Shown here piece after piece: positions 1-64,000 of a DNA stretch of 64,000 bases; position 1 is the stretch's first letter; every line of letters starts with the position of its first letter. The stretch comes from Mesorhizobium sp. Root552. Lineage in GTDB: Bacteria; Pseudomonadota; Alphaproteobacteria; Rhizobiales; Rhizobiaceae. Location of the stretch: contig NZ_LMFV01000023.1 of NCBI RefSeq assembly GCF_001427285.1, positions 62,001-126,000 of the forward strand, in the 5' to 3' direction. The notes below the pieces were generated by a model. It searched no databases, had not been told where the DNA came from, and saw nothing but the letters and a program-made list of their open reading frames with translations. Both the position numbers and the translations under genes were made by a program.

Positions 1-1
1 C

Positions 2-481
2 GTGACGCGCGAGATGGGCCTGTTCGTCAAGCGCGGCAATCCGCTCAACATTACCGGCCTTCATTCGTTGGTCGATCCCACCATCACCTTCGTCAACCGC
101 GATGCCGGTTCGGGCACGCGCCTTCTGTTCGAGCAGTTGCTGGCGCAGGAAAAGATCGAAAGCGACCGCATTCCCGGCTACCAGAACGTGGAACTGACCC
201 ATGCTGCGGTCGCCGCCCATGTCGCCAGGGGCATGGCCGACACCGGTTTCGGCGTCGAGGCGGCAGCGATCGAATTCGACTTGGATTTCGTCCACGTCAT
301 TCGCGAGGACTATTTCTTTCTGTGCCGTTCCAACATCCTTAATTCCAAGCCGATCGAGCGGCTGCGCGAGATCATTTCCGGCACCGACTACCGTCGAGCG
401 GTGTCGACGCTACCGGGCTATGCCGTGTCCGACGCCGGCATCGTGAAGACGGTCAAGAAGTTCTTCCGCGAAAACGCCTGA
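2..481 (+). CDS. Substrate-binding (PBP-like) domain protein, 5' partial
   Basis: The visible 159 residues look like the C-terminal part of a periplasmic-binding-protein-like domain of the kind fused to helix-turn-helix or molybdate-responsive regulators (PBP_like). The stretch FVNRDAGSGTRLLFEQLL, followed by a region with HAAVAAHVARGMADTGFGVE, is typical of the ligand-binding lobe. There is no signal peptide in the visible part. The gene runs off the left edge of the window, so the GTG at its start is only the first codon available and any N-terminal DNA-binding domain would lie upstream. A transcriptional regulator is therefore the inference; a transport-type binding protein is the alternative. 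Confidence 0.7.
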   Translation: MTREMGLFVKRGNPLNITGLHSLVDPTITFVNRDAGSGTRLLFEQLLAQEKIESDRIPGYQNVELTHAAVAAHVARGMADTGFGVEAAAIEFDLDFVHVIREDYFFLCRSNILNSKPIERLREIISGTDYRRAVSTLPGYAVSDAGIVKTVKKFFRENA

Positions 482-864
482 GACAGCTTCGGGCTGCCAG
501 CCATCCGGCAATTCGGCATCAATAGTGGGAATATCAGTTCGGCTGAGTCGTGTCCCGATTTGGGACTGATGGACGCACAATTCCCAAGATCAACGAATGA
601 GCGCGAATGTATCACTCGTAACATTCGATAGGATATCCGTTGTGTATTGAAGCAAATAGGAGCAGCTTTCGGACTAAATATTTTTTCCTATTTCAATTAC
701 TCATTATATGTATTCAATCGATATAGGTTAGAAAACGCCTGACAAACTGTGTCGAAGTGATTCGAAAAGTGTGACTCCGCCACGTTTCTGACGGATGCTC
801 GCCGCATTTGCTGCCTCATTTGCCCCCTACGGCCCCGTATCTGAAAACGGAGCCAGTTCCTTTC
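482..864. other. Intergenic region, no gene seen
   Basis: About 380 bases between the substrate-binding-domain gene and the rlpA-like gene. It is more AT-rich than its neighbours, especially around 650-730, which suits a promoter region for the downstream gene. Open frames here on either strand are shadow-like and lack ribosome-binding sites. No repeat or RNA gene is evident. Confidence 0.5.
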
Positions 865-1224
865 ATGGACAGAAAAAGCAAGTCTGCCCTTGTCGCGGCG
901 ACATTGACGGCAGCGATGGTGATGGGTCTTTCCACCAATGACGCGGCGGCTCAATGTGGCCGCGCTTCCTGGTATGCTCTGCATTCGCGCACCGCTTCGG
1001 GCGAGCGCATGAACCCGTCCGCGCTGACGGCGGCCCATCGCACCTTGCCGTTCGGCACGCGCGTCAAGGTCACCAACCGAAAGAACGGCAAGAGTGTAGT
1101 CGTACGCATCAATGATCGGGGTCCGTTCATCAAGGGCCGCGTGCTTGACCTGTCGAAAGGTGCGGCGAACAGGCTTGGGTTCATCAAGTCGGGCCATACG
1201 TCCATCTGCATGGCGCAGGTCTAG
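865..1224 (+). CDS. RlpA-like double-psi beta-barrel septal protein
   Basis: A secreted 119-residue protein with an N-terminal signal peptide (basic MDRKSK, a hydrophobic stretch, then cleavage near AAA-QC) and a single RlpA-like double-psi beta-barrel domain from about residue 31 to the end. It shows ASWY near residue 34, the TASGE turn, and NDRGPF with the conserved Asp at residue 85. RlpA-family proteins act on denuded peptidoglycan glycan strands in the periplasm or outer membrane. The C-terminal SPOR domain of full-length RlpA is absent, so septal targeting is not supported. An in-frame ATG lies 57 bases upstream, but the signal peptide begins here. Confidence 0.85.
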
Positions 1225-1496
1225 GGTCTCAGCCTGAGGGCTTGACCTTGGGGAAGTTCTGCCGCGAGCGTGGTGGAAACTATTTTCCATCCGGGACTTT
1301 GCCGGCTTCGCACCTGCGCTGGTAGCCGGCTCCTCAAAATGCTTTCGCGTTCTCAATGGCTTGGACCAATGTCCAATGTCCAAAACGTGCATTGATGTAT
1401 TGCGTCGCAGCAATTTGTTGTTAACCTCTGCGCGAGACAGTCAAGGCTCGGCGCTGCTTCGTCGTCCTTCGTCGGAAGCAGCAGCGGGGACCTAGC

Positions 1497-2774
1497 ATGT
1501 TCTATCAGCTCTACGAATTGAACCACGCGGCCTTGCAGCCCGCCCGCGCCTATGCGGATGCGGTGCGCATGCTTTACAGCAATCCGCTCAATCCGCTGTC
1601 GAACACCTTGTGGGGAAGGTCGATTGCCGCGACCGCCGAACTGTTCGAGCGCACCACGCGCCACTACAGCAAGCCGAGCTTTGGCATCACCTCCGTCGAG
1701 GTAGACTGGAAAAGCGTTCCGGTCAGCGAGCAGGTGGTGTGGTCGCGGCCGTTCTGCAATCTTATCCGTTTCAACAAGGCGATGCCTGCGGGCAAAAACC
1801 CCGGTCCAAAGCTTTTGATCGTGGCGCCGATGTCGGGCCACTACGCGACCCTGCTGCGCGGGACGGTCGAGGCGATGCTGCCGCATGCCGAGGTGCACAT
1901 TACCGACTGGGTGGATGCGCGCATGGTGCCGATGGCTGAGGGCAGCTTCGATCTCGACGATTACGTAGACTACGTCATCGACATGCTGCATGAGCTTGGC
2001 CCCGACACCCACGTCATGGCGGTGTGCCAGCCTTCGGTGCCGGTATTGGCTGCTGTTTCACTGATGGAGGCGCGCGGCGATGCCTTTGCGCCTTCGACCA
2101 TGACGCTGATGGGCGGCCCGATCGATACGCGCAGCCACCCGACCGCCGTCAATGCGCTTGCCAAGGAAAAGGGCATCGACTGGTTCCGCGAGCATGTCAT
2201 CATGCAAGCGCCGTGGCCGGCCCCCGGCTTCGGGCGCTTCGTTTACCCCGGTTTTCTGCAGCTTTCGGGCTTCATGGGCATGAACCTTGACCGGCATATC
2301 ATCGCCCACAAGGATTTCTTCATGCATCTCGTCAAGCACGATGGCGACAGCGCCGAGAAGCATCGGGAGTTCTATGACGAATATCTGGCGGTGATGGACC
2401 TGACCGCAGAGTTCTATCTGCAGACCGTCGATACGGTATTCATCCGCCATGCCTTGCCGAAGGGCGAGATGATGCACCGCGGCACGCCTGTCGACCCGTC
2501 GGCCATTCGCAGCACCGCCTTGTTCACGGTCGAGGGCGAGAACGACGATATATCGGGCATCGGCCAGACCAGGGCCGCCCACGACCTTTGCATCAATATC
2601 CCGGACGGCATGAAGGCTCACTACATGCAGCCGGCCGTTGGCCACTACGGCGTTTTCAACGGTTCGCGCTTCCGTTCGGAGATCGTGCCGCGGATCGTCG
2701 ATTTCATCGTGAGCCACGGTCGACAAAACCGCGCGCCGGCCAAGCCACGGCTGGTGCGTACATCTAGGGCCTGA
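1497..2774 (+). CDS. phaZ: Intracellular polyhydroxyalkanoate depolymerase
   Basis: The 425-residue protein matches the length and layout of cytoplasmic PHA/PHB depolymerases that mobilise native polyester storage granules. The proposed nucleophile is Cys177 in AVCQPS, which replaces the lipase-box serine as in the Ralstonia PhaZ1 type. The late VGHYGVFNGSRF segment carries the expected catalytic His, and an Asp in the preceding region completes the triad. The N-terminal MFYQLYELNHAALQPAR is characteristic of the family. The protein has no signal peptide, consistent with an intracellular role. It stands alone and is not linked to phaC or phaA in this window. Confidence 0.92.
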   Translation: MFYQLYELNHAALQPARAYADAVRMLYSNPLNPLSNTLWGRSIAATAELFERTTRHYSKPSFGITSVEVDWKSVPVSEQVVWSRPFCNLIRFNKAMPAGKNPGPKLLIVAPMSGHYATLLRGTVEAMLPHAEVHITDWVDARMVPMAEGSFDLDDYVDYVIDMLHELGPDTHVMAVCQPSVPVLAAVSLMEARGDAFAPSTMTLMGGPIDTRSHPTAVNALAKEKGIDWFREHVIMQAPWPAPGFGRFVYPGFLQLSGFMGMNLDRHIIAHKDFFMHLVKHDGDSAEKHREFYDEYLAVMDLTAEFYLQTVDTVFIRHALPKGEMMHRGTPVDPSAIRSTALFTVEGENDDISGIGQTRAAHDLCINIPDGMKAHYMQPAVGHYGVFNGSRFRSEIVPRIVDFIVSHGRQNRAPAKPRLVRTSRA

Positions 2775-2973
2775 CCCTAGAAGCTGAACCGCAGCCCGGC
2801 TTAACCACATCTATCGCTACCGGCACCTGGTTGCCGATATGCGACACTGTTGCACAATCGCCGCGGTCGCCCTCGCGCGAGTAACCATGCTTGCAAACAG
2901 CCGCCGTGTTCAATTGACACGGAGTGTAAATCGCCCTTAACTTTTCGTTAACAAACAGGGGCGAGCGGGGACA

Positions 2974-3597
2974 ATGAATTCCTCACCGGTGGCGCTAGGG
3001 TTGCGCTTCTGCATCGCAGGGATGGTTGGAGTTGTGGCTGCCGCATCGGCTGTCACTTCCGCTGCCGCCGCCGGCGCCATGATGACTGGCGGGATAACCT
3101 CGCAGCCGATCGGGCACTACGATTTCTGCAAGGCCAACCCCATGGAATGCTCGGTTCGCTCGGCCGACCTTTCGCCCGTAAGGATGACTGGAGCGCTTTG
3201 GAAGCAGTTGGCCAGTGTGACGGCGACGGTCAACGCCGCCGTCAAGCCGATGAACGATATCGACATCTACGGCAAGGACGAAGTCTGGGCCTATCCCGAC
3301 AAGGGCGTGGGCGACTGCGAGGACTATGTGTTGGAAAAGCGCCGCATGCTGAGCCGCATGGGCGTGCCTTTGTCGAATCTGCTCATCACGGTAGTGCGCA
3401 AGCCTGACGGCGAGGGCCATGCCGTGTTGACGGTGCGCACGAGCAAAGGCGATTTCGTGCTCGACAACCTGAACGACAAGGTGCGTTCCTGGGATCAGAC
3501 CGGCTACCGTTTCCTGAAGCGCCAGGCGATCGACAACACCGGCCGTTGGGTTTCGATCCGCGATGACCAGCAGGTTCTGGTTGGCTCTGTCGAATAG
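2974..3597 (+). CDS. Transglutaminase-like cysteine peptidase (BTLCP family)
   Basis: A 207-residue exported protein. Residues 10-35 form a signal peptide rich in Ala, followed by a papain-like transglutaminase core. The catalytic Cys is at residue 115 in GVGDCEDYVLEK, His at 149 in GEGHAVLTV, and Asp at 164 in FVLDNL, which is the signature of the bacterial transglutaminase-like cysteine proteinase (DUF920) family. In other bacteria relatives such as LapG cleave surface adhesins, but the LapD/LapA partners are not visible here, so the substrate is unknown. The upstream 200 bases contain a TTGACA-like hexamer that could be a -35 element. Confidence 0.9.
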   Translation: MNSSPVALGLRFCIAGMVGVVAAASAVTSAAAAGAMMTGGITSQPIGHYDFCKANPMECSVRSADLSPVRMTGALWKQLASVTATVNAAVKPMNDIDIYGKDEVWAYPDKGVGDCEDYVLEKRRMLSRMGVPLSNLLITVVRKPDGEGHAVLTVRTSKGDFVLDNLNDKVRSWDQTGYRFLKRQAIDNTGRWVSIRDDQQVLVGSVE

Positions 3598-3671
3598 ATT
3601 TCCGCTGATCGGGCCGCCTTAAAGCGCCGGTTTCGACACTTTTTCAGTGCCGGGCAGGAAATTGTAACGCC

Positions 3672-4631
3672 TTAAAACAGCGCCTCGAGTTCCGGCAGCT
3701 TGTCGTTCACCAGCCAGCCGTAATAATTTTCCTCCGGCATCTTCTGGGCTTCGCCGGCGGCGCTGCGGCGCTCGTTTTCCGTCTTGAGCGCATAGGCGCG
3801 GGCTTCGGGATTGCCGACGTTATAGAGTGTGGCCGTTACTCCCGGGTTCTCGGAAATGTCGAAACCAGCGATATCCCTGTAGGCATCGATCGACTTCTTG
3901 AGCGTAGCCGCGACGTAGGCAAGCGTCAGGTCGGGATCCATGATGGTCTTGTAGACCTGGTTGGGGTCCTTCACATCGAGTTGCGGCAGGCCGGAAACCT
4001 TGTGGACGATGTCGCTCATCTGCAAGGCGGTCAACGGATTGAGCTGGCCGAGGCCGAAGGTCTGCCCGGCATAGTAAGGCTGGAAGAACGTGGCGCCGAA
4101 GCGGTCGTTGGGAAAGCTGGTTCCGCCGACGGTCTTGCCGCGAAACGAGCGGTTCCATACTTGCTCCCGGCATTCCCAAAGCTCATAGCTGCCGGCCTGG
4201 CTGGAACAGTCGGCAAATTCCGGCCGCTCAACGAAGTCGGAAACGTCCTCGCCCTTGTAGGCAAAGGTGAGTTGGCTGGACAGATACGAGATCGCCTTGA
4301 CGTAGTAGGTCTGCAGCCTGTCATAGGCATCCACGTTGTAGGTATGTTCGCCGACGATGGCGCCGACGATGTGGATGGGCTTGATGCCGTAGGCGGCGGC
4401 GGCCTGCCTGATCTTGTCGCGAAGGGCGGCATCGCTTTTCAGGAGCCCGTAAATCTTGCGGTACTTCGCCTGGAAGGTCGTATTCGTCGCTTGCGTGCGC
4501 CGGGACGAGGCGCCTGGAATGGGCGGTTGCTCGACGGACGTGTTGCCGGGCGGCACAAGCGTGGCCGCGCTTGCGGGCATGACAATTGCCGCCGCAACAA
4601 GGCTCAGAACAACAAGGGCCAGTTTCTTCAT
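3672..4631 (-). CDS. DUF1402 family secreted protein
   Basis: A 319-residue exported protein of a family common in rhizobia and their relatives. The chosen ATG begins MKKLALVVLSLVAAAIV, a clean signal peptide ending near ASA; a 43-residue upstream extension in the same frame has no signal character and was rejected. The mature part contains the motif IVGEHTYNVDAYD and, further on, GLGQLNPLTALQM, which look like the active-site helix and GLGQ segment of lytic transglycosylase-like folds. A cell-wall role is therefore possible but not shown. It is convergent with the preceding peptidase gene. Confidence 0.8.
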   Translation of the reverse strand: MKKLALVVLSLVAAAIVMPASAATLVPPGNTSVEQPPIPGASSRRTQATNTTFQAKYRKIYGLLKSDAALRDKIRQAAAAYGIKPIHIVGAIVGEHTYNVDAYDRLQTYYVKAISYLSSQLTFAYKGEDVSDFVERPEFADCSSQAGSYELWECREQVWNRSFRGKTVGGTSFPNDRFGATFFQPYYAGQTFGLGQLNPLTALQMSDIVHKVSGLPQLDVKDPNQVYKTIMDPDLTLAYVAATLKKSIDAYRDIAGFDISENPGVTATLYNVGNPEARAYALKTENERRSAAGEAQKMPEENYYGWLVNDKLPELEALF

Positions 4632-4788
4632 ACGTTGCCGCTCGGGAGTAGATGCGGCGCAACCTATGGAAAGTGACTTGGCGAGTCGAGGCTTGTGTAC
4701 GCCAATGGCAAGAAAGAGGTCGTTATGCTTCCATTTCGCCACACCTTTGGGGGCGACCACCGCGACTGGTTTGGCTTTGGGCCCGAAT

Positions 4789-4920
4789 ACAACTTGATTT
4801 CACCCGTTGAAGCGCTGGCGTCGTTCCGCTAAGAAGCCTTGGCTAACCGCTTCGGCGGCGCACTGTTTTCCGTATCGCGCTTGCGATCCTGAAAGCACCC
4901 GTAGCTCAGCTGGATAGAGC
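4789..4920 (+). repeat. 132-bp direct repeat, left copy
   Basis: This stretch and the one at 12,663-12,794 agree at about 129 of 132 positions. Each copy holds the same upstream sequence and ends with the same 26-base 5' half of a tRNA-Arg. They flank 7.7 kb of accessory DNA in direct orientation. The left copy is next to the chromosomal DUF1402 gene and is probably the resident sequence; the right copy would be the duplicate. Confidence 0.9.
4895..4920 (+). pseudogene. tRNA-Arg 5' half (truncated)
   Basis: The 26 bases from GCACCCGTAGCTCAG to GATAGAGC are the acceptor 5' strand, D-arm and start of the anticodon arm of a tRNA whose 3' part, found inverted at 12,617-12,660, has a CCG anticodon (Arg). 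After GAGC the sequence jumps to TCCGAAGC, which resembles the anticodon loop, and then leaves tRNA sequence. The gene cannot give a functional tRNA here. Confidence 0.75.
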
Positions 4921-5037
4921 TCCGAAGCTGGGTAAATTGGGCATTGTAATAAATTCAAAGCCTTACGGGCAAGGGTATCCTCCGGATTTCGTTGGGGTCA
5001 ATCAGCTATTTGGCACAACCCCGCCACTCTCCCTTGA

Positions 5038-5841
5038 TCAGTGTGCATCTTGATCCAGTTGAGGGTCGGATGTGTTTTCACTCCGTCTTCCTAATAGGGC
5101 CATTCGCCAAAACCGATCGCCGTCATTACGCATGATACGCTCGACGTCATCGTAGTCAAAGTTACTTCCCTCAATCGCGAATCTCGCGAGCCTAACGATG
5201 CTTTTAGAGATTTTCAGCAGGTCGAAAAGCTCTCGATAGATGGGCAGCGCTTCGCGAGGTGGACGTGTGAGAGAGTGGGCAATCTCGCGATCTCGAAGTT
5301 CTCGGACACGTTTCAGCGCGTTGCGATAAGAAGTTGATTTGCGGAAAGTGCGGTAGCTGGAGATTGCGCCGGAGAGCGCCTCTCTACAGGCTGCCTCTTG
5401 TGAATCTGAAATATCCGGCATGTGTGGTATCCATGAGCGCGCTCGCCTCGCAAATTCCTCTGCACAGCGCTTTTGACTTAGTAGCCGTATCAGATTCGGA
5501 AGTGATGCTTTGTCGCTCTTGTTCGGATCTCTATGCGGGCCGTCTTGATCGAACAATCTGGCTACAGTTAGCAGCACGCTGATGGTCAATGCATGTTGTA
5601 TAGCAGAGTAGGATTTTGCCCCTGGGTATGTCCGCTCAGGGGCAGCATTAATCAGGTCGTTTCCCGCTTCCATCACGGACATGTTCAGTAAGGCGTCCTC
5701 GATGTCGTCACCAACATGTCGAGCGATTTCCTCAATCTTAGCTAATGCGATCTTGAATTTTAGCGGTTTCCTGCGCTTTCTCTTGATCACCAATTCAACC
5801 TCAGTGGTTTGGTCGGCATGCTCCCGTCTGGGTGTATACAC
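5038..5841 (-). CDS. AbiU2-like HEPN-domain protein
   Basis: A 267-residue, mostly helical cytosolic protein I place only tentatively. The stretch RVRELRDREIAHSLTRPP contains an R-x5-H arrangement like the catalytic motif of HEPN ribonucleases, and the layout with an earlier helical region (VLLTVARLFDQDG) resembles the AbiU2-type HEPN proteins linked to abortive infection. It has no signal peptide or membrane segment. It is the first gene of the accessory island and lies back to back with the integrase. If the HEPN reading is right, its likely role is RNA cleavage in defence or toxicity; no antitoxin-like partner is adjacent. Confidence 0.6.
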   Translation of the reverse strand: MYTPRREHADQTTEVELVIKRKRRKPLKFKIALAKIEEIARHVGDDIEDALLNMSVMEAGNDLINAAPERTYPGAKSYSAIQHALTISVLLTVARLFDQDGPHRDPNKSDKASLPNLIRLLSQKRCAEEFARRARSWIPHMPDISDSQEAACREALSGAISSYRTFRKSTSYRNALKRVRELRDREIAHSLTRPPREALPIYRELFDLLKISKSIVRLARFAIEGSNFDYDDVERIMRNDGDRFWRMALLGRRSENTSDPQLDQDAH

Positions 5842-6049
5842 TACATCTGCCTATCAAAAGCAGCGCTCTCTGCACTGTTCGGTTGTCCGGAAGTCCTTGA
5901 TATTCCACGATCCATGCAGCGCCTTACAAAGCGCCATAGAGCGCCCCTGACACTCCCGGCACAATTTGATCACACTGTAGCTGGAAACCTCCTTGGCTCC
6001 ATCTGAGGGGCGTCCTACTCGAATGAGGCACAACCCGAGGAGGTGCTTC

Positions 6050-7036
6050 ATGGCGACGATCCGGCGGCTTCGAGGAAGGTGGCAGGCCCAAGTCAGACGT
6101 AAAGGATTGGCCCCGCGTGCCAAGTCCTTTGATGCAAAATCTGACGCTGAGAGGTGGGCGCGCAATCTCGAAGCCGACATCGACCGCTGCGGTAACCTGC
6201 CCGATACGCGGCTCGCCGAGCGCATGACCGTCCGTGAACTGCTGGCTCGCTATCTGATGGAAATCACACCGACCAAGCGCAGCGCTTCCACAGAAACATA
6301 TCGCGTCAAGGCACTGATGAAGCGAGACATTGCGCACCGGACGCTCGCCATGCTGTCGTCTGCCGACATCGCCAGCTATCGCGACGAGCGCCTCAAGGTT
6401 GTCTCAACGTCCAGCGTGATACGCGAGCTCAATACCATCGCGCACGCGGTCGACGTGGCACGCAAAGAATGGGGTGTGCACATGGTGCAAAACCCTGTCC
6501 GCATGATCCGGCGCCCAGCACCTCCGCGCGGTCGCGATCGTCGTTTGAATGGGGATGAAGAGCAACTTCTGCTCGCTGCCGCCGACGCCGGACGCAGTCC
6601 CTACATGCGACCACTGATCATCTTGGCAATCGAGACTGCCATGCGCCAGGGTGAGATGCTTTCGCTCACCTGGAACGATGTGGATCTCGACAGACGTATT
6701 GCTCATCTGGACATGACCAAGAATGGTGAGAGCCGCGACGTGCCACTCAGCAGCCGTGCCCTCGACGCGCTCGGTGTTCTCAAGCAGCAGCAGATCGACG
6801 AGCGAGTCGTGCCGTCGACCAAAAGCGGTGTGCAGCAAGCCTGGGGACATCTCCGGACGCGCGCGAAACTGACCGATCTGCACTTCCATGATTTGCGCCA
6901 CGAAGCTGTGTCGCGTCTGCTGGAACGCGGCCTTAACGTAATCGAGACGGCGACAATATCGGGACATAAAGAGCTTCGGATGTTACAGCGCTATAGCCAT
7001 TTGCGCGCCGAGGACCTAGTCGCCAAGCTTGCGTAG
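6050..7036 (+). CDS. Tyrosine recombinase / phage-type integrase
   Basis: A 328-residue site-specific recombinase. It has an N-terminal arm-binding region (MATIRRLRGRWQAQVRRKG), a core-binding SAM-like domain (about residues 60-150), and a catalytic domain carrying Arg199 in AMRQGE, a Lys near 224, His280-x-x-Arg283 in HDLRHE, His306 in SGHKEL and Tyr315 in QRYSHL. All catalytic residues are present. The start follows GAGGAGG with 7-base spacing; an upstream in-frame start is less likely. It is the obvious integrase for the 4.9-12.6 kb island, next to tRNA-Arg fragments on both sides. Confidence 0.93.
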   Translation: MATIRRLRGRWQAQVRRKGLAPRAKSFDAKSDAERWARNLEADIDRCGNLPDTRLAERMTVRELLARYLMEITPTKRSASTETYRVKALMKRDIAHRTLAMLSSADIASYRDERLKVVSTSSVIRELNTIAHAVDVARKEWGVHMVQNPVRMIRRPAPPRGRDRRLNGDEEQLLLAAADAGRSPYMRPLIILAIETAMRQGEMLSLTWNDVDLDRRIAHLDMTKNGESRDVPLSSRALDALGVLKQQQIDERVVPSTKSGVQQAWGHLRTRAKLTDLHFHDLRHEAVSRLLERGLNVIETATISGHKELRMLQRYSHLRAEDLVAKLA

Positions 7037-7068
7037 ATGCATCTATGACTGGATCACCCGGTGTCGTT

Positions 7069-7680
7069 TCAATCTCTGTCGGAAATGATGGCTCGTCCGC
7101 TCGTTAGATCGAGAACCATCTGCCGGACGATGTCGGCTTCCGCTTCATGAACATTGAGAACGATCTCACCGCCGATCCCACTGTAGCGCTGAGAGATCAC
7201 CCGCGCTGACTCCATCGCAGATAGCCTCGATTGGATGAGAGCCAGGTCAGAGAAATCACACGCAACGGTGATCTCGACGGTCGAGATGACCGGCACTCTC
7301 GTTGCTGATCGCAAACACATCGCAGCCGTTCCGCCGTAAGCTCGAATGAGACCGCCGTTGCCGAGAAGCACGCCACCGAACCAGCGTGCGACCACGATGG
7401 CGACGTTGTCGAGCGCCTGACCGTCGAGCGCCTGCAGGATTGGTTTCCCGGCCGTGCCGCTTGGTTCGCCGCCATCATTGAACCGGTAGTTCTGACCAGC
7501 CCGCCACGCCCAGCAATTGTGTGAAGCCGTTGGATCCGAATGGGAAGCGATAAAGTCTTTTGCTTCCGCCTCTCCTGCAATGTGGCCAGCAACCGCCACA
7601 AAGCGACTTTTCCTTATTTCCTGCTTGAAGGTGCTCGGGCCTTCAAGCGTAAATCTGTCAAGCGTAGTCAATTTCGCCAT
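7069..7680 (-). CDS. YigZ / IMPACT family protein
   Basis: A 203-residue protein of the YigZ (UPF0029, IMPACT N-terminal domain) family. Recognisable segments are KSRFVAVAGHI, SHNCWAWRAG, FNDGGEPSGTAGKPIL and VVARWFGGVLLGNGGLIRAYG, in the usual order, followed by the small C-terminal DUF1949 domain. The biochemical role in bacteria is not settled; eukaryotic IMPACT modulates translation control through GCN1. It is full length, has no signal peptide, and is convergent with the integrase. It may be passenger DNA of the island or a displaced chromosomal gene. Confidence 0.9.
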   Translation of the reverse strand: MAKLTTLDRFTLEGPSTFKQEIRKSRFVAVAGHIAGEAEAKDFIASHSDPTASHNCWAWRAGQNYRFNDGGEPSGTAGKPILQALDGQALDNVAIVVARWFGGVLLGNGGLIRAYGGTAAMCLRSATRVPVISTVEITVACDFSDLALIQSRLSAMESARVISQRYSGIGGEIVLNVHEAEADIVRQMVLDLTSGRAIISDRD

Positions 7681-8257
7681 GTCAATCTAAGTTGGAGAAC
7701 CTGAATGTAGACAACGCTTCGACCCGTTTCTGCGCCAGAAAGTTGACGCCGCTTTACGCTAGATTGACGAACAACGACTGATACAGAACTTTATCTTATT
7801 CTGATATATTCGGCCGAAATCCCGATCAACCGGGCGGTGCCAATGTATGTCGCTGAATACACGATGGTTTCCGTTCCCTCGAAGTGAATAGTGGGTCTGT
7901 ATTTCGATTCTGATGAGAGCAGGACGATTGAGCATGTGCCATAAATCATCGATCCTGCCGCCTTGCAAAAATTCACAACCCTTTTCGATACCGATGAGAA
8001 TCATGCTGTCACGATCGCCATGTCAAACTCCTTGGTAGGCGATGAAGTCCTAGAGATTTTCCACTTGCATTGATCCGGATGGTTCCGGTTGCCAAAATAG
8101 CTTATCGACGATCCCTCCCTTCGACCGGGCCTGTTGCATGGCACCATGAGTTCGCACCAATTTCTTGATGCTCTCCTGATTGACACCATATCTGGTTCTG
8201 AGCATTTGTAAAAGGTATCGTATAGATATGCTCATATCAACCGCTTGGAGTCTCAGG
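7681..8257. other. Region with only degenerate short frames
   Basis: About 580 bases between the YigZ gene and the small serine recombinase. On the minus strand several overlapping short frames (7759-8004, 7791-7976, 8001-8189, 8050-8235) switch reading frame repeatedly. The first, starting at 8235, reads like a genuine N-terminus (MSISIRYLLQMLRTRYGV) but stops after 61 codons. The pattern suggests a decayed minus-strand gene rather than intact small genes. I cannot name its family. Confidence 0.4.
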
Positions 8258-9016
8258 ATGGGTAGATCAAGAAGATGGAAGGATGCGATCGCTTACAGGC
8301 GCGTGTCCACAGATAAGCAAGGCGCTAGCGGTGTTGGGTTAGAAGGGCAATGGGCAGCTATTACGGCCTACGCGGAAGCGGATCGACACCAGCTTAAACA
8401 CGAGTATCATGATATTGCCTCTGGCCGAGGAGAACACAATCTTCTCAAGCGCCCAGGCCTACAGGCCGCAATCGGCAGAGCCATCTCCGATGGCATTCCT
8501 ATCATCGTTTCGGGTCTGGATCGAATATCTCGGGAAACCAGCACCGTTAATGAGATTGTCAGCAAGTATGGCGTAACCATTATCTCTGCCAGGGATGGAA
8601 AACTTCACAATCCAGTCATTATCGCTGCTAAAGCAGCACGTGCTCAACGCGAGGGGGAACTCATCGCCCAGCGCACGCGAGAAGCTCTTACTCGAAAAAA
8701 GGCGGAGGGTGTTCAACTTGGGAACAGAAAGAACCTTCCGGAAGCTCAGCGTCTCGGGAGAGAATCTCGTATCCGGAAAGCAAATGAAACAGTCCTCAAG
8801 ATCGTTTCAGTCCTTGAGACACTTCCGGAAGATGTCGCCGCTCGTGAGCTTGCAGATATTCTGAATCAGCGTGGAATTCGGACGAGCCGAAATCTGCCTT
8901 GGACGATTTCAGCCATTCGTCGTCCCAGGCGAGAAGCGCAAGCCTACATTTGCTCTCGAAAAAGTGAGGGTCTCAAAGAAATGTATAAGGACAATCCCGA
9001 ATTCGGCACGTTCTAG
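8258..9016 (+). CDS. Serine recombinase, resolvase/invertase type
   Basis: A serine recombinase of about 252 residues. The N-terminal catalytic domain carries AYRRVSTDKQ with the nucleophilic Ser, then GLEGQ and VSGLDRISRE (the conserved second arginine patch), and the end of the domain has the REGELIAQRTREAL helix. The C-terminal part (LADILNQRGIRTSRNLPWTISAIRR) is a short helix-turn-helix, as in small resolvases, without the zinc ribbon of large integrases. The ATG after TCTCAGG is preferred; two in-frame starts lie upstream. Its target site is unknown. It could act on this island or be a passenger. Confidence 0.88.
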   Translation: MGRSRRWKDAIAYRRVSTDKQGASGVGLEGQWAAITAYAEADRHQLKHEYHDIASGRGEHNLLKRPGLQAAIGRAISDGIPIIVSGLDRISRETSTVNEIVSKYGVTIISARDGKLHNPVIIAAKAARAQREGELIAQRTREALTRKKAEGVQLGNRKNLPEAQRLGRESRIRKANETVLKIVSVLETLPEDVAARELADILNQRGIRTSRNLPWTISAIRRPRREAQAYICSRKSEGLKEMYKDNPEFGTF

Positions 9017-9037
9017 TCGAAGAAGCACTTGCCAATC

Positions 9038-9532
9038 CTAGATGCTTTTGTTCGCCTGCAGCCATCTTTCTAGCGCGGAAATGACGTCCGGCTGCAATTG
9101 ATCTCGGCGTGCCAGCGCTCGGCCCAACGAAGCATTCAAACGCTTATAGCCCATCTCATGCATGACGTCCCCGATCGTTAGACCACGCTTGTTCATAATG
9201 TCCCTGATCCTGGAAGTGGCCCACGCTTCCAGCCGTCGGTTCACCGCTACCTGGGTAGTGCCGCTACCGGAAGCAGGTGCTGATGGCCCGGTCATCACGG
9301 CTGTCTGAGCGTTCAGCCAGCGCAAGAATTCACGCTGTTCAGCGGCCGTGGCCTTCAGCCAGGCGTTCTTTAGCTCATGGAGCCGAGAACGCGGCTGTTT
9401 GATGCCAGACGTGATAAGAGCTTCTCGCAACGAGCTATATTTCCCGGACCTATAGTCAGAATGTATGGCGGGAAAGCGGTGCTTTAGCTGCGCCTCATAA
9501 TAGGCATTGTCGCGCTTTGGCTTCTTGGGCAT
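9038..9532 (-). CDS. Conserved hypothetical protein, accessory-element type
   Basis: A 164-residue cytosolic protein that I do not recognise. It starts with MPKKPKRDNAYYEAQLK. Residues about 20-45 (HSDYRSGKYSSLREALITSG) look helical, and the C-terminal 60 residues (RDIMNKRGLTIGDVMHEMG) resemble a helix-turn-helix. An extended start 87 bases upstream has an unlikely Trp- and Cys-rich N-terminus and was rejected. It follows the HEPN-like gene at 9827-10,324 on the same strand, with about 300 bases between them, and may be regulatory. Confidence 0.65.
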   Translation of the reverse strand: MPKKPKRDNAYYEAQLKHRFPAIHSDYRSGKYSSLREALITSGIKQPRSRLHELKNAWLKATAAEQREFLRWLNAQTAVMTGPSAPASGSGTTQVAVNRRLEAWATSRIRDIMNKRGLTIGDVMHEMGYKRLNASLGRALARRDQLQPDVISALERWLQANKSI

Positions 9533-9826
9533 CTCAAATCCATCGACATTCCAACTGTAGATGGATCTACACCAGACCGCGAGGGCCGGCCACCAGACGG
9601 TTTCCGATCCTGTGTGCATATAGCAGCAGGAGACCGAACGAAATACATCAGTGAGCTCCCCTGTGTCAGCAAACGTGATTCGGTTGGCGAACTATGGACC
9701 ACCGCCGGTGTTATGCTGGTTGCGTTCAGCGCCGAGCCGCGCCGACGCTGGTCCGGCCTTCCGGGCGCGCCTCCCTGAGAGTAACCGAAGGGAAATTTTG
9801 GCAGCAAGAATTTGAAAGGGTTAAAT

Positions 9827-10324
9827 TCAAACCTTGCCGTCAGCCGCCGCTTGGCCACCAGCAGGCGGCTGCGACGTTCGCGAAGGCTGTGAGATCAGTG
9901 TGGTCACTTTTGCGGCGACCTCATCGAGAGTCGCGGTGAGCCGGTTGATCTGTGAGGCTGTCGCCGCCAGTTCCGGCCCATAGCGCGTAATGAGATATTC
10001 CCGATTCTGGCTGAGGGTTTGCAGATGCCTGACCGTCTTTGCACGAAGGCGCAGTCCCGTTGCAACAGCGTGCTCCGTCCGCGCCCACAGGTCATGCTGC
10101 ATTTTGCGGATTTGAACGGGATTGTGTCCGCGGTGGAGAAGCAATGCCGTCAAGTAGAGTTCGATGGCCTGTAGAGCTGACAATCTGAATGGTGCTCGTG
10201 TCAGTGGCTTTCCGGGTCGCCCGAGTGTTAGAAGCTGATTGGCCGCCCTATGATATTCTTCCGCAAGTTCCTGGATCTGTTGCGGAGATGCCAGTTCACC
10301 GGGATATTTTTGTTCCACCATCAT
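9827..10324 (-). CDS. HEPN-like helical hypothetical protein
   Basis: A protein of about 165 residues with the segment LSALQAIELYLTALLLHRGHNP followed by a helical region ending in REYLITRYGPEL. This arrangement recalls HEPN-domain proteins, but I see no clear R-x4-6-H catalytic motif, so it may be a non-catalytic member. The C-terminus is a predicted coiled helix (ASQINRLTATLDEVAAKVTT) followed by a Pro/Ala/Gly-rich tail. The frame is open for 27 more codons upstream; the internal MMVEQKYPGEL was taken as the start because the upstream residues look unlike a protein start. Function unknown. Confidence 0.6.
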   Translation of the reverse strand: MMVEQKYPGELASPQQIQELAEEYHRAANQLLTLGRPGKPLTRAPFRLSALQAIELYLTALLLHRGHNPVQIRKMQHDLWARTEHAVATGLRLRAKTVRHLQTLSQNREYLITRYGPELAATASQINRLTATLDEVAAKVTTLISQPSRTSQPPAGGQAAADGKV

Positions 10325-10506
10325 GTGTCGGTTATAGCTTGGTTGCCGAAAATACTTTGTAAATGCAGGCGCGCCAAGCATCCAGCCTTTGATGTCAATA
10401 TCCAAGCATCAGGGGCGCTCACCAGACGGCTCCGCGCGAAATCTGTATAGAGCAGCACCGCGCGTGTCGGAGCGCGCCAGTGAGCTGCTGTGTGGCGGGA
10501 AACGGC

Positions 10507-11412
10507 TCAGAATGGGTCGCGCTTGAAAAGCACACCTCGATGATATGCAACAAACGGGAGTTGATCAGTTTGGAACCGTCGCGCTTTGCATGGGGTAAAA
10601 ATGCCCCAGGCTGCGATAACTTCCTGCGGAAGGCGAGGGCTGACTAAAAGCGTGCCATCGTCCTCGAATGAGATAAAGCCACGATCGAACAGCCTATCAA
10701 TATGAGGAGCGAGGAGGAGGCCGTTATGACCATCGAGCTTCTCCAAATCAGTTGAACGGGCCCATGGCTTCATATGACTGGCGACTAAGAAATCGAGTGC
10801 GGTCAGCCCTGTAACTCGGCAGCATTTTTCAATGTGGACAAGCCGATCGCGAAAAATGCCCTGTCCACGTCTGGCCTGGATGATCTGCATTTTTGTTGTG
10901 GGCGGAATGTCGGTTCTTTGTTCGGTGGCGATTTCCGTTGTCTCATCCATCGCTATCGAGTTTTCGGAATCGCATAGTTTCAACAGCAGCCGTCCCAGTT
11001 CCACTGGAAGAGCAGCCAGATAGACCCCTTGGTTACCTCGGCCGCTATCTTGGAGCGGTGCATATTTTGACGGAAGGAGCGGTCCAATCTGCTCCATGTG
11101 GTCAGCCGGACGGATCACTGTGTCGGCACTAAAAAAGCGCACAGGTAGGCGCCAACCCTGAATGTTCCAATAGTCTCCCGCAGACCCGAACTCCACCGGT
11201 TTCGGGCTGGAGTAAGCTGGCGAGATGGCAACGCCAATGTCGCTTATGTGCTGGTTATAGAACGAAAAAATAATATCGCCTGGCTCAACTGCCGTCATGT
11301 TGTCATAGAAAACGTTTCTACCACCGTCTCGCTTGGTTTTCGGCGACCATAAATACCCTCCGCCAATCTCGCTTTCATGTGTTTGGTTCTGATTCACCCA
11401 CCAGTATTTCAT
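10507..11412 (-). CDS. HNH endonuclease with N-terminal EVE-like domain
   Basis: A 301-residue protein. The C-terminal half contains an HNH_2-type nuclease: CRVTGLTALDFLVASHMKPW, then LDGHNGLLLAPHIDRLFDRG, with the first His in ASHMKPW, the Asn in DGHNGLLL and the His in APHIDRLFD. The N-terminal 150 residues (KYWWVNQNQTHESEI, VEPGDIIFSFYNQHIS) resemble an EVE/PUA-like domain, which in other proteins reads modified bases. Such a pairing fits a modification-dependent restriction nuclease. Its ATG overlaps the stop of the upstream DUF4268 gene by 4 bases, so the two are translationally coupled. Confidence 0.85.
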   Translation of the reverse strand: MKYWWVNQNQTHESEIGGGYLWSPKTKRDGGRNVFYDNMTAVEPGDIIFSFYNQHISDIGVAISPAYSSPKPVEFGSAGDYWNIQGWRLPVRFFSADTVIRPADHMEQIGPLLPSKYAPLQDSGRGNQGVYLAALPVELGRLLLKLCDSENSIAMDETTEIATEQRTDIPPTTKMQIIQARRGQGIFRDRLVHIEKCCRVTGLTALDFLVASHMKPWARSTDLEKLDGHNGLLLAPHIDRLFDRGFISFEDDGTLLVSPRLPQEVIAAWGIFTPCKARRFQTDQLPFVAYHRGVLFKRDPF

Positions 11413-12440
11413 CGCGTATCTCCGGTAGGTGTAGTTTCCATCGAGAACACAGCTTCGTCTTCGGACGCCTCTTCGATCTCTAAGTCGATCATCCGCACCC
11501 GATTTGCAAAGACATCACGAAAGCGCGTCATCCGGTCGAGCATCCACGTATGAAGTCTTGGGAATGTGTGCTTGTCAGCCGCATCAACGTCTTCAAGGAA
11601 GCTGGCGATGCGACATCCTTTCTTGCCATTCAGATCCTGCCAATCGAGCCGCTCACCAAATTCAGCCTCGATCGACTCTCGTTGCGCGAGAAGTTGTTTA
11701 AAGGCGATCTTTAGCGGATCGCTATGTATATAGAGTTCGACACCCACGCGCTGTTTGCTCATAGTGATTGTGCAACTTATCGCGAAGCCGGCCCGACCAA
11801 TGGGAAACTCATGCCAATGGTCTTTGCCCGGTGTGCGAATGCGGAATTTGCTGTCGCTAGCATCCAAGAATTTTGCAAATGAAGTCCAGTAGGCGATACG
11901 TGCCTTGTGGCGTTCTGCCAACCCGTCGGATGCAGCCTCACGAGCCGCCGCACCTACTCTTCGGGCCCAATTGTTTGGTTTCGCGACTACCCTCAACACG
12001 GGCGCGGGCACACTGTCAGCAATTCGAAGTGCCGCTACTTCTATAGCAAAGAAATCGAAATCCTCCACCGTGCTCGCGTTCAGCCAGTCGATGGCAGCTC
12101 GATGGTCCTCCTTTATACGTTCTGCAATCCATACCATCGTCGCTCTACCACTGAGGCTGGCGACGTAACTTATGAGCTGACCGAGATGCTTGTGATCGGT
12201 AGCTCCGAACTGGTTTTCAACGATTACCGGGTTGCCTTGAGAATCCTCGGCCAGAATGTCGATCCGGAAATCGCCGGCGGACATTTCAGTTCCCTTGAGT
12301 TCAAGCTCATCAATATCGAGGGCTTCGGCAAGCAGATCGAGATTCTGTGCTAGCCACGGAGTGAAAACGTAGGGCTCATTTTGCCAGACGTCAGTTGTCC
12401 TAACTGTTGTTATCCTACCTAGTGCTGGCAACATCTTCAT
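11409..12440 (-). CDS. DUF4268 domain protein, nuclease-like
   Basis: A 343-residue protein with an N-terminal region typical of PD-(D/E)XK-like folds (MSAGDFRIDILAEDSQGNPVIVENQFG: D-I-L then E-N-Q), followed by a C-terminal DUF4268 domain (RIAYWTSFAKFLDASDSKFR and AISCTITMSKQRVGVELYI). DUF4268 proteins are common in defence islands; their exact role is not established. It is the upstream member of a two-gene operon with the HNH nuclease. The ATG used follows GAAGGG; in-frame alternatives (a GTG 27 bases upstream and an ATG 6 bases downstream) would change little. Confidence 0.82.
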   Translation of the reverse strand: MKMLPALGRITTVRTTDVWQNEPYVFTPWLAQNLDLLAEALDIDELELKGTEMSAGDFRIDILAEDSQGNPVIVENQFGATDHKHLGQLISYVASLSGRATMVWIAERIKEDHRAAIDWLNASTVEDFDFFAIEVAALRIADSVPAPVLRVVAKPNNWARRVGAAAREAASDGLAERHKARIAYWTSFAKFLDASDSKFRIRTPGKDHWHEFPIGRAGFAISCTITMSKQRVGVELYIHSDPLKIAFKQLLAQRESIEAEFGERLDWQDLNGKKGCRIASFLEDVDAADKHTFPRLHTWMLDRMTRFRDVFANRVRMIDLEIEEASEDEAVFSMETTPTGDTR

Positions 12441-12616
12441 GCATCCCTTCGAGCGACTTATGTGCACGCCGTGAAGCAGAGTCTGTCATAGTGGAATAGA
12501 TTGAATGATTCGTTCTCTAAGGTTGCATGTTCAAACCACTGGCAAAATGCCACCGGGCTAACATCTGATCAGCTCCGGGCTTCGCTTCCGGCACAGCCCC
12601 GGCACAGCCCCGGCAC

Positions 12617-12660
12617 GCACCCGACAGGATTCGAACCTGTGACCTCTGCCTTCGGAGGGC
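12617..12660 (-). pseudogene. tRNA-Arg(CCG) 3' half, inverted fragment
   Basis: Read on the minus strand, this holds the anticodon loop CTCCGAA (anticodon CCG), the variable region, the T-arm GGTTCGAATCC and the 3' acceptor strand GGGTGCG. After that the sequence departs from the expected GCCA end. It is the part missing from the truncated tRNA copies at 4895 and 12,769, but it lies in the opposite orientation to both. The tRNA gene has therefore been broken and rearranged. Confidence 0.8.
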
Positions 12661-12662
12661 GC

Positions 12663-12794
12663 ACAACTCGATTTCACCCGTTGAAGCGCTTGCGCCGTTC
12701 CGCTAAGAAGCCTTGGCTAACCGCTTCGGCGGCGCACTGTTTTCCGTATCGCGCTTGCGATCCTGAAAGCACCCGTAGCTCAGCTGGATAGAGC
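12663..12794 (+). repeat. 132-bp direct repeat, right copy
   Basis: Second copy of the sequence at 4789-4920, differing at about three positions. Its left edge abuts the inverted tRNA-Arg 3' half and its right edge ends within the truncated tRNA-Arg. The last 31 codons or so of the large serine recombinase gene are encoded, on the minus strand, inside this copy. Confidence 0.9.
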
Positions 12795-14424
12795 GGGTGC
12801 GCCACTTCCGAACAAAACTGGGCACTCCTGCGGGAGAGGCCCCACCGCCCATCACCAGCCTTTCCAGAATCGTTCTTCGTCCGTGGATACGGATTTCTGT
12901 GTCGTCGACTTCGACATTGTCGATCATGGCGCGGAGATAGGCGCGGCGGAACGGGATGGGCCCGTTCTGAATATTGTCGCGCATGATGGTCGTGAAGGCT
13001 GCGATCTTATCCTGCGTGATCCGTGCTTCGGGACGAAGCTCGGTGAGAGCGCGGTCCAGCGCGACCTGGGCGATGTCCCGCTCGGTTTTAATCGCGGTGA
13101 TGCGGTCTTTCAGAGTTTCGTCAGTGGGATCGGCGATGCCGTTCTCGATGACGTCGTAAAGGCGCTTCAAGCGCGCTTCTGTCTCGCTGAGGTTTTTTCT
13201 GAGGTTGGTGATGCGGTCCGTGTAATCGGCGCTGCGGTTTGCCTGCCGTTCGATCAAGCCCGTCAGGAGCTTTTCGACGCGCTGGGGCGTCAGAATCTGA
13301 TCCGCGATGCGTTCGGTGACGATGGTATCGAGCTTATCCATAGGGACTGAGCGGCCCTTGCAGGCGCTCTTGCCCTTCTGGGCGCAGGTGGCGCACGCGT
13401 AGTAGCGATAGCGACCGGACTTGCCAGTTCTGAGTGTCATGCCGCCATGGCAGCTGGCACAGGTCGCAAGACCGGTCAGCAGAATGGGGCCAGTCACCGT
13501 GCGCGGCGGTGTGGCCTTAGGGTTTCTGGCCCTGAGGGCAGCTTGCAGATCATCGAAGGTCTTGCCGTCGATGATCGGCTCCACCGGGACCATGATCTGC
13601 TCGGCAACGGGCTTGTCTTCCTTGGTCTTCCAGATTTTACGGTTAAAGCGGTATTCGCCCTTATAGACGGTGCTGGTGATCAGGTTGTGCAAAGGGCCAA
13701 TGCCCCATCGCGCGCCCTGGCGCGTGCGGTAGCCGTGATCGTTGAGCCAGTTCGCCACGGCTTTGACGCCCATCGGGCCTGTTGTGCCGTCGCCTTTGGT
13801 GAAGAGCCTGAAAATTAGCCGAATGGTCTCGGCTTCGACGGGGTCGATGGCCAAACGCTTTTTGGTCTTTGAGCCGCGTTGCTCGGCGGCGATGACCTTA
13901 TAGCCATAGGGTGCTTTTGCGCCGTTCCAGAAGCCCTGACGGGCATTCTCCTGCATGGCGCGCAGCGTGTGCTTCGCGTTCTCTTTCGATTGATACTCAT
14001 CGAACAGCGCGAACACCTGCCGCACCATCACACTCATCGGATCATCACCCAAATCCTGGGTGATGCTGACCAGACGCACATTGTGCTTTCTTAAGCGCCG
14101 GACATGGTACTCCAGCGCGAAATGGTCCCGTGCGAAGCGGCTGAAGGAATGGACAAGGACGATATCGAAGGGCGCGCCCTCGGTCGTCGCCATGTCGAGC
14201 ATGCGCTGAAGTTCAGGGCGGCGATCATCGGTGCCGCTCGCACCGGGTTCGACATACTCCGCAGAGACGGTCCATCCCCGCGCTTCACAATACGCCATGG
14301 CCTGCCGTCGCTGATCGGGAATGGACAGATCATGTTCAGCCTGCCGGCCAGTTGAAACACGCAGGTACAACGCCACCCGGGTCTGCGCATCGGGAAGAGT
14401 GTTGTTGAGTGTGTCCACTGTCAT
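12703..14424 (-). CDS. Large serine recombinase (integrase), tail replaced at attL
   Basis: A 573-residue large serine recombinase. The catalytic domain (about residues 12-150) holds Ser24 in YLRVSTGRQ and HSFSRFARDHFA; next come the recombinase domain (GFWNGAKAPYGYKV onward), a zinc ribbon (CASCHGG and CATCAQKGKSACKG) and a long coiled coil (about 400-470). The family-type ending GVPSFVRKWRTR is followed by about 30 residues read from the flanking tRNA-Arg sequence and the 132-bp repeat, so the natural C-terminus has been replaced. The matching tail WRAGEDEAGHRYVIAAAI is found at 50,644-50,700. This is the integrase of the 38-kb element. Confidence 0.93.
   Translation of the reverse strand: MTVDTLNNTLPDAQTRVALYLRVSTGRQAEHDLSIPDQRRQAMAYCEARGWTVSAEYVEPGASGTDDRRPELQRMLDMATTEGAPFDIVLVHSFSRFARDHFALEYHVRRLRKHNVRLVSITQDLGDDPMSVMVRQVFALFDEYQSKENAKHTLRAMQENARQGFWNGAKAPYGYKVIAAEQRGSKTKKRLAIDPVEAETIRLIFRLFTKGDGTTGPMGVKAVANWLNDHGYRTRQGARWGIGPLHNLITSTVYKGEYRFNRKIWKTKEDKPVAEQIMVPVEPIIDGKTFDDLQAALRARNPKATPPRTVTGPILLTGLATCASCHGGMTLRTGKSGRYRYYACATCAQKGKSACKGRSVPMDKLDTIVTERIADQILTPQRVEKLLTGLIERQANRSADYTDRITNLRKNLSETEARLKRLYDVIENGIADPTDETLKDRITAIKTERDIAQVALDRALTELRPEARITQDKIAAFTTIMRDNIQNGPIPFRRAYLRAMIDNVEVDDTEIRIHGRRTILERLVMGGGASPAGVPSFVRKWRTRSIQLSYGCFQDRKRDTENSAPPKRLAKAS
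12769..12804 (+). pseudogene. tRNA-Arg with internal deletion, attL core
   Basis: The same 26-base tRNA-Arg 5' half as at 4895, followed directly by GGGTGCGCCA, the 3' acceptor strand and CCA end. About 40 bases of the middle (anticodon arm, variable region, T-arm) are missing. The acceptor strands could still pair, but no tRNA can form. GTGCGCCA overlaps the W-R codons of the serine recombinase on the other strand, which marks this as the likely crossover site. Confidence 0.75.
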
Positions 14425-14438
14425 GGCGGGCTATCCGA

Positions 14439-14678
14439 TCATGAGGTTTGGCAGTTATCGTTGTCTGATCTTTGCGGCTCTTTCGAGTCGGATTTTGATG
14501 TGCTCTTCAGTATGGCTGAGAGTTCGCTCATAAAGAATGACTCAACGACATCCAGCTCGGCATCTGTGACCGGAAAGTCATCGCCGAAATCATCAAGCAC
14601 GATTTGCGCGCCCGCCGGCTCAGAGACCTGGCCGACTGGCAACAGTATCCTGCGATCGCTGGACGATTGTCCGCGCAT
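14439..14678 (-). CDS. Small hypothetical protein upstream of serine recombinase
   Basis: A 79-residue acidic protein, ending 14 bases before the serine recombinase start on the same strand. Its middle (DDFGDDFPVTDAELDVVESFF) is strongly acidic and it has no recognised domain. The close spacing suggests co-transcription, and it might be an accessory factor for the recombinase such as a directionality factor, although that is a guess from position only. Confidence 0.5.
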   Translation of the reverse strand: MRGQSSSDRRILLPVGQVSEPAGAQIVLDDFGDDFPVTDAELDVVESFFMSELSAILKSTSKSDSKEPQRSDNDNCQTS

Positions 14679-14741
14679 CGGTCAAGTCCTTCGGTCTTGT
14701 GGGGTGAGGGAAACCGGCGGCCGTGCGCCGCCGGTTATTGC

Positions 14742-15056
14742 TCACTCATCATTCGCCGGGCGTAGATGACGATGCGGATGCTTGTCGTAACCGCGCTGCC
14801 GACAGATCGCTTCCATCGTGTTGCAGTAGCTCGCATAGGCGAACTTGTAGGCTTGCTCCCGCGTGCCCGGAAAAGTCGCTCCGGCCATCATCACTACGCC
14901 GACTGCCTGGAACATCGCGTAGATGTCCGTTTCGCTGATGGGCTTGGTGCTGTTCGCGTCCAAATACTCCATCGCCCAGGCGACAAATTCTTCTGGCATC
15001 TGGACCGGCACAAAGACGTCGAGTTCTAGTGGGGTATGTTCTCTGCGATCTTTCAT
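14742..15056 (-). CDS. Hypothetical protein of mobile-element type
   Basis: A 104-residue soluble protein of unknown function. The start follows GGAG with 6-base spacing; an in-frame ATG 12 bases upstream overlaps that ribosome-binding site. The central part (EEFVAWAMEYLDANSTKPISETDIYAMF) is helical. The last residues are His- and Arg-rich. It sits in a set of small genes between the serine recombinase and the second tyrosine recombinase, none of which I can assign. Confidence 0.6.
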   Translation of the reverse strand: MKDRREHTPLELDVFVPVQMPEEFVAWAMEYLDANSTKPISETDIYAMFQAVGVVMMAGATFPGTREQAYKFAYASYCNTMEAICRQRGYDKHPHRHLRPANDE

Positions 15057-15204
15057 TGCGATCTCCATCGTTTGGTGATGGGATCAATATGAAGGGGTTC
15101 TCGGGATCGTTTCCGCGTGGAAGTCACGAGGTTTTCTCGGTGGACCTTGTGCTGATGCTTCACGGCGAAACAGTTAGGCGTCCCGACGCAGGGCGGAGGT
15201 AGCG

Positions 15205-15408
15205 ATGGCGGAGAATGACGAATTCGCGCGGCATGAGGTGCTGCACATGGCGGCGTTCCTGGCGCGAACAGTCGCCAGCGAACTGGCCGAACATCCGGAG
15301 GTCAAAGCAAACTCGGAATGGCTTGCGCTCGCCGACCAAGCAGGTCAGTCGCTTGAAGCGCTCTACCAGGCTGTCGGTGCCGTGCATCTGGATCAGGATA
15401 GAGCCTGA
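15205..15408 (+). CDS. Small hypothetical protein
   Basis: A 67-residue helical protein (MAENDEFARHEVLHMAAFLART) with a good ribbon of Ala and Leu and a GGAGG ribosome-binding site 6 bases before the ATG. No family recognised. It points away from the neighbouring minus-strand small gene. Confidence 0.55.
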   Translation: MAENDEFARHEVLHMAAFLARTVASELAEHPEVKANSEWLALADQAGQSLEALYQAVGAVHLDQDRA

Positions 15409-15496
15409 TCCAGCCATCGCGTTCGGTGACCTAAAGCGGCTTCCGGTGCTAGCGGACGCGGCGTTTTTTCCGCCCATCCAGTACAGCGCTGTGACC

Positions 15497-15805
15497 TCAT
15501 TCGGGGAATGAGAAGCAGGGACCGTCGTATAAAACAGTACTTAGCGGCCAGCATCCCGCGTATAGAGCCAGACAGGTTAACTCCATCCACGGTGACTCCT
15601 CAAACGAGGGATATTCACCCGGGTGTGCCGCGTACCAAGCTTCACCGGCTGCGTGAATGTAAGCATACCTTGTCTCATAGAAGGCCTGCATCACCCAGGC
15701 ATCCTTCGGGCGGCCGCGATTGGCTGCAAGAGATTCAAAGGCGGCCAACATCGCATTGGACGCCGCGCCATAGCTCAGAAATGACGGAGTCTTGGTGCCG
15801 GTCAT
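15497..15805 (-). CDS. Hypothetical protein of mobile-element type
   Basis: A 102-residue protein starting MTGTKTPSFLSYGAASNAM. It is rich in aromatic residues (FYETRYAYIHAAGEAWYAA) and has no export signal. A 31-codon upstream extension is Arg-rich and lacks a ribosome-binding site, so it was dropped. Function unknown. Confidence 0.6.
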   Translation of the reverse strand: MTGTKTPSFLSYGAASNAMLAAFESLAANRGRPKDAWVMQAFYETRYAYIHAAGEAWYAAHPGEYPSFEESPWMELTCLALYAGCWPLSTVLYDGPCFSFPE

Positions 15806-15913
15806 GAGATGGTCCTCCCGTATCTGGTGTTTCGAAGATACGGGCCGTTGCGGACGCATTTCCGCGCGCAAACCGCGCGCGCAAGAAGCCGGGCCCATGA
15901 AAGGTGGGCGGAG

Positions 15914-16108
15914 CTAGAAGCGCGGGGCCATAGCCTGCTGCTTCTGCCGGATCATCCGGCGGATGGCCTCAAGGCTGGCAATAGCTTGGCGACGGGCTTC
16001 GGTGCCGGGTTGGGTTTGCGCCAGAGCGGATTGAACCTGATGTTGCAGGCGCTGCAGTTCAGGCAGTGACCGCCCCTGCAAATCGGCGATGCTGTATTGA
16101 TGCGACAT
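15914..16108 (-). CDS. Small helical hypothetical protein
   Basis: A 64-residue Gln- and Leu-rich protein (LQGRSLPELQRLQHQVQSAL) likely to form a helical hairpin. It has a strong ribosome-binding site, AAGGAGG, 6 bases ahead of the ATG, which fixes the start within a longer open frame. Function unknown. Confidence 0.6.
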   Translation of the reverse strand: MSHQYSIADLQGRSLPELQRLQHQVQSALAQTQPGTEARRQAIASLEAIRRMIRQKQQAMAPRF

Positions 16109-16423
16109 TGTATGCCTCCTTCGTTCGGAGGCCCCGACCATCGGGGCCTTGCGGCCCCGGACACACAGCATCATCGGGGGATGGTCCCGATGGACGGGCT
16201 GGAGAAAAGAAGAGGAGGAGGGAGATGAGCGGCATACTGCCAGCCATCTGCAGGAGGGCACTCGCTGACGCGGTGGATACAACCAAGGGCAAAGCGCTGG
16301 AGCCCGCAGGTTTCTGCGGGTTCGCGGGATTTTGAAATTTGCGCAATGTGGGCTGAAGACGATATAATGGAACTATATTGAGTACTGTTTTTATTACTGA
16401 TTTTTATTTGATGGATATTGGCA

Positions 16424-16660
16424 ATGCAGATCAGATTGCTGGGCGAAGTCAGCTTCGCCGAAATGCGCCAGGCCCTTTTCGAAGCTCTCAATGAAATCGA
16501 GGATGAATTTGCGATCCGCTATTCGCGCGGCGCAGTCCTGTTCATCAATCCAACAGACGGTCTCGACGAAAATGTCGTCGCGCGCCGGCGAGGACGTGTG
16601 ATTTCCAAGGTGACGAAGAAGGGTCCGTATCGTTCGGCTGCGGATGAGTATTGCCCGTGA
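16424..16660 (+). CDS. Hypothetical protein upstream of integrase
   Basis: A 78-residue protein (MQIRLLGEVSFAEMRQALFEAL) that ends RRRGRVISKVTKKGPYRSAADEYCP. The open frame also allows a TTG two codons earlier. It is the first of three plus-strand genes that end with the tyrosine recombinase, and the spacing suggests one operon. No family recognised. Confidence 0.6.
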   Translation: MQIRLLGEVSFAEMRQALFEALNEIEDEFAIRYSRGAVLFINPTDGLDENVVARRRGRVISKVTKKGPYRSAADEYCP

Positions 16661-16688
16661 ACTGATTGACCAGAGTGGGGAGGTGCGG

Positions 16689-16931
16689 ATGAGATTGCCG
16701 CCGCAATTTATCGGGCTGGAGCAGGCCCGCCAGGTGTTAGCCGAAATGGGAGTGGACCTGAACCCGCGTCAAATGAAGCGGGCGGCTGATAAAGACGCGA
16801 CCGGGCGGCGCAAATTGCCGTTCTTCGTCGATCCCATTGAAGGGACTCTGAAAATCGAAAAAGGGACACTTGTCGATATTTATCAACGGCTTCAAATAGA
16901 AGCCGAGAAACAATTTAATAATAATGGTTGA
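16689..16931 (+). CDS. Small basic protein next to integrase, possible excisionase
   Basis: An 80-residue protein (MRLPPQFIGLEQARQVLAEMG) whose N-terminal part, GLEQARQVLAEMGVDLNPRQMKRAADK, resembles the winged helix-turn-helix of excisionase/AlpA-type proteins. It sits immediately before the integrase, the usual position of a directionality factor. The ATG used has GGAGG 5 bases upstream; an in-frame ATG at 16,644 would add 15 residues and overlap the preceding gene. The excisionase role is an inference from size and position. Confidence 0.6.
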   Translation: MRLPPQFIGLEQARQVLAEMGVDLNPRQMKRAADKDATGRRKLPFFVDPIEGTLKIEKGTLVDIYQRLQIEAEKQFNNNG

Positions 16932-16987
16932 CTAACGGATTCACTTTTTGTTCTATATTTTTAATATCAAATATAATCGCAGTTTTC

Positions 16988-18214
16988 ATGGCAGATATAA
17001 GGAAACGCACGGGTAAAAAGGGGACCAACTACCAAGTCCGGTATCCGAGCAGCAACACATCATCCGGTTACGCTTTTGCCACCTTCAGTACTTTGAAGGA
17101 GGCGCGTGCCTTCACCGAAAATCTGGGATCATTGAAAAGCGTGCCGGGCGGCACCCTTGTAACAGTTGCTGAAGCCGTCGATCGCTGGCTGAATATTTGC
17201 GAGAAGATCGGACGCGATGGTCGTGAAAAGGTCGAGCCGGAGACGCTGAAAGAGTACCGGCGACGTGGCAATGTGATGAAGGAGTATGCGTGGCCGAAGC
17301 CTCTGCATGAGATCGAGGCTGCCGATGTTGTCGCCTTCCGCAGCTGGCTGCTGGAAAACAAGACGCGAGACCTGGCGCGTAGGGTTCTTTCCTCTTTCCA
17401 TTCTGTTGTTATCGAGATGCGCCGCCATGGCTTCATCCAAAATGATCCGGCGGCCGGGATCACGATCAAGACTGGCGGGCGCTATGAAGATGACGACGCA
17501 GAGGTCCAAATCCCCAGTGACGCTGAAATGCGGGCCATCTACGAAGCAGCGGACCGTCTCGCTGTCAAAAACGACTACATGCAGAAATGCTGGGCGCGTT
17601 ACCGCCCCCTGATTTATCTGGCGGGGTTTACCGGTATGCGGCCTTCTGAATATCGAGGGCTTTCCTGGTCGCAGGTTGCTGCAGACCATGTCGTCGTGCG
17701 GCAGCGCGCCGACGCCACCGGCATCATCGGTCCGGTAAAGTCGCGCGCCGGTCGCCGCACCCTCTATCTGCCGGCGCTGGTTTCCGGCATGCTGGCGGAA
17801 TGGCGCACTGCATGTCCGGTATCAAACGCCGATCTGGTGTTCCCCACAGCTTTAGGGAAACCCATGATGCTCACCAACTTCCGCGTGGGTTGCTGGGACC
17901 CGCTGATGCGGGAAGCCGGCCTGATGGTTGAAGTCCAGAAGGCCGGGAAGTTGGTAGCGGTGCCGAAGTACACACCCTATGCCCTGCGACACTATTTTGC
18001 GTCGAAGCTCATTGAGACCGGCAAGGACCTAAAGTTCATTCAGAATGCGATGGGGCACTCGAAGATCGAAATCACGTTCAACGTCTATGGGCACCTGATC
18101 CGGGGGCGCGAAGAGCAGTATAAACTTACAGCTGAAGAGTTGGCGCAGAACATCCTTGGGTCGCAAAATTCATGTGGCAAATCTGTGGCGAGAACGCTGC
18201 AAGCCGCAGAATGA
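16988..18214 (+). CDS. Tyrosine recombinase / integrase (tRNA-Gly specific)
   Basis: A 408-residue phage-type integrase. The catalytic domain carries Arg in FTGMRPSEYRGL, the box II sequence ALRHYFAS in which the usual first His of HxxR is Tyr (PYALRH), then MGHSKIEITFNVYGHL with the second His and the nucleophilic Tyr. The N-terminal AP2-like arm domain (KRTGKKGTNYQVRYP) is present. The gene ends 16 bases before a tRNA-Gly 3' half, so the att site is immediately downstream. A TTG start 20 codons upstream is possible. The rest of its original element appears to be lost or rebuilt. Confidence 0.9.
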   Translation: MADIRKRTGKKGTNYQVRYPSSNTSSGYAFATFSTLKEARAFTENLGSLKSVPGGTLVTVAEAVDRWLNICEKIGRDGREKVEPETLKEYRRRGNVMKEYAWPKPLHEIEAADVVAFRSWLLENKTRDLARRVLSSFHSVVIEMRRHGFIQNDPAAGITIKTGGRYEDDDAEVQIPSDAEMRAIYEAADRLAVKNDYMQKCWARYRPLIYLAGFTGMRPSEYRGLSWSQVAADHVVVRQRADATGIIGPVKSRAGRRTLYLPALVSGMLAEWRTACPVSNADLVFPTALGKPMMLTNFRVGCWDPLMREAGLMVEVQKAGKLVAVPKYTPYALRHYFASKLIETGKDLKFIQNAMGHSKIEITFNVYGHLIRGREEQYKLTAEELAQNILGSQNSCGKSVARTLQAAE

Positions 18215-18230
18215 TTGGAGTTCTATCTAT

Positions 18231-18275
18231 CCTTCCAAGCTAGCTATGAGGGTTCGATTCCCTTCACCCGCTCCA
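18231..18275 (+). pseudogene. tRNA-Gly(UCC) 3' half, attachment site scar
   Basis: The 45 bases run from an anticodon loop CTTCCAA (anticodon TCC) through a T-arm GGGTTCGATTCCC to the acceptor strand CACCCGC, T and CCA. No matching 5' half lies upstream. Tyrosine integrases typically recombine within the anticodon or T-arm of tRNA genes and leave such a 3' fragment, so this is read as an att site of the integrase just upstream. Confidence 0.85.
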
Positions 18276-18648
18276 CGTTTCTTTTCAATGACTTAGCAGA
18301 CATTCGTTTCCAGAATACACCCTAAAATCATGATTTTTGCCACAAATGGCCGATCCGCTGGAGCCCGCAGAAATCCTCGATTGTCCGGCTTGGGCCGCGC
18401 GGGCTTGTGGCAAGTTTGTGGCAAGACCATTTGAAATATAGGGGAATATAGACGCTCTTATTGATCAATTTCATAGTTGGCTCCCGGGTGGAATTGCGGG
18501 GCTCCTACTTTCTGCGATACGCCAAGACTTTCCTTGAGCGGGCTTTCAGTTGGCAGCCTGCCTCTGTCGGTCGGTGAGACTTTCGTTGACACATGGCAGC
18601 CGTTCGTGCTGAAGTGTCCTTAGTCCTAGGACAGAGGACAGGTGAGAC
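18276..18648. other. Intergenic region after the tRNA-Gly scar
   Basis: No gene seen in 370 bases. A sequence GTGGCAAGTTTGTGGCAAGA near 18,411-18,430 echoes one inside the integrase 3' end near 18,174-18,193 and may be part of the att arm. The right end carries the palindrome in front of the next operon. Confidence 0.5.
18615..18640. promoter_or_regulatory. 26-bp palindrome, likely operator
   Basis: Consists of TGTCC, 3-base spacer, GTCCT, AGGAC, 3-base spacer, GGACA, so both inner and outer arms are perfect inverted repeats. It ends 8 bases before the start of the winged-helix gene. This position suits autoregulation by that protein, as in toxin-antitoxin operons. Confidence 0.65.
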
Positions 18649-19227
18649 ATGAACGGGATGAAAAGTCAGGATATCGTTGTTCTTCTGAAGCTCGTAAGCC
18701 TTCAGGAGCAGGAAGAGCAAGCTCTGCCGGGGCAGCCTCAATGGGCTTCTTACGGGGAGTCTCCGTATTCAGTGCGGACCCTTGAAACGCTTCTAGGGAT
18801 CAGCAAGTCCGAGATCAATGGCGCTATCAAGCGCTGCCTCTCTTCGGGTCTTGCCATCAAGGACAGGCAGACGGGTCGCCCCAGCCCCCATCGCCGAAAT
18901 CTCCATAATTTTATTGTCCATGGCCTGAAGTTTGTCTTCCCGGTCAAGCCCGGCGCCATGACGCGTGGCGTACCAACGGCCTTTGCCGCCCCTATGCTCA
19001 AGAGCCAGCTCGTGAGCGGTGGTGAGTATATCTATGTCTGGCCATCTGCCCAGGGCCGGGACATGGGGCAATCGGTAGAACCGCTATTCAAAAGCGTGCC
19101 TGACGCCGTGCAGCAGGATGAGCGGCTGTATGAGTATCTCGCCCTCGTGGATGCGATCCGGCTCGGCAATCAGCGAGAGGCGGGTCTTGCAGGAGACCGC
19201 CTTTCTGAAAGGCTCCACGCAAAATGA
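18649..19227 (+). CDS. Winged-helix DNA-binding protein, AbiEi-like antitoxin candidate
   Basis: A 192-residue protein. Residues about 5-75 form a MarR-like winged helix (SQDIVVLLKLVSLQEQ, then YSVRTLETLLGISKSEINGAIKRCLSSGLA), followed by a region (GLKFVFPVKPGAMTRGVPTAF) seen in transcriptional regulators paired with nucleotidyltransferases. It is the first gene of a three-gene operon; its stop overlaps the next ATG by 4 bases. The long palindrome just upstream suggests it represses its own operon. It is probably the antitoxin or regulator of the module. Confidence 0.75.
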   Translation: MNGMKSQDIVVLLKLVSLQEQEEQALPGQPQWASYGESPYSVRTLETLLGISKSEINGAIKRCLSSGLAIKDRQTGRPSPHRRNLHNFIVHGLKFVFPVKPGAMTRGVPTAFAAPMLKSQLVSGGEYIYVWPSAQGRDMGQSVEPLFKSVPDAVQQDERLYEYLALVDAIRLGNQREAGLAGDRLSERLHAK

Positions 19228-19925
19228 CGACTGTCAGAGGCCAGTTGCTCCACATGCTGCAGACCGTTGCCGAAGCGCTGGGAAGCGACTTGCGCGAACG
19301 GCTGGTATTTGTCGGAGGATGCACAACCGCGCTGTTTATCACCGATGAAATCACGCTTGAGGACGTCCGGGCGACCGATGATGTTGATCTCATCGTCGAC
19401 CTGGCGGGCTATTCCGCTTGGGCGAAGCTGCAGGATCAGTTGCGGCAGAAGGGGTTTATGGAGTCACAGGACGACACGGTGATCTGCCGCATGCGGCTGG
19501 GCGAGCTCAAAGTCGACTTCATGCCCGATGACCCTGAAATTCTGGGCTTTAGTAATCGCTGGTATGCCAAAGGCATCGAAACGGCAACCTCTCACCAACT
19601 GACCCCCGCACTGACTATCAAGCGACTGGCCCCGGCGGTGTTCGTTGCCACGAAGCTGGAAGCCTATCTGGGCCGTGGTCAGGGGGACTTTTTCGCAAGC
19701 CGCGATCTGGAGGACATCCTCCTCATCGTCGACGGCCGGCCGGAAATCGTAGCGGAGATCCAAGAGGCCGACGACGACATAAGGCAATTTATTGCGGCGC
19801 AAGCCAGGGCGTTGCTGGAAGACCGGGATTTTGACTATTTCCTGGAGGGCAATATCCGAGGTCCAGAGGGTCGGGTCGATATCGTCCGCGAACGCTTCCT
19901 CACCATCAGCCAGGCCGGTGGCTGA
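19224..19925 (+). CDS. Nucleotidyltransferase, AbiEii/MNT-like toxin candidate
   Basis: A 233-residue minimal nucleotidyltransferase. It shows the glycine motif VFVGGCTTALFI followed by ATDDVDLIVDL, which supplies the metal-binding Asp pair, and the later KLEAYLGRG and SRDLEDILLIVDGRP segments typical of AbiEii/GSU-type nucleotidyltransferases. Family members transfer nucleotides to tRNA or protein partners and can act as toxins in type IV toxin-antitoxin or abortive infection systems. It is coupled by an ATGA overlap to the winged-helix gene and followed after 2 bases by a PP2C phosphatase gene. Confidence 0.82.
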   Translation: MTTVRGQLLHMLQTVAEALGSDLRERLVFVGGCTTALFITDEITLEDVRATDDVDLIVDLAGYSAWAKLQDQLRQKGFMESQDDTVICRMRLGELKVDFMPDDPEILGFSNRWYAKGIETATSHQLTPALTIKRLAPAVFVATKLEAYLGRGQGDFFASRDLEDILLIVDGRPEIVAEIQEADDDIRQFIAAQARALLEDRDFDYFLEGNIRGPEGRVDIVRERFLTISQAGG

Positions 19926-19927
19926 TC

Positions 19928-20665
19928 ATGGGCATCGAGATCAGCTGGCGCAGCCAGACCGGAACGAGGACGGACGATAATCGCGATTACGGCGGGGTCG
20001 GACTGCGCGGCGATGAGGCATTGTGTGTCGTTCTGGACGGCTCAACCAAAGGACCGGACAGTGGCGCGCTTGCCCGGCAGATCGCCAGCGCCCTGATAGA
20101 CTGGTATGTCTCCACGGATCAGGACATCACCGCAGAGGCGTTGACCGCCCGTCTGCGGGAAATTCATGCGGCCCTATCCCACGAGCATCTTCGCGGTTCT
20201 GCCAGCTACATGATCGTGCATGTTCAGAGCGCGCACACGATCCTTGTACTGCACGCAGGCGATTGCTTGTTGGGACAGGTCGAGGAAGATGGCGGCATTA
20301 CGTGGATGTGCCAGCCACATACGCTGGCCAATATCGTCGGCGAAATCCCCGTTGCAGAAATAGCCCGGCTGGCAGTCCGGCATCGGTTGACGCGCAGCTT
20401 CCGGCCCCGCGAGTTCATGCCTCCTGACGCGACGCAAAGAAAAATCCCGAAAGACAGCATCCTGGTTCTAGGCACTGACGGCTTCTGGGCCGAGTTGAGC
20501 GCGCGCGAGCAGGACCAATTCTTGAACGGTAATGACGTTTCTATGACTGGCGAAGGGGATGATCGCAGCGCACTCTGTATCCGGATAATCGACGGCGCGA
20601 CCGGCAGTGTCGTGCGCGATCCTCAATTCGGTGCTGAGAATTTCTACGTGAAGACTGCGCCTTGA
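19928..20665 (+). CDS. PP2C-family serine/threonine phosphatase
   Basis: A 245-residue PP2C-type metal-dependent phosphatase. The motifs are in order: DDNRDYGGVGL, VVLDGSTKG (first DG), HAGDCLLGQ, LGTDGFWAEL (second DG) and GDDRSALCIRI, so all metal-binding acidic residues are present. It has no membrane or sensor domain. The gene is 2 bases after the nucleotidyltransferase stop, which points to a joint function. It might reverse a modification or signal made by the operon, but that is inference; PP2C partners are not part of the known AbiE systems. Confidence 0.85.
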   Translation: MGIEISWRSQTGTRTDDNRDYGGVGLRGDEALCVVLDGSTKGPDSGALARQIASALIDWYVSTDQDITAEALTARLREIHAALSHEHLRGSASYMIVHVQSAHTILVLHAGDCLLGQVEEDGGITWMCQPHTLANIVGEIPVAEIARLAVRHRLTRSFRPREFMPPDATQRKIPKDSILVLGTDGFWAELSAREQDQFLNGNDVSMTGEGDDRSALCIRIIDGATGSVVRDPQFGAENFYVKTAP

Positions 20666-20694
20666 GCCCGCGTGTTCACCATTGATGCCTTCGC

Positions 20695-20964
20695 TTATAA
20701 CGAGCGCCGTTTCGCCAAAGTTTTCAGGGCCAATAGCTCGTCGACGCTGACGTCCCCTTTGATGACCCGCAGCGCCGTGATGAAGGTCTCTTCAAAATCG
20801 CTCGAAAAGGAAGACTGGCCGATAATATGATCGACCGCCCAGGACGCCAGATCAGCATCGATGCTGACGGTTATTTCCTCTTGTGGGCGCAGATAGCCCT
20901 TACTGCTGGTGGGCCATGTGGCCCTCTGCCTCGGCGGCAGGTCTTTCCATGCTGCATAATCCAT
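20695..20964 (-). CDS. Small hypothetical protein
   Basis: An 89-residue acidic-to-neutral protein (EEITVSIDADLASWAVDHIIG) convergent with the phosphatase gene. The central part could form a ribbon-helix-helix-like or helical antitoxin fold, but no motif decides this. Function unknown. Confidence 0.5.
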   Translation of the reverse strand: MDYAAWKDLPPRQRATWPTSSKGYLRPQEEITVSIDADLASWAVDHIIGQSSFSSDFEETFITALRVIKGDVSVDELLALKTLAKRRSL

Positions 20965-21474
20965 AGCTGCACTCCTTCGGAAGGGTTCGCCAATAATGGT
21001 CTGTTGAACCGGATCAGGCGAGTCTGTTCTGGCACCTCCGCCTTCGCGGACCGGGCTCTAGGCTGCACCTGCCGGCTTGCCCCGCGCCGCTTACGCGTCT
21101 CGGCCATGCGGTGACGATCCCTGGCGCATGATGGGAGCGCCGCTGGCGCGCTTTGTCTTTCATGGGGCCGATGGCCGCCGCGCACCTCTGCGCTGCTCTT
21201 AAGAAAAGGGGGCCTGCGGCCCGCCGCGCACGTTGTGCGCAGCATTCAAAAAGAAGAGGGGCCTGCGGCCCCACGGCCGTCAAGACCAAGCCCTCCGCTT
21301 TGGCTGTGGGCGCTGCCGGGGCTTTCCCCTGCCTTCCGCGCCCCGAAGATGGGGCTTGTGCAGGCCGGGTGATCCCCCTTTCCCCGGCAGCGGTACTGAC
21401 CGCCGATCCCCCGCTCATTGCCGCTTTGGCTAGTCGGTTTGCATGCGCAACCCGTTTCCAAAGGAGAAAGGCAA
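20965..21474. other. Structured, gene-free leader ahead of ardC
   Basis: About 510 bases without a credible gene; the overlapping frames on both strands are low-complexity Arg/Pro/Ala shadows. The sequence is very GC-rich with repeated GCCTGCGGCC-like runs and nested inverted repeats (see the feature at 21,312-21,391). Bases 21,043-21,128 resemble 34,900-34,976 beyond the relaxase gene. Confidence 0.5.
21312..21391 (+). promoter_or_regulatory. Nested inverted-repeat leader upstream of ardC
   Basis: GCTGCCGGGG at 21,312-21,321 pairs perfectly with CCCCGGCAGC at 21,382-21,391. Inside it, CCTGC pairs with GCAGG and GCCCC with GGGGC around the loop GAAGAT. The result is one long branched hairpin on the single strand, ending 83 bases before the ardC start. 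It may act as a single-strand promoter or as an RNA leader. Confidence 0.6.
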
Positions 21475-22377
21475 ATGACTTCCGATATTTATCAACGAGT
21501 AACCGATCAGATTGTGGCCGAGCTGGAAAAGGGCGTCTGCCCTTGGTTGAAGCCATGGAACGCTGAACATGCCGCCGGGCGGATTACGCGCCCGCTGCGC
21601 GCTAACGGCATCGCTTATCGCGGCATCAATGTTCTGATGCTCTGGGCGTCCGCAGTTGACAAGGGTTTCGCCGCCCCGTTGTGGCTGACCTACAAACAAG
21701 CGCAAGAGCTGGGCGGGCAGGTCCGCAAGGGTGAGAAGGGATCGCCCGTTGTCTATGCGAACACCGTCACCCGGTCGGAAAAGGACGAAAGCACCGGCGA
21801 AGAGACCGAGCGCGATATCCCTTTCATGAAGGGATACACCGTCTTTAATGCCGAGCAGGTCGAAGGTCTGCCCGCACATTTTTACGCCCTGCAAGAGCCG
21901 GTTCTTGATCCGGTGGCGCGGATTGAACCCGCAGAGCGGTTCTTTGCCACCGTGGGCGCGCAGATCACGCATGGGGGAGACCGGGCCTGCTATAGCCTAG
22001 CGCTCGACCGCGTGCAGATGCCGCCGTTCGAGGCCTTCCGCGATGCTGAAAGCTACTACGCGACCTTGGCGCATGAGCTGACCCACTGGACCCGCCACCC
22101 GTCTAGGCTGGACCGTGATTTCGGGCGCAAGCGTTGGGGTGATGAAGGTTACGCCATGGAAGAGCTTGTCGCCGAGCTGGGCGCGGCGTTTGTTTGTGCC
22201 GATCTGGCCCTAACGCCGGAGCTGCGCGCCGATCATGCCGCCTATATCGCCTCATGGCTGGAGGTGCTGAAGGGTGATAAGCGCGCAGTCTTCAGCGCCG
22301 CCGCGCACGCGCAGAAAGCGGCGGATTTTCTGGCAGGTACGCAGGCACAGGCCGAGAGCGCCGCTATGGCCGCCTGA
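21475..22377 (+). CDS. ArdC-like antirestriction protein
   Basis: A 300-residue protein. The N-terminal domain (SDIYQRVTDQIVAELEKG, PWLKPWN, YRGINVLMLW) is the ssDNA-binding ArdC N domain, and the C-terminal part carries a zinc-metallopeptidase motif HELTHW with a downstream Glu in EELVAELG. ArdC proteins protect incoming DNA from host restriction during conjugation. The start follows AAGGAG with 7-base spacing; the 19-codon upstream extension is leader sequence. Its place ahead of the mobilisation genes fits a leading-region gene. Confidence 0.93.
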   Translation: MTSDIYQRVTDQIVAELEKGVCPWLKPWNAEHAAGRITRPLRANGIAYRGINVLMLWASAVDKGFAAPLWLTYKQAQELGGQVRKGEKGSPVVYANTVTRSEKDESTGEETERDIPFMKGYTVFNAEQVEGLPAHFYALQEPVLDPVARIEPAERFFATVGAQITHGGDRACYSLALDRVQMPPFEAFRDAESYYATLAHELTHWTRHPSRLDRDFGRKRWGDEGYAMEELVAELGAAFVCADLALTPELRADHAAYIASWLEVLKGDKRAVFSAAAHAQKAADFLAGTQAQAESAAMAA

Positions 22378-22384
22378 AGAAAAA

Positions 22385-22413
22385 AACCGCCCGGACGTTC
22401 GGTCTGGGCGGTT
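22385..22413 (+). terminator. Rho-independent-type terminator after ardC
   Basis: AACCGCCC and GGGCGGTT form a perfect 8-bp GC-rich stem around a short loop, starting 8 bases after the ardC stop. Upstream is an A-run, so on the minus strand it also has a U-tract and could serve the converging membrane-protein gene. Confidence 0.7.
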
Positions 22414-22454
22414 CCTTTGCGGAAATTTTCGCGCCCGCGTTGCGGGCGCTGACC

Positions 22455-23156
22455 TTAGTGCAGGGTCGAAGATGCGGAAGTCTCCAGATCGCCGGGCTGA
22501 TGACCCCACTGATCGGCGGGATCGATCGGCGCACCGCGCCCCTGCCGCGAGCGGGATTCGATGATCTCATCGCAGGCCTGCAGGCGGGCCACCACCGCAG
22601 ACGCTTCCTTCCGGCCATAGACCGTGACCAGGTCCTGGCGTTGGCCGAGATAGTCCAGGCAGACGATGAACGAATCGCCATAGTAGGGCTTGCGGAACAG
22701 CACCTTGCGCTTCATCGCCGCCTTCTGCCGCTCAAACTCGACTTTCAGCTTTTCCATCGGGGCATAGTCGTGCTGCAGGATGCCGAAACGATGGGGGAGC
22801 TTGCGGTCAAAACAGACCCAACCACCAGATTGCCAGACGGCGAGATGCTCTGCATTCAGCCGTAGCTTTGTTTGCTTGCGAAAGCTGTCGCGCAGACCGG
22901 AACGCGCCTTCCAGTAACAGCCGAAAAAAAGAGCGGCTGTCACCACAGCTGCCCAATCCTGATGAGGATCGTTCAGGAACAGGGCTATGAGGAGCCCGGT
23001 GACGTAAATTCCGAAAAGCACATCCGCGATATCGGCCAGGCGCGCGCGCAGCGGCGTCAGCTCTTTGACGGTGACATGATATTCGGTCTGTCCGTCGGCA
23101 GTGGAGACTTCGCGGGTCTCCGGTTCACCTTCAAAAGGCCGCTTGAAAATCTCCAT
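22455..23156 (-). CDS. Membrane protein of unknown function
   Basis: A protein of about 233 residues with two transmembrane helices close together (LADVLFGIYVTGLLIALFL-like region and WAAVVTAALFFGCYW), a cytosolic N-terminus and a large C-terminal soluble part. No family recognised. The start after AAAGG was chosen over an ATG 9 bases upstream that overlaps that site. It lies in the mobilisation module not far from a TraG-like ATPase that lacks membrane helices, so it could be a membrane partner of that protein; that is speculative. Confidence 0.65.
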   Translation of the reverse strand: MEIFKRPFEGEPETREVSTADGQTEYHVTVKELTPLRARLADIADVLFGIYVTGLLIALFLNDPHQDWAAVVTAALFFGCYWKARSGLRDSFRKQTKLRLNAEHLAVWQSGGWVCFDRKLPHRFGILQHDYAPMEKLKVEFERQKAAMKRKVLFRKPYYGDSFIVCLDYLGQRQDLVTVYGRKEASAVVARLQACDEIIESRSRQGRGAPIDPADQWGHQPGDLETSASSTLH

Positions 23157-23265
23157 TGTTTTCATCCTTTCAAATCAGCTTGCGCTTTGACTGTTCTGAA
23201 ATGAAAGTAAGCCCTGTCGCGGCAGCAAAACCGCGCGCAAACCGCGTCCGTTGAAAGCCTTTAAA

Positions 23266-24111
23266 ATGGAGTACACCGATCCGGTCCTGCGGCGGCTCCG
23301 TGACCGCCTGATCCGCTACCGCAGCGAGGCGCGCACCAATGGGCGCAAGCGTCCCTGGCACCGCGTGGCGATGGATATCTTGGACGCAGAATCGGTGTCT
23401 CCTGCCTACTACGAGAAAGAAGTAAGCTCAGAAATACTCGGCGAAGCGCTGCGCCGGTTCGCCGCCGGTCTGCAGACGCCGACTGTTGAGCGGCTTGACG
23501 CCATCACTGCCTTCCTGACGGAGCAGCATTATCTGAGCGGGAGCGATCTCGGCGAGGCGCAAGCGCCACTGGAGGCGGCGCGCCAGCTGGCCGCCTTCTT
23601 CGGAGAGGCAACGCCGCGCCACCTGCCAGCGCGCGACGCGCTTTGCGGCCAGTTCCTGGCTTTGCGGGCAGATGGCGGACGAAAGAAATACGTGCTGCTC
23701 GACGTTTCGCCGGTGGGCGACAGTGGCCTGCAGGTCGAGGAGACCGAGCACAGCACCAGCGCGGTCACGCAATCCCGCAGCCCGGCGGAGCTGCGCCGCT
23801 TCCTGAAGGTCGCCAGCACTGCAGTGGAGAAGCGGGATGGATGGATGGTCGAAGCGCCGCGCGGCCAGGTCATCATCTTCATTCGTGATCGGCTCAATGA
23901 GGAGGCCAATGTCTATACCGTTGTCGCCGATGACAGAGAGGCAGGGGTCGCGAACGCCGCGCGTAACATCCACCTGCTACGGCCTGTGCCGATCACGGGA
24001 GGGGCGCGGATTGTGCCCCTCGCCTCGGATGACAGCGCACCGGCTGAAAGCTCGGTGCCGGGCTTCTTGAGCCAGATGATCTGGCACTTCAGCCGGCAGG
24101 AGGAAGCTTGA
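23266..24111 (+). CDS. Hypothetical protein of mobilisation module
   Basis: A protein of about 281 residues with no recognised family. The N-terminal 80 residues (RRLRDRLIRYRSEARTNGRKRPWHRVAMDIL, then EALRRFAAGLQTPTVERLDAI) look like a helical DNA-binding segment. The rest is mixed alpha/beta. It is followed 1 base later by the ankyrin gene, so the two form an operon. The frame opens 5 codons earlier with a TTG. Confidence 0.6.
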   Translation: MEYTDPVLRRLRDRLIRYRSEARTNGRKRPWHRVAMDILDAESVSPAYYEKEVSSEILGEALRRFAAGLQTPTVERLDAITAFLTEQHYLSGSDLGEAQAPLEAARQLAAFFGEATPRHLPARDALCGQFLALRADGGRKKYVLLDVSPVGDSGLQVEETEHSTSAVTQSRSPAELRRFLKVASTAVEKRDGWMVEAPRGQVIIFIRDRLNEEANVYTVVADDREAGVANAARNIHLLRPVPITGGARIVPLASDDSAPAESSVPGFLSQMIWHFSRQEEA

Positions 24112-24112
24112 G

Positions 24113-24481
24113 ATGGCGACGCCGCCCGGCACAAGTCTCGTCATGCCGGATTCATTCCTTGAAGCCGTGCGCCAAGGACTGACAGAGCGGGTCGCGGAAT
24201 GGCTGGCGGGCGGCTATAGCAAGCTGAACTATCAGGAAGCGGGCACCGGCATGACTGCGCTGCATTACGCCGCCGCCCGCAACGCCGTGCCGATCATCCG
24301 GTTGCTCGTGCGCACCGGCAAGTGTGACGCACGGATTCGCGATCACAAGGGGCGGACCGCCGCGACGCTGGCGATGGAAGTCGCGGATAATCCCGCGGTC
24401 GGTCGCTATCTCTATGATCTGCAGTACCAGCAGATAGACGCGCGGCAGCCCGACCAGGATGCCGGGCGGCGCGCGCGCTAG
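24113..24481 (+). CDS. Ankyrin-repeat protein
   Basis: A 122-residue protein with about two ankyrin repeats: EAGTGMTALHYAAARNAVPIIRLLVRTG and the partly matching DHKGRTAATLAMEV. It has no signal peptide. It is co-transcribed with the preceding hypothetical gene and its 3' end overlaps that of the converging traG-like gene by 4 bases. Such short ankyrin proteins usually bind other proteins; the partner is unknown. Confidence 0.8.
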   Translation: MATPPGTSLVMPDSFLEAVRQGLTERVAEWLAGGYSKLNYQEAGTGMTALHYAAARNAVPIIRLLVRTGKCDARIRDHKGRTAATLAMEVADNPAVGRYLYDLQYQQIDARQPDQDAGRRAR

Positions 24482-26004
24482 CCTGCATCATATTTGCCAG
24501 CAAACACGGCGTGCAGCGGACTGCTCGTATCGAAATATTCGACACGTTGCAGCATCATCGGATGGCGGCCCGCCCAGATGATAAGCTGCCGTTTGAGCCG
24601 GTCGCTGCGCGCGAACTGGCGGCTTACCTCTTCGGGGGTGAGTAGCGGGTGCAGCTCGACACTGGTCGAGCGCCCGGCCATGCCCATGGCACCCTGTTCG
24701 GGGCTGACCTCACCGTCGCGCGTGACGCTGACCGTGGTCTTGCCGAGCCTGCCGGACACATACTCCATGGTCATCATGTCGTTATTGCCGAAGAACTGCA
24801 TGACGCCGGCATTGCCGGCAAAGGTTTCCCAACGATCGCCATACAGCGCCTTGCCCTGACCCCAGTCCTGCAGGAACACCCAGAGCTTTACATCGAACGA
24901 GGCGATCTGACCGGCAGCATCTTCGAGCTGCCGCATGTGACCCAATACCGGAAACTCATCGAGACAGACCAACACGGGCGCGGCGGGCTTCACGCGCGTG
25001 CGCTCCATCGCGTCGATCAGCTGATTGACGAACAGGCGCAGCCAGCGATTGCACAGTCCCATCCGGGTGGCGGGCAGGCACAGATACAGCGTCGCGCTGG
25101 CAGTGGCTGATTTCAGATCAGAGAGATCGAAATCATGCCCTGACAGCACGCTGCGCATCGCGCGGTAATCCAGAAACTTGGTATGGCGGCGCGTGGTCGA
25201 AAGAACGCTCGCGCGTTCATTGACCGGCTTCTCATAAAACTCGCGCGCCGCGCTTTCGATCGCGTTGGCGATGTCAGCTTTATCGGCGTCGTTCTGCAGG
25301 CGCTCCGCATTGGCGAACATCGCCAGTTCCAGCGCGAACCCGTCTTCTTCACCGTCATCGCCCAATAGCGCGTCGCGCAGCAAGCTGCGCACCGCGATCA
25401 GCGTGCGCTGGCCTTCGAACTGCGGCGCGGTGGCAACGTGGAGGATAAGACCTTCGAGGAAATTGCGGGCGCATTCGTCCCAATGCGGGTCTTTGCCCGC
25501 CGGGACGATCAGCGCATCCGCAATCATGCCCGCATCCTCGATGATGGTGGCGCTGTCGGGTTTCAAAACCGCCAGCGGATTATAGCGTTTGCGAAATGCT
25601 GCTGCCTGCGGCGCGCAGGTGTTGAAAGGGTCGAGCACATGAACGGTCTGCCCCAATGACGCGCGACGGCGCGCCGTCAGGTTGGCCAGCTCGCCCTTGG
25701 GGTCAAGCGCCAGAACAGAACCAGGATAGAACATCAGGTTGGCGACCAGCGTGACGGACTTGCCGGTGCGCGATCCCGCCACGGTCATCATATGCCGGTT
25801 ATCTTCGATCCCGATCAGCTTCGAGCCCAACGCGCCGACCAGGATCTTGCGACCGGGATTGGCCGGATCGTAGGCAATCGTAGCATGGGACGCGAGCTTG
25901 GCCGGCTCCAGCCAGCGCGCCTGCGGCACCGTCTGCTGATGCAGGAAGCGGGTAGACACGCCGCGTGGGATGTCGCGGGTGAAGTCGGCATAAAAGCTGT
26001 CCAT
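24478..26004 (-). CDS. TraG/VirD4-like coupling protein, no membrane anchor
   Basis: A 508-residue type IV coupling ATPase. Walker A is AGSRTGKS near residues 76-83, followed by the family motif GSVLALDPKGELANLTARRR; Walker B is VLVCLDEFPVLGHM. Coupling proteins bring the relaxase-DNA complex to a mating channel. The usual N-terminal transmembrane pair is missing: the protein starts MDSFYADFTRDIPRG and goes straight into the ATPase domain. No VirB/Trb mating-pore genes lie in the window, which suits a mobilisable element that uses a helper's channel. Confidence 0.9.
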   Translation of the reverse strand: MDSFYADFTRDIPRGVSTRFLHQQTVPQARWLEPAKLASHATIAYDPANPGRKILVGALGSKLIGIEDNRHMMTVAGSRTGKSVTLVANLMFYPGSVLALDPKGELANLTARRRASLGQTVHVLDPFNTCAPQAAAFRKRYNPLAVLKPDSATIIEDAGMIADALIVPAGKDPHWDECARNFLEGLILHVATAPQFEGQRTLIAVRSLLRDALLGDDGEEDGFALELAMFANAERLQNDADKADIANAIESAAREFYEKPVNERASVLSTTRRHTKFLDYRAMRSVLSGHDFDLSDLKSATASATLYLCLPATRMGLCNRWLRLFVNQLIDAMERTRVKPAAPVLVCLDEFPVLGHMRQLEDAAGQIASFDVKLWVFLQDWGQGKALYGDRWETFAGNAGVMQFFGNNDMMTMEYVSGRLGKTTVSVTRDGEVSPEQGAMGMAGRSTSVELHPLLTPEEVSRQFARSDRLKRQLIIWAGRHPMMLQRVEYFDTSSPLHAVFAGKYDAG

Positions 26005-26314
26005 CGGCTGCCTATCCTTACTTGGAGATGCACCGACTATCGCAGGGCTTCGCGCTTGGATTCCGCGCACAAACCGCGTCGGGAGGGTGCGCGAACATAG
26101 CGGCCTTTGTCTCCTTTCGTCTGCCGTCCCTCCCGGAATGATCCGCGTTCTGCCGGGCGTCGCCTTGTCGTCAATGGTCTGCCCGCGCCGGCCCCCGCCT
26201 GCGGGCCGAAGCCCTTGGGCGTAGGCCCGTGTTGCCCATGACGACTGCGGCTGCTGCCGCCCGGCCGCTCAAACGCGTCCTTCGGGACAGCAACAACAAC
26301 GAAAGGAAAAGACA

Positions 26315-26680
26315 ATGGGACTCGATATGTACGCGCACACCACCACCGAACAGCCTGCCGCGCCGGTGGACTTCAAAATAGATGAGGCCAGCGAAATCCA
26401 CTACTGGCGCAAGCATCCGAACCTGCATGGCTGGATGGAACAGCTATACCGCAGCAAGGGCGGCACCGACGCGAACTTCAATTGCGTCAATCTGCAGCTC
26501 ACAGAAGCAGACCTTGATCAGCTGGAGGCCGCCATTCGCGAGCACCGCCTGCCTTCGACCACCGGCTTCTTCTTTGGCAGCTCCGACGGCAGCGAGATCA
26601 CCGACGATCTGGCGTTCGTCGCCAAGGCGCGGGAGGCGCTGGCTGGGGGTCTTACCGTCTTCTACTCATGCTGGTGGTGA
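26315..26680 (+). CDS. Conserved hypothetical protein (MGLDMY-type)
   Basis: A 121-residue soluble protein beginning MGLDMYAH with the segment EIHYWRKHPNLHGWMEQLY, a pattern I know from small proteins of phages and plasmids that have no assigned activity. It has a purine-rich ribosome-binding site (GAAAGGAAAAGACA) before the ATG. The preceding 240 bases are GC-rich and contain short inverted repeats, as for ardC. Confidence 0.75.
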   Translation: MGLDMYAHTTTEQPAAPVDFKIDEASEIHYWRKHPNLHGWMEQLYRSKGGTDANFNCVNLQLTEADLDQLEAAIREHRLPSTTGFFFGSSDGSEITDDLAFVAKAREALAGGLTVFYSCWW

Positions 26681-26717
26681 GGCGTTTAGCCGGGGCGGCG
26701 GTGACGCTCCGGCTTTT

Positions 26718-27266
26718 CTATTCCGCCAGCGCGCGCCGCAACGTCAGGCCGCTGACGCCAAGGGATTCGGCAGCGACCGCGAGTTTCTCGCCGTTGGCGA
26801 TCTGCTTGCGCGCGGATTTGACCTGTTGCGGCGACAGTTTGCGTGGGCGGCCCAATCTTACGCCGCGAATTCGCGCGGCGGCCATCCCGGCGATTGTGCG
26901 GTCGCGGATCAATTCGCGCTCGAATTCCGCAAGCGCCGCCAGCATATGTAGGTAGAACCGGCCCGCCGGGCTCGTGGTGTCGATCTGCTCCCGCAGTGAC
27001 TGCAACCCCACCTCTTTACCGTTGAGCCCGGCAATGATGTCGATCAGATGTGGCAGGGACCGCCCCAGCCTGTCCAGCCGCCAGACAATCAGCACATCGC
27101 CGGCCCGGAGCGCCTTCATCGCGCGCCGTAGGCCGGGTCGTGTCGTCGCCGCACCGGATACGCCGCGATCCTCATAGATTCGATCGCACCCCGCCGCCTT
27201 CAGCGCCTGAAGCTGCATATCGAGATTTTGTTCATCCGTAGAGACGCGCGCATAGCCGATTTTCAT
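26718..27266 (-). CDS. Tn3-type resolvase / invertase
   Basis: A 182-residue small serine recombinase. It has Ser9 in GYARVSTDEQN, VWRLDRLGRSLPHL, EFERELIRDRT at the start of the long E-helix, and a C-terminal helix-turn-helix (LAVAAESLGVSGLTLRRAL). It is complete and typical of resolvases that keep plasmids or transposons monomeric. It may serve the mobilisation module; no matching res site or transposase was recognised nearby. Confidence 0.92.
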   Translation of the reverse strand: MKIGYARVSTDEQNLDMQLQALKAAGCDRIYEDRGVSGAATTRPGLRRAMKALRAGDVLIVWRLDRLGRSLPHLIDIIAGLNGKEVGLQSLREQIDTTSPAGRFYLHMLAALAEFERELIRDRTIAGMAAARIRGVRLGRPRKLSPQQVKSARKQIANGEKLAVAAESLGVSGLTLRRALAE

Positions 27267-27441
27267 GAGGGTTCACAGGGCGGCAGAGGCAAGATATTGA
27301 AATTTCTCATAAAGGTTGGTTTTTGAACGCGCGCACAGAGGCTGTTTCTCGCTAAAATACGCCCCTATATTACAATATCCTAATGTTTTTTAACAGTTAT
27401 AAAAGGTATGATATAGTATAATTTCATAAAGGAAGGTTTTT

Positions 27442-27753
27442 ATGCGCATTTGGAATCCATTTTTACTATCACTTCTTCTGCTTTTATTAAGTTCCGGTGC
27501 TTTCGCACAGTCTGTCGCGAATGAACGTAAAGCGCCTTGGGACAAATCAGGGGCACCCCTTGAAATTGTAGAAGATCAGGAAAGCGCGGCCTTTCGCTTC
27601 ATCATCGATGGTCGCGAAGTGGCGCGGCTTGATAATGCTGGACTGCGCGTTGACGGAAACATTGAATATGAAGGTCAAATCACTGATACGGGCGCTGGCG
27701 TGGTCGACAAGCACATGGCTCGCGAAGGGAAAGGCGACGTCAATGCGCCTTAG
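27442..27753 (+). CDS. Small secreted protein
   Basis: A 103-residue exported protein. The signal peptide is clear (MRIWNPFLLSLLLLLLSSGAFAQ with an A-x-A cleavage site). The mature part, SAAFRFIIDGREVARLDNAGLRVDGNIEYEGQ, looks like the small beta stretch seen in tail-fibre and fibre-tip proteins. It overlaps the next gene by 11 bases in another frame, so the pair is co-translated. Confidence 0.75.
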   Translation: MRIWNPFLLSLLLLLLSSGAFAQSVANERKAPWDKSGAPLEIVEDQESAAFRFIIDGREVARLDNAGLRVDGNIEYEGQITDTGAGVVDKHMAREGKGDVNAP

Positions 27754-29839
27754 TCACCTTGTTTTCGCAGCGCTCGTGCTCGTCGCCGTTCCCGCGATTG
27801 CCCAGGAAACGCAACCCGGCGATGCCTGCACCGTAGCCGGGAGTATTCGAGAGACCGGCGGGCCGGAGCAATCGCCCGGTCGTATCCTCATTTGCGATGG
27901 CGCAAACTGGAACTCGCTAAAAGTTCGTAACAATGATGGCAAAAGCTTGTTTCAGGTTGGTTACGATGCTGCTGCCTGCACTGCCGACAAAGAAGGGCGA
28001 ATGCGCTTTAGTAGCGCCGGTGACCCCCCTTGGGAATATTGCGATGGGGCGGACTGGGTAAATTTTAAGCAGCCCCGGTGCGAAGACGACGACGCCGGGG
28101 AGTGCTACCTTCAAGTCAGTCGCGTCACGGATGATCCCGATTTTCTCCCGGCGCAGATCGCCTGCGGGGTCAACATTCTAGGTGTAGTCGGCATTCTTGG
28201 AACCGACACGATTCCCGCTGCTTTCACATTCACGGACCTGACCGATCAACCGATCAACACCACCGTGGTATCGACGGGCGCGCAGCTCAATAGCTTCGAC
28301 TGCCTGCTCAACGTGCTTGTGAGCGGCGACGGCACACCACAATACCGCACCTGCGATGATATCAATTGCACGGTCAACCCCAGCGCCTGGGGAACCGGCA
28401 GTCAGCAAATCGCACCGAACAAATTCATTCAGTTGCGACTGACAACACCGGCAACCTACCAGACCATGTCCAGTGCCTCTGCAACCGTGGGCGGACAGAC
28501 AGATACATGGAATGTCACCACCTGCGACGGTGTGCCCACCGCTTATAGCTTTGGCGATCTAACCACGCAGCCAATCGATACGACCGTTGAATCCAATATC
28601 GTCCAGATCAACGGCATGACTTGCTCGTCCACGGTTACGATTGGCGGGCATTCCTCACGCGATTTCCGAATCTGCAATAACGCGGACTGCTCATCCGTTG
28701 CTTATACATGGACCAGCAGTTCACGCCCGATCGATAACGGGCAGTATCTACAATTGCGGATGACAACGTCCAGCTCATATAGCACGCCGCGGTCCGTAAA
28801 TCCGTCGATTGCAGGCGTCGTCGATGACTGGAGCACGACAACCACCTGCGATAATATGCCCTCAAACTTCGCTTTCTCTGATTCAAACAATCAGGCAGTG
28901 AGCACGCTTGTTCAATCGGCGGCGGTACAAGTTTCGGGCATGGCCGGGGCCTGCCCCGCGCCCATAACAATCTCCGGGGGCGGCTCCCCGGAATTTCGGA
29001 TATGCGATAACTCGATATGTACCTTGATTGACCACGACTGGGGTTCAGCACCGCAGCAGATTGACAATAACCAATATGTGCAGGTGCGGCTGACGACACC
29101 CGCCGTCAACCATACGGCCCATGCCGCACAAATTTCGGTCAATACAGTATCCGCAATATGGACGGCGGCGGCGGGCTGCAATACCGCACCGCAGGATTAC
29201 GTAACGGCGGGCGTTCACAGCTATACAATGCCCGCCGGCTGCACGTCTGCTCTGGTGCAGGCATGGGGCGGCGGTGGCGGCGGTGGCGGCGACGGCTACG
29301 ACGGCAGCGGTGCCGGCGGCGGCGGCGCTTATGCGGCAGCCACCTTGGCGCTGGTGGGCGGCACACCCTACAATCTCACCGTGGGGGCCAGAGGAAACCG
29401 GGGCAGCAACAGCAACGGCACCGCCGGTGGCGATAGCATATTCGATGCGGGTGCCGATGTCCTCGCCAGAGGCGGCAGCGGCGGCACGCGCGGTAATGGT
29501 GCGGGCGGCGCGGGCGGCACAGCTGCGGCCAGTGTCGGGACCACGAAATTCAGCGGCGGCACAGGCGGCAACGGCACCACCAACGATTCCGGCGGCGGCG
29601 GCGGCGGCGCAGGCGGCAGCACGCAGGCCGGCACCAACGGCAATAATGGCAGCGGCAGTCCCGGTGCGGGCGGAGCCGGCGGGGCAACCGGCGGCGGTAA
29701 TGGCGGCGTAGGCGGCAACGGTGACGAAGATAACGGCGATGACGGCGCGGCTCCCGGCGGTGGCGGCGGCGGCGGCGGCGAAGACGCCCGCGGCGGCTAT
29801 GGCGGAGACGGCAGGATAACCATCACCGCTCAACCCTAA
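27743..29839 (+). CDS. Secreted repeat protein with glycine-rich C-terminus
   Basis: A 698-residue secreted protein. It has a signal peptide (MRLSHLVFAALVLVAVPAIAQ), a Cys-containing N-domain, and about three repeats of 90 residues with a shared FxDLTxQPIxT start and two to four Cys each. The last 210 residues are glycine-rich, GGGG runs interrupted by short Asn/Ala/Thr segments, after VTAGVHSYTMPAGCTS. The last part resembles polyglycine-sandwich tips of phage adhesins. It is probably a surface or extracellular adhesin. An upstream extension of the frame is overlap with the preceding gene. Confidence 0.8.
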   Translation: MRLSHLVFAALVLVAVPAIAQETQPGDACTVAGSIRETGGPEQSPGRILICDGANWNSLKVRNNDGKSLFQVGYDAAACTADKEGRMRFSSAGDPPWEYCDGADWVNFKQPRCEDDDAGECYLQVSRVTDDPDFLPAQIACGVNILGVVGILGTDTIPAAFTFTDLTDQPINTTVVSTGAQLNSFDCLLNVLVSGDGTPQYRTCDDINCTVNPSAWGTGSQQIAPNKFIQLRLTTPATYQTMSSASATVGGQTDTWNVTTCDGVPTAYSFGDLTTQPIDTTVESNIVQINGMTCSSTVTIGGHSSRDFRICNNADCSSVAYTWTSSSRPIDNGQYLQLRMTTSSSYSTPRSVNPSIAGVVDDWSTTTTCDNMPSNFAFSDSNNQAVSTLVQSAAVQVSGMAGACPAPITISGGGSPEFRICDNSICTLIDHDWGSAPQQIDNNQYVQVRLTTPAVNHTAHAAQISVNTVSAIWTAAAGCNTAPQDYVTAGVHSYTMPAGCTSALVQAWGGGGGGGGDGYDGSGAGGGGAYAAATLALVGGTPYNLTVGARGNRGSNSNGTAGGDSIFDAGADVLARGGSGGTRGNGAGGAGGTAAASVGTTKFSGGTGGNGTTNDSGGGGGGAGGSTQAGTNGNNGSGSPGAGGAGGATGGGNGGVGGNGDEDNGDDGAAPGGGGGGGGEDARGGYGGDGRITITAQP

Positions 29840-30295
29840 CGGATAGCAGCTTCAGCTATTTTCGGTCTGAAGTTGAGCATGCCCCGGCATCATTGATGTC
29901 TTCACGCCATTGAGAAGCGGACTGAGACAGGGTGATTGCCATCCTGATCTTAGCGTACGTTGCGGGAACAGAGCGGCTGCCGTTTCTTTGCATGTTTGTC
30001 GATCGCGACGGAGGCGGTGGGCTTTAACGGCCTGCGGTCGGGTTCAGCGTGCCTGAAACGCATCGATCTTTCGCTAAGGGATTTCCCTCGACTGAACACG
30101 CCACAACCTGATCGGGCGCGCACCGGGTTCAAGGCCCTTCGGCCCCTGCGGGGTGATACGCGGGTGTCCCCGCCTTTCGGAAGGCCTGCAAGGCGGGCGA
30201 TCCCCCTCCCGCGTATCAGCCGTGAACCCGGCGGCTCGAAGCCCGCTCCTAGGTGAGGCGTGTCGAGGAAAACCCAACCGAAAGGAGCTTACATC
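29840..30295. other. Gene-free region ending in a structured leader
   Basis: About 455 bases with no credible gene. The second half is a long nested hairpin (feature 30,123-30,231). Open frames on both strands are shadows of this inverted repeat. Confidence 0.5.
30123..30231 (+). promoter_or_regulatory. Nested inverted-repeat leader
   Basis: CCGGGTTCA (30,123-30,131) pairs with TGAACCCGG (30,223-30,231), TGATACGCGGG (30,154-30,164) with CCCGCGTATCA (30,208-30,218), CCGCCTT with AAGGCGG inside, and CCTTTCGGAAGG at the tip. The perfect arms make a single large hairpin in either strand. It lies 65 bases before a small gene and has the same architecture as the ardC leader. Confidence 0.7.
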
Positions 30296-30535
30296 ATGGC
30301 ACGCAACAACACCCCGAACCGCAAACCGGCCCGCGAGTCCCGCACCCCAGCGTTCATCGCCTGGCACGTCGACGAAAAAGGCGAAAAGTCCTTCTGGACC
30401 CGCATCGGTGCCGCCTGGGATCACAAGGACGGCGAAGGTTACACCCTTCAACTCGACCTGGTCCCCGTCAATGGCGGACGCGTCATCCTCCGGGTTCCCG
30501 CCGAGGACAACACCGATCAGGAGGCGGGCGCGTAA
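30296..30535 (+). CDS. Small conserved plasmid-type protein
   Basis: A 79-residue protein (MARNNTPNRKPARESRTPAF) whose second half (WTRIGAAWDHKDGEGYTLQLDLVP) is a small beta fold widely seen in uncharacterised plasmid proteins. Start fixed by AAAGGAG with 8-base spacing. First of three plus-strand small genes. Confidence 0.75.
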   Translation: MARNNTPNRKPARESRTPAFIAWHVDEKGEKSFWTRIGAAWDHKDGEGYTLQLDLVPVNGGRVILRVPAEDNTDQEAGA

Positions 30536-30568
30536 GCGCCCCCTCACTGCCCGAAGGGAGGAAACAAC

Positions 30569-30778
30569 ATGACCACATCACTTCACATCGAAACCGCCCG
30601 CGCTGCCTTGGCGCGGGCAGCCTGGGCCAGAGGCGAGAAACCGGCTTATGACGAAGAGGCCATCATCGACCTGCTGGCGGACATGCGGCACTGGTGCCGT
30701 AATGCCGGGGTCGACTACGACCGCTGCGACCAATGCGCCGCGTCCCATTACCGGAACGAAATCGGGAGCGTGTCATGA
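30569..30778 (+). CDS. Small hypothetical protein with Cys pair
   Basis: A 69-residue helical protein with two Cys in YDRCDQCAASHY plus one in HWCRNAG, which could bind a metal. AAGGGAGG lies just upstream of the ATG. Its stop overlaps the next start (ATGA), so the genes are coupled. Confidence 0.65.
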   Translation: MTTSLHIETARAALARAAWARGEKPAYDEEAIIDLLADMRHWCRNAGVDYDRCDQCAASHYRNEIGSVS

Positions 30779-31083
30779 CGCGCTCCCTTGAAAACCACAC
30801 CATCATATGGCGCGGTTTCTCGATTGAAGTTCGCTACGAGCAGAACTGGCTGGGAACCGAGGGGCCGTTCAGTACGGCGCATCTTCAGGTGAATACCGTA
30901 GAACCGGAGAACGCCCCTCTGCCGATAACCGAGACAGGCTACCGGTCCCGGTTCATCGACGCAGAGACGATCGCGGAGGCCGGAGGACCGGTCGCCTTCG
31001 TTAAAGCCTGGCTTGACCAAGCCGCCGAGGCAAAATCGTGGAAAGAGCAGCAGGAAAAAGCGCGGCAGATGACACTGTTCTAG
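30775..31083 (+). CDS. Hypothetical protein of plasmid type
   Basis: A 102-residue protein (MTRSLENHTIIWRGFSIEVRYEQNWL) that appears to combine a small beta domain with a C-terminal helix (FVKAWLDQAAEAKSWKEQQEKARQ). It ends MTLF. It is the third gene of this small operon and is followed by a strong terminator. Function unknown. Confidence 0.7.
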   Translation: MTRSLENHTIIWRGFSIEVRYEQNWLGTEGPFSTAHLQVNTVEPENAPLPITETGYRSRFIDAETIAEAGGPVAFVKAWLDQAAEAKSWKEQQEKARQMTLF

Positions 31084-31105
31084 CCGCGTGCTGCGGACAA
31101 GAAAA

Positions 31106-31132
31106 AGGGCGCGAACCGCTGGTTCGCGCCCT
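31106..31132. terminator. Bidirectional rho-independent terminator
   Basis: AGGGCGCGAACC and GGTTCGCGCCCT form a perfect 12-bp stem around GCT. It is flanked by an A-run on the left and a T-run on the right, so it can end transcription from both sides: the small-gene operon on the plus strand and the SprT-like gene on the minus strand. Confidence 0.9.
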
Positions 31133-31154
31133 GAATTTTTGGATCAGACACGGT

Positions 31155-31835
31155 CTATTCGCCGAACACCATCGGCACCATGTGGTCGCCGCAGACCAGA
31201 CGGGCATCATGCTTTGCCCAGGCTTTCAGATCACAATCGGGGCAGCAATAGCGCACCCGCTTGCCGCTTTTTTCCGGCGCGGTGGCTTCGCCCGCGCCGG
31301 CCGGATCGAACTCGGGGGCAGTCGGGGCTTCCTTCCAGATGATCGCGAACTCCTTCGCCATCAGTTTCTCGGCGGCCTGCGCGAACGCGCCGCCCGGCAC
31401 GATCATGTGGTTGACCGTCTCGCCGGTCTCCTTACCACCGTCTTCGCCGGTGTCGGTGGGCTGCAGGCCGAGGCTCTTCATTTTGTCGGCCCACTCGCGG
31501 TTATGGTAGCGCCCGCGTCCCGGTGTCCCCTGATGGCGCTGCCAAAGATGCACCATCTCATGAACCAGCGTGCCGAGGATTTCGACCAGGGGGCGGTCGC
31601 CAAAGCGCGCCGGATTAAGGGCGATTTCATCCGCAGCCCGGCCCTGATCGTCATTGAATTTATCGCCGGAGAAGAATCCGAATGTGCCTTTGCGGCGCTG
31701 CAGCGTGATCAGCGCGTTCGGCAACTCATTGCCAAACAGCGTCTTGTTGAAATGCTCGTATGCCTGCTGGAATCGATCATAGGTGTCGCGAGTGGGTTTG
31801 ATCGGCAGGAGTGCAGGAGCAGAATGCATGTTCAT
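31155..31835 (-). CDS. SprT-like zinc metallopeptidase domain protein
   Basis: A 226-residue protein. The metal site is LVHEMVHLWQRH (HExxH) and the C-terminal end has a zinc ribbon (CCPDCDLKAW with C and H near VCGDH). SprT/Spartan-type proteins process DNA-protein crosslinks; the versions on plasmids and integrative elements are uncharacterised and could act on relaxase-bound DNA. The ATG follows AAGGA at 9-base spacing. Two TGTAATGTACA palindromes lie upstream of its start. Confidence 0.88.
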   Translation of the reverse strand: MNMHSAPALLPIKPTRDTYDRFQQAYEHFNKTLFGNELPNALITLQRRKGTFGFFSGDKFNDDQGRAADEIALNPARFGDRPLVEILGTLVHEMVHLWQRHQGTPGRGRYHNREWADKMKSLGLQPTDTGEDGGKETGETVNHMIVPGGAFAQAAEKLMAKEFAIIWKEAPTAPEFDPAGAGEATAPEKSGKRVRYCCPDCDLKAWAKHDARLVCGDHMVPMVFGE

Positions 31836-31868
31836 CGCGAACCATCCTTCTGCACCGCCTGTGTTGGA

Positions 31869-31995
31869 TTGTAATGTACATTCCAGGAAAGGTCAGGGTG
31901 CCATTGCGTGATGGCGATGAATGTCGTGCAATATTGATGGCGCTTTCCTCGTCTAAACCGCGCGCCGTTGTGGCCGGTGACAGTGTAATGTACAC
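31869..31995. promoter_or_regulatory. Pair of TGTAATGTACA operators
   Basis: TGTAATGTACA at 31,869-31,879 and GTGTAATGTACAC at 31,983-31,995 are palindromes with the same 3-base centre, about 114 bases apart. They lie upstream of the SprT-like gene. The second is a perfect 5-3-5 inverted repeat. They look like binding sites for one dimeric regulator, which I cannot identify. Confidence 0.55.
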
Positions 31996-32096
31996 TCCAG
32001 TCACATCATCAGATTGAGTGGACGTACATTTCCATTCCGCCCCGCCGCTCTGCTACAATTATAGTATGAGGGGCAATCCCAGATAGAGATGAGTAC

Positions 32097-32151
32097 AAGG
32101 TGTGCGTGGTACTACCACGCGCACCTTGCTGGGGGGACTCTCCAGTCCCCC
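32097..32151. other. Candidate origin of transfer (oriT)
   Basis: Two hairpins lie in tandem: a 14-bp arm with one mismatch (AAGGTGTGCGTGGT / ACCACGCGCACCTT, loop ACT) and an 8-bp perfect arm (GGGGGACT / AGTCCCCC, loop CTCC). Downstream is GGGCATCCGTAAGG, which has some likeness to MOB-P nick regions. Position beside mobC and relaxase supports an oriT. There is no T-run, so a terminator is less likely. Confidence 0.5.
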
Positions 32152-32644
32152 GCAGACCCCCCTCAGGGCATCCGTAAGGCTGCGAATCCGCTCATGGCGT
32201 ATTCGGTCCAACGGATGTTTTCAGCCGGGCGCTGGCGCTTTTTGGGTGTCGAACCCATCCGGCTGAGCGCAACGATTTCGGCGTTGCATCACGACCATGG
32301 AGACTGCCGCTCTCCCTGGACCCATCGCGCAAAGGGCTATCCGCGCCCCTTGCAACCACGGCCAGGACTTTCGTGTCCTGAACCACGACCCGCCGACGCT
32401 CTGCGAGCTTTGGCGGGGGAACCCGGTGTTGCTGCCCTCCGTAGCCTTTGGCGTAAGAGGGTCGGCACCGGCTTCGAGCAAAGGTGAGAAGTCTGCTCTC
32501 CCTTTGCGATCCCATCGACCAGGGGCATGGCTGCGCCCCTGGACCCGGCGGCGACTGCGACAGGTGTGTCGCCAGTCGAAGAGAGATCGGCGAGCGCGGT
32601 TTGCGCGCGGTCTGGTGCCGATCTTTGCGGCTACGTGTTGATGC

Positions 32645-32980
32645 ATGACGGAGAAGAAGACACGAGACGCGCCGATATCCTATCGCCCGCCCACCGCCTT
32701 GCGGGAGGCGTTTCGCGCCCGTGTCGAGGCCTCTGGCCTGTCCGTCAATGCCTACATCACCCAAGCCGTCTTCGACCAGGATGCGCCGCGTCAGGCACGG
32801 CGGCCCCTCGTCGAGCAGCAGACAATCGCACGGCTTCTGGTCGAAACCGCACGCTTGCATGACCGCCTGGGGGCAGTCGGCGTCGATGCTGATCTCGACG
32901 CCGTGCTGCTCGCAGAAGCCCTGCGCGACCTGCGCGAAATCCGGGCTGCCTGCCTCGCTGCGTTGGGGCGAAAACCATGA
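32645..32980 (+). CDS. MobC-like mobilisation protein
   Basis: A 111-residue protein with a ribbon-helix-helix-type N-terminus (DAPISYRPPTALREAFRARVEASGLSVNAYITQAVF) followed by helices. Accessory proteins of this kind (MobC/TraJ-like) bind oriT and help the relaxase to form the nicking complex. Its stop overlaps the relaxase start by 4 bases, the usual arrangement. Confidence 0.8.
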   Translation: MTEKKTRDAPISYRPPTALREAFRARVEASGLSVNAYITQAVFDQDAPRQARRPLVEQQTIARLLVETARLHDRLGAVGVDADLDAVLLAEALRDLREIRAACLAALGRKP

Positions 32981-34887
32981 TCCCCAAGGCGAGCCAGCGT
33001 GCCGGCGGGCAGGACCTCGCCACCCATTTGCTCAACGCGCACGACAACGAATATGTCGAGCTGGCCGAGCTGCGCGGTGCGGTCGCCGATGACCTTCACG
33101 GCGCGTTCGCCGAATGGGAGGCGATCGCGCATTCCCTGACTAAGTGCCGGAATTACCTCTACAGCCTATCGGTCAATCCCGATCTCGGTCAGGGGCAGCT
33201 CAGTCGCGATCAGTATCGCGATTATGCCGCGCGCGTTGAAGAAGCGCTCGGTTTGACGGGTCAGCCCCGCGCCCTCGTGTTCCACATCAAGGAGGGGCGC
33301 GAGCATTGTCACATCGTCTGGTCGCGGATCGATGCGCGGGCCGGTAAGGCCATCCACCAGCCGTTCGATCATGACAAGCTGATGATGGTGACGCGGGAAT
33401 TTGCCCGCGACCATGGGCTGGCCCTTCCTGCCGGGTACGAGCGCGGCGGTGATGACCGGAAGAAGAAGTCTCTGTACGAGACGCAGCAGGAGCGCAATTC
33501 CGGTCTCACCAAAGAAGAGCGCATGGCGGCGATCACTGCCGCCTGGAAACGCAGCGACAGCCCGCGCGCCTTCGTAAGGTCGCTGGAGGAAATGGGTTAT
33601 GTGCTCGCCACCGGGAGCCGGCCCTATGTGCTGGTCGATCTCTACGGCAACATGAACGCGCTGCCGAAGCTGATCGATGATCGCAGCATCCGCACGAAGG
33701 AGATCCGCGCCTTCCTGGAGCGGGATTTCCCGCCGGAGAGTTTGCCCTCCGTCGATGAGGCCAAGGCACTGGTCGCCGCGCACCGGCAGGCGCGTGAGGA
33801 TTTTGTCAGATCCGGGCGCGACGCCAAGAAGCTCGATCTTCTGAAAGCAGCGCAGGCAGCGCGTCGGGAGAAGGTCGAGGCAGCCCAGGCCACGATGATG
33901 GCGCGGCATCGGCACGAGGTCGGCGCGCTTTCGCAAAAGCATCTGGCAGCACGGAGGCTGTTACGCACGCGCTATCTTGAGGAAACCCGGCAGGTGAAAG
34001 AGGCGCGGTTGGCGGCAAAGCCGACCGGGCTGGCGGCGTTTCTAGGCCGGGTCACGGGCGTCAGCTTCGTCATCAGCAAGCTTCACAAGCATCGTGATGG
34101 ACAGCGCTACGTCGCCTTCCAAAGGGAGAAGGCGGCGCTCGTGGAGCAGCATGCAGAAGCGCGGCGTGTACTGGAACATCGCCATACTTTGCAGGCGATC
34201 GATGCCGCGCGGGAGGTCAGGGCGCTGGCGCAAATCGAGGCGCGCGAGCTCAAAAGCTATGAAGTAGCTCAGCGCAAGCAGGAACGTATACAGCAGCGTC
34301 AGGGGCATGAGCACATGCCGTCGCTCAATCTGGCACTGAAGCCGAAGGGTCGATCAGCAGTACCGCACAAGGCGAAGGACCGCTATCGCGAGCGGGATCG
34401 TCATCATTATGATGATCGTGGTCATGAGCGGCCCAAGGACCGCGAGATCACCAGCACTGTCGATGGGCAGAGTGTCGATGATTGTGGTGATGATAGTGCA
34501 CTGCGCAAGGTGTTCGGCACGGCGGCGAAGAAGCAGGCCGAAAAGGCGGGTGATCAGCGGTCAGGCAAGGGTGAGAGCGCGCGTGGTGGGCGCGGTAGTG
34601 ATGGCGGTGACGGCGTGCGTCGTCGCCAGCGGACTCGGCGGCAGGACCGGGCCCGGGATATCGAGATACCGGAGGATCAGGTGCCGGTGTTCGAGGCTCC
34701 GCTGCCCACCGTGCCGGAGCCGCACTGGACCGAGTTGCCGCTGGCAGATGAGTTCCGGGAGGCGGCAAGGGACAAGGATGAGCCCGGCGGAAAGCGCGGG
34801 TCCGGCGGGCGGCGGATCAGGCCGTCGCGTTCGGCGCGGGGGAATGAACGAGACGGCGATGACAAGGACTTTGAGCGGGAGCGGTAG
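32977..34887 (+). CDS. Relaxase / mobilisation nuclease
   Basis: A 636-residue relaxase with the N-terminal VirD2/TraI-like nuclease domain: the histidine motif is VFHIKEGREHCHIVWSR (His103, His110, His112), and an upstream Tyr in the first 110 residues (for example NYLYSLSVN) would be the nucleophile. It nicks oriT and pilots the strand. The middle is a long, basic coiled region, and the last 200 residues are Arg/Asp-rich and low-complexity. It is translationally coupled to mobC and ends the mobilisation module. Confidence 0.9.
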   Translation: MIPKASQRAGGQDLATHLLNAHDNEYVELAELRGAVADDLHGAFAEWEAIAHSLTKCRNYLYSLSVNPDLGQGQLSRDQYRDYAARVEEALGLTGQPRALVFHIKEGREHCHIVWSRIDARAGKAIHQPFDHDKLMMVTREFARDHGLALPAGYERGGDDRKKKSLYETQQERNSGLTKEERMAAITAAWKRSDSPRAFVRSLEEMGYVLATGSRPYVLVDLYGNMNALPKLIDDRSIRTKEIRAFLERDFPPESLPSVDEAKALVAAHRQAREDFVRSGRDAKKLDLLKAAQAARREKVEAAQATMMARHRHEVGALSQKHLAARRLLRTRYLEETRQVKEARLAAKPTGLAAFLGRVTGVSFVISKLHKHRDGQRYVAFQREKAALVEQHAEARRVLEHRHTLQAIDAAREVRALAQIEARELKSYEVAQRKQERIQQRQGHEHMPSLNLALKPKGRSAVPHKAKDRYRERDRHHYDDRGHERPKDREITSTVDGQSVDDCGDDSALRKVFGTAAKKQAEKAGDQRSGKGESARGGRGSDGGDGVRRRQRTRRQDRARDIEIPEDQVPVFEAPLPTVPEPHWTELPLADEFREAARDKDEPGGKRGSGGRRIRPSRSARGNERDGDDKDFERER

Positions 34888-35011
34888 TTGGGCGCGTCCC
34901 TTGCGGGTCCGGCTCTACGCTGGCGCGCCGAGCCGTAAAGCGTCTCGGCCCATCCGGGTCACGATCCTTCGCGCAGGTAAAGAGGGCTCGGGAGCCCACC
35001 ACCAAAGCAGG

Positions 35012-37705
35012 CTAGATTTGCCAGTCGGATTTGAAGAGGTCCGCAAGTTCAATGATCTTGTTCGGCAGCGCAGGACCATCGCAGGTCATACCCAAGTATG
35101 TGGCCGCGCGCGTTGCGCCTACGTAGAGATATTTGTCGAACAGCTCCGGTCGACGCTGCGCCAGTTCATCGACGCCGATAAAGAAGACCGCTTCAAATTC
35201 GAGGCCTTTGATGTGTTGCACATCAAAAATACGGATATCGTTCTCCTGACCGACGAACTGCCCGTCATGACACGGTACGACGTTTAGATTGCTGTTAGAA
35301 AGTGCGATCTTCAGACTATCGGCCAGCGGGCCAACGGCTTCTTCGTCATTGACGAGTATGGCCACTGAGGGAAGAGGGGTGGTCAGTTTTTCGATCTCGA
35401 TAATTCTCGCCACCAACCAATCAACGATGTCGATGTGGTTCGAAAGACGTGTGGCCAGCACGGGGTCAACACCAGCGCTATTCACGTCCTTCGGCAACAC
35501 CACATCCACAGACTCTCCAGAACACAATCGCACGATTTCGCTTGCGAGATGGCTAAGCTGCTCGCTGTGGCGATAAGTAACCTGGATCGGGCGGACCTCG
35601 ATCCTTGGGAAGGCCCATTTCATATCGACAGTTGATCGACTACCCCAACTCGTAATGCGCTGATTGAAGTCCCCGCAGGCGAAGAACGATGAAATCCGAG
35701 GGTTAGAAAGTTCCCCCATGCAAGCCAGCTGCAAAGGCGAGAAATCCGTGGCTTCATCAACCATGACCTGGTTGCGTGTAAGGCCAAGAAATTCTTTTAT
35801 GGCCCCAAAGACAGGTTCGTCTATTCTCCTGACCACACCGCGTTCGCGCGCAAGCCCGCTCAATGTGCGCAAAGAACATAGCAACATCGCGTCAATCTCC
35901 AGCGGTCCGGCATCGGCGGCTGAAGCTTGGGTGCTACTATACCAAGTGCCTTCGGCTTGCCGCATGCGCCGGAATCGGCGGTAACGGGCAGGCAAGCCGT
36001 TCACATAGCGGCGAACCGGATTGGTAAATCGACGCAACGCCGTCTGTAATTGCAAACTCTCGCCGAGTTCGCGCAATTCCGGCTGAGCAAGCGTTCTATC
36101 TGCAATCCAAGTTGCGATTTTCCCTGCTCGTGTATTCTTGGACAGAGTGCGCCCACTGATACGTGCGCGAGCCTGACTGCGGATGTTGCGTGAGAAGGTT
36201 GCGGCTGCAACGGCAAGTCGGGTCTTGGGACTTTGGCCTTCTTCTTCGTCGTCTGAATCAGCGTCTTCGCTTTCGTCGTCGTCGCTGCCAAGCGCATCCA
36301 GAAACGCAGCCATTTCATGAAGCATCTGTCGGTCGCGGTTGACCGCTAGATTGAGATGACTCCGAAGAAGGCTGTCTGAAGCGGTCTTCAGCGTGTCCAA
36401 CATCGTTTGAGCTTCGCCACTTAGGTCAACGATCTCGACAAGTGCCGAGGACAGCGGCGACTGTTCTGTGCGGCGAACGATGGTTTCAGCGCGTTCCCCC
36501 AGCCTCCCAGCCACCGCGCTCTTGTTTCTTGACATGGCGGATGCCGCCGTTACGAGCTCGTCCCAGAAATCGCTCCTCTCCCATGCAGCGAAATCCTCAA
36601 ACCATTCAGTCTGACTGGCCAGCACCTCTGGCAGGAGCGGGTCAATGTCCTTGAGTACGTATGAGCCTCCGCCGGTTGACCCACGCAGGATACGGAAGTG
36701 GTTGCGCGCCAGATCGTGCCGGTATTTTGTCCAGGTCGAGATCTTTTGATCGGGGGCAGCAATTCCCTCCCGTGCAAAAGCTTCTTTGAGATACTGCTTG
36801 AGCAGCTCTGTAGGCGTGAACATAAGCCAGCTATCGCTATGCGACAGCTGAGAATCTCCGACAGCTCTATCGATTAAGACGCGTTCTTGCTCGTTCAGAT
36901 ACTCGCGGTCCGCTTTCTGTCCTAGGCGGCGAATCAATGTTGTGGTTTTCCCTGTTCCGGGAGGGCCCACGATCAGAAGTTGGCTGTCTAGGCTGAGTCG
37001 GAAAATTTCATCCTGATATCGGTCCAGAATGGGCTGATCTCGTAAGCCCATCTTGGTGATGACGTTGCGCTTTATACCGTCAAGGATGTTTGCTGCCTTT
37101 TCATCCTCCGCAAGAATGGCATCAAGGAGGTTCTCTTCCTCGGCAGCCAGGTCTGCGCCATCAAGCAAGTCACGCATTGAGATGACGGTGACGGGGCCAT
37201 AGGCCCCGGTCTTGAGAATTGAATCTCGCGAGTCCCAGCCCTGCCGGTTGCTAAAGGCGTGAAGGAGAGCTTTTTCAACAATCTGAACGGATTGTAGACC
37301 GCCTGGGGTACGAAGCTCATAATCGTCGCCAACGTCAAGGGATGCGAGACGCCCGGCGGGTGTATTTCGTCCAGCCAGTTTGTGGGGGCTGCCCGGGATA
37401 CTTTCAGCTGTGTGGCGGCAGATATAGTAGACGAGGGGTTTCCCGTCTTCCGGAAGGACCACTACGCGCGCTATGGCTGGCTCTGTCGTCAGGGATTCGA
37501 GATTTTGACGACGCGCGCCGTCGATTGAACTCAGAGATTTTGCCGCAGCACCGGAAGTGAACGAGTTATAGCTGGCCAGCGCGTGCGGACCCGTTGCATG
37601 CGGCTCACGCAATCGCGTTTCAGCGGTTGAGGCGATTGTCTCAAACACTGAGAGTGTCTCCGCTGCCACTCGCGTTATATCGATTCGCTGTTCTTCCGTG
37701 CTCAA
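35012..37705 (-). CDS. UvrD-like SF1 helicase in SPARTA operon
   Basis: An 897-residue superfamily 1 helicase. Walker A is VGPPGTGKTTTLIRRLG (about residues 247-254), motif II is VDEATDFSPLQ, motif III-like CGDFNQRITSWGSR, and the C-terminal motifs are HIKGLEFEAVFFIG and LYVGATRAATYL. A TTG start was chosen: it is preceded by GGGGGG and lies 22 bases after the Argonaute stop, whereas the ATG at 37,768 overlaps that gene. It is the last gene of the operon and is not a usual part of SPARTA. It may load or unwind target or guide, which is inference. Confidence 0.85.
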   Translation of the reverse strand: MSTEEQRIDITRVAAETLSVFETIASTAETRLREPHATGPHALASYNSFTSGAAAKSLSSIDGARRQNLESLTTEPAIARVVVLPEDGKPLVYYICRHTAESIPGSPHKLAGRNTPAGRLASLDVGDDYELRTPGGLQSVQIVEKALLHAFSNRQGWDSRDSILKTGAYGPVTVISMRDLLDGADLAAEEENLLDAILAEDEKAANILDGIKRNVITKMGLRDQPILDRYQDEIFRLSLDSQLLIVGPPGTGKTTTLIRRLGQKADREYLNEQERVLIDRAVGDSQLSHSDSWLMFTPTELLKQYLKEAFAREGIAAPDQKISTWTKYRHDLARNHFRILRGSTGGGSYVLKDIDPLLPEVLASQTEWFEDFAAWERSDFWDELVTAASAMSRNKSAVAGRLGERAETIVRRTEQSPLSSALVEIVDLSGEAQTMLDTLKTASDSLLRSHLNLAVNRDRQMLHEMAAFLDALGSDDDESEDADSDDEEEGQSPKTRLAVAAATFSRNIRSQARARISGRTLSKNTRAGKIATWIADRTLAQPELRELGESLQLQTALRRFTNPVRRYVNGLPARYRRFRRMRQAEGTWYSSTQASAADAGPLEIDAMLLCSLRTLSGLARERGVVRRIDEPVFGAIKEFLGLTRNQVMVDEATDFSPLQLACMGELSNPRISSFFACGDFNQRITSWGSRSTVDMKWAFPRIEVRPIQVTYRHSEQLSHLASEIVRLCSGESVDVVLPKDVNSAGVDPVLATRLSNHIDIVDWLVARIIEIEKLTTPLPSVAILVNDEEAVGPLADSLKIALSNSNLNVVPCHDGQFVGQENDIRIFDVQHIKGLEFEAVFFIGVDELAQRRPELFDKYLYVGATRAATYLGMTCDGPALPNKIIELADLFKSDWQI

Positions 37706-37727
37706 AATGCCCCCCCTGTAGTGCTGT

Positions 37728-39254
37728 TTAAATGTAATGGCGAAACGGAAGGGGTTTAGAGCCCACATCAGGAATCGCCGTTAATATTTCGCCGATATCG
37801 TCTGCAAATCTCAAGGTAACGGGTAAGCCGTCGCCAAAGAGGCAGGCGTTGAAGTTGATTTTTGTCAGTGCGAGGATATCCGCTAAAACCTGATTGATTT
37901 TTGTTTCACCAAATACGATGCGGACTTTCAAAGGTGACGGCACCTCACGACCGGGGTAGGTCTTGAGTTTAGGAATGTAACCCAGCGTCCACAAAAATGC
38001 GTTGCGGTCGTCCATAGGGAGAGCAAGCCCACGCAGGATAGGGCGACGCCCCTCGCTGAACAGCTTTAGATCATTCGGACGTGTTATCTGTATTCCCGTG
38101 ATCTTTGTGCCAGCGGGAACGGCGCTGCGGAAACCCTCGATTTCGGTCGAGCTGAATCGCGTGCGGCCATGAATAAACACTTCGGCCGGTGGTTTACCGT
38201 GCCAAGTGATATAGCTGTCAATTGAACGACGCACGATGTCGGCGGCCTTCTCTTGCGAGAGGTGAAACTCGCCGATCTTGTCCGATCCCCACGCACCGAC
38301 AGCCCCTTTGAACACAATCCCCTCTCCGGTGTGCAGAAACATCTGCGCGCCGCAGCAGGCCTCATTCCTATCGTGCGGATTATTGGTGCGCTTGAAGACG
38401 AGTCCGATATAGCACACACCCTCCCGGATATCTGAAAGTGTCCAAGGTTTGGCGCCAGCCTTGTAGTATATCGCCGTTGTCAGGTTCCACGCGATCGTCG
38501 CGTCATCCTGAAGCTTGCGGAGCGGCTTGCCCCGAGCGTTCAGAAATTCCTGCGGTGCGATTGTTGTCTGCCGCACGATTTGAGTAACGGCCTCGCAGGC
38601 CAGCAGCTTGGCTTTCAGCTGGTTGTGGAAATGATTCTCATAGAGATGTTTTTCTGCGGCGAGATTCGTTTCCTCAAACAAGTCCGGTGCGGCCAGAATT
38701 TCAATTGCGCGTGCGTGCGAAAGATGATGTTCAGCTTGGATGCCCTCACGCCGGCTTAGTGTCGACTGTGGCCGGCAGAGCTTCCAAACCTCTTCCGGAA
38801 TGACTACGAACCAAAGTGAAACCCTCGGGTCTTCCTCTTTCACGAAGCGTTGAATGGGATTGGCGAAGAGATCGACCGTATCAAATACGCGCTGGTGCGG
38901 GTCGCTGAGTTTGACAGTTCTGGCGAGCTTGTCGGGATGAACTTCGAGTTTCACGCGCGGTGCAGATGGCCATGGCCATCTAAATACCGTCTCAAAGCCG
39001 GGGAACGTTACCGAACTCCCGACTTTCTCGTCCCGAGGAACAGTTTTCTGGATTTTCGCACACCACGACTCAAACTGTTGGATGCCTTCTGGTGTGCCGA
39101 TCACGCCGTATTGTACCCCGAGGGGCGCTTCCGGCGGTCCGAAAAGCAGCAAGCCGTCCTTTGGGTCCTCCAGGGTTTGGTCGTAACCAAATCGTAGACG
39201 CGGTTCGCTGAACGGCACGAGCATCTTGGGCGGCGGTTTATGCCTTTTCTTCAT
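37728..39254 (-). CDS. Short prokaryotic Argonaute (MID-PIWI), SPARTA subunit
   Basis: A 508-residue protein consistent in length with short prokaryotic Argonautes that contain only MID and PIWI domains. The C-terminal half shows PIWI-like segments in order: VCYIGLVFKR, QMFLHTGEGIVFKG, AEVFIHGRTRFSSTEIEGFR, and DILALTKINFNACLFGDGLPVTLRF. The last Leu/Thr-Lys-Asn-like stretch is the family's PIWI end. Short Argonautes are catalytically inactive and use a guide RNA to sense target DNA, then switch on the partner. ATG start follows AGGGGG; it overlaps the TIR-APAZ gene by 17 bases. Confidence 0.85.
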   Translation of the reverse strand: MKKRHKPPPKMLVPFSEPRLRFGYDQTLEDPKDGLLLFGPPEAPLGVQYGVIGTPEGIQQFESWCAKIQKTVPRDEKVGSSVTFPGFETVFRWPWPSAPRVKLEVHPDKLARTVKLSDPHQRVFDTVDLFANPIQRFVKEEDPRVSLWFVVIPEEVWKLCRPQSTLSRREGIQAEHHLSHARAIEILAAPDLFEETNLAAEKHLYENHFHNQLKAKLLACEAVTQIVRQTTIAPQEFLNARGKPLRKLQDDATIAWNLTTAIYYKAGAKPWTLSDIREGVCYIGLVFKRTNNPHDRNEACCGAQMFLHTGEGIVFKGAVGAWGSDKIGEFHLSQEKAADIVRRSIDSYITWHGKPPAEVFIHGRTRFSSTEIEGFRSAVPAGTKITGIQITRPNDLKLFSEGRRPILRGLALPMDDRNAFLWTLGYIPKLKTYPGREVPSPLKVRIVFGETKINQVLADILALTKINFNACLFGDGLPVTLRFADDIGEILTAIPDVGSKPLPFRHYI

Positions 39255-40692
39255 CCGCATCCCCCTCTTCGTCATCCTCCACCAATTCGATCTCTGCGTT
39301 TTCGTCCAGTCCCTCTCGCTCGTCGTCGTAATATGTCCATGGGCTGGTGATCTGCATGCTTGCCGCCTCGACATCGATACAGCAGTCGCCCCCGACATCG
39401 AGAGATAAGCTGGCTTGGCTCTCGCATAGTGTTGTCATGAAGGCCCGCAGTCTGTCGCGCCACTCGGCATTCCACCAGTTCTTGCATACGCTCCGTCGCG
39501 CCTTGTGCATGCGGTCGGCCGCAGACCAAGGGGTGATGCCGTCGTCGGTGAAGATGACGTGATGCTTGAGGACTAGACGCGGGAAGGGTGAAAGCTGCGG
39601 CCAGGCCGATACAGCGTAATGCCAGTAGCCATCCGGCACGCGCGTGCCGTCAATTGTCCTCCGTGACTTAGTTCCTACAACTTGCCGAAACGAGCGCTTA
39701 CCTGGCGTGCTTTCGTAGTAGCCCCGATTTTTATCCAGAACGCCGGCTTTGAAAAACCAGGCCTTCTGTCCATTGGCCATCGTGTGAAACGCAAAGCCTC
39801 GCGTTTCCATTGTTCGTTCCCAGGCCTGTCGTATGAGGTCGCTCAAGATATTCGCAGCATCGAATGCGGCGACGCTCAGCGTCTCAAATCCGTCGTTTGC
39901 AAACGATGTTGAGGGGCAATCCAGCGTTTCCGAAAAATGCGGTCCGAGTCGGTCTTCGACGACGGCCCGGGATGCAAACGTGACCAGAATTTGACCAAGA
40001 ATTTTGTACGGATATCCTAGAGCACCAGCAGTTCCGGTCAAAGCGTCAGAAGGGCCCCTGAATTTGTGGAAGTAGAGTCTGTCTGGTAGCTTGAAAGAAA
40101 ACCAGTTCGACTGACAACGCTCGCGTGACACGACAATGCGACGCTTGTAGTCGATGGATCGCCGGTACCAATCAGCGACACAAGCCGGTCCCGCTGCGGC
40201 AGACTTTGGAGCACCTTCCCGCTCTAGAAGCTTGAGCAGTCGGCTAAGTCCGTGCGCCCAAGTTTCATCGAAGCGCACGCAGTTCAGATCCTGAATGGAC
40301 GGCTGCATACTTTGGAAAGGAAAGTCATCGATCTTCAGCGGAATGACAAAATCGCCAAGCTGGTATTTCTCGCGCGTATCCAAAGCGAGGCGCAGTTCTC
40401 TCAATGTGCCCGGCTTGCGATTGCCTTCCAGCGTCGAGACAAACAGGACGCGAAAGGCACCGGCATCAATCGCCTCATCAATATCATCCCACCAAGCCTC
40501 ACCACCCAGAAGCGCTGTGACATCACACCACACCTCATAGCCGGCGATTGCGAGCTGCGTGGCGAGCCACTCGGCAAAAACGTTATCTTGCGGCGTTGCG
40601 TGACTGATGAATATGATGCTGCGTACGCGGCTCGGAGCGACCACGGCTGCGGGCTTGCTGACTGGCTTTGGCAACTCACCAATATCCGACAA
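39238..40692 (-). CDS. TIR-APAZ protein, SPARTA effector
   Basis: A 484-residue fusion of an N-terminal TIR domain (about residues 25-160) and an APAZ domain that pairs with short Argonautes. FISHATPQDN, GYEVWCDVTALLGG and FRVLFVSTLEGNR match the TIR domains of SPARTA systems. Target sensing triggers NAD(P) hydrolysis and cell death or dormancy. The helix WWDDIDEAID carries the expected acidic position; whether the catalytic Glu aligns with Asp72 or Glu73 is unclear. TTG start: GGAG lies 6 bases upstream; an ATG frame 59 codons earlier overlaps the DUF2188 gene. Confidence 0.88.
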   Translation of the reverse strand: MSDIGELPKPVSKPAAVVAPSRVRSIIFISHATPQDNVFAEWLATQLAIAGYEVWCDVTALLGGEAWWDDIDEAIDAGAFRVLFVSTLEGNRKPGTLRELRLALDTREKYQLGDFVIPLKIDDFPFQSMQPSIQDLNCVRFDETWAHGLSRLLKLLEREGAPKSAAAGPACVADWYRRSIDYKRRIVVSRERCQSNWFSFKLPDRLYFHKFRGPSDALTGTAGALGYPYKILGQILVTFASRAVVEDRLGPHFSETLDCPSTSFANDGFETLSVAAFDAANILSDLIRQAWERTMETRGFAFHTMANGQKAWFFKAGVLDKNRGYYESTPGKRSFRQVVGTKSRRTIDGTRVPDGYWHYAVSAWPQLSPFPRLVLKHHVIFTDDGITPWSAADRMHKARRSVCKNWWNAEWRDRLRAFMTTLCESQASLSLDVGGDCCIDVEAASMQITSPWTYYDDEREGLDENAEIELVEDDEEGDADEEKA

Positions 40693-40705
40693 CGTACGCT
40701 CCGAT

Positions 40706-40948
40706 TTAGTTTCGTTTGTCGCGCGGCGGAAACGGATCGCGGCCAGGAGAAACCGTATCCGAGTCGCGCCACCGGCCGTCGCGGCCTTGGATGCGCACTT
40801 CGCCGCCTCCACTCTCGCGGACTGTTTCCTTGGCTGCGCGTTCGGCCGCACTCTGGGTACCATAGACACCTTCCGGACGAGCGATGCCGCCTTTCTTTAC
40901 CGCCCAGTCGTTTCCGTGACGGACAACGAAGCGATCATTCTTGGCCAT
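40706..40948 (-). CDS. DUF2188 domain protein
   Basis: An 80-residue basic protein with a DUF2188-like fold: RFVVRHGNDWAVKKGG, then YGTQSAAERAAKETVRES and GGEVRIQGRDGRWRD. This small beta-alpha domain often binds nucleic acid or occurs as an uncharacterised stand-alone protein. It is the first gene of the SPARTA operon, 13 bases before the TIR-APAZ start. The ATG follows AAAGGAG; a 25-codon upstream extension would run into the operator. Its role in the system is unknown. Confidence 0.8.
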   Translation of the reverse strand: MAKNDRFVVRHGNDWAVKKGGIARPEGVYGTQSAAERAAKETVRESGGGEVRIQGRDGRWRDSDTVSPGRDPFPPRDKRN

Positions 40949-40992
40949 CGACGATCTCCTTTGCTGTTGACGAGCTTGAACCTTATGGGTTA

Positions 40993-41033
40993 AGAAACTA
41001 TACGTATCGAGTTTCGATGTCAATATAGTTTCT
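40993..41033. promoter_or_regulatory. Inverted-repeat operator between SPARTA and WYL operons
   Basis: AGAAACTATA at 40,993-41,002 and TATAGTTTCT at 41,024-41,033 are perfect 10-bp inverted repeats, with 21 bases between. The site fills most of the roughly 100-base gap between two divergent start codons. WYL regulators of the BrxR/CapW type bind inverted repeats like this upstream of defence operons. One dimer could shut both promoters. Confidence 0.75.
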
Positions 41034-41054
41034 ATACCCTTTCGTGGAGCGGTG

Positions 41055-41969
41055 ATGGATCAGGAAAATTCAGGTATCCGGTGGGGGGTCGAGCAGCGGC
41101 TCGAATTCATCGAGTTCCGGCTTTTCTGGGAAGGCGGCGTTAATCGATCCGACATCATCGACGTATTCGGCGTGTCGGTACCGCAAGCTTCCAAGGACCT
41201 CGCGCTCTACCAGGAACGCGCGCCTGGAAACGTGGACTATAACAAGAGCGCCAAGCGCTATGTCGCGGCCAAGAGATTCGCGCCGCGATTTTTAAGGCCT
41301 GACCCGGATGCTTACCTGTCCCGACTGCGTTCCTTGGGCGAAGGCCTGTCGGCTCCGGTCGAATCGTGGATTGCGCACCCGCCCGAGACCGATATCGCGC
41401 TGACCCCGAAGCGCGACATTAATACGGATGTGCTGCGCGCCATCCTCGAAGCGGTGCGCGACCATCGCTCGCTCGAAATCCACTATCAATCAATGAGCAA
41501 GCAGCGTCCCGATCCAGTCTGGCGGCGCATTACCCCTCACGCCTTCGGCTATGACGGTTTTCGCTGGCACGCCCGTGCGTTTTGCCACATCGACGGGAAG
41601 TTCAAGGACTTTCTGTTGCCACGCGCCCTGAAAGTCCGCAGTCCCGGCGAGCCGGGCAAAGCAGGGGCAAAGGATACGCTTTGGCATGATTTTTTCAGTT
41701 TCGAGATCGTACCGCATCCCGATCTTACGGCCAGCCAGCAGGCGGTCGTAGCCAAAGATTATGGAATGATTGAAGGTAAATGTGTGCTCAAGGTGCGCTA
41801 TGCCATGCTTTTTTATGTTCTTCGCCGGCTGGGATTATTAGGAGATGCTTCAAAATTACCGGCACGGCGGCAACATATTGTTGTTTCCAACTACAGTGAT
41901 GTGCAAACTGCGCTGGAGCGCGCTGAATTCTTTGAAAACAATACGGAAAATACAGGCGCGCAGGGGTAG
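41055..41969 (+). CDS. WYL-domain transcriptional regulator (BrxR/CapW-like)
   Basis: A 304-residue regulator. The N-terminal winged helix is LEFIEFRLFWEGGVNRSDIIDVFGVSVPQASKDL, and the middle WYL domain includes LEIHYQSMSKQRPD, ITPHAFGYDGFRWHARAFC and FKDFLLPRALKV. A C-terminal WCX-like domain follows. In defence operons such proteins repress expression until a signal binds the WYL domain. The gene is divergent from SPARTA and only 2 bases ahead of the helicase fusion gene. A GTG one codon upstream is an alternative start. Confidence 0.88.
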   Translation: MDQENSGIRWGVEQRLEFIEFRLFWEGGVNRSDIIDVFGVSVPQASKDLALYQERAPGNVDYNKSAKRYVAAKRFAPRFLRPDPDAYLSRLRSLGEGLSAPVESWIAHPPETDIALTPKRDINTDVLRAILEAVRDHRSLEIHYQSMSKQRPDPVWRRITPHAFGYDGFRWHARAFCHIDGKFKDFLLPRALKVRSPGEPGKAGAKDTLWHDFFSFEIVPHPDLTASQQAVVAKDYGMIEGKCVLKVRYAMLFYVLRRLGLLGDASKLPARRQHIVVSNYSDVQTALERAEFFENNTENTGAQG

Positions 41970-41971
41970 TC

Positions 41972-44900
41972 ATGGTTCGGCTTGAAGAGATAAAGGGGGG
42001 CGCGTTTGTGCGCGGCATTGTGCCGCGGCAACCGGTCGAGATCATATCGCTCGACTGGATCGGTCAGCAGGCCGTCAATGTCGTCTTCCGCGACCAGAAC
42101 GGAGCCGTCGCCGAAGGAACGCTGTATCGCGACGATGAGCACCGGCTCGAACTCGATGCGCGCGGCAGGCTCTGGTCGTTTGATGCCGATGGCGGGCTTC
42201 TCCGGCTTGTCACCGAAGCGAACCGTATCAAGCTCGCCCATTATTTCGATCCGTATCTCGCCATTCACACGAGTCTCGTCGATCCGCTGCCGCACCAGAT
42301 TTCGGCCGTGTACGGCGAAATGCTGCCGCGTCAGCCGCTTCGCTTTTTGCTGGCCGACGATCCGGGCGCGGGCAAGACCATCATGGCTGGCCTGCTCATC
42401 AAGGAGCTGATCGCGCGCAGCGACCTGGAGCGCTGCCTTGTTGTCGCGCCCGGCAGCCTTGTCGAGCAGTGGCAGGACGAGCTTGGCGAGAAATTCAACC
42501 TGGAATTCGACATCCTCACCCGTGACATGATCGAAACCTCCCGGTCCGGCAATCCGTTCAACGATCATAACCGCCTGATCGTCAGGCTGGACGTGCTCGC
42601 ACGCAATGAGGAACTTCGAGACAAGCTGCTGACATCGCAGGAATGGGATCTAATTATCTGCGACGAAGCGCACCGCATGTCGGCCACCTATTTCGGCGGC
42701 GACGTGAAATACACCAAGCGTTATCAGGTCGGTCAAAGGCTCGGGCAGATTTGCCGCCACTTGCTGCTGATGTCGGCAACTCCGCATAACGGCAAGGAAG
42801 AAGACTTCCAGCTCTTCATGGCCTTGCTCGACGGGGACCGTTTCGAAGGACGATTCCGTGACGGCGTCCATTATGCCGACACCGAAGACATGATGCGGCG
42901 GCTGACCAAGGAGGAACTGCTCAAGTTCGATGGCCGACCGCTCTTCCCCGAACGCCGCGCCTATACCGTCAAGTACGAGCTCTCTCCCAAGGAAGCGGCT
43001 CTCTACAGCGCCGTGACGGATTACGTCCGCACGGAGATGAACCGCGTCCAGCGTTTTGCCGAAGGCGACAATAAAAAGCGCAACAATGTCGGCTTCGCCT
43101 TGCAGATTTTGCAGCGCCGCCTTGCATCGTCACCGGCGGCGATTTACCAGTCACTGAAACGCAGGCGTGAGCGGCTCGAAAACGAGCTTGCCGAGGCGCG
43201 TCTTGCCGCGCGCGGCCGTCCGGGTGACGGTCTCGGCGAGGCCGGCGTCAGCAGCGAAGTCCTGCGCAATATCGAGGAATACGGACAGGAAGAAGTCGAC
43301 GAGCTGGAAGACATCATTTCGACCGGGGCGACGACGGCCGAAACGATCGATCAGCTGGCCATCGAAGTCGACACGCTCAAAAACCTGGAGCAGATGGCAC
43401 TTGGCGTTCTCCGCTCCGGTGAAGACGCCAAGTGGTCGCAGCTCAATCGCATCCTTGATGACGACCTCATGGTCGATAGCCACGGCAACCGGCGCAAGCT
43501 CATTATCTTCACCGAACCCAAGGACACGCTGCACTACCTCGTTGATAAGGTGCGGTCGCGGCTTGGCAATCCTGAATCCGTCGATGTCATCCATGGCGGG
43601 GTCACGCGCGAAGAACGCCGCAAAGTCATTGAGCGATTCATGCAGGACCGCGACATGCTGGTCCTGATCGCAAACGATGCCGCCGGCGAAGGTGTGAACC
43701 TTCAGCGCGGGCATCTGATGGTCAACTATGACCTGCCGTGGAATCCGAACAAGATCGAACAGCGCTTCGGTCGCATCCATCGTATCGGTCAGACGGAAGT
43801 CTGCCATCTATGGAATATCGTGGCCGCCGATACGCGAGAAGGTGAGGTCTATGCCCGCCTTCTCGAAAAGCTGGAAGCGGCCCGCGAAGCGCTGGGCGGT
43901 CGGGTTTATGACGTTCTGGGTGAGCTATTTGAAGGCGTGGCGCTCAAGGACCTGCTGTTTCAGGCAATTCAGTACGGCGAACAGGAGGACGTTCGCGCAC
44001 GCCTGTTTCAGCAGGTGGACGGGGCGGTGGATCAGGAGCACCTGCTGGAGCTGCTAAAGCGCCGCGCTTTGACCAATGACACGATGCCGGAAGCGCAGGT
44101 GCATGAACTCCGGCTTGAGATGGAGCGGGCCGAGGCCCAGCGTTTGCAGCCCCATCATATCCAGAGCTTTTTCGTCGAGGCTTTTCAGCATCTCGGCGGG
44201 CGCTTGAAACAGCGCGAGGAAGGCCGCTGGGAAATCACCCATGTGCCTGTCCGCATCCGGGAGCGCGACCGGCAGGTCGGCAGCGGCGCGCCCATCCAGA
44301 AGAAATACGAACGCATCTGTTTCGAGAAGAGCGCAATCAACCAGCAGCCGGTCGCAACATTTGTGTGCCCGGGCCATCCGCTTCTGGAATCCGTCATCAG
44401 CATCATTCGGGAAGACTACGATCAGCTGATGAAGCAGGGGGCCATTCTCGTCGATGACACGGATATGGACACCGACCTTGCCGCCATCTTCCTGCTTGAG
44501 CACAGCGTTCAGGACGGACGGCTGACCAGCACCGGCAAGCCGCACATCATCTCTCAGAAGCTTCAGTTCGCGTCCGTTGATAAAGAAGGCCGAACCACGA
44601 ATGCGGGAATTGCCCCGCACCTCAATCTCCGCCCGGCCACACCGGAAGAAATTGCGCTGGTTCAGGACCAGCTGGATGAGCCCTGGTTGACGGCAAATCT
44701 GGAAAAGACCGCCGTGCAGTTTGCGACGGTCGAGCTTGCGCAGGGGCACGTCGCCGAAGTGAAGGCTCGCCGCATCCCCGAGATCGGCAAGGTCGAGCAG
44801 GAGGTGAAAGCGCGCCTCAAGAAGGAGATCAATTACTGGGACAGCCGCGCCTTCGAGCTTAAGGAAGAGGAAAAGGCCGGCAAGAAGACGCGCCTTAACT

Positions 44901-46375
44901 GGCAGAATGCCGAACGGCGTGCCGAAGACCTCGCCGAACGGCTCAAGCGCCGTCAGATTCAGCTTGAGCAGGAGCGATTTATCTCGTCGCAGCCGCCGCG
45001 CGTCAGGGGCGGCATGGTGGTGATCCCGCGCGGACTGCTTGCGGGTCGCTCGGCGGATGTCCTTGATGACCTGCTGCGCAGGCGCTTTCCCTGTCCCGGA
45101 TCTCTGTCTCATCTTCGCTCCTTTGAAAGGCCAGAAATCCTCCGTTCTCGGTTAAACCGCTTTGGTCCCATCAGCGCTGACGCCGGACACTACGATAACA
45201 TTGCCTATTCCATCCTGTCAGACTTTTTCTACAGCTGGCTACGACCGACGCTTAAGGATGTCGCTCCAGAGGTGTTTAGTGTTCTGTCCACGCCGAAAAC
45301 AGAGGAGCTGGTAGCGATCGCATCCAGGCATGGCGGACGCGACGGGGCCGAGCATTTCTTTATTGACGGCATGACGAAAGCGATTGCGCGGATGGTGGCG
45401 AATGGCTCCCAAGAATTCCCAGCAACGATCTACTACGCTTTCAAGCAGAGCGAGGTGAAGGACGAGGGCATAAGCTCCACAGGTTGGGCTACCTTCCTTC
45501 AAGCCGTGATTGAGGCGGGCTATGCCGTTGTAGGTACTTGGCCAATACGCACTGAGATGGCGAACCGGATGATCGCCTCAGGTACCAACGCCCTTGCCAA
45601 CTCGGTTGTCCTCGTTTGTCGCAAGAAGGAAGCGACCGCAGCCACCATCACCCGTGCCGAATTCATCCGTGCGCTAAAGCACGAATTGCCTCCGGCCATA
45701 GCTGAGCTTCAAGCCGCTAACATCGCGCCTGCTGATATGCCGCAATCGGCCATCGGCCCCGGGATGGGCGTCTTCTCACGCTATAAGGGTGTGTTGGAAG
45801 CCGATGATAAGCCTATGACCGTCAAAACGGCTCTACAACTGATTAATGCCGAACTCGATGACTATCTCGGCGGCATTCAGGGTGAGTTTGACGCCGACAC
45901 TCGCTTTGCGATCACATGGTTTGAGCAGAATGGATTAAAGGCGGGCGACTATGGGGTCGCCAACAATATCGCGACAGCACGAGGTATTTCTGTCGACAGC
46001 GTCAAACATGCAGGAATCGTTGAGAGTGTTGCCGGAAACGTTCGCGTCCTTAAGCGCGATGAGATTGATACTGATTGGGACCCGGATACCGACCCGCATC
46101 TGACAATCTGGGAGTGCCTTCAGCATTTGGTTCGATTGCATGAGAAGGATGGCATCTCACACGAGGCTGCTGTCATGTTGAAGAAGATCGGAGACAAGGC
46201 GGAGGCGGTCAAAGATTTGGCGTACTGCCTTTACGATATCTGCGCCAACAAGCGGCAGGATGCCAAGGAAGCTACGGCCTACAATGCCCTGATCGCGGAC
46301 TGGACGGAACTGACGCGCGAAGCAGCAACAATTCACGACACGCGCGGCGACGGCCAGACGCGAATGAACTTATAG
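41972..46375 (+). CDS. SNF2-type helicase fused to DUF1156 methyltransferase remnant
   Basis: A 1467-residue protein. Residues 1-1040 are a SNF2/SF2 helicase of the DISARM DrmD kind: Walker A DDPGAGKT (about 130-137), DEAH at 231-234, and ANDAAGEGVNLQRGHLMVNYD and QRFGRIHRIGQ in the C-lobe. From about 1065 the sequence becomes the C-terminal part of a DUF1156 DNA methyltransferase: DNIAYSILSDFFYSWLRP, TIYYAFKQSE, TWPIRTEMANRMIASGTNAL. The methyltransferase motif DPPYYDN reads DAGHYDN, and its whole N-terminal part is absent. The join is in frame; a deletion seems to have removed the stop, intergenic DNA and the methylase 5' half. No methyltransferase activity is expected. Confidence 0.85.
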   Translation: MVRLEEIKGGAFVRGIVPRQPVEIISLDWIGQQAVNVVFRDQNGAVAEGTLYRDDEHRLELDARGRLWSFDADGGLLRLVTEANRIKLAHYFDPYLAIHTSLVDPLPHQISAVYGEMLPRQPLRFLLADDPGAGKTIMAGLLIKELIARSDLERCLVVAPGSLVEQWQDELGEKFNLEFDILTRDMIETSRSGNPFNDHNRLIVRLDVLARNEELRDKLLTSQEWDLIICDEAHRMSATYFGGDVKYTKRYQVGQRLGQICRHLLLMSATPHNGKEEDFQLFMALLDGDRFEGRFRDGVHYADTEDMMRRLTKEELLKFDGRPLFPERRAYTVKYELSPKEAALYSAVTDYVRTEMNRVQRFAEGDNKKRNNVGFALQILQRRLASSPAAIYQSLKRRRERLENELAEARLAARGRPGDGLGEAGVSSEVLRNIEEYGQEEVDELEDIISTGATTAETIDQLAIEVDTLKNLEQMALGVLRSGEDAKWSQLNRILDDDLMVDSHGNRRKLIIFTEPKDTLHYLVDKVRSRLGNPESVDVIHGGVTREERRKVIERFMQDRDMLVLIANDAAGEGVNLQRGHLMVNYDLPWNPNKIEQRFGRIHRIGQTEVCHLWNIVAADTREGEVYARLLEKLEAAREALGGRVYDVLGELFEGVALKDLLFQAIQYGEQEDVRARLFQQVDGAVDQEHLLELLKRRALTNDTMPEAQVHELRLEMERAEAQRLQPHHIQSFFVEAFQHLGGRLKQREEGRWEITHVPVRIRERDRQVGSGAPIQKKYERICFEKSAINQQPVATFVCPGHPLLESVISIIREDYDQLMKQGAILVDDTDMDTDLAAIFLLEHSVQDGRLTSTGKPHIISQKLQFASVDKEGRTTNAGIAPHLNLRPATPEEIALVQDQLDEPWLTANLEKTAVQFATVELAQGHVAEVKARRIPEIGKVEQEVKARLKKEINYWDSRAFELKEEEKAGKKTRLNWQNAERRAEDLAERLKRRQIQLEQERFISSQPPRVRGGMVVIPRGLLAGRSADVLDDLLRRRFPCPGSLSHLRSFERPEILRSRLNRFGPISADAGHYDNIAYSILSDFFYSWLRPTLKDVAPEVFSVLSTPKTEELVAIASRHGGRDGAEHFFIDGMTKAIARMVANGSQEFPATIYYAFKQSEVKDEGISSTGWATFLQAVIEAGYAVVGTWPIRTEMANRMIASGTNALANSVVLVCRKKEATAATITRAEFIRALKHELPPAIAELQAANIAPADMPQSAIGPGMGVFSRYKGVLEADDKPMTVKTALQLINAELDDYLGGIQGEFDADTRFAITWFEQNGLKAGDYGVANNIATARGISVDSVKHAGIVESVAGNVRVLKRDEIDTDWDPDTDPHLTIWECLQHLVRLHEKDGISHEAAVMLKKIGDKAEAVKDLAYCLYDICANKRQDAKEATAYNALIADWTELTREAATIHDTRGDGQTRMNL

Positions 46376-46385
46376 GGGGGCACTC

Positions 46386-49300
46386 ATGGCCAAAAGCACA
46401 CGCCAGCATGTTTTTGAAGGCATGGAATTATTGCCGGAGGGGCTGATCCCCTTCGTCGAAAAGCGCTTGGAAACCTCTGTAACCGGCCATTGGCAGGTCG
46501 AAGTCGTGCAGCGCGTTCAGGGGCTGAAGCCCAACAGCCAGGGCACAGCGATCGCGTGGGATCAGCAGGGACTGCTGAAGACTATGATGGCGTTCTGGAA
46601 GGATGCCTTCGCAACGGTCTTGGGGCACCCCGAGCGATCATACGTGTCCGAGCTGCTTGATGTCCGTAACAAGCTCGCGCACAACGAAAACTTCACCTAC
46701 GACGATGCCGAACGCGCGCTGGATACAATGCGGCGGTTGCTTGAAGCCGTGAGCGCTAGCGAGGTCGCGGAGAAGATCAGCGCATCCCGCGATACGATCC
46801 TGCGGACCAAGTATGCTGAGCTTCAGCGCAACGAGGAACGCCGGAAGACGCAGCGGAGTGAAATTTCGGTCGAGACCGTGGCCGGGCTTATGCCGTGGCG
46901 GGAAGTCGTGGAGCCGCACCAGGACGTGGCGACGGGCGAATTCCAGCAGGCCGAGTTCGCCGCCGACCTCGCCAAGGTCCATAACGGCAGTGCTCCGTCC
47001 GAATACCGCAATCCTCGTGAGTTCTTCGCACGCACCTATCTGACTGAGGGTCTCAGCAATTTGCTCGTCGGCGCAGCCAAAAGGCTTGCCGGCGCGGGCG
47101 GCGATCCGGTTGTCGAATTGCAGACCAATTTCGGCGGTGGTAAGACCCACTCGATGCTGGCGCTCTACCACATGGTCAGCGGCACCCCGGTCGGGGATTT
47201 GCCGGGACTGGACCAGCTTCTCTCAAAGAATGGGTTGACCGTTCCCGCGAAGATCAACCGCGCCGTGCTCGTGGGCACATCGCGCGGCCCGCAGGATGTT
47301 ATCAGTCTTGAAGGCGGCAGGCAGATTCGCACGACGTGGGGCGAATTGGCTTGGCAGCTGGGCGGCGCGGAATTGTTCGACATGGTCGCCGAGAACGATG
47401 CTCGCGGCATCGCGCCGGGTTCCAACCTGCTCGAAGCCATCTTCAAGAAGTGCTCGCCCTGTCTGATCCTGATCGACGAGTGGGTCGCCTATCTGCGGCA
47501 AATCTACAAGGTCGATGGACTTCCTTCTGGCTCTTTTGACGCCAACTTGTCCTTCGTCCAGGCTCTCACCGAGGCCGTGAAGGCCAGCCCCGGCACGCTA
47601 CTTGTCGCTTCGCTTCCGGCCTCCCAAATCGAGGTCGGTGGTGAGGGCGGCCATGAAGCTCTGGCTCGCCTCAAGCAGACCTTCAGCCGCGTCGAGTCGT
47701 CGTGGCGACCGGCCTCGCAGGAAGAAAGCTATGAGATCGTCCGTCGCCGTCTCTTCAAGGAAATCCCCGGCGACAAGTTTCATCACCGTGACAACACGCT
47801 GAAGCAGTACGCTAAGCTTTACCGGGAGAACGCGAATGATTTCCCGCAAGGCTGCGCGGATGAGGATTACCGGCGAAAGCTGGAGAAGGCCTATCCCATC
47901 CATCCCGAACTCTTCGACCAGCTCTATACCAGCTGGGGATCGCTTGAAAAATTCCAGCGGACGCGCGGTGTTTTGCGTCTGATGGCACAGGTTATCCATG
48001 AATTGTGGATGGGGAACGACCCGTCGGTCATGATTATGCCCGGCAGCGTTGCGATCAGCTCCGCACGCGTGGAGCCCGAACTGCTCCACTATCTCGACAC
48101 GAGCTGGCAATCGATCATTGCCGGTGATGTCGATGGCATCACATCGACACCTTATAAGGTAGACCAGTCTGCACCTAACCTGAACCGCTATTCTGCTACG
48201 CGCCGCGTTGCGCGTGCCGTGTTCATGGGAACCGCGCCGACACACGGTCAGGAGAATAAGGGACTCGACGACAAGCAGATCAATCTGGGGGTCGTCCAGC
48301 CCGGAGAGCGTCCTGCCATTTTTGGCGACGCCCTCAGGCGGTTGACCAACCAGGCCAAATTTATGCACAGCGACCTTGGCCGATACTGGTACTCGATGTC
48401 GGCCAGCCTCAACCGGATCGCGGCCGATCGCGCCGGGCAGTTCGAAGAGGCGCTTGTGTTGATGGAAATCGACAAGGCTCTCATCGGCTATGTTAACGGC
48501 CTGGGAGATCGCGGGCTCTTCGATGCCATCCAGATCGCACCCGGTAGCTCGTCCGATGTTCCCGATGAACGCGGGGGGGTCCGTGCGGTCGTCCTTGGCG
48601 TTGCCCACCCGCATACCGGACACGATGGCTCGGATGCGCACAACGAGGCCAAAGACATCCTGATGCAGCGGGGCAGCACGCCGCGCGTTTACAGGAACAT
48701 GCTCGTATTTCTGGCAGCGGAGCTGCGCCAGCTGGAAAACCTGAAGTCAGCCATGCGCTCGTCGCTCGCCTGGGCGGAGATCGTGCGGGAAATCGACCGT
48801 CTCAATTTGACGCAGAGCGACAGCGCACTGGCCAAGTCAAAGGTGGCGGAGGCGAACGAAACACTCAAAACCCGGATGAAGGAAGCTTGGTGCTACCTTC
48901 TCTATCCGGTGCAGGAAAGCGCACAGGCCGACCTTACTTGGACCACGGCAAAGATACCGGCGCAGGACGGCTTGCTGGCTCGTGCAAGCAAGAAGCTGGT
49001 AAGCGACGAAGGGCTGCTACCGGAACTCGGTCCCGCCCGACTGGACCGTGAACTCCAAAAGTACATCTGGAACGGCAAATCGCATCTTTCCCTTAAAGAT
49101 CTCTGGGAATATCTCAATCGTTATACCTACCTTCCCCGCCTGCAAAACCAGCAGGTGCTTGTGAAAGCAGTGCAGGCAGCGATTTCGGGGATGTTGCCGG
49201 GACCGTTCGCCTATGCCGAGCGCTGGGATGAGACCACGCAGACCTATCACGGCCTTGCCATTGAGAAAGCGGGTAACGTCCCGGTCGTTATTGACAGCGA

Positions 49301-49697
49301 CAGCGTCATCATCAAACCCGAGGTTGCGATCAGCAAGCTGGTCATCCCCACGCCACCGTCCGGCAGCGATACGGTGACCGATGGACAAGCTGGCGGCACC
49401 GGCTCGACGGGACAATCTGGTGATGCGGGAGACACCGGCGGAGCTGGCGCGCCGCCGCCTGAAAAACTGCCCACGAGGTTCATTGGAACGGTCATGATCT
49501 CCCCGGAACGTCCGGCACGGGAAATTCACCAAATTGTTGAAGCCATCGTCGAGCAGTTGACGACAATACCCGGCGGGGACGTGTCCTTAAAGCTTGAAAT
49601 CGACGCGGAAGTTCCTGGAGGCATGGACCGCGCCAAGGTCCGTACCCTCATGGAAAATGCAACAACGCTCGGCTTCATCGATAAAGTCGTGAGCTAG
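46386..49697 (+). CDS. DUF499 ATPase with N-terminal HEPN (Swt1) domain
   Basis: A 1103-residue ATPase. The N-terminus (about 1-125) is a Swt1-type HEPN domain with RNKLAHN (Arg94, Asn95, His99), suited to RNA cleavage. Walker A is NFGGGKTHS (about 248-255) and Walker B LILIDEWVAYL. A Gly/Thr/Ser-rich linker precedes a C-terminal domain. DUF499 proteins recur in defence islands beside DUF1156 methylases and helicases. It starts 10 bases after the fused helicase stop with GGGGGG before the ATG. Confidence 0.88.
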   Translation: MAKSTRQHVFEGMELLPEGLIPFVEKRLETSVTGHWQVEVVQRVQGLKPNSQGTAIAWDQQGLLKTMMAFWKDAFATVLGHPERSYVSELLDVRNKLAHNENFTYDDAERALDTMRRLLEAVSASEVAEKISASRDTILRTKYAELQRNEERRKTQRSEISVETVAGLMPWREVVEPHQDVATGEFQQAEFAADLAKVHNGSAPSEYRNPREFFARTYLTEGLSNLLVGAAKRLAGAGGDPVVELQTNFGGGKTHSMLALYHMVSGTPVGDLPGLDQLLSKNGLTVPAKINRAVLVGTSRGPQDVISLEGGRQIRTTWGELAWQLGGAELFDMVAENDARGIAPGSNLLEAIFKKCSPCLILIDEWVAYLRQIYKVDGLPSGSFDANLSFVQALTEAVKASPGTLLVASLPASQIEVGGEGGHEALARLKQTFSRVESSWRPASQEESYEIVRRRLFKEIPGDKFHHRDNTLKQYAKLYRENANDFPQGCADEDYRRKLEKAYPIHPELFDQLYTSWGSLEKFQRTRGVLRLMAQVIHELWMGNDPSVMIMPGSVAISSARVEPELLHYLDTSWQSIIAGDVDGITSTPYKVDQSAPNLNRYSATRRVARAVFMGTAPTHGQENKGLDDKQINLGVVQPGERPAIFGDALRRLTNQAKFMHSDLGRYWYSMSASLNRIAADRAGQFEEALVLMEIDKALIGYVNGLGDRGLFDAIQIAPGSSSDVPDERGGVRAVVLGVAHPHTGHDGSDAHNEAKDILMQRGSTPRVYRNMLVFLAAELRQLENLKSAMRSSLAWAEIVREIDRLNLTQSDSALAKSKVAEANETLKTRMKEAWCYLLYPVQESAQADLTWTTAKIPAQDGLLARASKKLVSDEGLLPELGPARLDRELQKYIWNGKSHLSLKDLWEYLNRYTYLPRLQNQQVLVKAVQAAISGMLPGPFAYAERWDETTQTYHGLAIEKAGNVPVVIDSDSVIIKPEVAISKLVIPTPPSGSDTVTDGQAGGTGSTGQSGDAGDTGGAGAPPPEKLPTRFIGTVMISPERPAREIHQIVEAIVEQLTTIPGGDVSLKLEIDAEVPGGMDRAKVRTLMENATTLGFIDKVVS

Positions 49698-49700
49698 GTT

Positions 49701-50642
49701 GTGACTCTGGTCTGTGTGAGGTTGGAAAAGAGCTTTGGTGTCGAACGACTTACTGCGCTAGCGGACACACGTGCGTCATTTCGCCGGAGTGATGGCACAT
49801 TTAAGACCGTGTCCGATACGACGACAAAACTCTTCGCAATCCCGGTTCGTTGCTATTCGCTAGACCAGCTCTCTCCAGTCGTCGGGGCATGGGGCACTCC
49901 ATATTTCGAGACGACTGTGGGCCTTGGATTCTCCGGGTCCTGCTTTGAGGCGCTGACGGTGATTGCACATATCACCCAGTCACTTTCTGCGCTCGTTGCC
50001 CCCGACGGAGACGAGCCCATCCCCACACGCGACGGCCTGACAAATCTGATTGCCAAGCTCTGTGAAGGCTATTTTAGCCAACATAGCGGTGACGGCGACC
50101 CCCTGCTTCTGCTTCTCGTCTTCGGCTTCGACGGTCCCAAACCCTGGATCGGGCGAATTACTTGGGATAAGTCGCAGGGGCTCCGATCGACTGTGATGTG
50201 GGCAACCGACGATACTTTGGAAACGGTTGGTCAGGATGCGCTATTTCAGCAGCGTGCTGACGATTTGCGGAAGCGCATCCAGAAGCACAGGGACAGGCTG
50301 TTTCATAAGCCTGTTTCCTCAATCCCTGACGCAACCTTCGACCGGGCGCTTGAACTTGCCCGATACGAACTTGCTGAGCGTAAATCTACTGAAGAAGAAA
50401 TGCTCGACCAAATCGAGTCTGAGTTTTTTGCCGGCATCGGTGGCGTGCTGCAGCGCCTTGAGTTGGCAGTAGAAGGAGAACGGGTTGTCGCCGGCTTTAC
50501 CCAAGATGATCGTAGCTATCTGGACGGCGCGTACTACAGCGTTGCGCCCGGCGCTTCTCTAGGGCCAATAGCGATAGTAGAGAAAATGGGGCGCAAGGTC
50601 CGGCGACCCAAGGCCGAACCCAAACCAGACAACGCGACATAA
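49701..50642 (+). CDS. Hypothetical defence-island protein, possible proteasome-like fold
   Basis: A 313-residue protein, starting from GTG 3 bases after the DUF499 stop and so surely in the same operon. The N-terminal half (VSDTTTKLFAIPVRCYSLD, TTVGLGFSGSCFEALTVIAHI) recalls the beta-sheet core and GxGFSG turn of proteasome/HslV-like Ntn hydrolases, but the N-terminal nucleophile is not obvious. The C-terminal half is helical (QRADDLRKRIQKHRDRL, YELAERKSTEEEMLDQIE). Its role is unknown. Its stop abuts the right-hand att of the 38-kb element. Confidence 0.7.
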   Translation: MTLVCVRLEKSFGVERLTALADTRASFRRSDGTFKTVSDTTTKLFAIPVRCYSLDQLSPVVGAWGTPYFETTVGLGFSGSCFEALTVIAHITQSLSALVAPDGDEPIPTRDGLTNLIAKLCEGYFSQHSGDGDPLLLLLVFGFDGPKPWIGRITWDKSQGLRSTVMWATDDTLETVGQDALFQQRADDLRKRIQKHRDRLFHKPVSSIPDATFDRALELARYELAERKSTEEEMLDQIESEFFAGIGGVLQRLELAVEGERVVAGFTQDDRSYLDGAYYSVAPGASLGPIAIVEKMGRKVRRPKAEPKPDNAT

Positions 50643-50643
50643 A

Positions 50644-50700
50644 TTAGATAGCTGCTGCAATTACATAGCGGTGCCCAGCTTCATCCTCTCCGGCGCGCCA
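50644..50700 (-). repeat. Serine-recombinase tail, right-end att (copy A)
   Basis: Read on the minus strand this encodes WRAGEDEAGHRYVIAAAI and a stop codon. It has no start and no upstream recombinase frame. The serine recombinase at 14,424-12,703 ends its own family sequence at KWRTR, just where this tail would continue. In a circularised element the two parts would join and give a full-length gene. The crossover region is TGGCGC. Confidence 0.8.
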
Positions 50701-50873
50701 AATCTCCACCATTCCGGAACAAAACCGGGCACGAAGGTCGGCTATCGACCCCCTTGTGCGCTTCCGGACTGGTCTCACCCAACCCGGAAGCGATCATTCT
50801 TGACGCGTTGCGGAGGCAGCCATGCCTCATCGCGTACGGCAGTCCGGCGCATGAGCGGTCAGGGTCTGTTCGT

Positions 50874-51722
50874 CTATGATTTGAGGGCCGCAGCCACCGC
50901 ATCCGACAGCCGGGTAGTCGGACGCCCGATCAGCGCCGAAAGCTGGCCTTTGTCGTCGAACAGCGCTCCATTGGAGGCGTCGATGTCGAAGGCGGCCAGA
51001 GCACCGGCGAAATCTGCAGGTATACCCACACCCTTCAGCACGGCGGCATATTCATCCTGCGGCAGGTTCTTGTAGGGGATGTCCTTGCCAGTCTGTTTGG
51101 AGATCTCCGCCGCGAGATCAGCCAGCGTATAGGCGTCGTCGCCAGCCAACTCGTAGACCTTGCCGTCATGGCCCTCGCCAGTCAGCACGACGACGGCGGC
51201 CTCGGCCAGATCGGCGCGCGTTGCCGACGAGATGCGGCCCTCGCCCGCGCTGCCGACAAATGCGCCGGCCTTCACCGCGCCGGGGACCGAGACCGTGTAG
51301 TTTTCCGTGTACCAGCCATTGCGCAGAACAGTGTTGGCGATGCCCGACTGTTTCAGGAGGCTTTCGGTTTCTACATGCTCGGGTGCAAGGCTCAGTGACG
51401 ACGTATCGGCATGGAGCAGGCTCGTATAGACGATGCGCCTCACGCCGGCCTTTTTGGCGGCGTCGATGATATTCCGATGCTGCGCGGCCCGCTTGCCGAC
51501 CTCGCTGGAGGAAACCAGCATCAGCGTCTCGACGCCTTGCAGCGCCCGGTCGAGGGTTTCGGGCTTCTCGTAATCGGCTGCGCGCACTTCGACGCCGAGG
51601 TCGGACGCCTTCTCGACGCTGCGCGCCAGCGCGACGATCTGGCTGGGCTCAATCTTCTGCTTGAGCTTCTGGACGATGAGGCGGCCCAACTGGCCCGAGG
51701 CTCCGGTTACGGCGATGGTCAT
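50874..51722 (-). CDS. NAD(P)H-binding oxidoreductase, QorB/YtfG-like
   Basis: A 282-residue NmrA/SDR-type protein with the dinucleotide motif TIAVTGASGQLGRLIVQKL at the start, VETLMLVSSSEVGKRAAQHRNI, and IVYTSLLHA. It resembles quinone oxidoreductase 2 (QorB). The ATG 12 codons into the longer frame is used because the Rossmann motif begins at once. It is divergent from an HxlR regulator, the usual partner of this enzyme. Confidence 0.88.
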   Translation of the reverse strand: MTIAVTGASGQLGRLIVQKLKQKIEPSQIVALARSVEKASDLGVEVRAADYEKPETLDRALQGVETLMLVSSSEVGKRAAQHRNIIDAAKKAGVRRIVYTSLLHADTSSLSLAPEHVETESLLKQSGIANTVLRNGWYTENYTVSVPGAVKAGAFVGSAGEGRISSATRADLAEAAVVVLTGEGHDGKVYELAGDDAYTLADLAAEISKQTGKDIPYKNLPQDEYAAVLKGVGIPADFAGALAAFDIDASNGALFDDKGQLSALIGRPTTRLSDAVAAALKS

Positions 51723-51806
51723 GGCGAGTGACTCCTTGTCTTGATGATCCAAAGCCATGATATAGGCTCATACTAACGCAAAGTAAGTACGCACAGGAAG
51801 GTAAGT

Positions 51807-52208
51807 ATGAACATTCACGATGACGGCACGGCGATCGGGCTTTCCGACAAGGTGCATGGCGAGCTTCTGTCGGCAGGTTGTCCTTCGCGCGACGTGCTCA
51901 AACATGTGACCAGTCAATGGGGTGTTCTGGTGCTGATCGTGCTGGAAGGAGGAACGCACCGCTTTTCTGAACTGCGCCGCAAGATTGGCGGCGTGAGTGA
52001 GCGCATGCTGGCGCAGGCGCTGCAATTGCTGGAGGCGGACGGGTTCGTCTTGCGCCGCGCCTATCCCGTTGTGCCGCCCCATGTGGAATATTCATTGACC
52101 CCCCTTGGCGAAGAAGTCGCGGAGAAGGTACGGATTCTGGCCGATTGGATCGAAATCAACTTCCATCGCATTCATGCAAGCGGAGGGAATGCTGAACCGC
52201 CGGGATAG
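51807..52208 (+). CDS. HxlR-family regulator (QorR-like)
   Basis: A 133-residue winged helix-turn-helix protein. The core KHVTSQWGVLVLIVLEGGTHRFSELRRKIGGVSERMLAQALQLLEADG is typical HxlR. Cys25 in SAGCPSRDVL corresponds to the redox-sensing Cys of QorR/YodB-type proteins. It probably represses the divergent oxidoreductase gene under non-stress conditions; short AGTAAGTA-like repeats in the intergenic region are possible binding sites. Confidence 0.9.
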   Translation: MNIHDDGTAIGLSDKVHGELLSAGCPSRDVLKHVTSQWGVLVLIVLEGGTHRFSELRRKIGGVSERMLAQALQLLEADGFVLRRAYPVVPPHVEYSLTPLGEEVAEKVRILADWIEINFHRIHASGGNAEPPG

Positions 52209-52319
52209 CCTGCGGTGGCAGCGTACTGAACTCTGCCGTTTTGATGAATGCCGCTTCGCTGAGACTCTGGACCAGAAACAGGCGGTCTCGCCCCCAAACG
52301 CTGGTCACTGCTACAAGAA

Positions 52320-52376
52320 TTATAGAGCGCCTACAATGACATAGCGGTGCCCAGTTTCATCCTCACCGGCGCGCCA
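52320..52376 (-). repeat. Serine-recombinase tail remnant (copy B)
   Basis: Minus-strand codons give WRAGEDETGHRYVIVGAL and a stop. There is no recombinase coding sequence upstream. Same tail as copy A with few changes. It ends the unit that contains the QorB-like gene and its regulator. Confidence 0.75.
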
Positions 52377-52522
52377 TTTCACCGGACAAGATTCGAATTC
52401 GCTCAATTACCTTGGATATGTTTCGTCCCAGCCTGACGGTGTGGATGGTTGTTGTTCATTTGCAGACGTTCAGTCGCTGCCTGAATCCATGAGGCGCTGG
52501 AGGATAGCTTTTGCGTCGCTAC

Positions 52523-54015
52523 TTAGGCGATAGTAGTCGTGCATTCTTTCACAATCTCATCCCCGATGCGGACCGTTTCCCGGATCAGCAGGTCAAGATC
52601 ACAGCGCCGCGTTCTGTGATTGTCTATCGCAACTCGTAGACAATGTTCGCCATTAACCGTCGTATCCGAGAGAACTGCGATACCTTCTTCTTGCAATCTC
52701 AGCATGATTTCGATGTTGAGCGCCTTCAGATCCCCGGAACCCATTCCGTCTGCACGATAGCGAAAGCAGACGATGCTGATGTTTGTCGGCACGACCAGTT
52801 CCAAAAGAGGTTCTGCCTCAACCAATGCAGAGAGATAGTGAGCCTGTTCAATGTTCTGGTCGATCAGCCTACCAAATTTCTCGATGCCATGCTCCTTAAG
52901 AGCCATCCAGACCTTTAGCGCCCGGAATCCGCGCGAGGTCTGCAGGCTGTAGTCCGAAAGCCAATTGGTCGATGCAAGGCCGCGGGTCGTCATCTCCAGA
53001 TACTCAGGTGTAACCGCGAATGTGTTGCGATGTGCTGTGGCGTCTCGGACGAGGGCGCAACCGGCTTCGATTGGCGAATGCAGCCATTTGTGTGGATCGA
53101 GCGCGACGGAATCGGCGCGTTCAATGCCGGCAACGCGATGGGCATTCGACGGGGCGATGGTGATCAAAGCGCCGATGCAGCCATCGACATGGAACCAGAG
53201 GTCCTCGTCTTCCGCCAGATCCGCGAGGGCATGTAAATCATCGATGGCGCCGGTATTGACTGTCCCGGCCGTTCCGATCACGCAGGCAGGTTTGAATCCC
53301 GCGGCACGGTCTTCGGCGATAGCTGCCCGCAATGCAGCTAGATCAATTCGCAATGCGGTATCCGTTGGAATGCGTCGTAGGGCCCGATTTCCTAGCCCCA
53401 ACGCCTCCACTCCCTTGCGGTGGCAACTGTGAACCTGATCAGAACCATAGAAGCGCAAGGGTTTTTCCACGGCAGCCACACCGTGCTCACGCACGTCGAT
53501 GCCCGCCTTCGCATTCCTTGCCACGGTCAGGCCGATAATATTGGCCATCGAGCCGCCGGCCACCAACGTGCCGCTCGCGGACGCAGGAAAGCCAACCATC
53601 TCCTTGCACCAGCCCACCACCTGCTGATCCACCAATGTGGCGGCATGGTTTCCGCCACCAACGTTCGAGCCCTGGACGGCGGCCAAAAAATCTCCCAACG
53701 CCCCGGTAAAATTGCTCGCCCCCATGTACCAGGCCCAGAAACGCGGATGGACGTTACCATAGGATAGGGCATCACGTTCTCAGCCACCTCGCGATAGACA
53801 TCTATCAGCGAAGCCGGCGATTGCGGCAACGGGGATGTGAAAAATGCCTTTACTTCCGCAGGCATCTCCCGCCAAACTGGGCGGTCGCGGACACCACGCA
53901 GATAGCCAACCCCGTCGGCCATGATTTGGTGCGCCAGCGCCTCCACATCTGACCAGTTGGCTGGATCAAGTGTTTCTTCGGCAGACATACCGCGGTCTTC
54001 CGCTAAGTTACTCAT
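52523..54015 (-). pseudogene. Group II PLP-dependent decarboxylase, frameshifted
   Basis: The gene reads as a pyridoxal-phosphate amino-acid decarboxylase of the aromatic/diaminobutyrate/aspartate type, with SVALDPHKWLHSP carrying the PLP lysine and YMGASNFTGALGDFL. The N-terminal part (MSNLAEDRG to ENVMPYP) and the rest (YGNVHPRFWAWYMGAS onward) are in different frames. The join is at 53,762-53,763, where the expected Pro codon has lost one base. All other regions look intact, so the defect is a single recent deletion or a sequencing error. Confidence 0.88.
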
Positions 54016-54164
54016 CCGGGAGCCTCTCTGCTGACGTCGAGATAGTATTCGTTTCTTGTCATGGAATCTAGCTGATCGGACTTCCGGATGATCGACGAAC
54101 GCGGCCACGGGCGGTTTGCAATCGCCGGATCATCGAAGCACTATCGGATCACAGGCCTATGAAA

Positions 54165-54221
54165 TTACAACGCACCTACAATGACATAGCGGTACCCAGT
54201 TTCATCCTGACCGGTGCGCCA
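54165..54221 (-). repeat. Serine-recombinase tail remnant (copy C)
   Basis: Minus-strand codons give WRTGQDETGYRYVIVGAL and a stop, the third copy of the tail. It bounds the unit with the frameshifted decarboxylase on its right side. Confidence 0.75.
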
Positions 54222-54325
54222 TTTCCAGTTTAACATGCCGCGGCTTGCCGGTCTTGGTCACGGATTGGTCATTTCGCGCGCATCGGGTTCGCCACGCCAT
54301 CGTTCTCGCTATGCAAACAGGGCGA

Positions 54326-54884
54326 TTACCGCGGCTGACAATCACTAAAGCGAAATGATGACTGGCGTCGCGAGATAGTTCCCGCCGACGGCAGAGGAAA
54401 ATGCGATGTCATGACAATGCGGCCATTATCCGAGCATGCGTCCAAAAACGCCCACCGCGTCCGACGGGCCGGCTCAGGGTCCGTGTCCCACAGCAAATTC
54501 CAGCCGGGTACATGCCTTGCATCGGCCAAAGCATGAGGTCGCCGGAAAACACGACCCCTAACCCTGAGATCTCAGTGCCACGGCCACGTGCCCTAAGGGG
54601 TGGCCAGGCGTCGGCTCCAGCCACACTTCGTCATCGAGTTCATGGTCCATATCGACAAGCACAGCTCTTCCGGCCTCGATGATTGGCAGGGCATTATCCT
54701 CAAAGGTGCGGATGGCATCGCCAGAGGCCACATGCGTGGCCTCGAACTCACGCCGCGCCATGTAACGGGCGTTGGGAACATTCCATGATGCGCATAAGCG
54801 AATATCCAAATTTCTGGAATCTTGCAGTTCTTCGCTGGGGCGCCGCCTCAACTCGTACCGCGCACCCCGCGAAACGTCCCTCAA
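54326..54884 (-). pseudogene. MBL-fold hydrolase, decayed
   Basis: Three overlapping minus-strand frames add up to the C-terminal two-thirds of a metallo-beta-lactamase-fold protein: EPTPGHPLGHVAVALRSQ in the first, LGVVFSGDLMLWPMQGM in the second, and MTSHFPLPSAGTISRR in the third. The zinc-ligand His-containing N-terminal part (HxHxDH) is not found. At least two frameshifts are present. It is not expected to make an active protein. Confidence 0.75.
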
Positions 54885-54893
54885 TCATCGTGC

Positions 54894-55169
54894 TCAGGAT
54901 GATGCGAGCGTCGCCCATGTTTGCGTACAGTATACGAAAGAAATGAAAGCAGGTGGATGCGGCGGAAGAAAATCCTTCTCATGCTTCCAGGCGTGACAGT
55001 TTTCGATCGTATCGAAGGACTTTCGTTCCCGACGCTGCTCGATGCCACCATCGACCAAGACGAGAGAAATCACATGCGCGGTTGCATTCACAGATTGGGG
55101 GTCTGCTTTCGCAGCCGTTTGCGCTGCCAGAACAAGAGCAAGAGCGATGATGGGCCTGGTACGTTCCAT
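54894..55169 (-). CDS. Small exported hypothetical protein
   Basis: A 91-residue protein with a signal peptide (MERTRPIIALALVLAAQTAAKA) and a mature part containing VISLVLVDGGIEQRRER and NCHAWKHEKDFLPP with a Cys pair. I know no function. It is 9 bases from the decayed MBL gene and points the same way. Confidence 0.55.
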   Translation of the reverse strand: MERTRPIIALALVLAAQTAAKADPQSVNATAHVISLVLVDGGIEQRRERKSFDTIENCHAWKHEKDFLPPHPPAFISFVYCTQTWATLASS

Positions 55170-55258
55170 GTCTTCCTCCACCCCAATCCGGTGTTGGCAG
55201 GGTCGCTTGGAAGCGGCGGCCGAATTGGCTAAACTAGGAAGCGCGCCAGGAGGGTGAA

Positions 55259-56935
55259 ATGTCCCGAAAGGCTCCCGAAATTGACCTGAAATATGCTGAA
55301 ACGATCACGTTCCGCGGTTTTGTCTTTCTGACGAAAGGCAAAGAACTTCAAACCGTCGAAGGCCAAGCGGTCGATCTTCGCAGCCAGTCGGCCGAGGTGC
55401 TCTCCGTGCTTGCGGCGCGACCGAGCGAGATCGTGTCCAAGGACGCGCTGATGCAGGCGGTTTGGCCCGATACCTTCGTGACCGACGACAGCCTCACTCA
55501 ATGCATTGCCGATATTCGCCGCGCGTTGGGCGACCACGAGCACGTGATCGTGGAAACCCACCCCAAGCGAGGTTACCGGCTGAATGCCGATCCATTGGGT
55601 GCGGCTGACCCAAACGCCGCAGCCGGCCCGGAACGCGCCAAGACACTGTTCTCGCAACGCGGCTTCATTCTGGCTGCACTCGTTCTCGTTGCGGCAGCGA
55701 TCGGCGCATACTACGGCGCGGAAATATGGCGGGCCGCCCCGGTTCGTCTCAGCGACATGCCCCGGATTGCGGTTCTTCCCTTCGAAGACATGAGTACCAC
55801 CGCGGACGAGGGATATCTCAGCGATGCCGTTGCCGAAGGGATCATCACCGAGTTGTCGCGCAGCAAGACCTATGCCGTCATCGCGCGGAACTCGAGTTTC
55901 AGATACCGCGACCAGTCGCTCGACGTCCGGAAGATCGGAGACGAGCTCGGTGTTGACTACCTGCTCGAAGGCAGCCAGCAGAAGAACGGAGACCGGCTGA
56001 AAGTGACCGCCCAGTTGCTAGATGCGCGCGACGGATCGCATCTGTGGGCGAATACCTACAACCGGGAGATCGGCGATCTGTTCGTCGTCCAGGAAGAAAT
56101 CATCCGCACGCTTGCGGATCGGGTCGGACGCAGGATCGAGCGCCCCCTGCCGGAAAGTGATGCCGCGCAGGTCAGTGCGCTTCACTATCACCTGACGGGG
56201 GTCGCCGAGATCCGCAAAGATAATTCCGCCGCGGGAAGCGAAAAACTGCGGCAATTGAGCCGCAAGGCGGTCGAAGCGGATCCGAACGCCCAGTTCGGCT
56301 ATATCGGGCTGGCCTGGTCCTATCGCTTTGATGCGGTCTTCGGGTGGCGTGAGCAGGAGTATGACCGGAACGAAGCGTTGAAGCGCGGCGCCGAGTATGC
56401 GGACAAGGCCATCCTGATCGCGCCGGATGATGCCGAGGCGCATCATGTCCGCGCCCGCATCCATACCGAAGCCGGCGAGATGGAGCAGGCGCTTGCACGG
56501 TTCGACCAGGCGATCGCCCTCAACCCCAGCAACTCGAACATCCTTGTCGGCAGCACGGACGCGCTGCTCTATGTGGGCCGCACCGATGAAGCGATCAACC
56601 GGATCGAGCACGCCAAGGGCATCGATCCTTTCCACCCTGACTGGTTTCACTGGCAGATGGGCTGGGCGCTCTGGGAAAAGAACGACTGCGAGGCGGCGCT
56701 GGCGGCGATGCGCAAAATGTCGAGAATTCCGAACGGCGCACAGCGAATGCTCGCGGGCATCCACGCTTGTCTGGGAAACGAGCTGGAGGCGAAGGAAGCG
56801 CTGGCAGTTTTTCTCAAAGACTCAGCCGGCGAGTCCATCAGCAAGGAACGCAGGGAGTGGGAAAAGATTTGGACCGCGCCCGGAAGCCTCGACCGCTGGA
56901 TCGAACACATGCGGATCGCTGGCCTGCCGGAGTGA
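55259..56935 (+). CDS. CadC-like winged-helix, membrane and TPR protein
   Basis: A 558-residue protein. Residues about 15-110 form an OmpR/CadC-type winged helix (VEGQAVDLRSQSAEVLSVLAA, KRGYRLNADPL), then one transmembrane helix (about 132-152: FILAALVLVAAAIGAYYGA), a TolB-N/FlgO-like domain (IAVLPFEDMSTTADEGYLSDAVAEGIITELS), and TPR repeats to the end. Such proteins are usually called adenylate-cyclase-like or transcriptional regulators, but no cyclase domain is present. It could sense envelope signals and bind DNA directly. No target is evident. Confidence 0.85.
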   Translation: MSRKAPEIDLKYAETITFRGFVFLTKGKELQTVEGQAVDLRSQSAEVLSVLAARPSEIVSKDALMQAVWPDTFVTDDSLTQCIADIRRALGDHEHVIVETHPKRGYRLNADPLGAADPNAAAGPERAKTLFSQRGFILAALVLVAAAIGAYYGAEIWRAAPVRLSDMPRIAVLPFEDMSTTADEGYLSDAVAEGIITELSRSKTYAVIARNSSFRYRDQSLDVRKIGDELGVDYLLEGSQQKNGDRLKVTAQLLDARDGSHLWANTYNREIGDLFVVQEEIIRTLADRVGRRIERPLPESDAAQVSALHYHLTGVAEIRKDNSAAGSEKLRQLSRKAVEADPNAQFGYIGLAWSYRFDAVFGWREQEYDRNEALKRGAEYADKAILIAPDDAEAHHVRARIHTEAGEMEQALARFDQAIALNPSNSNILVGSTDALLYVGRTDEAINRIEHAKGIDPFHPDWFHWQMGWALWEKNDCEAALAAMRKMSRIPNGAQRMLAGIHACLGNELEAKEALAVFLKDSAGESISKERREWEKIWTAPGSLDRWIEHMRIAGLPE

Positions 56936-57317
56936 ACGGCTTTCCGCATGCGGTCCGGCTGAAAACCGGTCAAGCTATCGTGTTATGCGCCCCGATTGCC
57001 CAAGAAGGGCTTTTCAGTCTGAGCCCTGATCTCAGAAACATAGGTGCGACAATGACATAGCGGTGCCCATTTTCATCTCGTCCGGTGCGCCAGAAATCTT
57101 TTCAAACTCAGGCATGTAAGCTCGAGGCCGGCGCCTGGAATGAGTTTCAGTCACGGAAATTGCGGCATCGCCAAGTTGGCTATTCGCTCGGCCACCGCAG
57201 ATTCAAACAATTTTCCCTGTTAGCAAGGCGCAATTATTTCGGTTGGCCTGATGGCTAGATAAATCGTGGGTTGTAACGAAATTCGCCTATGACAATTCAT
57301 GCCCGCAGAGCTTCCGT
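56936..57317. other. Intergenic region with last tail remnant
   Basis: About 380 bases without a gene. The tail remnant copy D lies at 57,039-57,092. From there to 57,317 the sequence is unremarkable and probably belongs to the chromosome, since the next genes are metabolic. Confidence 0.5.
57039..57092 (-). repeat. Serine-recombinase tail remnant (copy D)
   Basis: Minus-strand codons give WRTGRDENGHRYVIVAPM, the fourth and most divergent copy; the frame then stays open past the usual end. It lies at the right border of the accessory region. Confidence 0.7.
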
Positions 57318-58034
57318 TTAACCGGAAAGCAGGTAGGCGCACGCGGCCTTGTCGTAGTCGCGGATGACGTAACCGTCTTCAAAGAGCCGCGTCAGCGTAT
57401 CGCGTACGCGCAGGCGTTCGGCGTGGGCCGTGCCGGAATCACTTGCCAAAAGGGTGTCGAAATCGGCTGGAATCGTGACGCGCGGACCAGCCCGGTCGCA
57501 AACCGGGTACGCGCCCAGCTCGTCGTTTGCGCGGCGACCCGCATGCTCGGAGCCGATATGCCATTCCGCAAGCAGGCGGTCGGATGGCAATCCTGCGTTG
57601 ATGCCTCCCATCGTGCCGTAGTAGTCGCTGTAATAAACCGATGCCTCGGCGCCCAGCCTGCCGATGTTGAGGTAGGCGTTGGCATGCCGCAACGGATCGA
57701 AGGTCCAGCGCACGAGAGTGATGCCGCGCTCCAGGCACCATTGCCGCTGATAGCGCTTCAGGCCCAGGCCGATGCCTCCGCCGCGCGCGACAGGATGAAC
57801 GGCCAGCCTATGCGAGTGCTGGATCCCGGGGTCCCTGGTCGGAAACCCGAACACATAACCGGTCAATTTGCCGTCGAGGAAAGCGCCGCCAACCAGTCCT
57901 CCTTCTTGCTGGATGACCATCATGAGGTCGGCGGGATCTTCCTTGTCGCCCTTGCCCCAAACCTCGCGTTGCAGTCCCTCGGCTGCTGAGAACTCCTCCA
58001 TGCCGGAGAGCTCGCGGTATTCAACGGTGCTCAC
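57318..58034 (-). CDS. GNAT-superfamily acetyltransferase (COG3375-like)
   Basis: A 238-residue protein of the large GNAT subgroup. The acetyl-CoA site is RLAVHPVARGGGIGLGLKRYQRQW, preceded by VGGAFLDGKLTGYVFGFPTR. The start is the GTG that overlaps the stop of the upstream enolase-superfamily gene (GTGA), so both are translated together. In several bacteria this type of acetyltransferase is next to N-acylamino-acid racemase-like enzymes; a joint role in amino-acid or peptide metabolism is inferred. Confidence 0.85.
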   Translation of the reverse strand: MSTVEYRELSGMEEFSAAEGLQREVWGKGDKEDPADLMMVIQQEGGLVGGAFLDGKLTGYVFGFPTRDPGIQHSHRLAVHPVARGGGIGLGLKRYQRQWCLERGITLVRWTFDPLRHANAYLNIGRLGAEASVYYSDYYGTMGGINAGLPSDRLLAEWHIGSEHAGRRANDELGAYPVCDRAGPRVTIPADFDTLLASDSGTAHAERLRVRDTLTRLFEDGYVIRDYDKAACAYLLSG

Positions 58035-59197
58035 GCCGCAAACGTCTCCTTGCCGACCGTCACTTGGTCGAGGAATTTCCAATCCAGCGTGACGCCAATT
58101 CCGGCTCCCTCAGGTACTGGCATCAGACCGTTGGTCGCTTCAAGCGGTTCATTGACGATGTCCCTGGCGAAATAGAAGCTTGAGCTTGCAGTATCGCCAG
58201 GCTTGCGGAAGTTGGGCAGCGTGGAAAGGTGGATGTTGTGGGCGCGGCCGATGCCTGCTTCCAGCATGCCGCCGCACCAGACCGGGGCTCCCCAGGCGGC
58301 TGCGATGTCGTGAATGCGGCGCGATTCAAGATGGCCGCCGACCCGCCCCGCCTTGATGTTGATGATCCGCGCGGCTCCATGTTGCAGCGCCTTGCGCGCA
58401 TCGGCGACGCTGCGGATGCATTCGTCGAGGCAGATGGGTGTGCGCAGTTGCGCTTGCAGCGTGGAATGGTCGTGAATGTCGTCCCAGGCGAGCGGTTGTT
58501 CGATATATTCGAGATTGGCGCCATCGAGCGCTTGTAGGGTGGCAGTATCGGCCAATGAATAGGCGCTGTTGGCATCGACGCTCAGGCTGGCGTCGGGCAA
58601 TGCCTTGCGCACTGCATCAACCAGCGCCAGGTCGTGACCCGGCATGATCTTCAGCTTGATCCGCTTGTAGCCGAGGGCGTGATGCTTGCAGGCCCGTTCG
58701 ACGGTTTCGTCGATTGTCCTGATGCCGAGGGAAACACCCACCGCCACACTGTCGGTAGTACCTCCGAGCAGCGTTTTCAACGGCAAGCGAAGCGACTTGG
58801 CCCACAAGTCCCAGAACGCCATTTCAGCGGCAGCCTTGGCCATTTGGTGGCCGCGCCAGGGAAGCAGAAGCTTTTCCAGAGCTGTGGGACTTTCGAAGCT
58901 GGCGCCTACCATCTGCGGCAGAAGCACATCCCGCAGCAGCGCCATCGTTCCGGCGATCGTTTCATCCAGGTAGTCAGGCAACGGATCGCAGACGGCTTCA
59001 CCGTAACCCTCGATACCGTCGCCATAGAGGATGAGCAGTGGAAAGGTTTTGTCGACCATCGTCCCGGTCGAGATCGTAAACGGCGCCAAGAGAGGCAGGC
59101 GAACCAGCCTCAGTTCCGCGCGGTCGATCCGTATCGGCGCCATTGTGCCTGAAGGGGAGGTTCGCAGCATAGAAGGTTCTGCTTCCGTGATTGCCAT
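58031..59197 (-). CDS. Enolase-superfamily enzyme (MenC/N-acylamino acid racemase or dipeptide epimerase type)
   Basis: A 388-residue protein of the muconate-lactonising-enzyme subgroup. The catalytic Lys pair is in RIKLKIMPGHD, metal ligands are in SVDANSAY, EYIEQPL and ICLDECIRS, and the second Lys is in NIKAGRVGG. This layout fits o-succinylbenzoate synthase/N-succinylamino-acid racemases and Ala-Glu epimerases. With a peptide ABC transporter and a GNAT gene next door, an amino-acid or dipeptide racemase is more likely than menaquinone synthesis. Confidence 0.88.
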   Translation of the reverse strand: MAITEAEPSMLRTSPSGTMAPIRIDRAELRLVRLPLLAPFTISTGTMVDKTFPLLILYGDGIEGYGEAVCDPLPDYLDETIAGTMALLRDVLLPQMVGASFESPTALEKLLLPWRGHQMAKAAAEMAFWDLWAKSLRLPLKTLLGGTTDSVAVGVSLGIRTIDETVERACKHHALGYKRIKLKIMPGHDLALVDAVRKALPDASLSVDANSAYSLADTATLQALDGANLEYIEQPLAWDDIHDHSTLQAQLRTPICLDECIRSVADARKALQHGAARIINIKAGRVGGHLESRRIHDIAAAWGAPVWCGGMLEAGIGRAHNIHLSTLPNFRKPGDTASSSFYFARDIVNEPLEATNGLMPVPEGAGIGVTLDWKFLDQVTVGKETFAA

Positions 59198-59270
59198 GCC
59201 GGTCAAGCTACGAGTTTTCTAGTTTTCTTGCAACATTGACGGTATGCTATCTTTCTGTCATCGTTGCCGG

Positions 59271-60182
59271 ATGAAGCAAGAAATCGATCTGGACAAAGCG
59301 CCGTCCGATCTGGTTCAGCGCCTGAAGGCAAGTCTTGGTAAAGCCACCAGGACTGAAAGCGCCATTGCCAACTACATCCTTGGCAACCTCCAGAGCCTTC
59401 CCTTTGAAACCGCAGCCTCGCTTGGGCAGAAGGTCGGCGTAAGCGAGGCTTCGATCGGCCGCTACTGCCGGACCATCGGCTATCGTCATTTCAAGGACCT
59501 GAAGGGGAGGCTACAGGCCGACCTGGGCGACACGGCCTGGCTGATCGGCGATCGGCTGCGCGACTTCCATGCGCGAAGCCTCGAGGGTGCGACAGAATTG
59601 GCGCACGCTCTGGAGAAAGAGATCGCGGCTGTCGTCGCCGTTTACGAAGTGGCCGCCACGGCAGACTTCACCCGCGCGGTCGAGCGCCTGACCAGATGCA
59701 AAGAGGTATATGTTGCCGGCTTCCAGACCGAGCGCGGTCATGCGGCGCAGCTGGTCCACAATCTCCAGTACCTGCGCCCCGGCGTTCATCTTGCTGATCT
59801 TGCCGGTGGGCATTTTGCAGAGATCCTTCTCGCTGACCCAAGGTCGACAGCCCTGGTCCTGATAGACGGCCGACGCTATTCGCGCCTCACTCAACGTCTT
59901 GCCGTGGAAGCAAAAGCAGCAGGCATCGGCGTCACGTTGATCACCGATCCCTATTGCGACTGGGCGCATGGCAACGCTGACGAAGTATTCGTCGTGCAGA
60001 CCGATCTCAACAATTTCTGGGACACGACATCGGCGATGTCGAGCCTGGTCGGCTTGATCGTCAGCGGCGTCTTCAAGGAACTCGGTGCCGGCGTGGAGGA
60101 ACGGATGGCTCGGATATCGTCGCTCTACAACGAGTTCGTCGGCCATACCGGCATCCAGAGGACACCGCAAAAACAGGACTGA
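59271..60182 (+). CDS. MurR/RpiR-family regulator
   Basis: A 303-residue regulator. The N-terminal helix-turn-helix is ATRTESAIANYILGNLQSLPFETAASLGQKVGVSEASIGRYC, and the C-terminal SIS domain (KEVYVAGFQTERGHAAQLVHNL, STALVLIDGRRYSRLTQRLA) normally binds a phosphosugar or related ligand. It is divergent from the enolase-superfamily gene and lies just ahead of the transporter, so it probably controls the whole locus. Confidence 0.9.
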   Translation: MKQEIDLDKAPSDLVQRLKASLGKATRTESAIANYILGNLQSLPFETAASLGQKVGVSEASIGRYCRTIGYRHFKDLKGRLQADLGDTAWLIGDRLRDFHARSLEGATELAHALEKEIAAVVAVYEVAATADFTRAVERLTRCKEVYVAGFQTERGHAAQLVHNLQYLRPGVHLADLAGGHFAEILLADPRSTALVLIDGRRYSRLTQRLAVEAKAAGIGVTLITDPYCDWAHGNADEVFVVQTDLNNFWDTTSAMSSLVGLIVSGVFKELGAGVEERMARISSLYNEFVGHTGIQRTPQKQD

Positions 60183-60204
60183 AAAAAGAGGGAGGACTAC
60201 CGCA

Positions 60205-61785
60205 ATGAGGAAGTTGTTGGCCAAGGCCGCGCTTGCGGCCGGCATATGCTTTGCGGGCTTGTGCGCTGCGGTTCCCGCAGTGTTCGCCCAGGAAGCGACC
60301 ATCGTGTTCAATACCAACGAAGTCGGCGCGCCGACCTACAATCCGATCAAGGCGTCGATGCTCAACGCCGCGACCGGTCTCATCTACGACATGCTGGTGG
60401 AACAGGATGCGGACCTGTCGTTTCATCCGCATCTGGCGGAGAGCTGGGAGGAAGCGGCTGATGGCATGTCCTGGGTTTTCCACCTGAAGAAGGGCGTTAC
60501 CTTCCACAACGGCGAACCATTCAACGCGCAGACCATTCCAGCCTGGCTTGAATTGTTCAAGGAAAGCGACAACGCCTACATGAGCGAGGCGATCGACAAG
60601 GTCGAGGTTGTCGACGACTACACCGTCAAGTTCGCCATGAAGCACCCTGACCCCAACCTGCTGTACAATCTGTCCAGTACCTTCATGGCCATTCCGGAAC
60701 CAAAGGCCTACAAGGCGTTGGGCGACAAGTTCGGCGTGACGGAAGCGATCGGCACGGGTCCCTACAAGCTGGAAAGTTTCAACGTCGGCTCCGAGACGGT
60801 GCTGGTGCGCAATGATGCCTATACCTGGGGATCGCCGCTGTCGAAGAACACCGGTCCGGCCAAGATCCAGAAACTGACGTTTCGCGAGATCGCTGAGGAA
60901 TCGACCGCCTTCCTGGAACTCAAGACCGGCGGCGTCGACATGCTTCTGGGCGTGCCTACCGATTTCATGGGCGAGTTGAAGTCGGAGCCGAACATAACCG
61001 TCCTGACGCTGCCCGGCAGTGAAGTCGCCTACATGTCGATCAACGTCACCTCGGCTCCGTTCACCGACATCAAGGTCCGCGAGGCTGCGGCATTTGCCAT
61101 CAACCAGCAGGAGATACTGGATTCGATTTATGGCGGCGTCGGCGCCGTCGCCAACACGTTCCTCATCAGTGCCTTGCCGGAATCGCAAGTCGATCCGAAA
61201 TATCTCGTCAAATACGATCCCGAGCGGTCCAAGACCCTGCTCGACGAGGCCGGCTGGAAAATGGCCGATGACGGAATAAGGGCGAAGGACGGCGCTCCGC
61301 TGAAAGTATCCTTGTGGACACAGAGCGACACGTCGTTCCGCCGCCTGTCGGAAGTCGTGCAGGCGCAGCTGAAAGCGGTCGGTATCGATGCCGAGATCAC
61401 CTCTTTCGACAGTTCCTCGATACGTGACCAGTACAAGTCCGGCAAACAGCAGTTGGCCGTTCGCTCCTACGAATGGAACAATGCCGACATCGTCGACTGG
61501 TTCTTCGGTGGCGACAGGCTGGGCTATCCCAACACGTCCATGTTCAACGATCCGAAAGCCGAGGAACTGCGGAAGAAAGCCATGTCGGGCTCGGCCAACA
61601 GCGAGCAGAGGCAGGCCAACTTCAAGACCTATCACGAATATGTCCTGTCGCAGTTTCCCTTGGCGCCGATCTACCAGCCAACGGTCAACGTTGCCTACAA
61701 CAAGGACCGCCTGGTGTTGCCTGAACAAATCCACGGCACGGAAGTAGGTCCCGTGACCTTCATGGACATGACGGTCAAGGAGTAG
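60205..61785 (+). CDS. Peptide-type ABC transporter substrate-binding protein
   Basis: A 526-residue SBP_bac_5 protein with a signal peptide (MRKLLAKAALAAGICFAGLCAAVPAVFAQ) and the motif LAESWEEAADGMSWVFHLKKGVTFHNGEPF typical of dipeptide/oligopeptide/nickel binding proteins. GAGGGAGGA lies about 10 bases before the ATG. First gene of the transporter operon; the ligand cannot be told from sequence. Confidence 0.92.
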   Translation: MRKLLAKAALAAGICFAGLCAAVPAVFAQEATIVFNTNEVGAPTYNPIKASMLNAATGLIYDMLVEQDADLSFHPHLAESWEEAADGMSWVFHLKKGVTFHNGEPFNAQTIPAWLELFKESDNAYMSEAIDKVEVVDDYTVKFAMKHPDPNLLYNLSSTFMAIPEPKAYKALGDKFGVTEAIGTGPYKLESFNVGSETVLVRNDAYTWGSPLSKNTGPAKIQKLTFREIAEESTAFLELKTGGVDMLLGVPTDFMGELKSEPNITVLTLPGSEVAYMSINVTSAPFTDIKVREAAAFAINQQEILDSIYGGVGAVANTFLISALPESQVDPKYLVKYDPERSKTLLDEAGWKMADDGIRAKDGAPLKVSLWTQSDTSFRRLSEVVQAQLKAVGIDAEITSFDSSSIRDQYKSGKQQLAVRSYEWNNADIVDWFFGGDRLGYPNTSMFNDPKAEELRKKAMSGSANSEQRQANFKTYHEYVLSQFPLAPIYQPTVNVAYNKDRLVLPEQIHGTEVGPVTFMDMTVKE

Positions 61786-61823
61786 AGCGCGAAACGGCGA
61801 AAAGAGGACAGAGCGGGGCCGCA

Positions 61824-62750
61824 ATGACCGCATATATAGTCAGACGGCTTCTGATGCTGGTGCCGGTCTTTCTTGCGGTGTCGGTGGTTATTTTCCTGAT
61901 CATCCATCTGATCCCGGGAGACCCTGTCGACAACCTCATCAAGATCGGCTCGGGCCCCGAACAGCGCGCGGCTATTGTCGCGCGCTATGGGCTGGACCGC
62001 AGCTTGCCGGAGCAATACCTGATCTGGCTGGCGGGCCTTTTGCGCGGCGACCTCGGAACCGCGATCGTCGCGCAACGGCCCGTTTCCACATTGATCGCGC
62101 AGGCGCTGCCGCATTCGCTGGCATTGGGTGGCCTGTCATTGCTGGTGTCGGCGGGGGCCGGTATCGTTCTCGGGGCGGTCGCCATGCGCTACCGCGATGG
62201 CCCGATTGACCAAGCCATCATGGGCGGCGTGCTTCTCGGCTCGACCCTGCCGACCTTTTGGCTCGGCCTGCTCATGATCCTGCTGTTTTCGGTCGTGCTT
62301 GGCTGGTTTCCAGTCTCGGGGGCGCGGACCTGGTCTTCGCTCGTTCTGCCTGTGATGACCATCGGGCTGGCGGGCACCGCTCTTGTCGTACGCGTTACGC
62401 GCATTGCGATGATCGAAGCTGCGCAAAAGGATTTCGTTCTGCTTTTGCACGCCAAAGGCTTGTCGCCGTCCCGTATCAGGCTGCGCCATGTGCTGCGCCA
62501 CGCGCTGACGCCAGTGGTCACGATACTGGCGTTGCGGATTGGCTGGATACTTGGCGGTGCAGTTACCGTCGAGGTCGTGTTCGCCCGTCCGGGCCTCGGC
62601 ACCTTGCTGATCAAGGCGCTCAACCAGCACGACTATCCGGTCGTCCAGGCCTGCTTGCTCATGCTTGCCATGGCGGTGATGCTGGGAACGCTCGTGGGCG
62701 ATATCCTTCAGGCGGCAATAGATCCACGGGTAAGGGCGAACCTCAAATGA
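61824..62750 (+). CDS. ABC transporter permease, DppB type
   Basis: A 308-residue inner-membrane permease with about six helices. It begins MTAYIVRRLLMLVPVFLAVS, contains IPGDPVDNLI and DFVLLLHAKGLSPSRIRLRHVLRHAL, the EAA loop that docks the ATPase. The stop overlaps the next start (ATGA). Confidence 0.93.
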   Translation: MTAYIVRRLLMLVPVFLAVSVVIFLIIHLIPGDPVDNLIKIGSGPEQRAAIVARYGLDRSLPEQYLIWLAGLLRGDLGTAIVAQRPVSTLIAQALPHSLALGGLSLLVSAGAGIVLGAVAMRYRDGPIDQAIMGGVLLGSTLPTFWLGLLMILLFSVVLGWFPVSGARTWSSLVLPVMTIGLAGTALVVRVTRIAMIEAAQKDFVLLLHAKGLSPSRIRLRHVLRHALTPVVTILALRIGWILGGAVTVEVVFARPGLGTLLIKALNQHDYPVVQACLLMLAMAVMLGTLVGDILQAAIDPRVRANLK

Positions 62751-63622
62751 CAGGCGCCGCGTCATCCGCCCGCCCGGCCTTGCGCGACAACCTTTTCGCC
62801 AGGGCTTTCCGCACGAAGACCGGCGCAATAGCCGGCGGATGGCTGGTGCTGCTCGCCCTGGCGGCCATTTTTGCCCATCTGCTCACACCCTATGAGTACG
62901 ATATCCAGCAACTGAGTGCTGCCTACAGCCCGCCCAGCCTGTCGCATTGGCTGGGAACGGACGAGTTCGGCCGCGATCTTCTCACCCGCATATTGTACGG
63001 CGCGCGCATCTCGCTTTCGGTTTCGGTCATCTCCATCGGTCTATCGGTGTTGGCAGGGATGGTGCTGGGCGCAGCAGCGGGATACTTCGGCGGACGCCTT
63101 GATCGCATGATTACGACCGTCATCGATTTGAGTTGGTCATTCCCGGAAATCCTCGTGGCGCTGATCCTGGTCGCAATCATCGGACCGGGGGTAACCGGCA
63201 CAATGGTTGCCATCACCGTTGCCTATCTGGCGCAGTTCGCACGCCTGACGCGCGCGCAGGTCATGGCCATCAAGTCCGAGACATTCATCGAAGCTGCATC
63301 GGGCCTTGGCGCCTCGCATCGCCACATCCTGTTTCGACACCTCCTGCCGAACGCGATCACGCCGGTGCTGGTAAGCGGCATGCTGGCTACCGGGGATGCA
63401 ATTATCCTGGAGGCGACGCTCGGCTTTTTCGGCCTTGGCGCGCAACCGCCGACGCCGAGTTGGGGCGCAATGATGTCGTCGGGCACAGCCCTGTTGTTCA
63501 AGGCGCCATGGATCATCATCTTTCCGGGCCTTGCAGCCGCAATCACCGTCGTCAGTATCAACCTGTTCGGCGATGCGCTGATCGCCGGGCTCGATGTCCG
63601 TTCACGACCGAGAGTCGAATGA
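62747..63622 (+). CDS. ABC transporter permease, DppC type
   Basis: A 291-residue permease. It carries the DppC signature HWLGTDEFGRDLLTRILYGARISL and the EAA loop IEAASGLGASHRHILFRHLLPN. It pairs with the upstream permease, to which it is translationally coupled. A much longer open frame upstream is overlap with that gene and was ignored. Confidence 0.93.
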   Translation: MTGAASSARPALRDNLFARAFRTKTGAIAGGWLVLLALAAIFAHLLTPYEYDIQQLSAAYSPPSLSHWLGTDEFGRDLLTRILYGARISLSVSVISIGLSVLAGMVLGAAAGYFGGRLDRMITTVIDLSWSFPEILVALILVAIIGPGVTGTMVAITVAYLAQFARLTRAQVMAIKSETFIEAASGLGASHRHILFRHLLPNAITPVLVSGMLATGDAIILEATLGFFGLGAQPPTPSWGAMMSSGTALLFKAPWIIIFPGLAAAITVVSINLFGDALIAGLDVRSRPRVE

Positions 63623-63631
63623 GGAACCGTC

Positions 63632-64000
63632 ATGGGGCTTCTTGAGGTCGATCGGCTGTCGGTAGGTATCGGCCGGCTCACATTGCTCGAAGAAATCACT
63701 TTCGAGGTGGATAGAGGCGAAATCCTTGGACTGGTCGGCGAATCCGGATCCGGCAAGTCGCTGACCGCCTTGGCAATTGCCGGCCTGTTGCCGCTGATCG
63801 GAGCGCGCGTGACGGCTGGAGCCGTCCGCTTCGACGACACCGACCTGACCAGGCTGGACGAATACAGGCTTCGCAAGTTCCGGGGCCGCAGGATCGCCTT
63901 CATCACCCAAAATCCGATGACGGCACTGGACCCGCTTCAACCGGTCGGCGAACAGGTCGATGTCGTGGCAAGGCTGCATCTCGGTCTGCCGGCGGACGTC
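63632..64000 (+). CDS. ABC transporter ATP-binding protein, DppD type, 3' partial
   Basis: The first 123 residues of an ATPase subunit: MGLLEVDRLSVGIGRLTLL, Walker A GESGSGKS at about residues 37-44, and the Q-loop ITQNPMTALDPLQPVG. It follows the second permease by 9 bases and continues beyond the window. It energises the peptide transporter. Confidence 0.93.
   Translation, partial: MGLLEVDRLSVGIGRLTLLEEITFEVDRGEILGLVGESGSGKSLTALAIAGLLPLIGARVTAGAVRFDDTDLTRLDEYRLRKFRGRRIAFITQNPMTALDPLQPVGEQVDVVARLHLGLPADV

Follow-up and report, generated by a model that had tools for sequence, protein, structure and literature searches.

The locus described here is a damaged HmaA-HmaB pair of the Hma system, a known set of bacterial genes for defence against phages, in which a SNF2 helicase continues in a single open frame into the end of a methyltransferase. 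It lies in a window of 64,000 nucleotides from Mesorhizobium sp. Root552 (contig NZ_LMFV01000023.1). The fusion appears to be recent damage and not an innovation, and the explanation that an insertion sequence (IS) entered the Hma locus and that a deletion then created the fusion is given a probability of about 0.8. The Hma system, as named in PADLOC (PMC8565338), corresponds to the Type-1 DUF499-centred BREX-related system of PMC12839542.

The fused frame (41,972-46,375, plus strand) is fully open and encodes 1,467 amino acids. Profile searches assigned residues 1-1029 to PADLOC HmaA (PDLC00659, 1464 bits) and residues 1067-1456 to positions 571-958 of the PADLOC HmaB profile (509 bits), which confirms the claim of an earlier note that an open frame joins a helicase to the end of a methylase. 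The only full-length match of this protein within its own genome is its own copy. A gene for a WYL-domain regulator (41,052-41,969, plus strand) precedes the frame and hmaC (46,386-49,697, plus strand) follows it. As in known Hma loci, the HmaA helicase, the HmaB tail and HmaC stand in the same order, the DUF499 protein is fused to a HEPN domain, and the WYL gene is located upstream (a homologue was found in 57 of the 86 Hma loci tested, some of which are cut upstream). The Root552 locus differs from them in the absence of the C-terminal nuclease from HmaA and of residues 1-532 from HmaB, and in the reading of both in a single frame through an IS remnant. In Sinorhizobium psoraleae (locus L054), by comparison, HmaA is intact (1,171 aa from the match start), HmaB is a protein of its own with 926 aa, and no IS was seen between them; protein identity with this locus is 95% for HmaA, 83% for the HmaB tail, 93% for HmaC and 87% for the upstream WYL protein.

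The helicase had been described as DrmD-type. DISARM DrmD is a related SNF2 helicase and the second-best PADLOC family, but the NCBIfam DrmD model (NF038317) scores 386.8 bits against a cut-off of 610, and the DrmD/DISARM label was rejected in favour of HmaA. DrmA, DrmB and DrmC were not the best match for any of the seven genes scanned at 35.0-50.6 kb, and three further genes of the window were checked; the DrmA profile weakly matches the helicase itself.

The HmaA part (41,972-45,039, plus strand; residues 1 to about 1022-1025) presents a DEAH motif at residue 231 and QRFGR at residue 597, and its nearest PDB sequence is RapA. HmaA does not extend over the approximately 1040 residues first reported: it stops near residue 1024, and the next 45 or so residues are translated IS DNA. 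The join falls within about 45,034-45,045, bases that are common to HmaA and the IS. Against L054, L055 and L112, all three of them intact relatives, DNA identity breaks off at 45,033-45,056. The helicase has lost its own C-terminal NOV_C/DUF3883 nuclease, which was overlooked in the earlier note. Domain scans located NOV_C at residues 1050-1132 of S. psoraleae HmaA and also in the HmaA of locus L003, and detected none in the fused protein of the window. The nuclease region was not found anywhere in the Root552 assembly, while the same search was positive in both control genomes. According to PMC12839542, a C-terminal PD-(D/E)XK nuclease is carried on HmaA in 79% of taxa, being usual but not obligatory.

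On the other side of the hinge, HmaB sequence (45,190-46,375, plus strand) resumes at the second Tyr of DPPYYDN and keeps residues 533-926 in S. psoraleae numbering, that is, the late methyltransferase part and the C-terminal helical part. The N-terminal loss noticed before amounts to 532 of 926 residues (57%) relative to the S. psoraleae copy and not to two-thirds. In that copy, domain scans placed DUF1156 at residues 7-78 and gave a weak match to a methyltransferase motif at residues 111-155; neither appears in the fused protein. The DUF1156 domain, the SAM motif and the intact DPPYYDN of HmaB are all missing, DPPY being replaced by DAGH. The reading DAGHYDN is correct and is located at 45,179-45,199 (residues 1070-1076), a few bases off the 45,174-45,190 originally given. 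HmaB residues 1-536 were not found in the Root552 assembly, whereas the tail was recovered with the same query. In a predicted model of the hinge plus the HmaB tail, residues 1-100 of the modelled piece, which take in the hinge from the IS and the beginning of the partial methyltransferase, show pLDDT blocks of 26-56, and the C-terminal part of the tail has fair to good confidence. The model of full HmaB is of moderate confidence overall (mean pLDDT 70.6), with its least reliable regions at the N-terminus and near the SAM motif and DPPY. No PDB fold matched the hinge-plus-tail model at E <= 0.001, and a PDB sequence search gave nothing useful for HmaB or HmaC.

The hinge itself (45,034-45,189, minus strand) corresponds to one end (156 nt) of an IS3-family insertion sequence in reverse orientation to the operon, with its outer end at 45,189, translated antisense as a linker of about 45 residues. 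This sequence recurs on 10 other contigs of the genome. Six near-identical copies (C48, C51, C22, C17, C28 and C9) show GGACA as the IS end before differing flanks, and a diverged copy (C18) has the same outer end and a different flank. Domain scans of the copy on C63 identified HTH_Tnp_1 in orfA and rve in orfB, the inverted ends start with TGTCCG, and the element matches annotated IS3-family transposases, one of them ISMch3-like (77%). These features are shared with the IS3 family; the difference is that the window keeps only the terminal 156 nt, which on the minus strand cover about the first 26 codons of orfA. The IS boundary in hmaB falls within the DPPYYDN codons and, for this reason, 'DAGH' is IS sequence. 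The second IS end at the hmaB site has been deleted. Concerning the cause of the fusion, the deletion was recognised in the earlier note and the insertion of an IS3-family element into the DPPYYDN codons was missed.

The IS remnant shows zero substitutions and a 10-bp gap (between 45,131 and 45,132) with respect to the other copies. The missing segment is present in 7/7 other contigs readable across the site, a count that comprises the six near-identical copies and C18 (where one base is changed) and leaves out C33 and C32; C63 shows the first 5 of the 10 bases and then breaks off. With the 10 bp restored, the HmaA frame would run into a TGA; their loss removes it and brings the hmaA and hmaB-tail frames together.

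An assembly error is unlikely as the source of the join, and the chance that the assembler jumped over a full IS and the missing hmaA and hmaB parts is judged to be very slight. Seven contigs end at the hinge, which belongs to a multicopy IS, and contig C63 begins with an odd repeated IS end, both of which would fit such an error. Nevertheless, none of the contigs carries the missing unique sequence of about 2 kb, the searches for the two pieces having positive controls, and the IS copy at the hinge has its own 10-bp gap. Moreover, no more than 5-12 bp are common to the two sides of the junction, less than ordinary overlap assembly would need. A DNA search of the genome with the missing S. psoraleae stretch was also empty, but it was run without a positive control.

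The preferred explanation, insertion followed by deletion, can be laid out in three steps. The IS boundary shows that an IS3-family element, lying antisense to the operon, entered the DPPYYDN codons of hmaB. Comparison with intact relatives shows that a deletion, beginning at HmaA codon ~1024 and ending inside the IS, then took out the part of hmaA that encodes the nuclease, the spacer, the first 532 codons of hmaB and some 1.35 kb of the IS, probably in one event, the ends of which share 5-12 bases (CTGCT at least); this supports the previous proposal that a deletion joined the two genes. The third step, whatever its place in the order, is shown by the difference from the other IS copies: it is the loss of 10 bp, by which the TGA disappeared and hmaA came in frame with the hmaB tail.

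Decay of the fused part was not observed at near-invariant positions. HmaA departs at 1/448 of them and the sole departures in the HmaB tail (134 positions) are the P, P and Y of DPPY, although this test does not separate a recent event from selection. HmaC departs at 0/454; it presents an N-terminal HEPN_Swt1 domain with RNKLAH at residues 94-99 and is a DUF499 AAA+ ATPase by domain and profile scans. The downstream DUF499 gene is intact, as had been stated. The dN/dS values against S. psoraleae (0.029 for HmaA, 0.051 for the HmaB tail and 0.035 for HmaC) are subject to the same restriction, as synonymous sites are close to saturation or past it and the greater part of the divergence is older than the fusion. 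The lack of decay in HmaA, HmaC and the HmaB tail, together with an IS remnant free of substitutions, indicates that the event is recent. An open frame without decay counts against the damage reading, as a dead gene might gather damage. In addition, a 10-bp loss that joins the frames is the kind of trace expected from selection for translation. A recent event fits both of these facts too, and by our own estimate about a third of stop-removing indels would give the right frame.

The same fusion was sought in other genomes, as the earlier note had suggested, and it was seen in no other genome among those sampled (one per species). Of the two signs that the earlier note named together as speaking against its reading, occurrence in a single strain and decay in the fused part, the first agrees with this sampling and the second was not observed. 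None of the 72 relatives' loci with both genes in view has hmaA fused to hmaB. No fused frame appeared among the strong matches, low-scoring helicase matches being left out, in 61 relatives, 397 genomes of the order, 385 of the class and 398 of the phylum, overlapping sets that each include Root552, nor in the best 80 of at least 588 confirmed contig stretches. A selected domain-fusion architecture recurring in nature is largely refuted and has next to no chance of being correct. The open frame would agree with it, and fusions between neighbouring defence genes are generally common; however, apart from the lack of recurrence, the linker derives from a transposon, and what it joins to the helicase is a fragment of a methyltransferase.

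Regarding function, the product should remain a SNF2-type ATPase. It is devoid of the NOV_C nuclease, the SAM-binding motif and DPPY; following the published domain map, the target-recognition insert is gone as well. Due to these losses, neither restriction nor DNA methylation is expected. The most probable reading is a crippled Hma locus, predicted to be unable to restrict or methylate, with HEPN-HmaC intact. The earlier idea that the frame is a relic is supported. The system could conceivably function without methylation, but the nuclease that methylation would guard against was lost in the same deletion. It could be speculated that methylase loss forces nuclease loss through self-restriction, which is attractive as one deletion took both, but two loci speak against it: L057 has a full-length HmaA, no HmaB was found in it and only the end of HmaC is present, and in L089 (a metagenome assembly) HmaB is interrupted by foreign frames beside a complete HmaA. 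In L073, HmaB without its tail stands beside a complete HmaA, and its catalytic motifs remain.

There is a small chance that the fused protein has been retained, the helicase and the HmaB C-terminal tail sensing and triggering the HmaC HEPN RNase, which would turn restriction-modification into a suicide system (abortive infection). The frame is open after the 10-bp loss, the HmaA motifs, HmaC and the HEPN RNKLAH are all intact, and the model of the tail is of fair to good confidence in its C-terminal part; HEPN has also been proposed as a last-resort effector in PMC12839542. On the other hand, the fusion is in one genome only, the hinge and the partial methyltransferase start are poorly predicted (pLDDT blocks of 26-56), and with no time for decay conservation says little. 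The chance is slimmer still for the complete sequence of events in which cutter and methylase were lost in one deletion, a second small deletion kept the frame open and the product is now a methylation-free sensor firing the HmaC HEPN RNase.

As it stands, the locus is a clear case of how an IS insertion plus a deletion can yield a convincing fused gene, which could be mistaken for a new architecture when the sequence alone is read. Should what is left of the system still protect the cell, the strain would be a natural mutant that parts the HEPN arm from restriction and methylation, and the last-resort HEPN proposal of PMC12839542 would become testable.

The fused frame occupies 41,972-46,375 of the window (+ strand) as a single open frame of 1,467 codons. 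With PADLOC, HmaA matched its residues 1-1029 (1464 bits) and positions 571-958 of the HmaB profile matched residues 1067-1456 (509 bits), and the next gene is HmaC (46,386-49,697; 959 bits), with the Pfam domains DUF499 and HEPN_Swt1. The earlier note had called the helicase DrmD-type, which is mere likeness since it scores 386.8 with the NCBIfam DrmD model, under the cut-off of 610. The Hma name comes from PMC8565338, which gives HmaB as an m5C methylase; in PMC12839542 the methylase is adenine-type, adenine also being the PADLOC label, and consists of DUF1156, a core with a target-recognition insert and a C-terminal HTH-like triad. The latter paper classes Hma as a "Type-1 BREX-related" system in which an active PD-(D/E)XK nuclease usually ends the helicase (1,921 taxa, 79%) and DUF499 is HEPN-fused in 1,370 of 2,446 taxa. 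HEPN-DUF499 had earlier been noted in operon with DUF3883-fused SNF2 helicases, according to the HEPN survey PMC3710099.

The window HmaA is 95% identical to that of Sinorhizobium psoraleae (L054). The deletion earlier proposed to have joined the two genes is borne out by comparison with this locus, against which the end of HmaA (~147 residues) and HmaB residues 1-532 (of 926) are missing; most of an insertion sequence (IS; ~1.35 kb) was lost as well. L054 HmaA carries NOV_C (DUF3883) at residues 1050-1132, which is absent from the window protein. In L054 HmaB, DUF1156 spans 7-78 and a methyltransferase motif is weakly matched at 111-155. The missing HmaB part was not found elsewhere in the 63 contigs of the genome, where a full HmaB query hit only with its residues 537-935, in the window; a nuclease query found nothing in this genome and was positive in both control genomes (G330, G036). 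Therefore, the HmaA nuclease and the catalytic methylase went together.

The hinge between both parts is the end of an IS3-family element. When the fusion was used as a tblastn query, its residues 1001-1097 gave extra matches on other contigs of the genome, and a DNA search with 44,960-45,260 gave 12 matches, namely the window and 11 others on ten contigs. Window 45,034-45,131 is identical to the start of contig C63 (98/98 nt), and 45,102 (or 45,104)-45,189 to the ends of C48, C51, C22, C17, C28 and C9, except for one 10-bp gap; C18 (86%), C33 (74%) and C32 (71%) hold diverged copies. The element terminates at GGACA in the window, the six contig-end copies and C18; with flanks that differ between copies, GGACA marks the outer boundary of a mobile element. 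The C63 copy encodes orfA (start MRQRSGTGKAPAQQ) with HTH_Tnp_1 and orfB with rve, and homologues in plasmid records are annotated as IS3-family transposases, one of them ISMch3-like at 77%. By coordinates, the element is ~1.51 kb long. Consistent with a remnant, the minus-strand frame 44,054-45,112 opens with this start of orfA.

At the right join, L054 hmaB reads GACCCGCCTTACTACGACAAC, encoding DPPYYDN, and the window reads GCCGGACA followed by C TAC GAT AAC, that is, the IS end, the third base of the codon for the first Tyr and then YDN; hmaB picks up again at L054 residue 533. The replacement of DPPYYDN by DAGHYDN was thus correctly noticed, and its cause is the IS end inside those codons, DAGH itself reading as IS sequence save one base. 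The left join could be placed, as earlier suggested, with intact relatives: when compared with L054, Agaricicola (L055) and Roseococcus (L112), the window loses local DNA identity between 45,033 and 45,056, and IS identity begins at 45,034. Here L054 (CGCGGGCTGCTCGC) and the IS (AATACTGCTTGCGGG) overlap, sharing 5-12 bases, which suggests the mark of a microhomology deletion.

Within the hinge, the HmaA frame runs to ...SLSHLRSFER, after which the other IS copies read CTA CAA TGA, a stop. In the window 10 bp are absent and the frame continues as PEILRSRLNRFGPISADAGHYDN, so that the loss brings both frames together. These 10 bp are present in 7 of the 7 other contigs compared across the place (C18 with one base changed; C33 and C32 left out of the count), and C63 breaks off after the first five. 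The loss may have been selected or due to chance; a stop-removing indel would give the right frame an estimated one time in three. The locus most probably arose through three changes: an IS3-family insertion broke the hmaB catalytic codons, a subsequent deletion took most of the IS together with HmaB residues 1-532 and the nuclease of HmaA, and the 10-bp loss opened the frame.

The event is recent, since over the 156 nt kept the IS remnant matches recent copies without a single substitution. Departures at near-invariant positions (≥95% conserved among other rows; rows with <90% coverage or stops dropped, >97% identical merged) were 1/448 in HmaA (row median 2; 60 rows) and 3/134 in the HmaB tail (median 1; 67 rows), the latter all within DPPY (P, P and Y). 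HmaC showed 0/454 (median 3; 43 rows), which agrees with the earlier description of the DUF499 gene as intact. dN/dS was low and uninformative. Against L054 and L055, dS of the HmaB tail (45190-46372) is saturated (2.3-3.2), above HmaA (0.9-1.2) and HmaC (1.2-1.7), which may reflect exchange of hmaB alleles. Structure prediction of hinge and tail (28 rows) gave a mean pLDDT of 65.7, with values near 30 for the hinge, varying between about 38 and 77 across the partial methyltransferase and mostly 63-95 in the remainder.

Sought in other genomes, as the earlier note had suggested, the same fusion was not seen. Among 97 relatives' loci (L001-L005, L039, L043-L133), 72 combine HmaA with the HmaB tail or some of it, always in separate frames; in the other 25, HmaA or HmaB was not found within the stretch covered. 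HmaA frames mostly span 1,167-1,215 codons between stops, being shorter in L111, L123 and L132 through an inner stop or frameshift. Under stricter criteria, HmaA and HmaB are complete in 62 of 80 genomic loci (the best 80 of at least 588); 14 of the remaining 18 hit the locus or contig end by coordinates, and L057, L073, L089 and L123 are otherwise broken. Surveys of 61, 397, 385 and 398 genomes (overlapping, one genome per species, each including Root552) gave no frame covering both parts besides the fusion, and no mention of such a fusion was found in the accessible parts of the open-licence literature, queried otherwise than by its name.

Other arrangements were also observed. L057 (Sphingobium limneticum, 11516-15179) is another decayed Hma locus, with HmaA complete, HmaC reduced to its last 163 residues and no HmaB found there. 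In L089 (metagenome assembly, 12376-17785) HmaA is complete and HmaB is cut after about 62-80 residues, the frames after the break resembling, from translations alone, a Tni-type transposon. L111 (11613-17353) has tandem HmaB genes, the first frameshifted near its end; in a Bradyrhizobium plasmid (L002, 15486-21092), hmaA is separated from hmaB and hmaC downstream of it by three small genes and one for a TmtA-like ATPase; and in Rhodobacter sp. CZR27 (L003, 22319-25633) the gene directly 3' of HmaC has an N-terminal DruH-like match.

In the window, profile matches identify a TIR-type Argonaute-associated protein (39238-40869, - strand) and a short Argonaute (37728-39398, -), adjoining the Hma operon and divergent from it, a pair which we take to be SPARTA-like. 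A gene for a 918-aa UvrD-like helicase (35012-37768, -) begins within the 3' end of the Argonaute gene; its only matches, GajB-like and similar ones, are weak. Directly 3' of HmaC, a 313-aa protein (49701-50642, +) had no family match in profile searches and no match in plasmid records or in 86 Hma loci, many of which stop shortly past HmaC; among 297 genomes of the order, one 61% homologue (G311:C141) was found besides the window copy.

Because NOV_C and the catalytic methylase part are missing, the fusion product presumably can neither be a SAM-dependent methylase nor bear the usual nuclease. That loss of the methylase forced loss of the nuclease is speculative, since the nuclease persists in L057 and L089, both of which lack a complete HmaB. 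HEPN-HmaC is intact, so that a leftover abortive function of the locus is conceivable, if unlikely.
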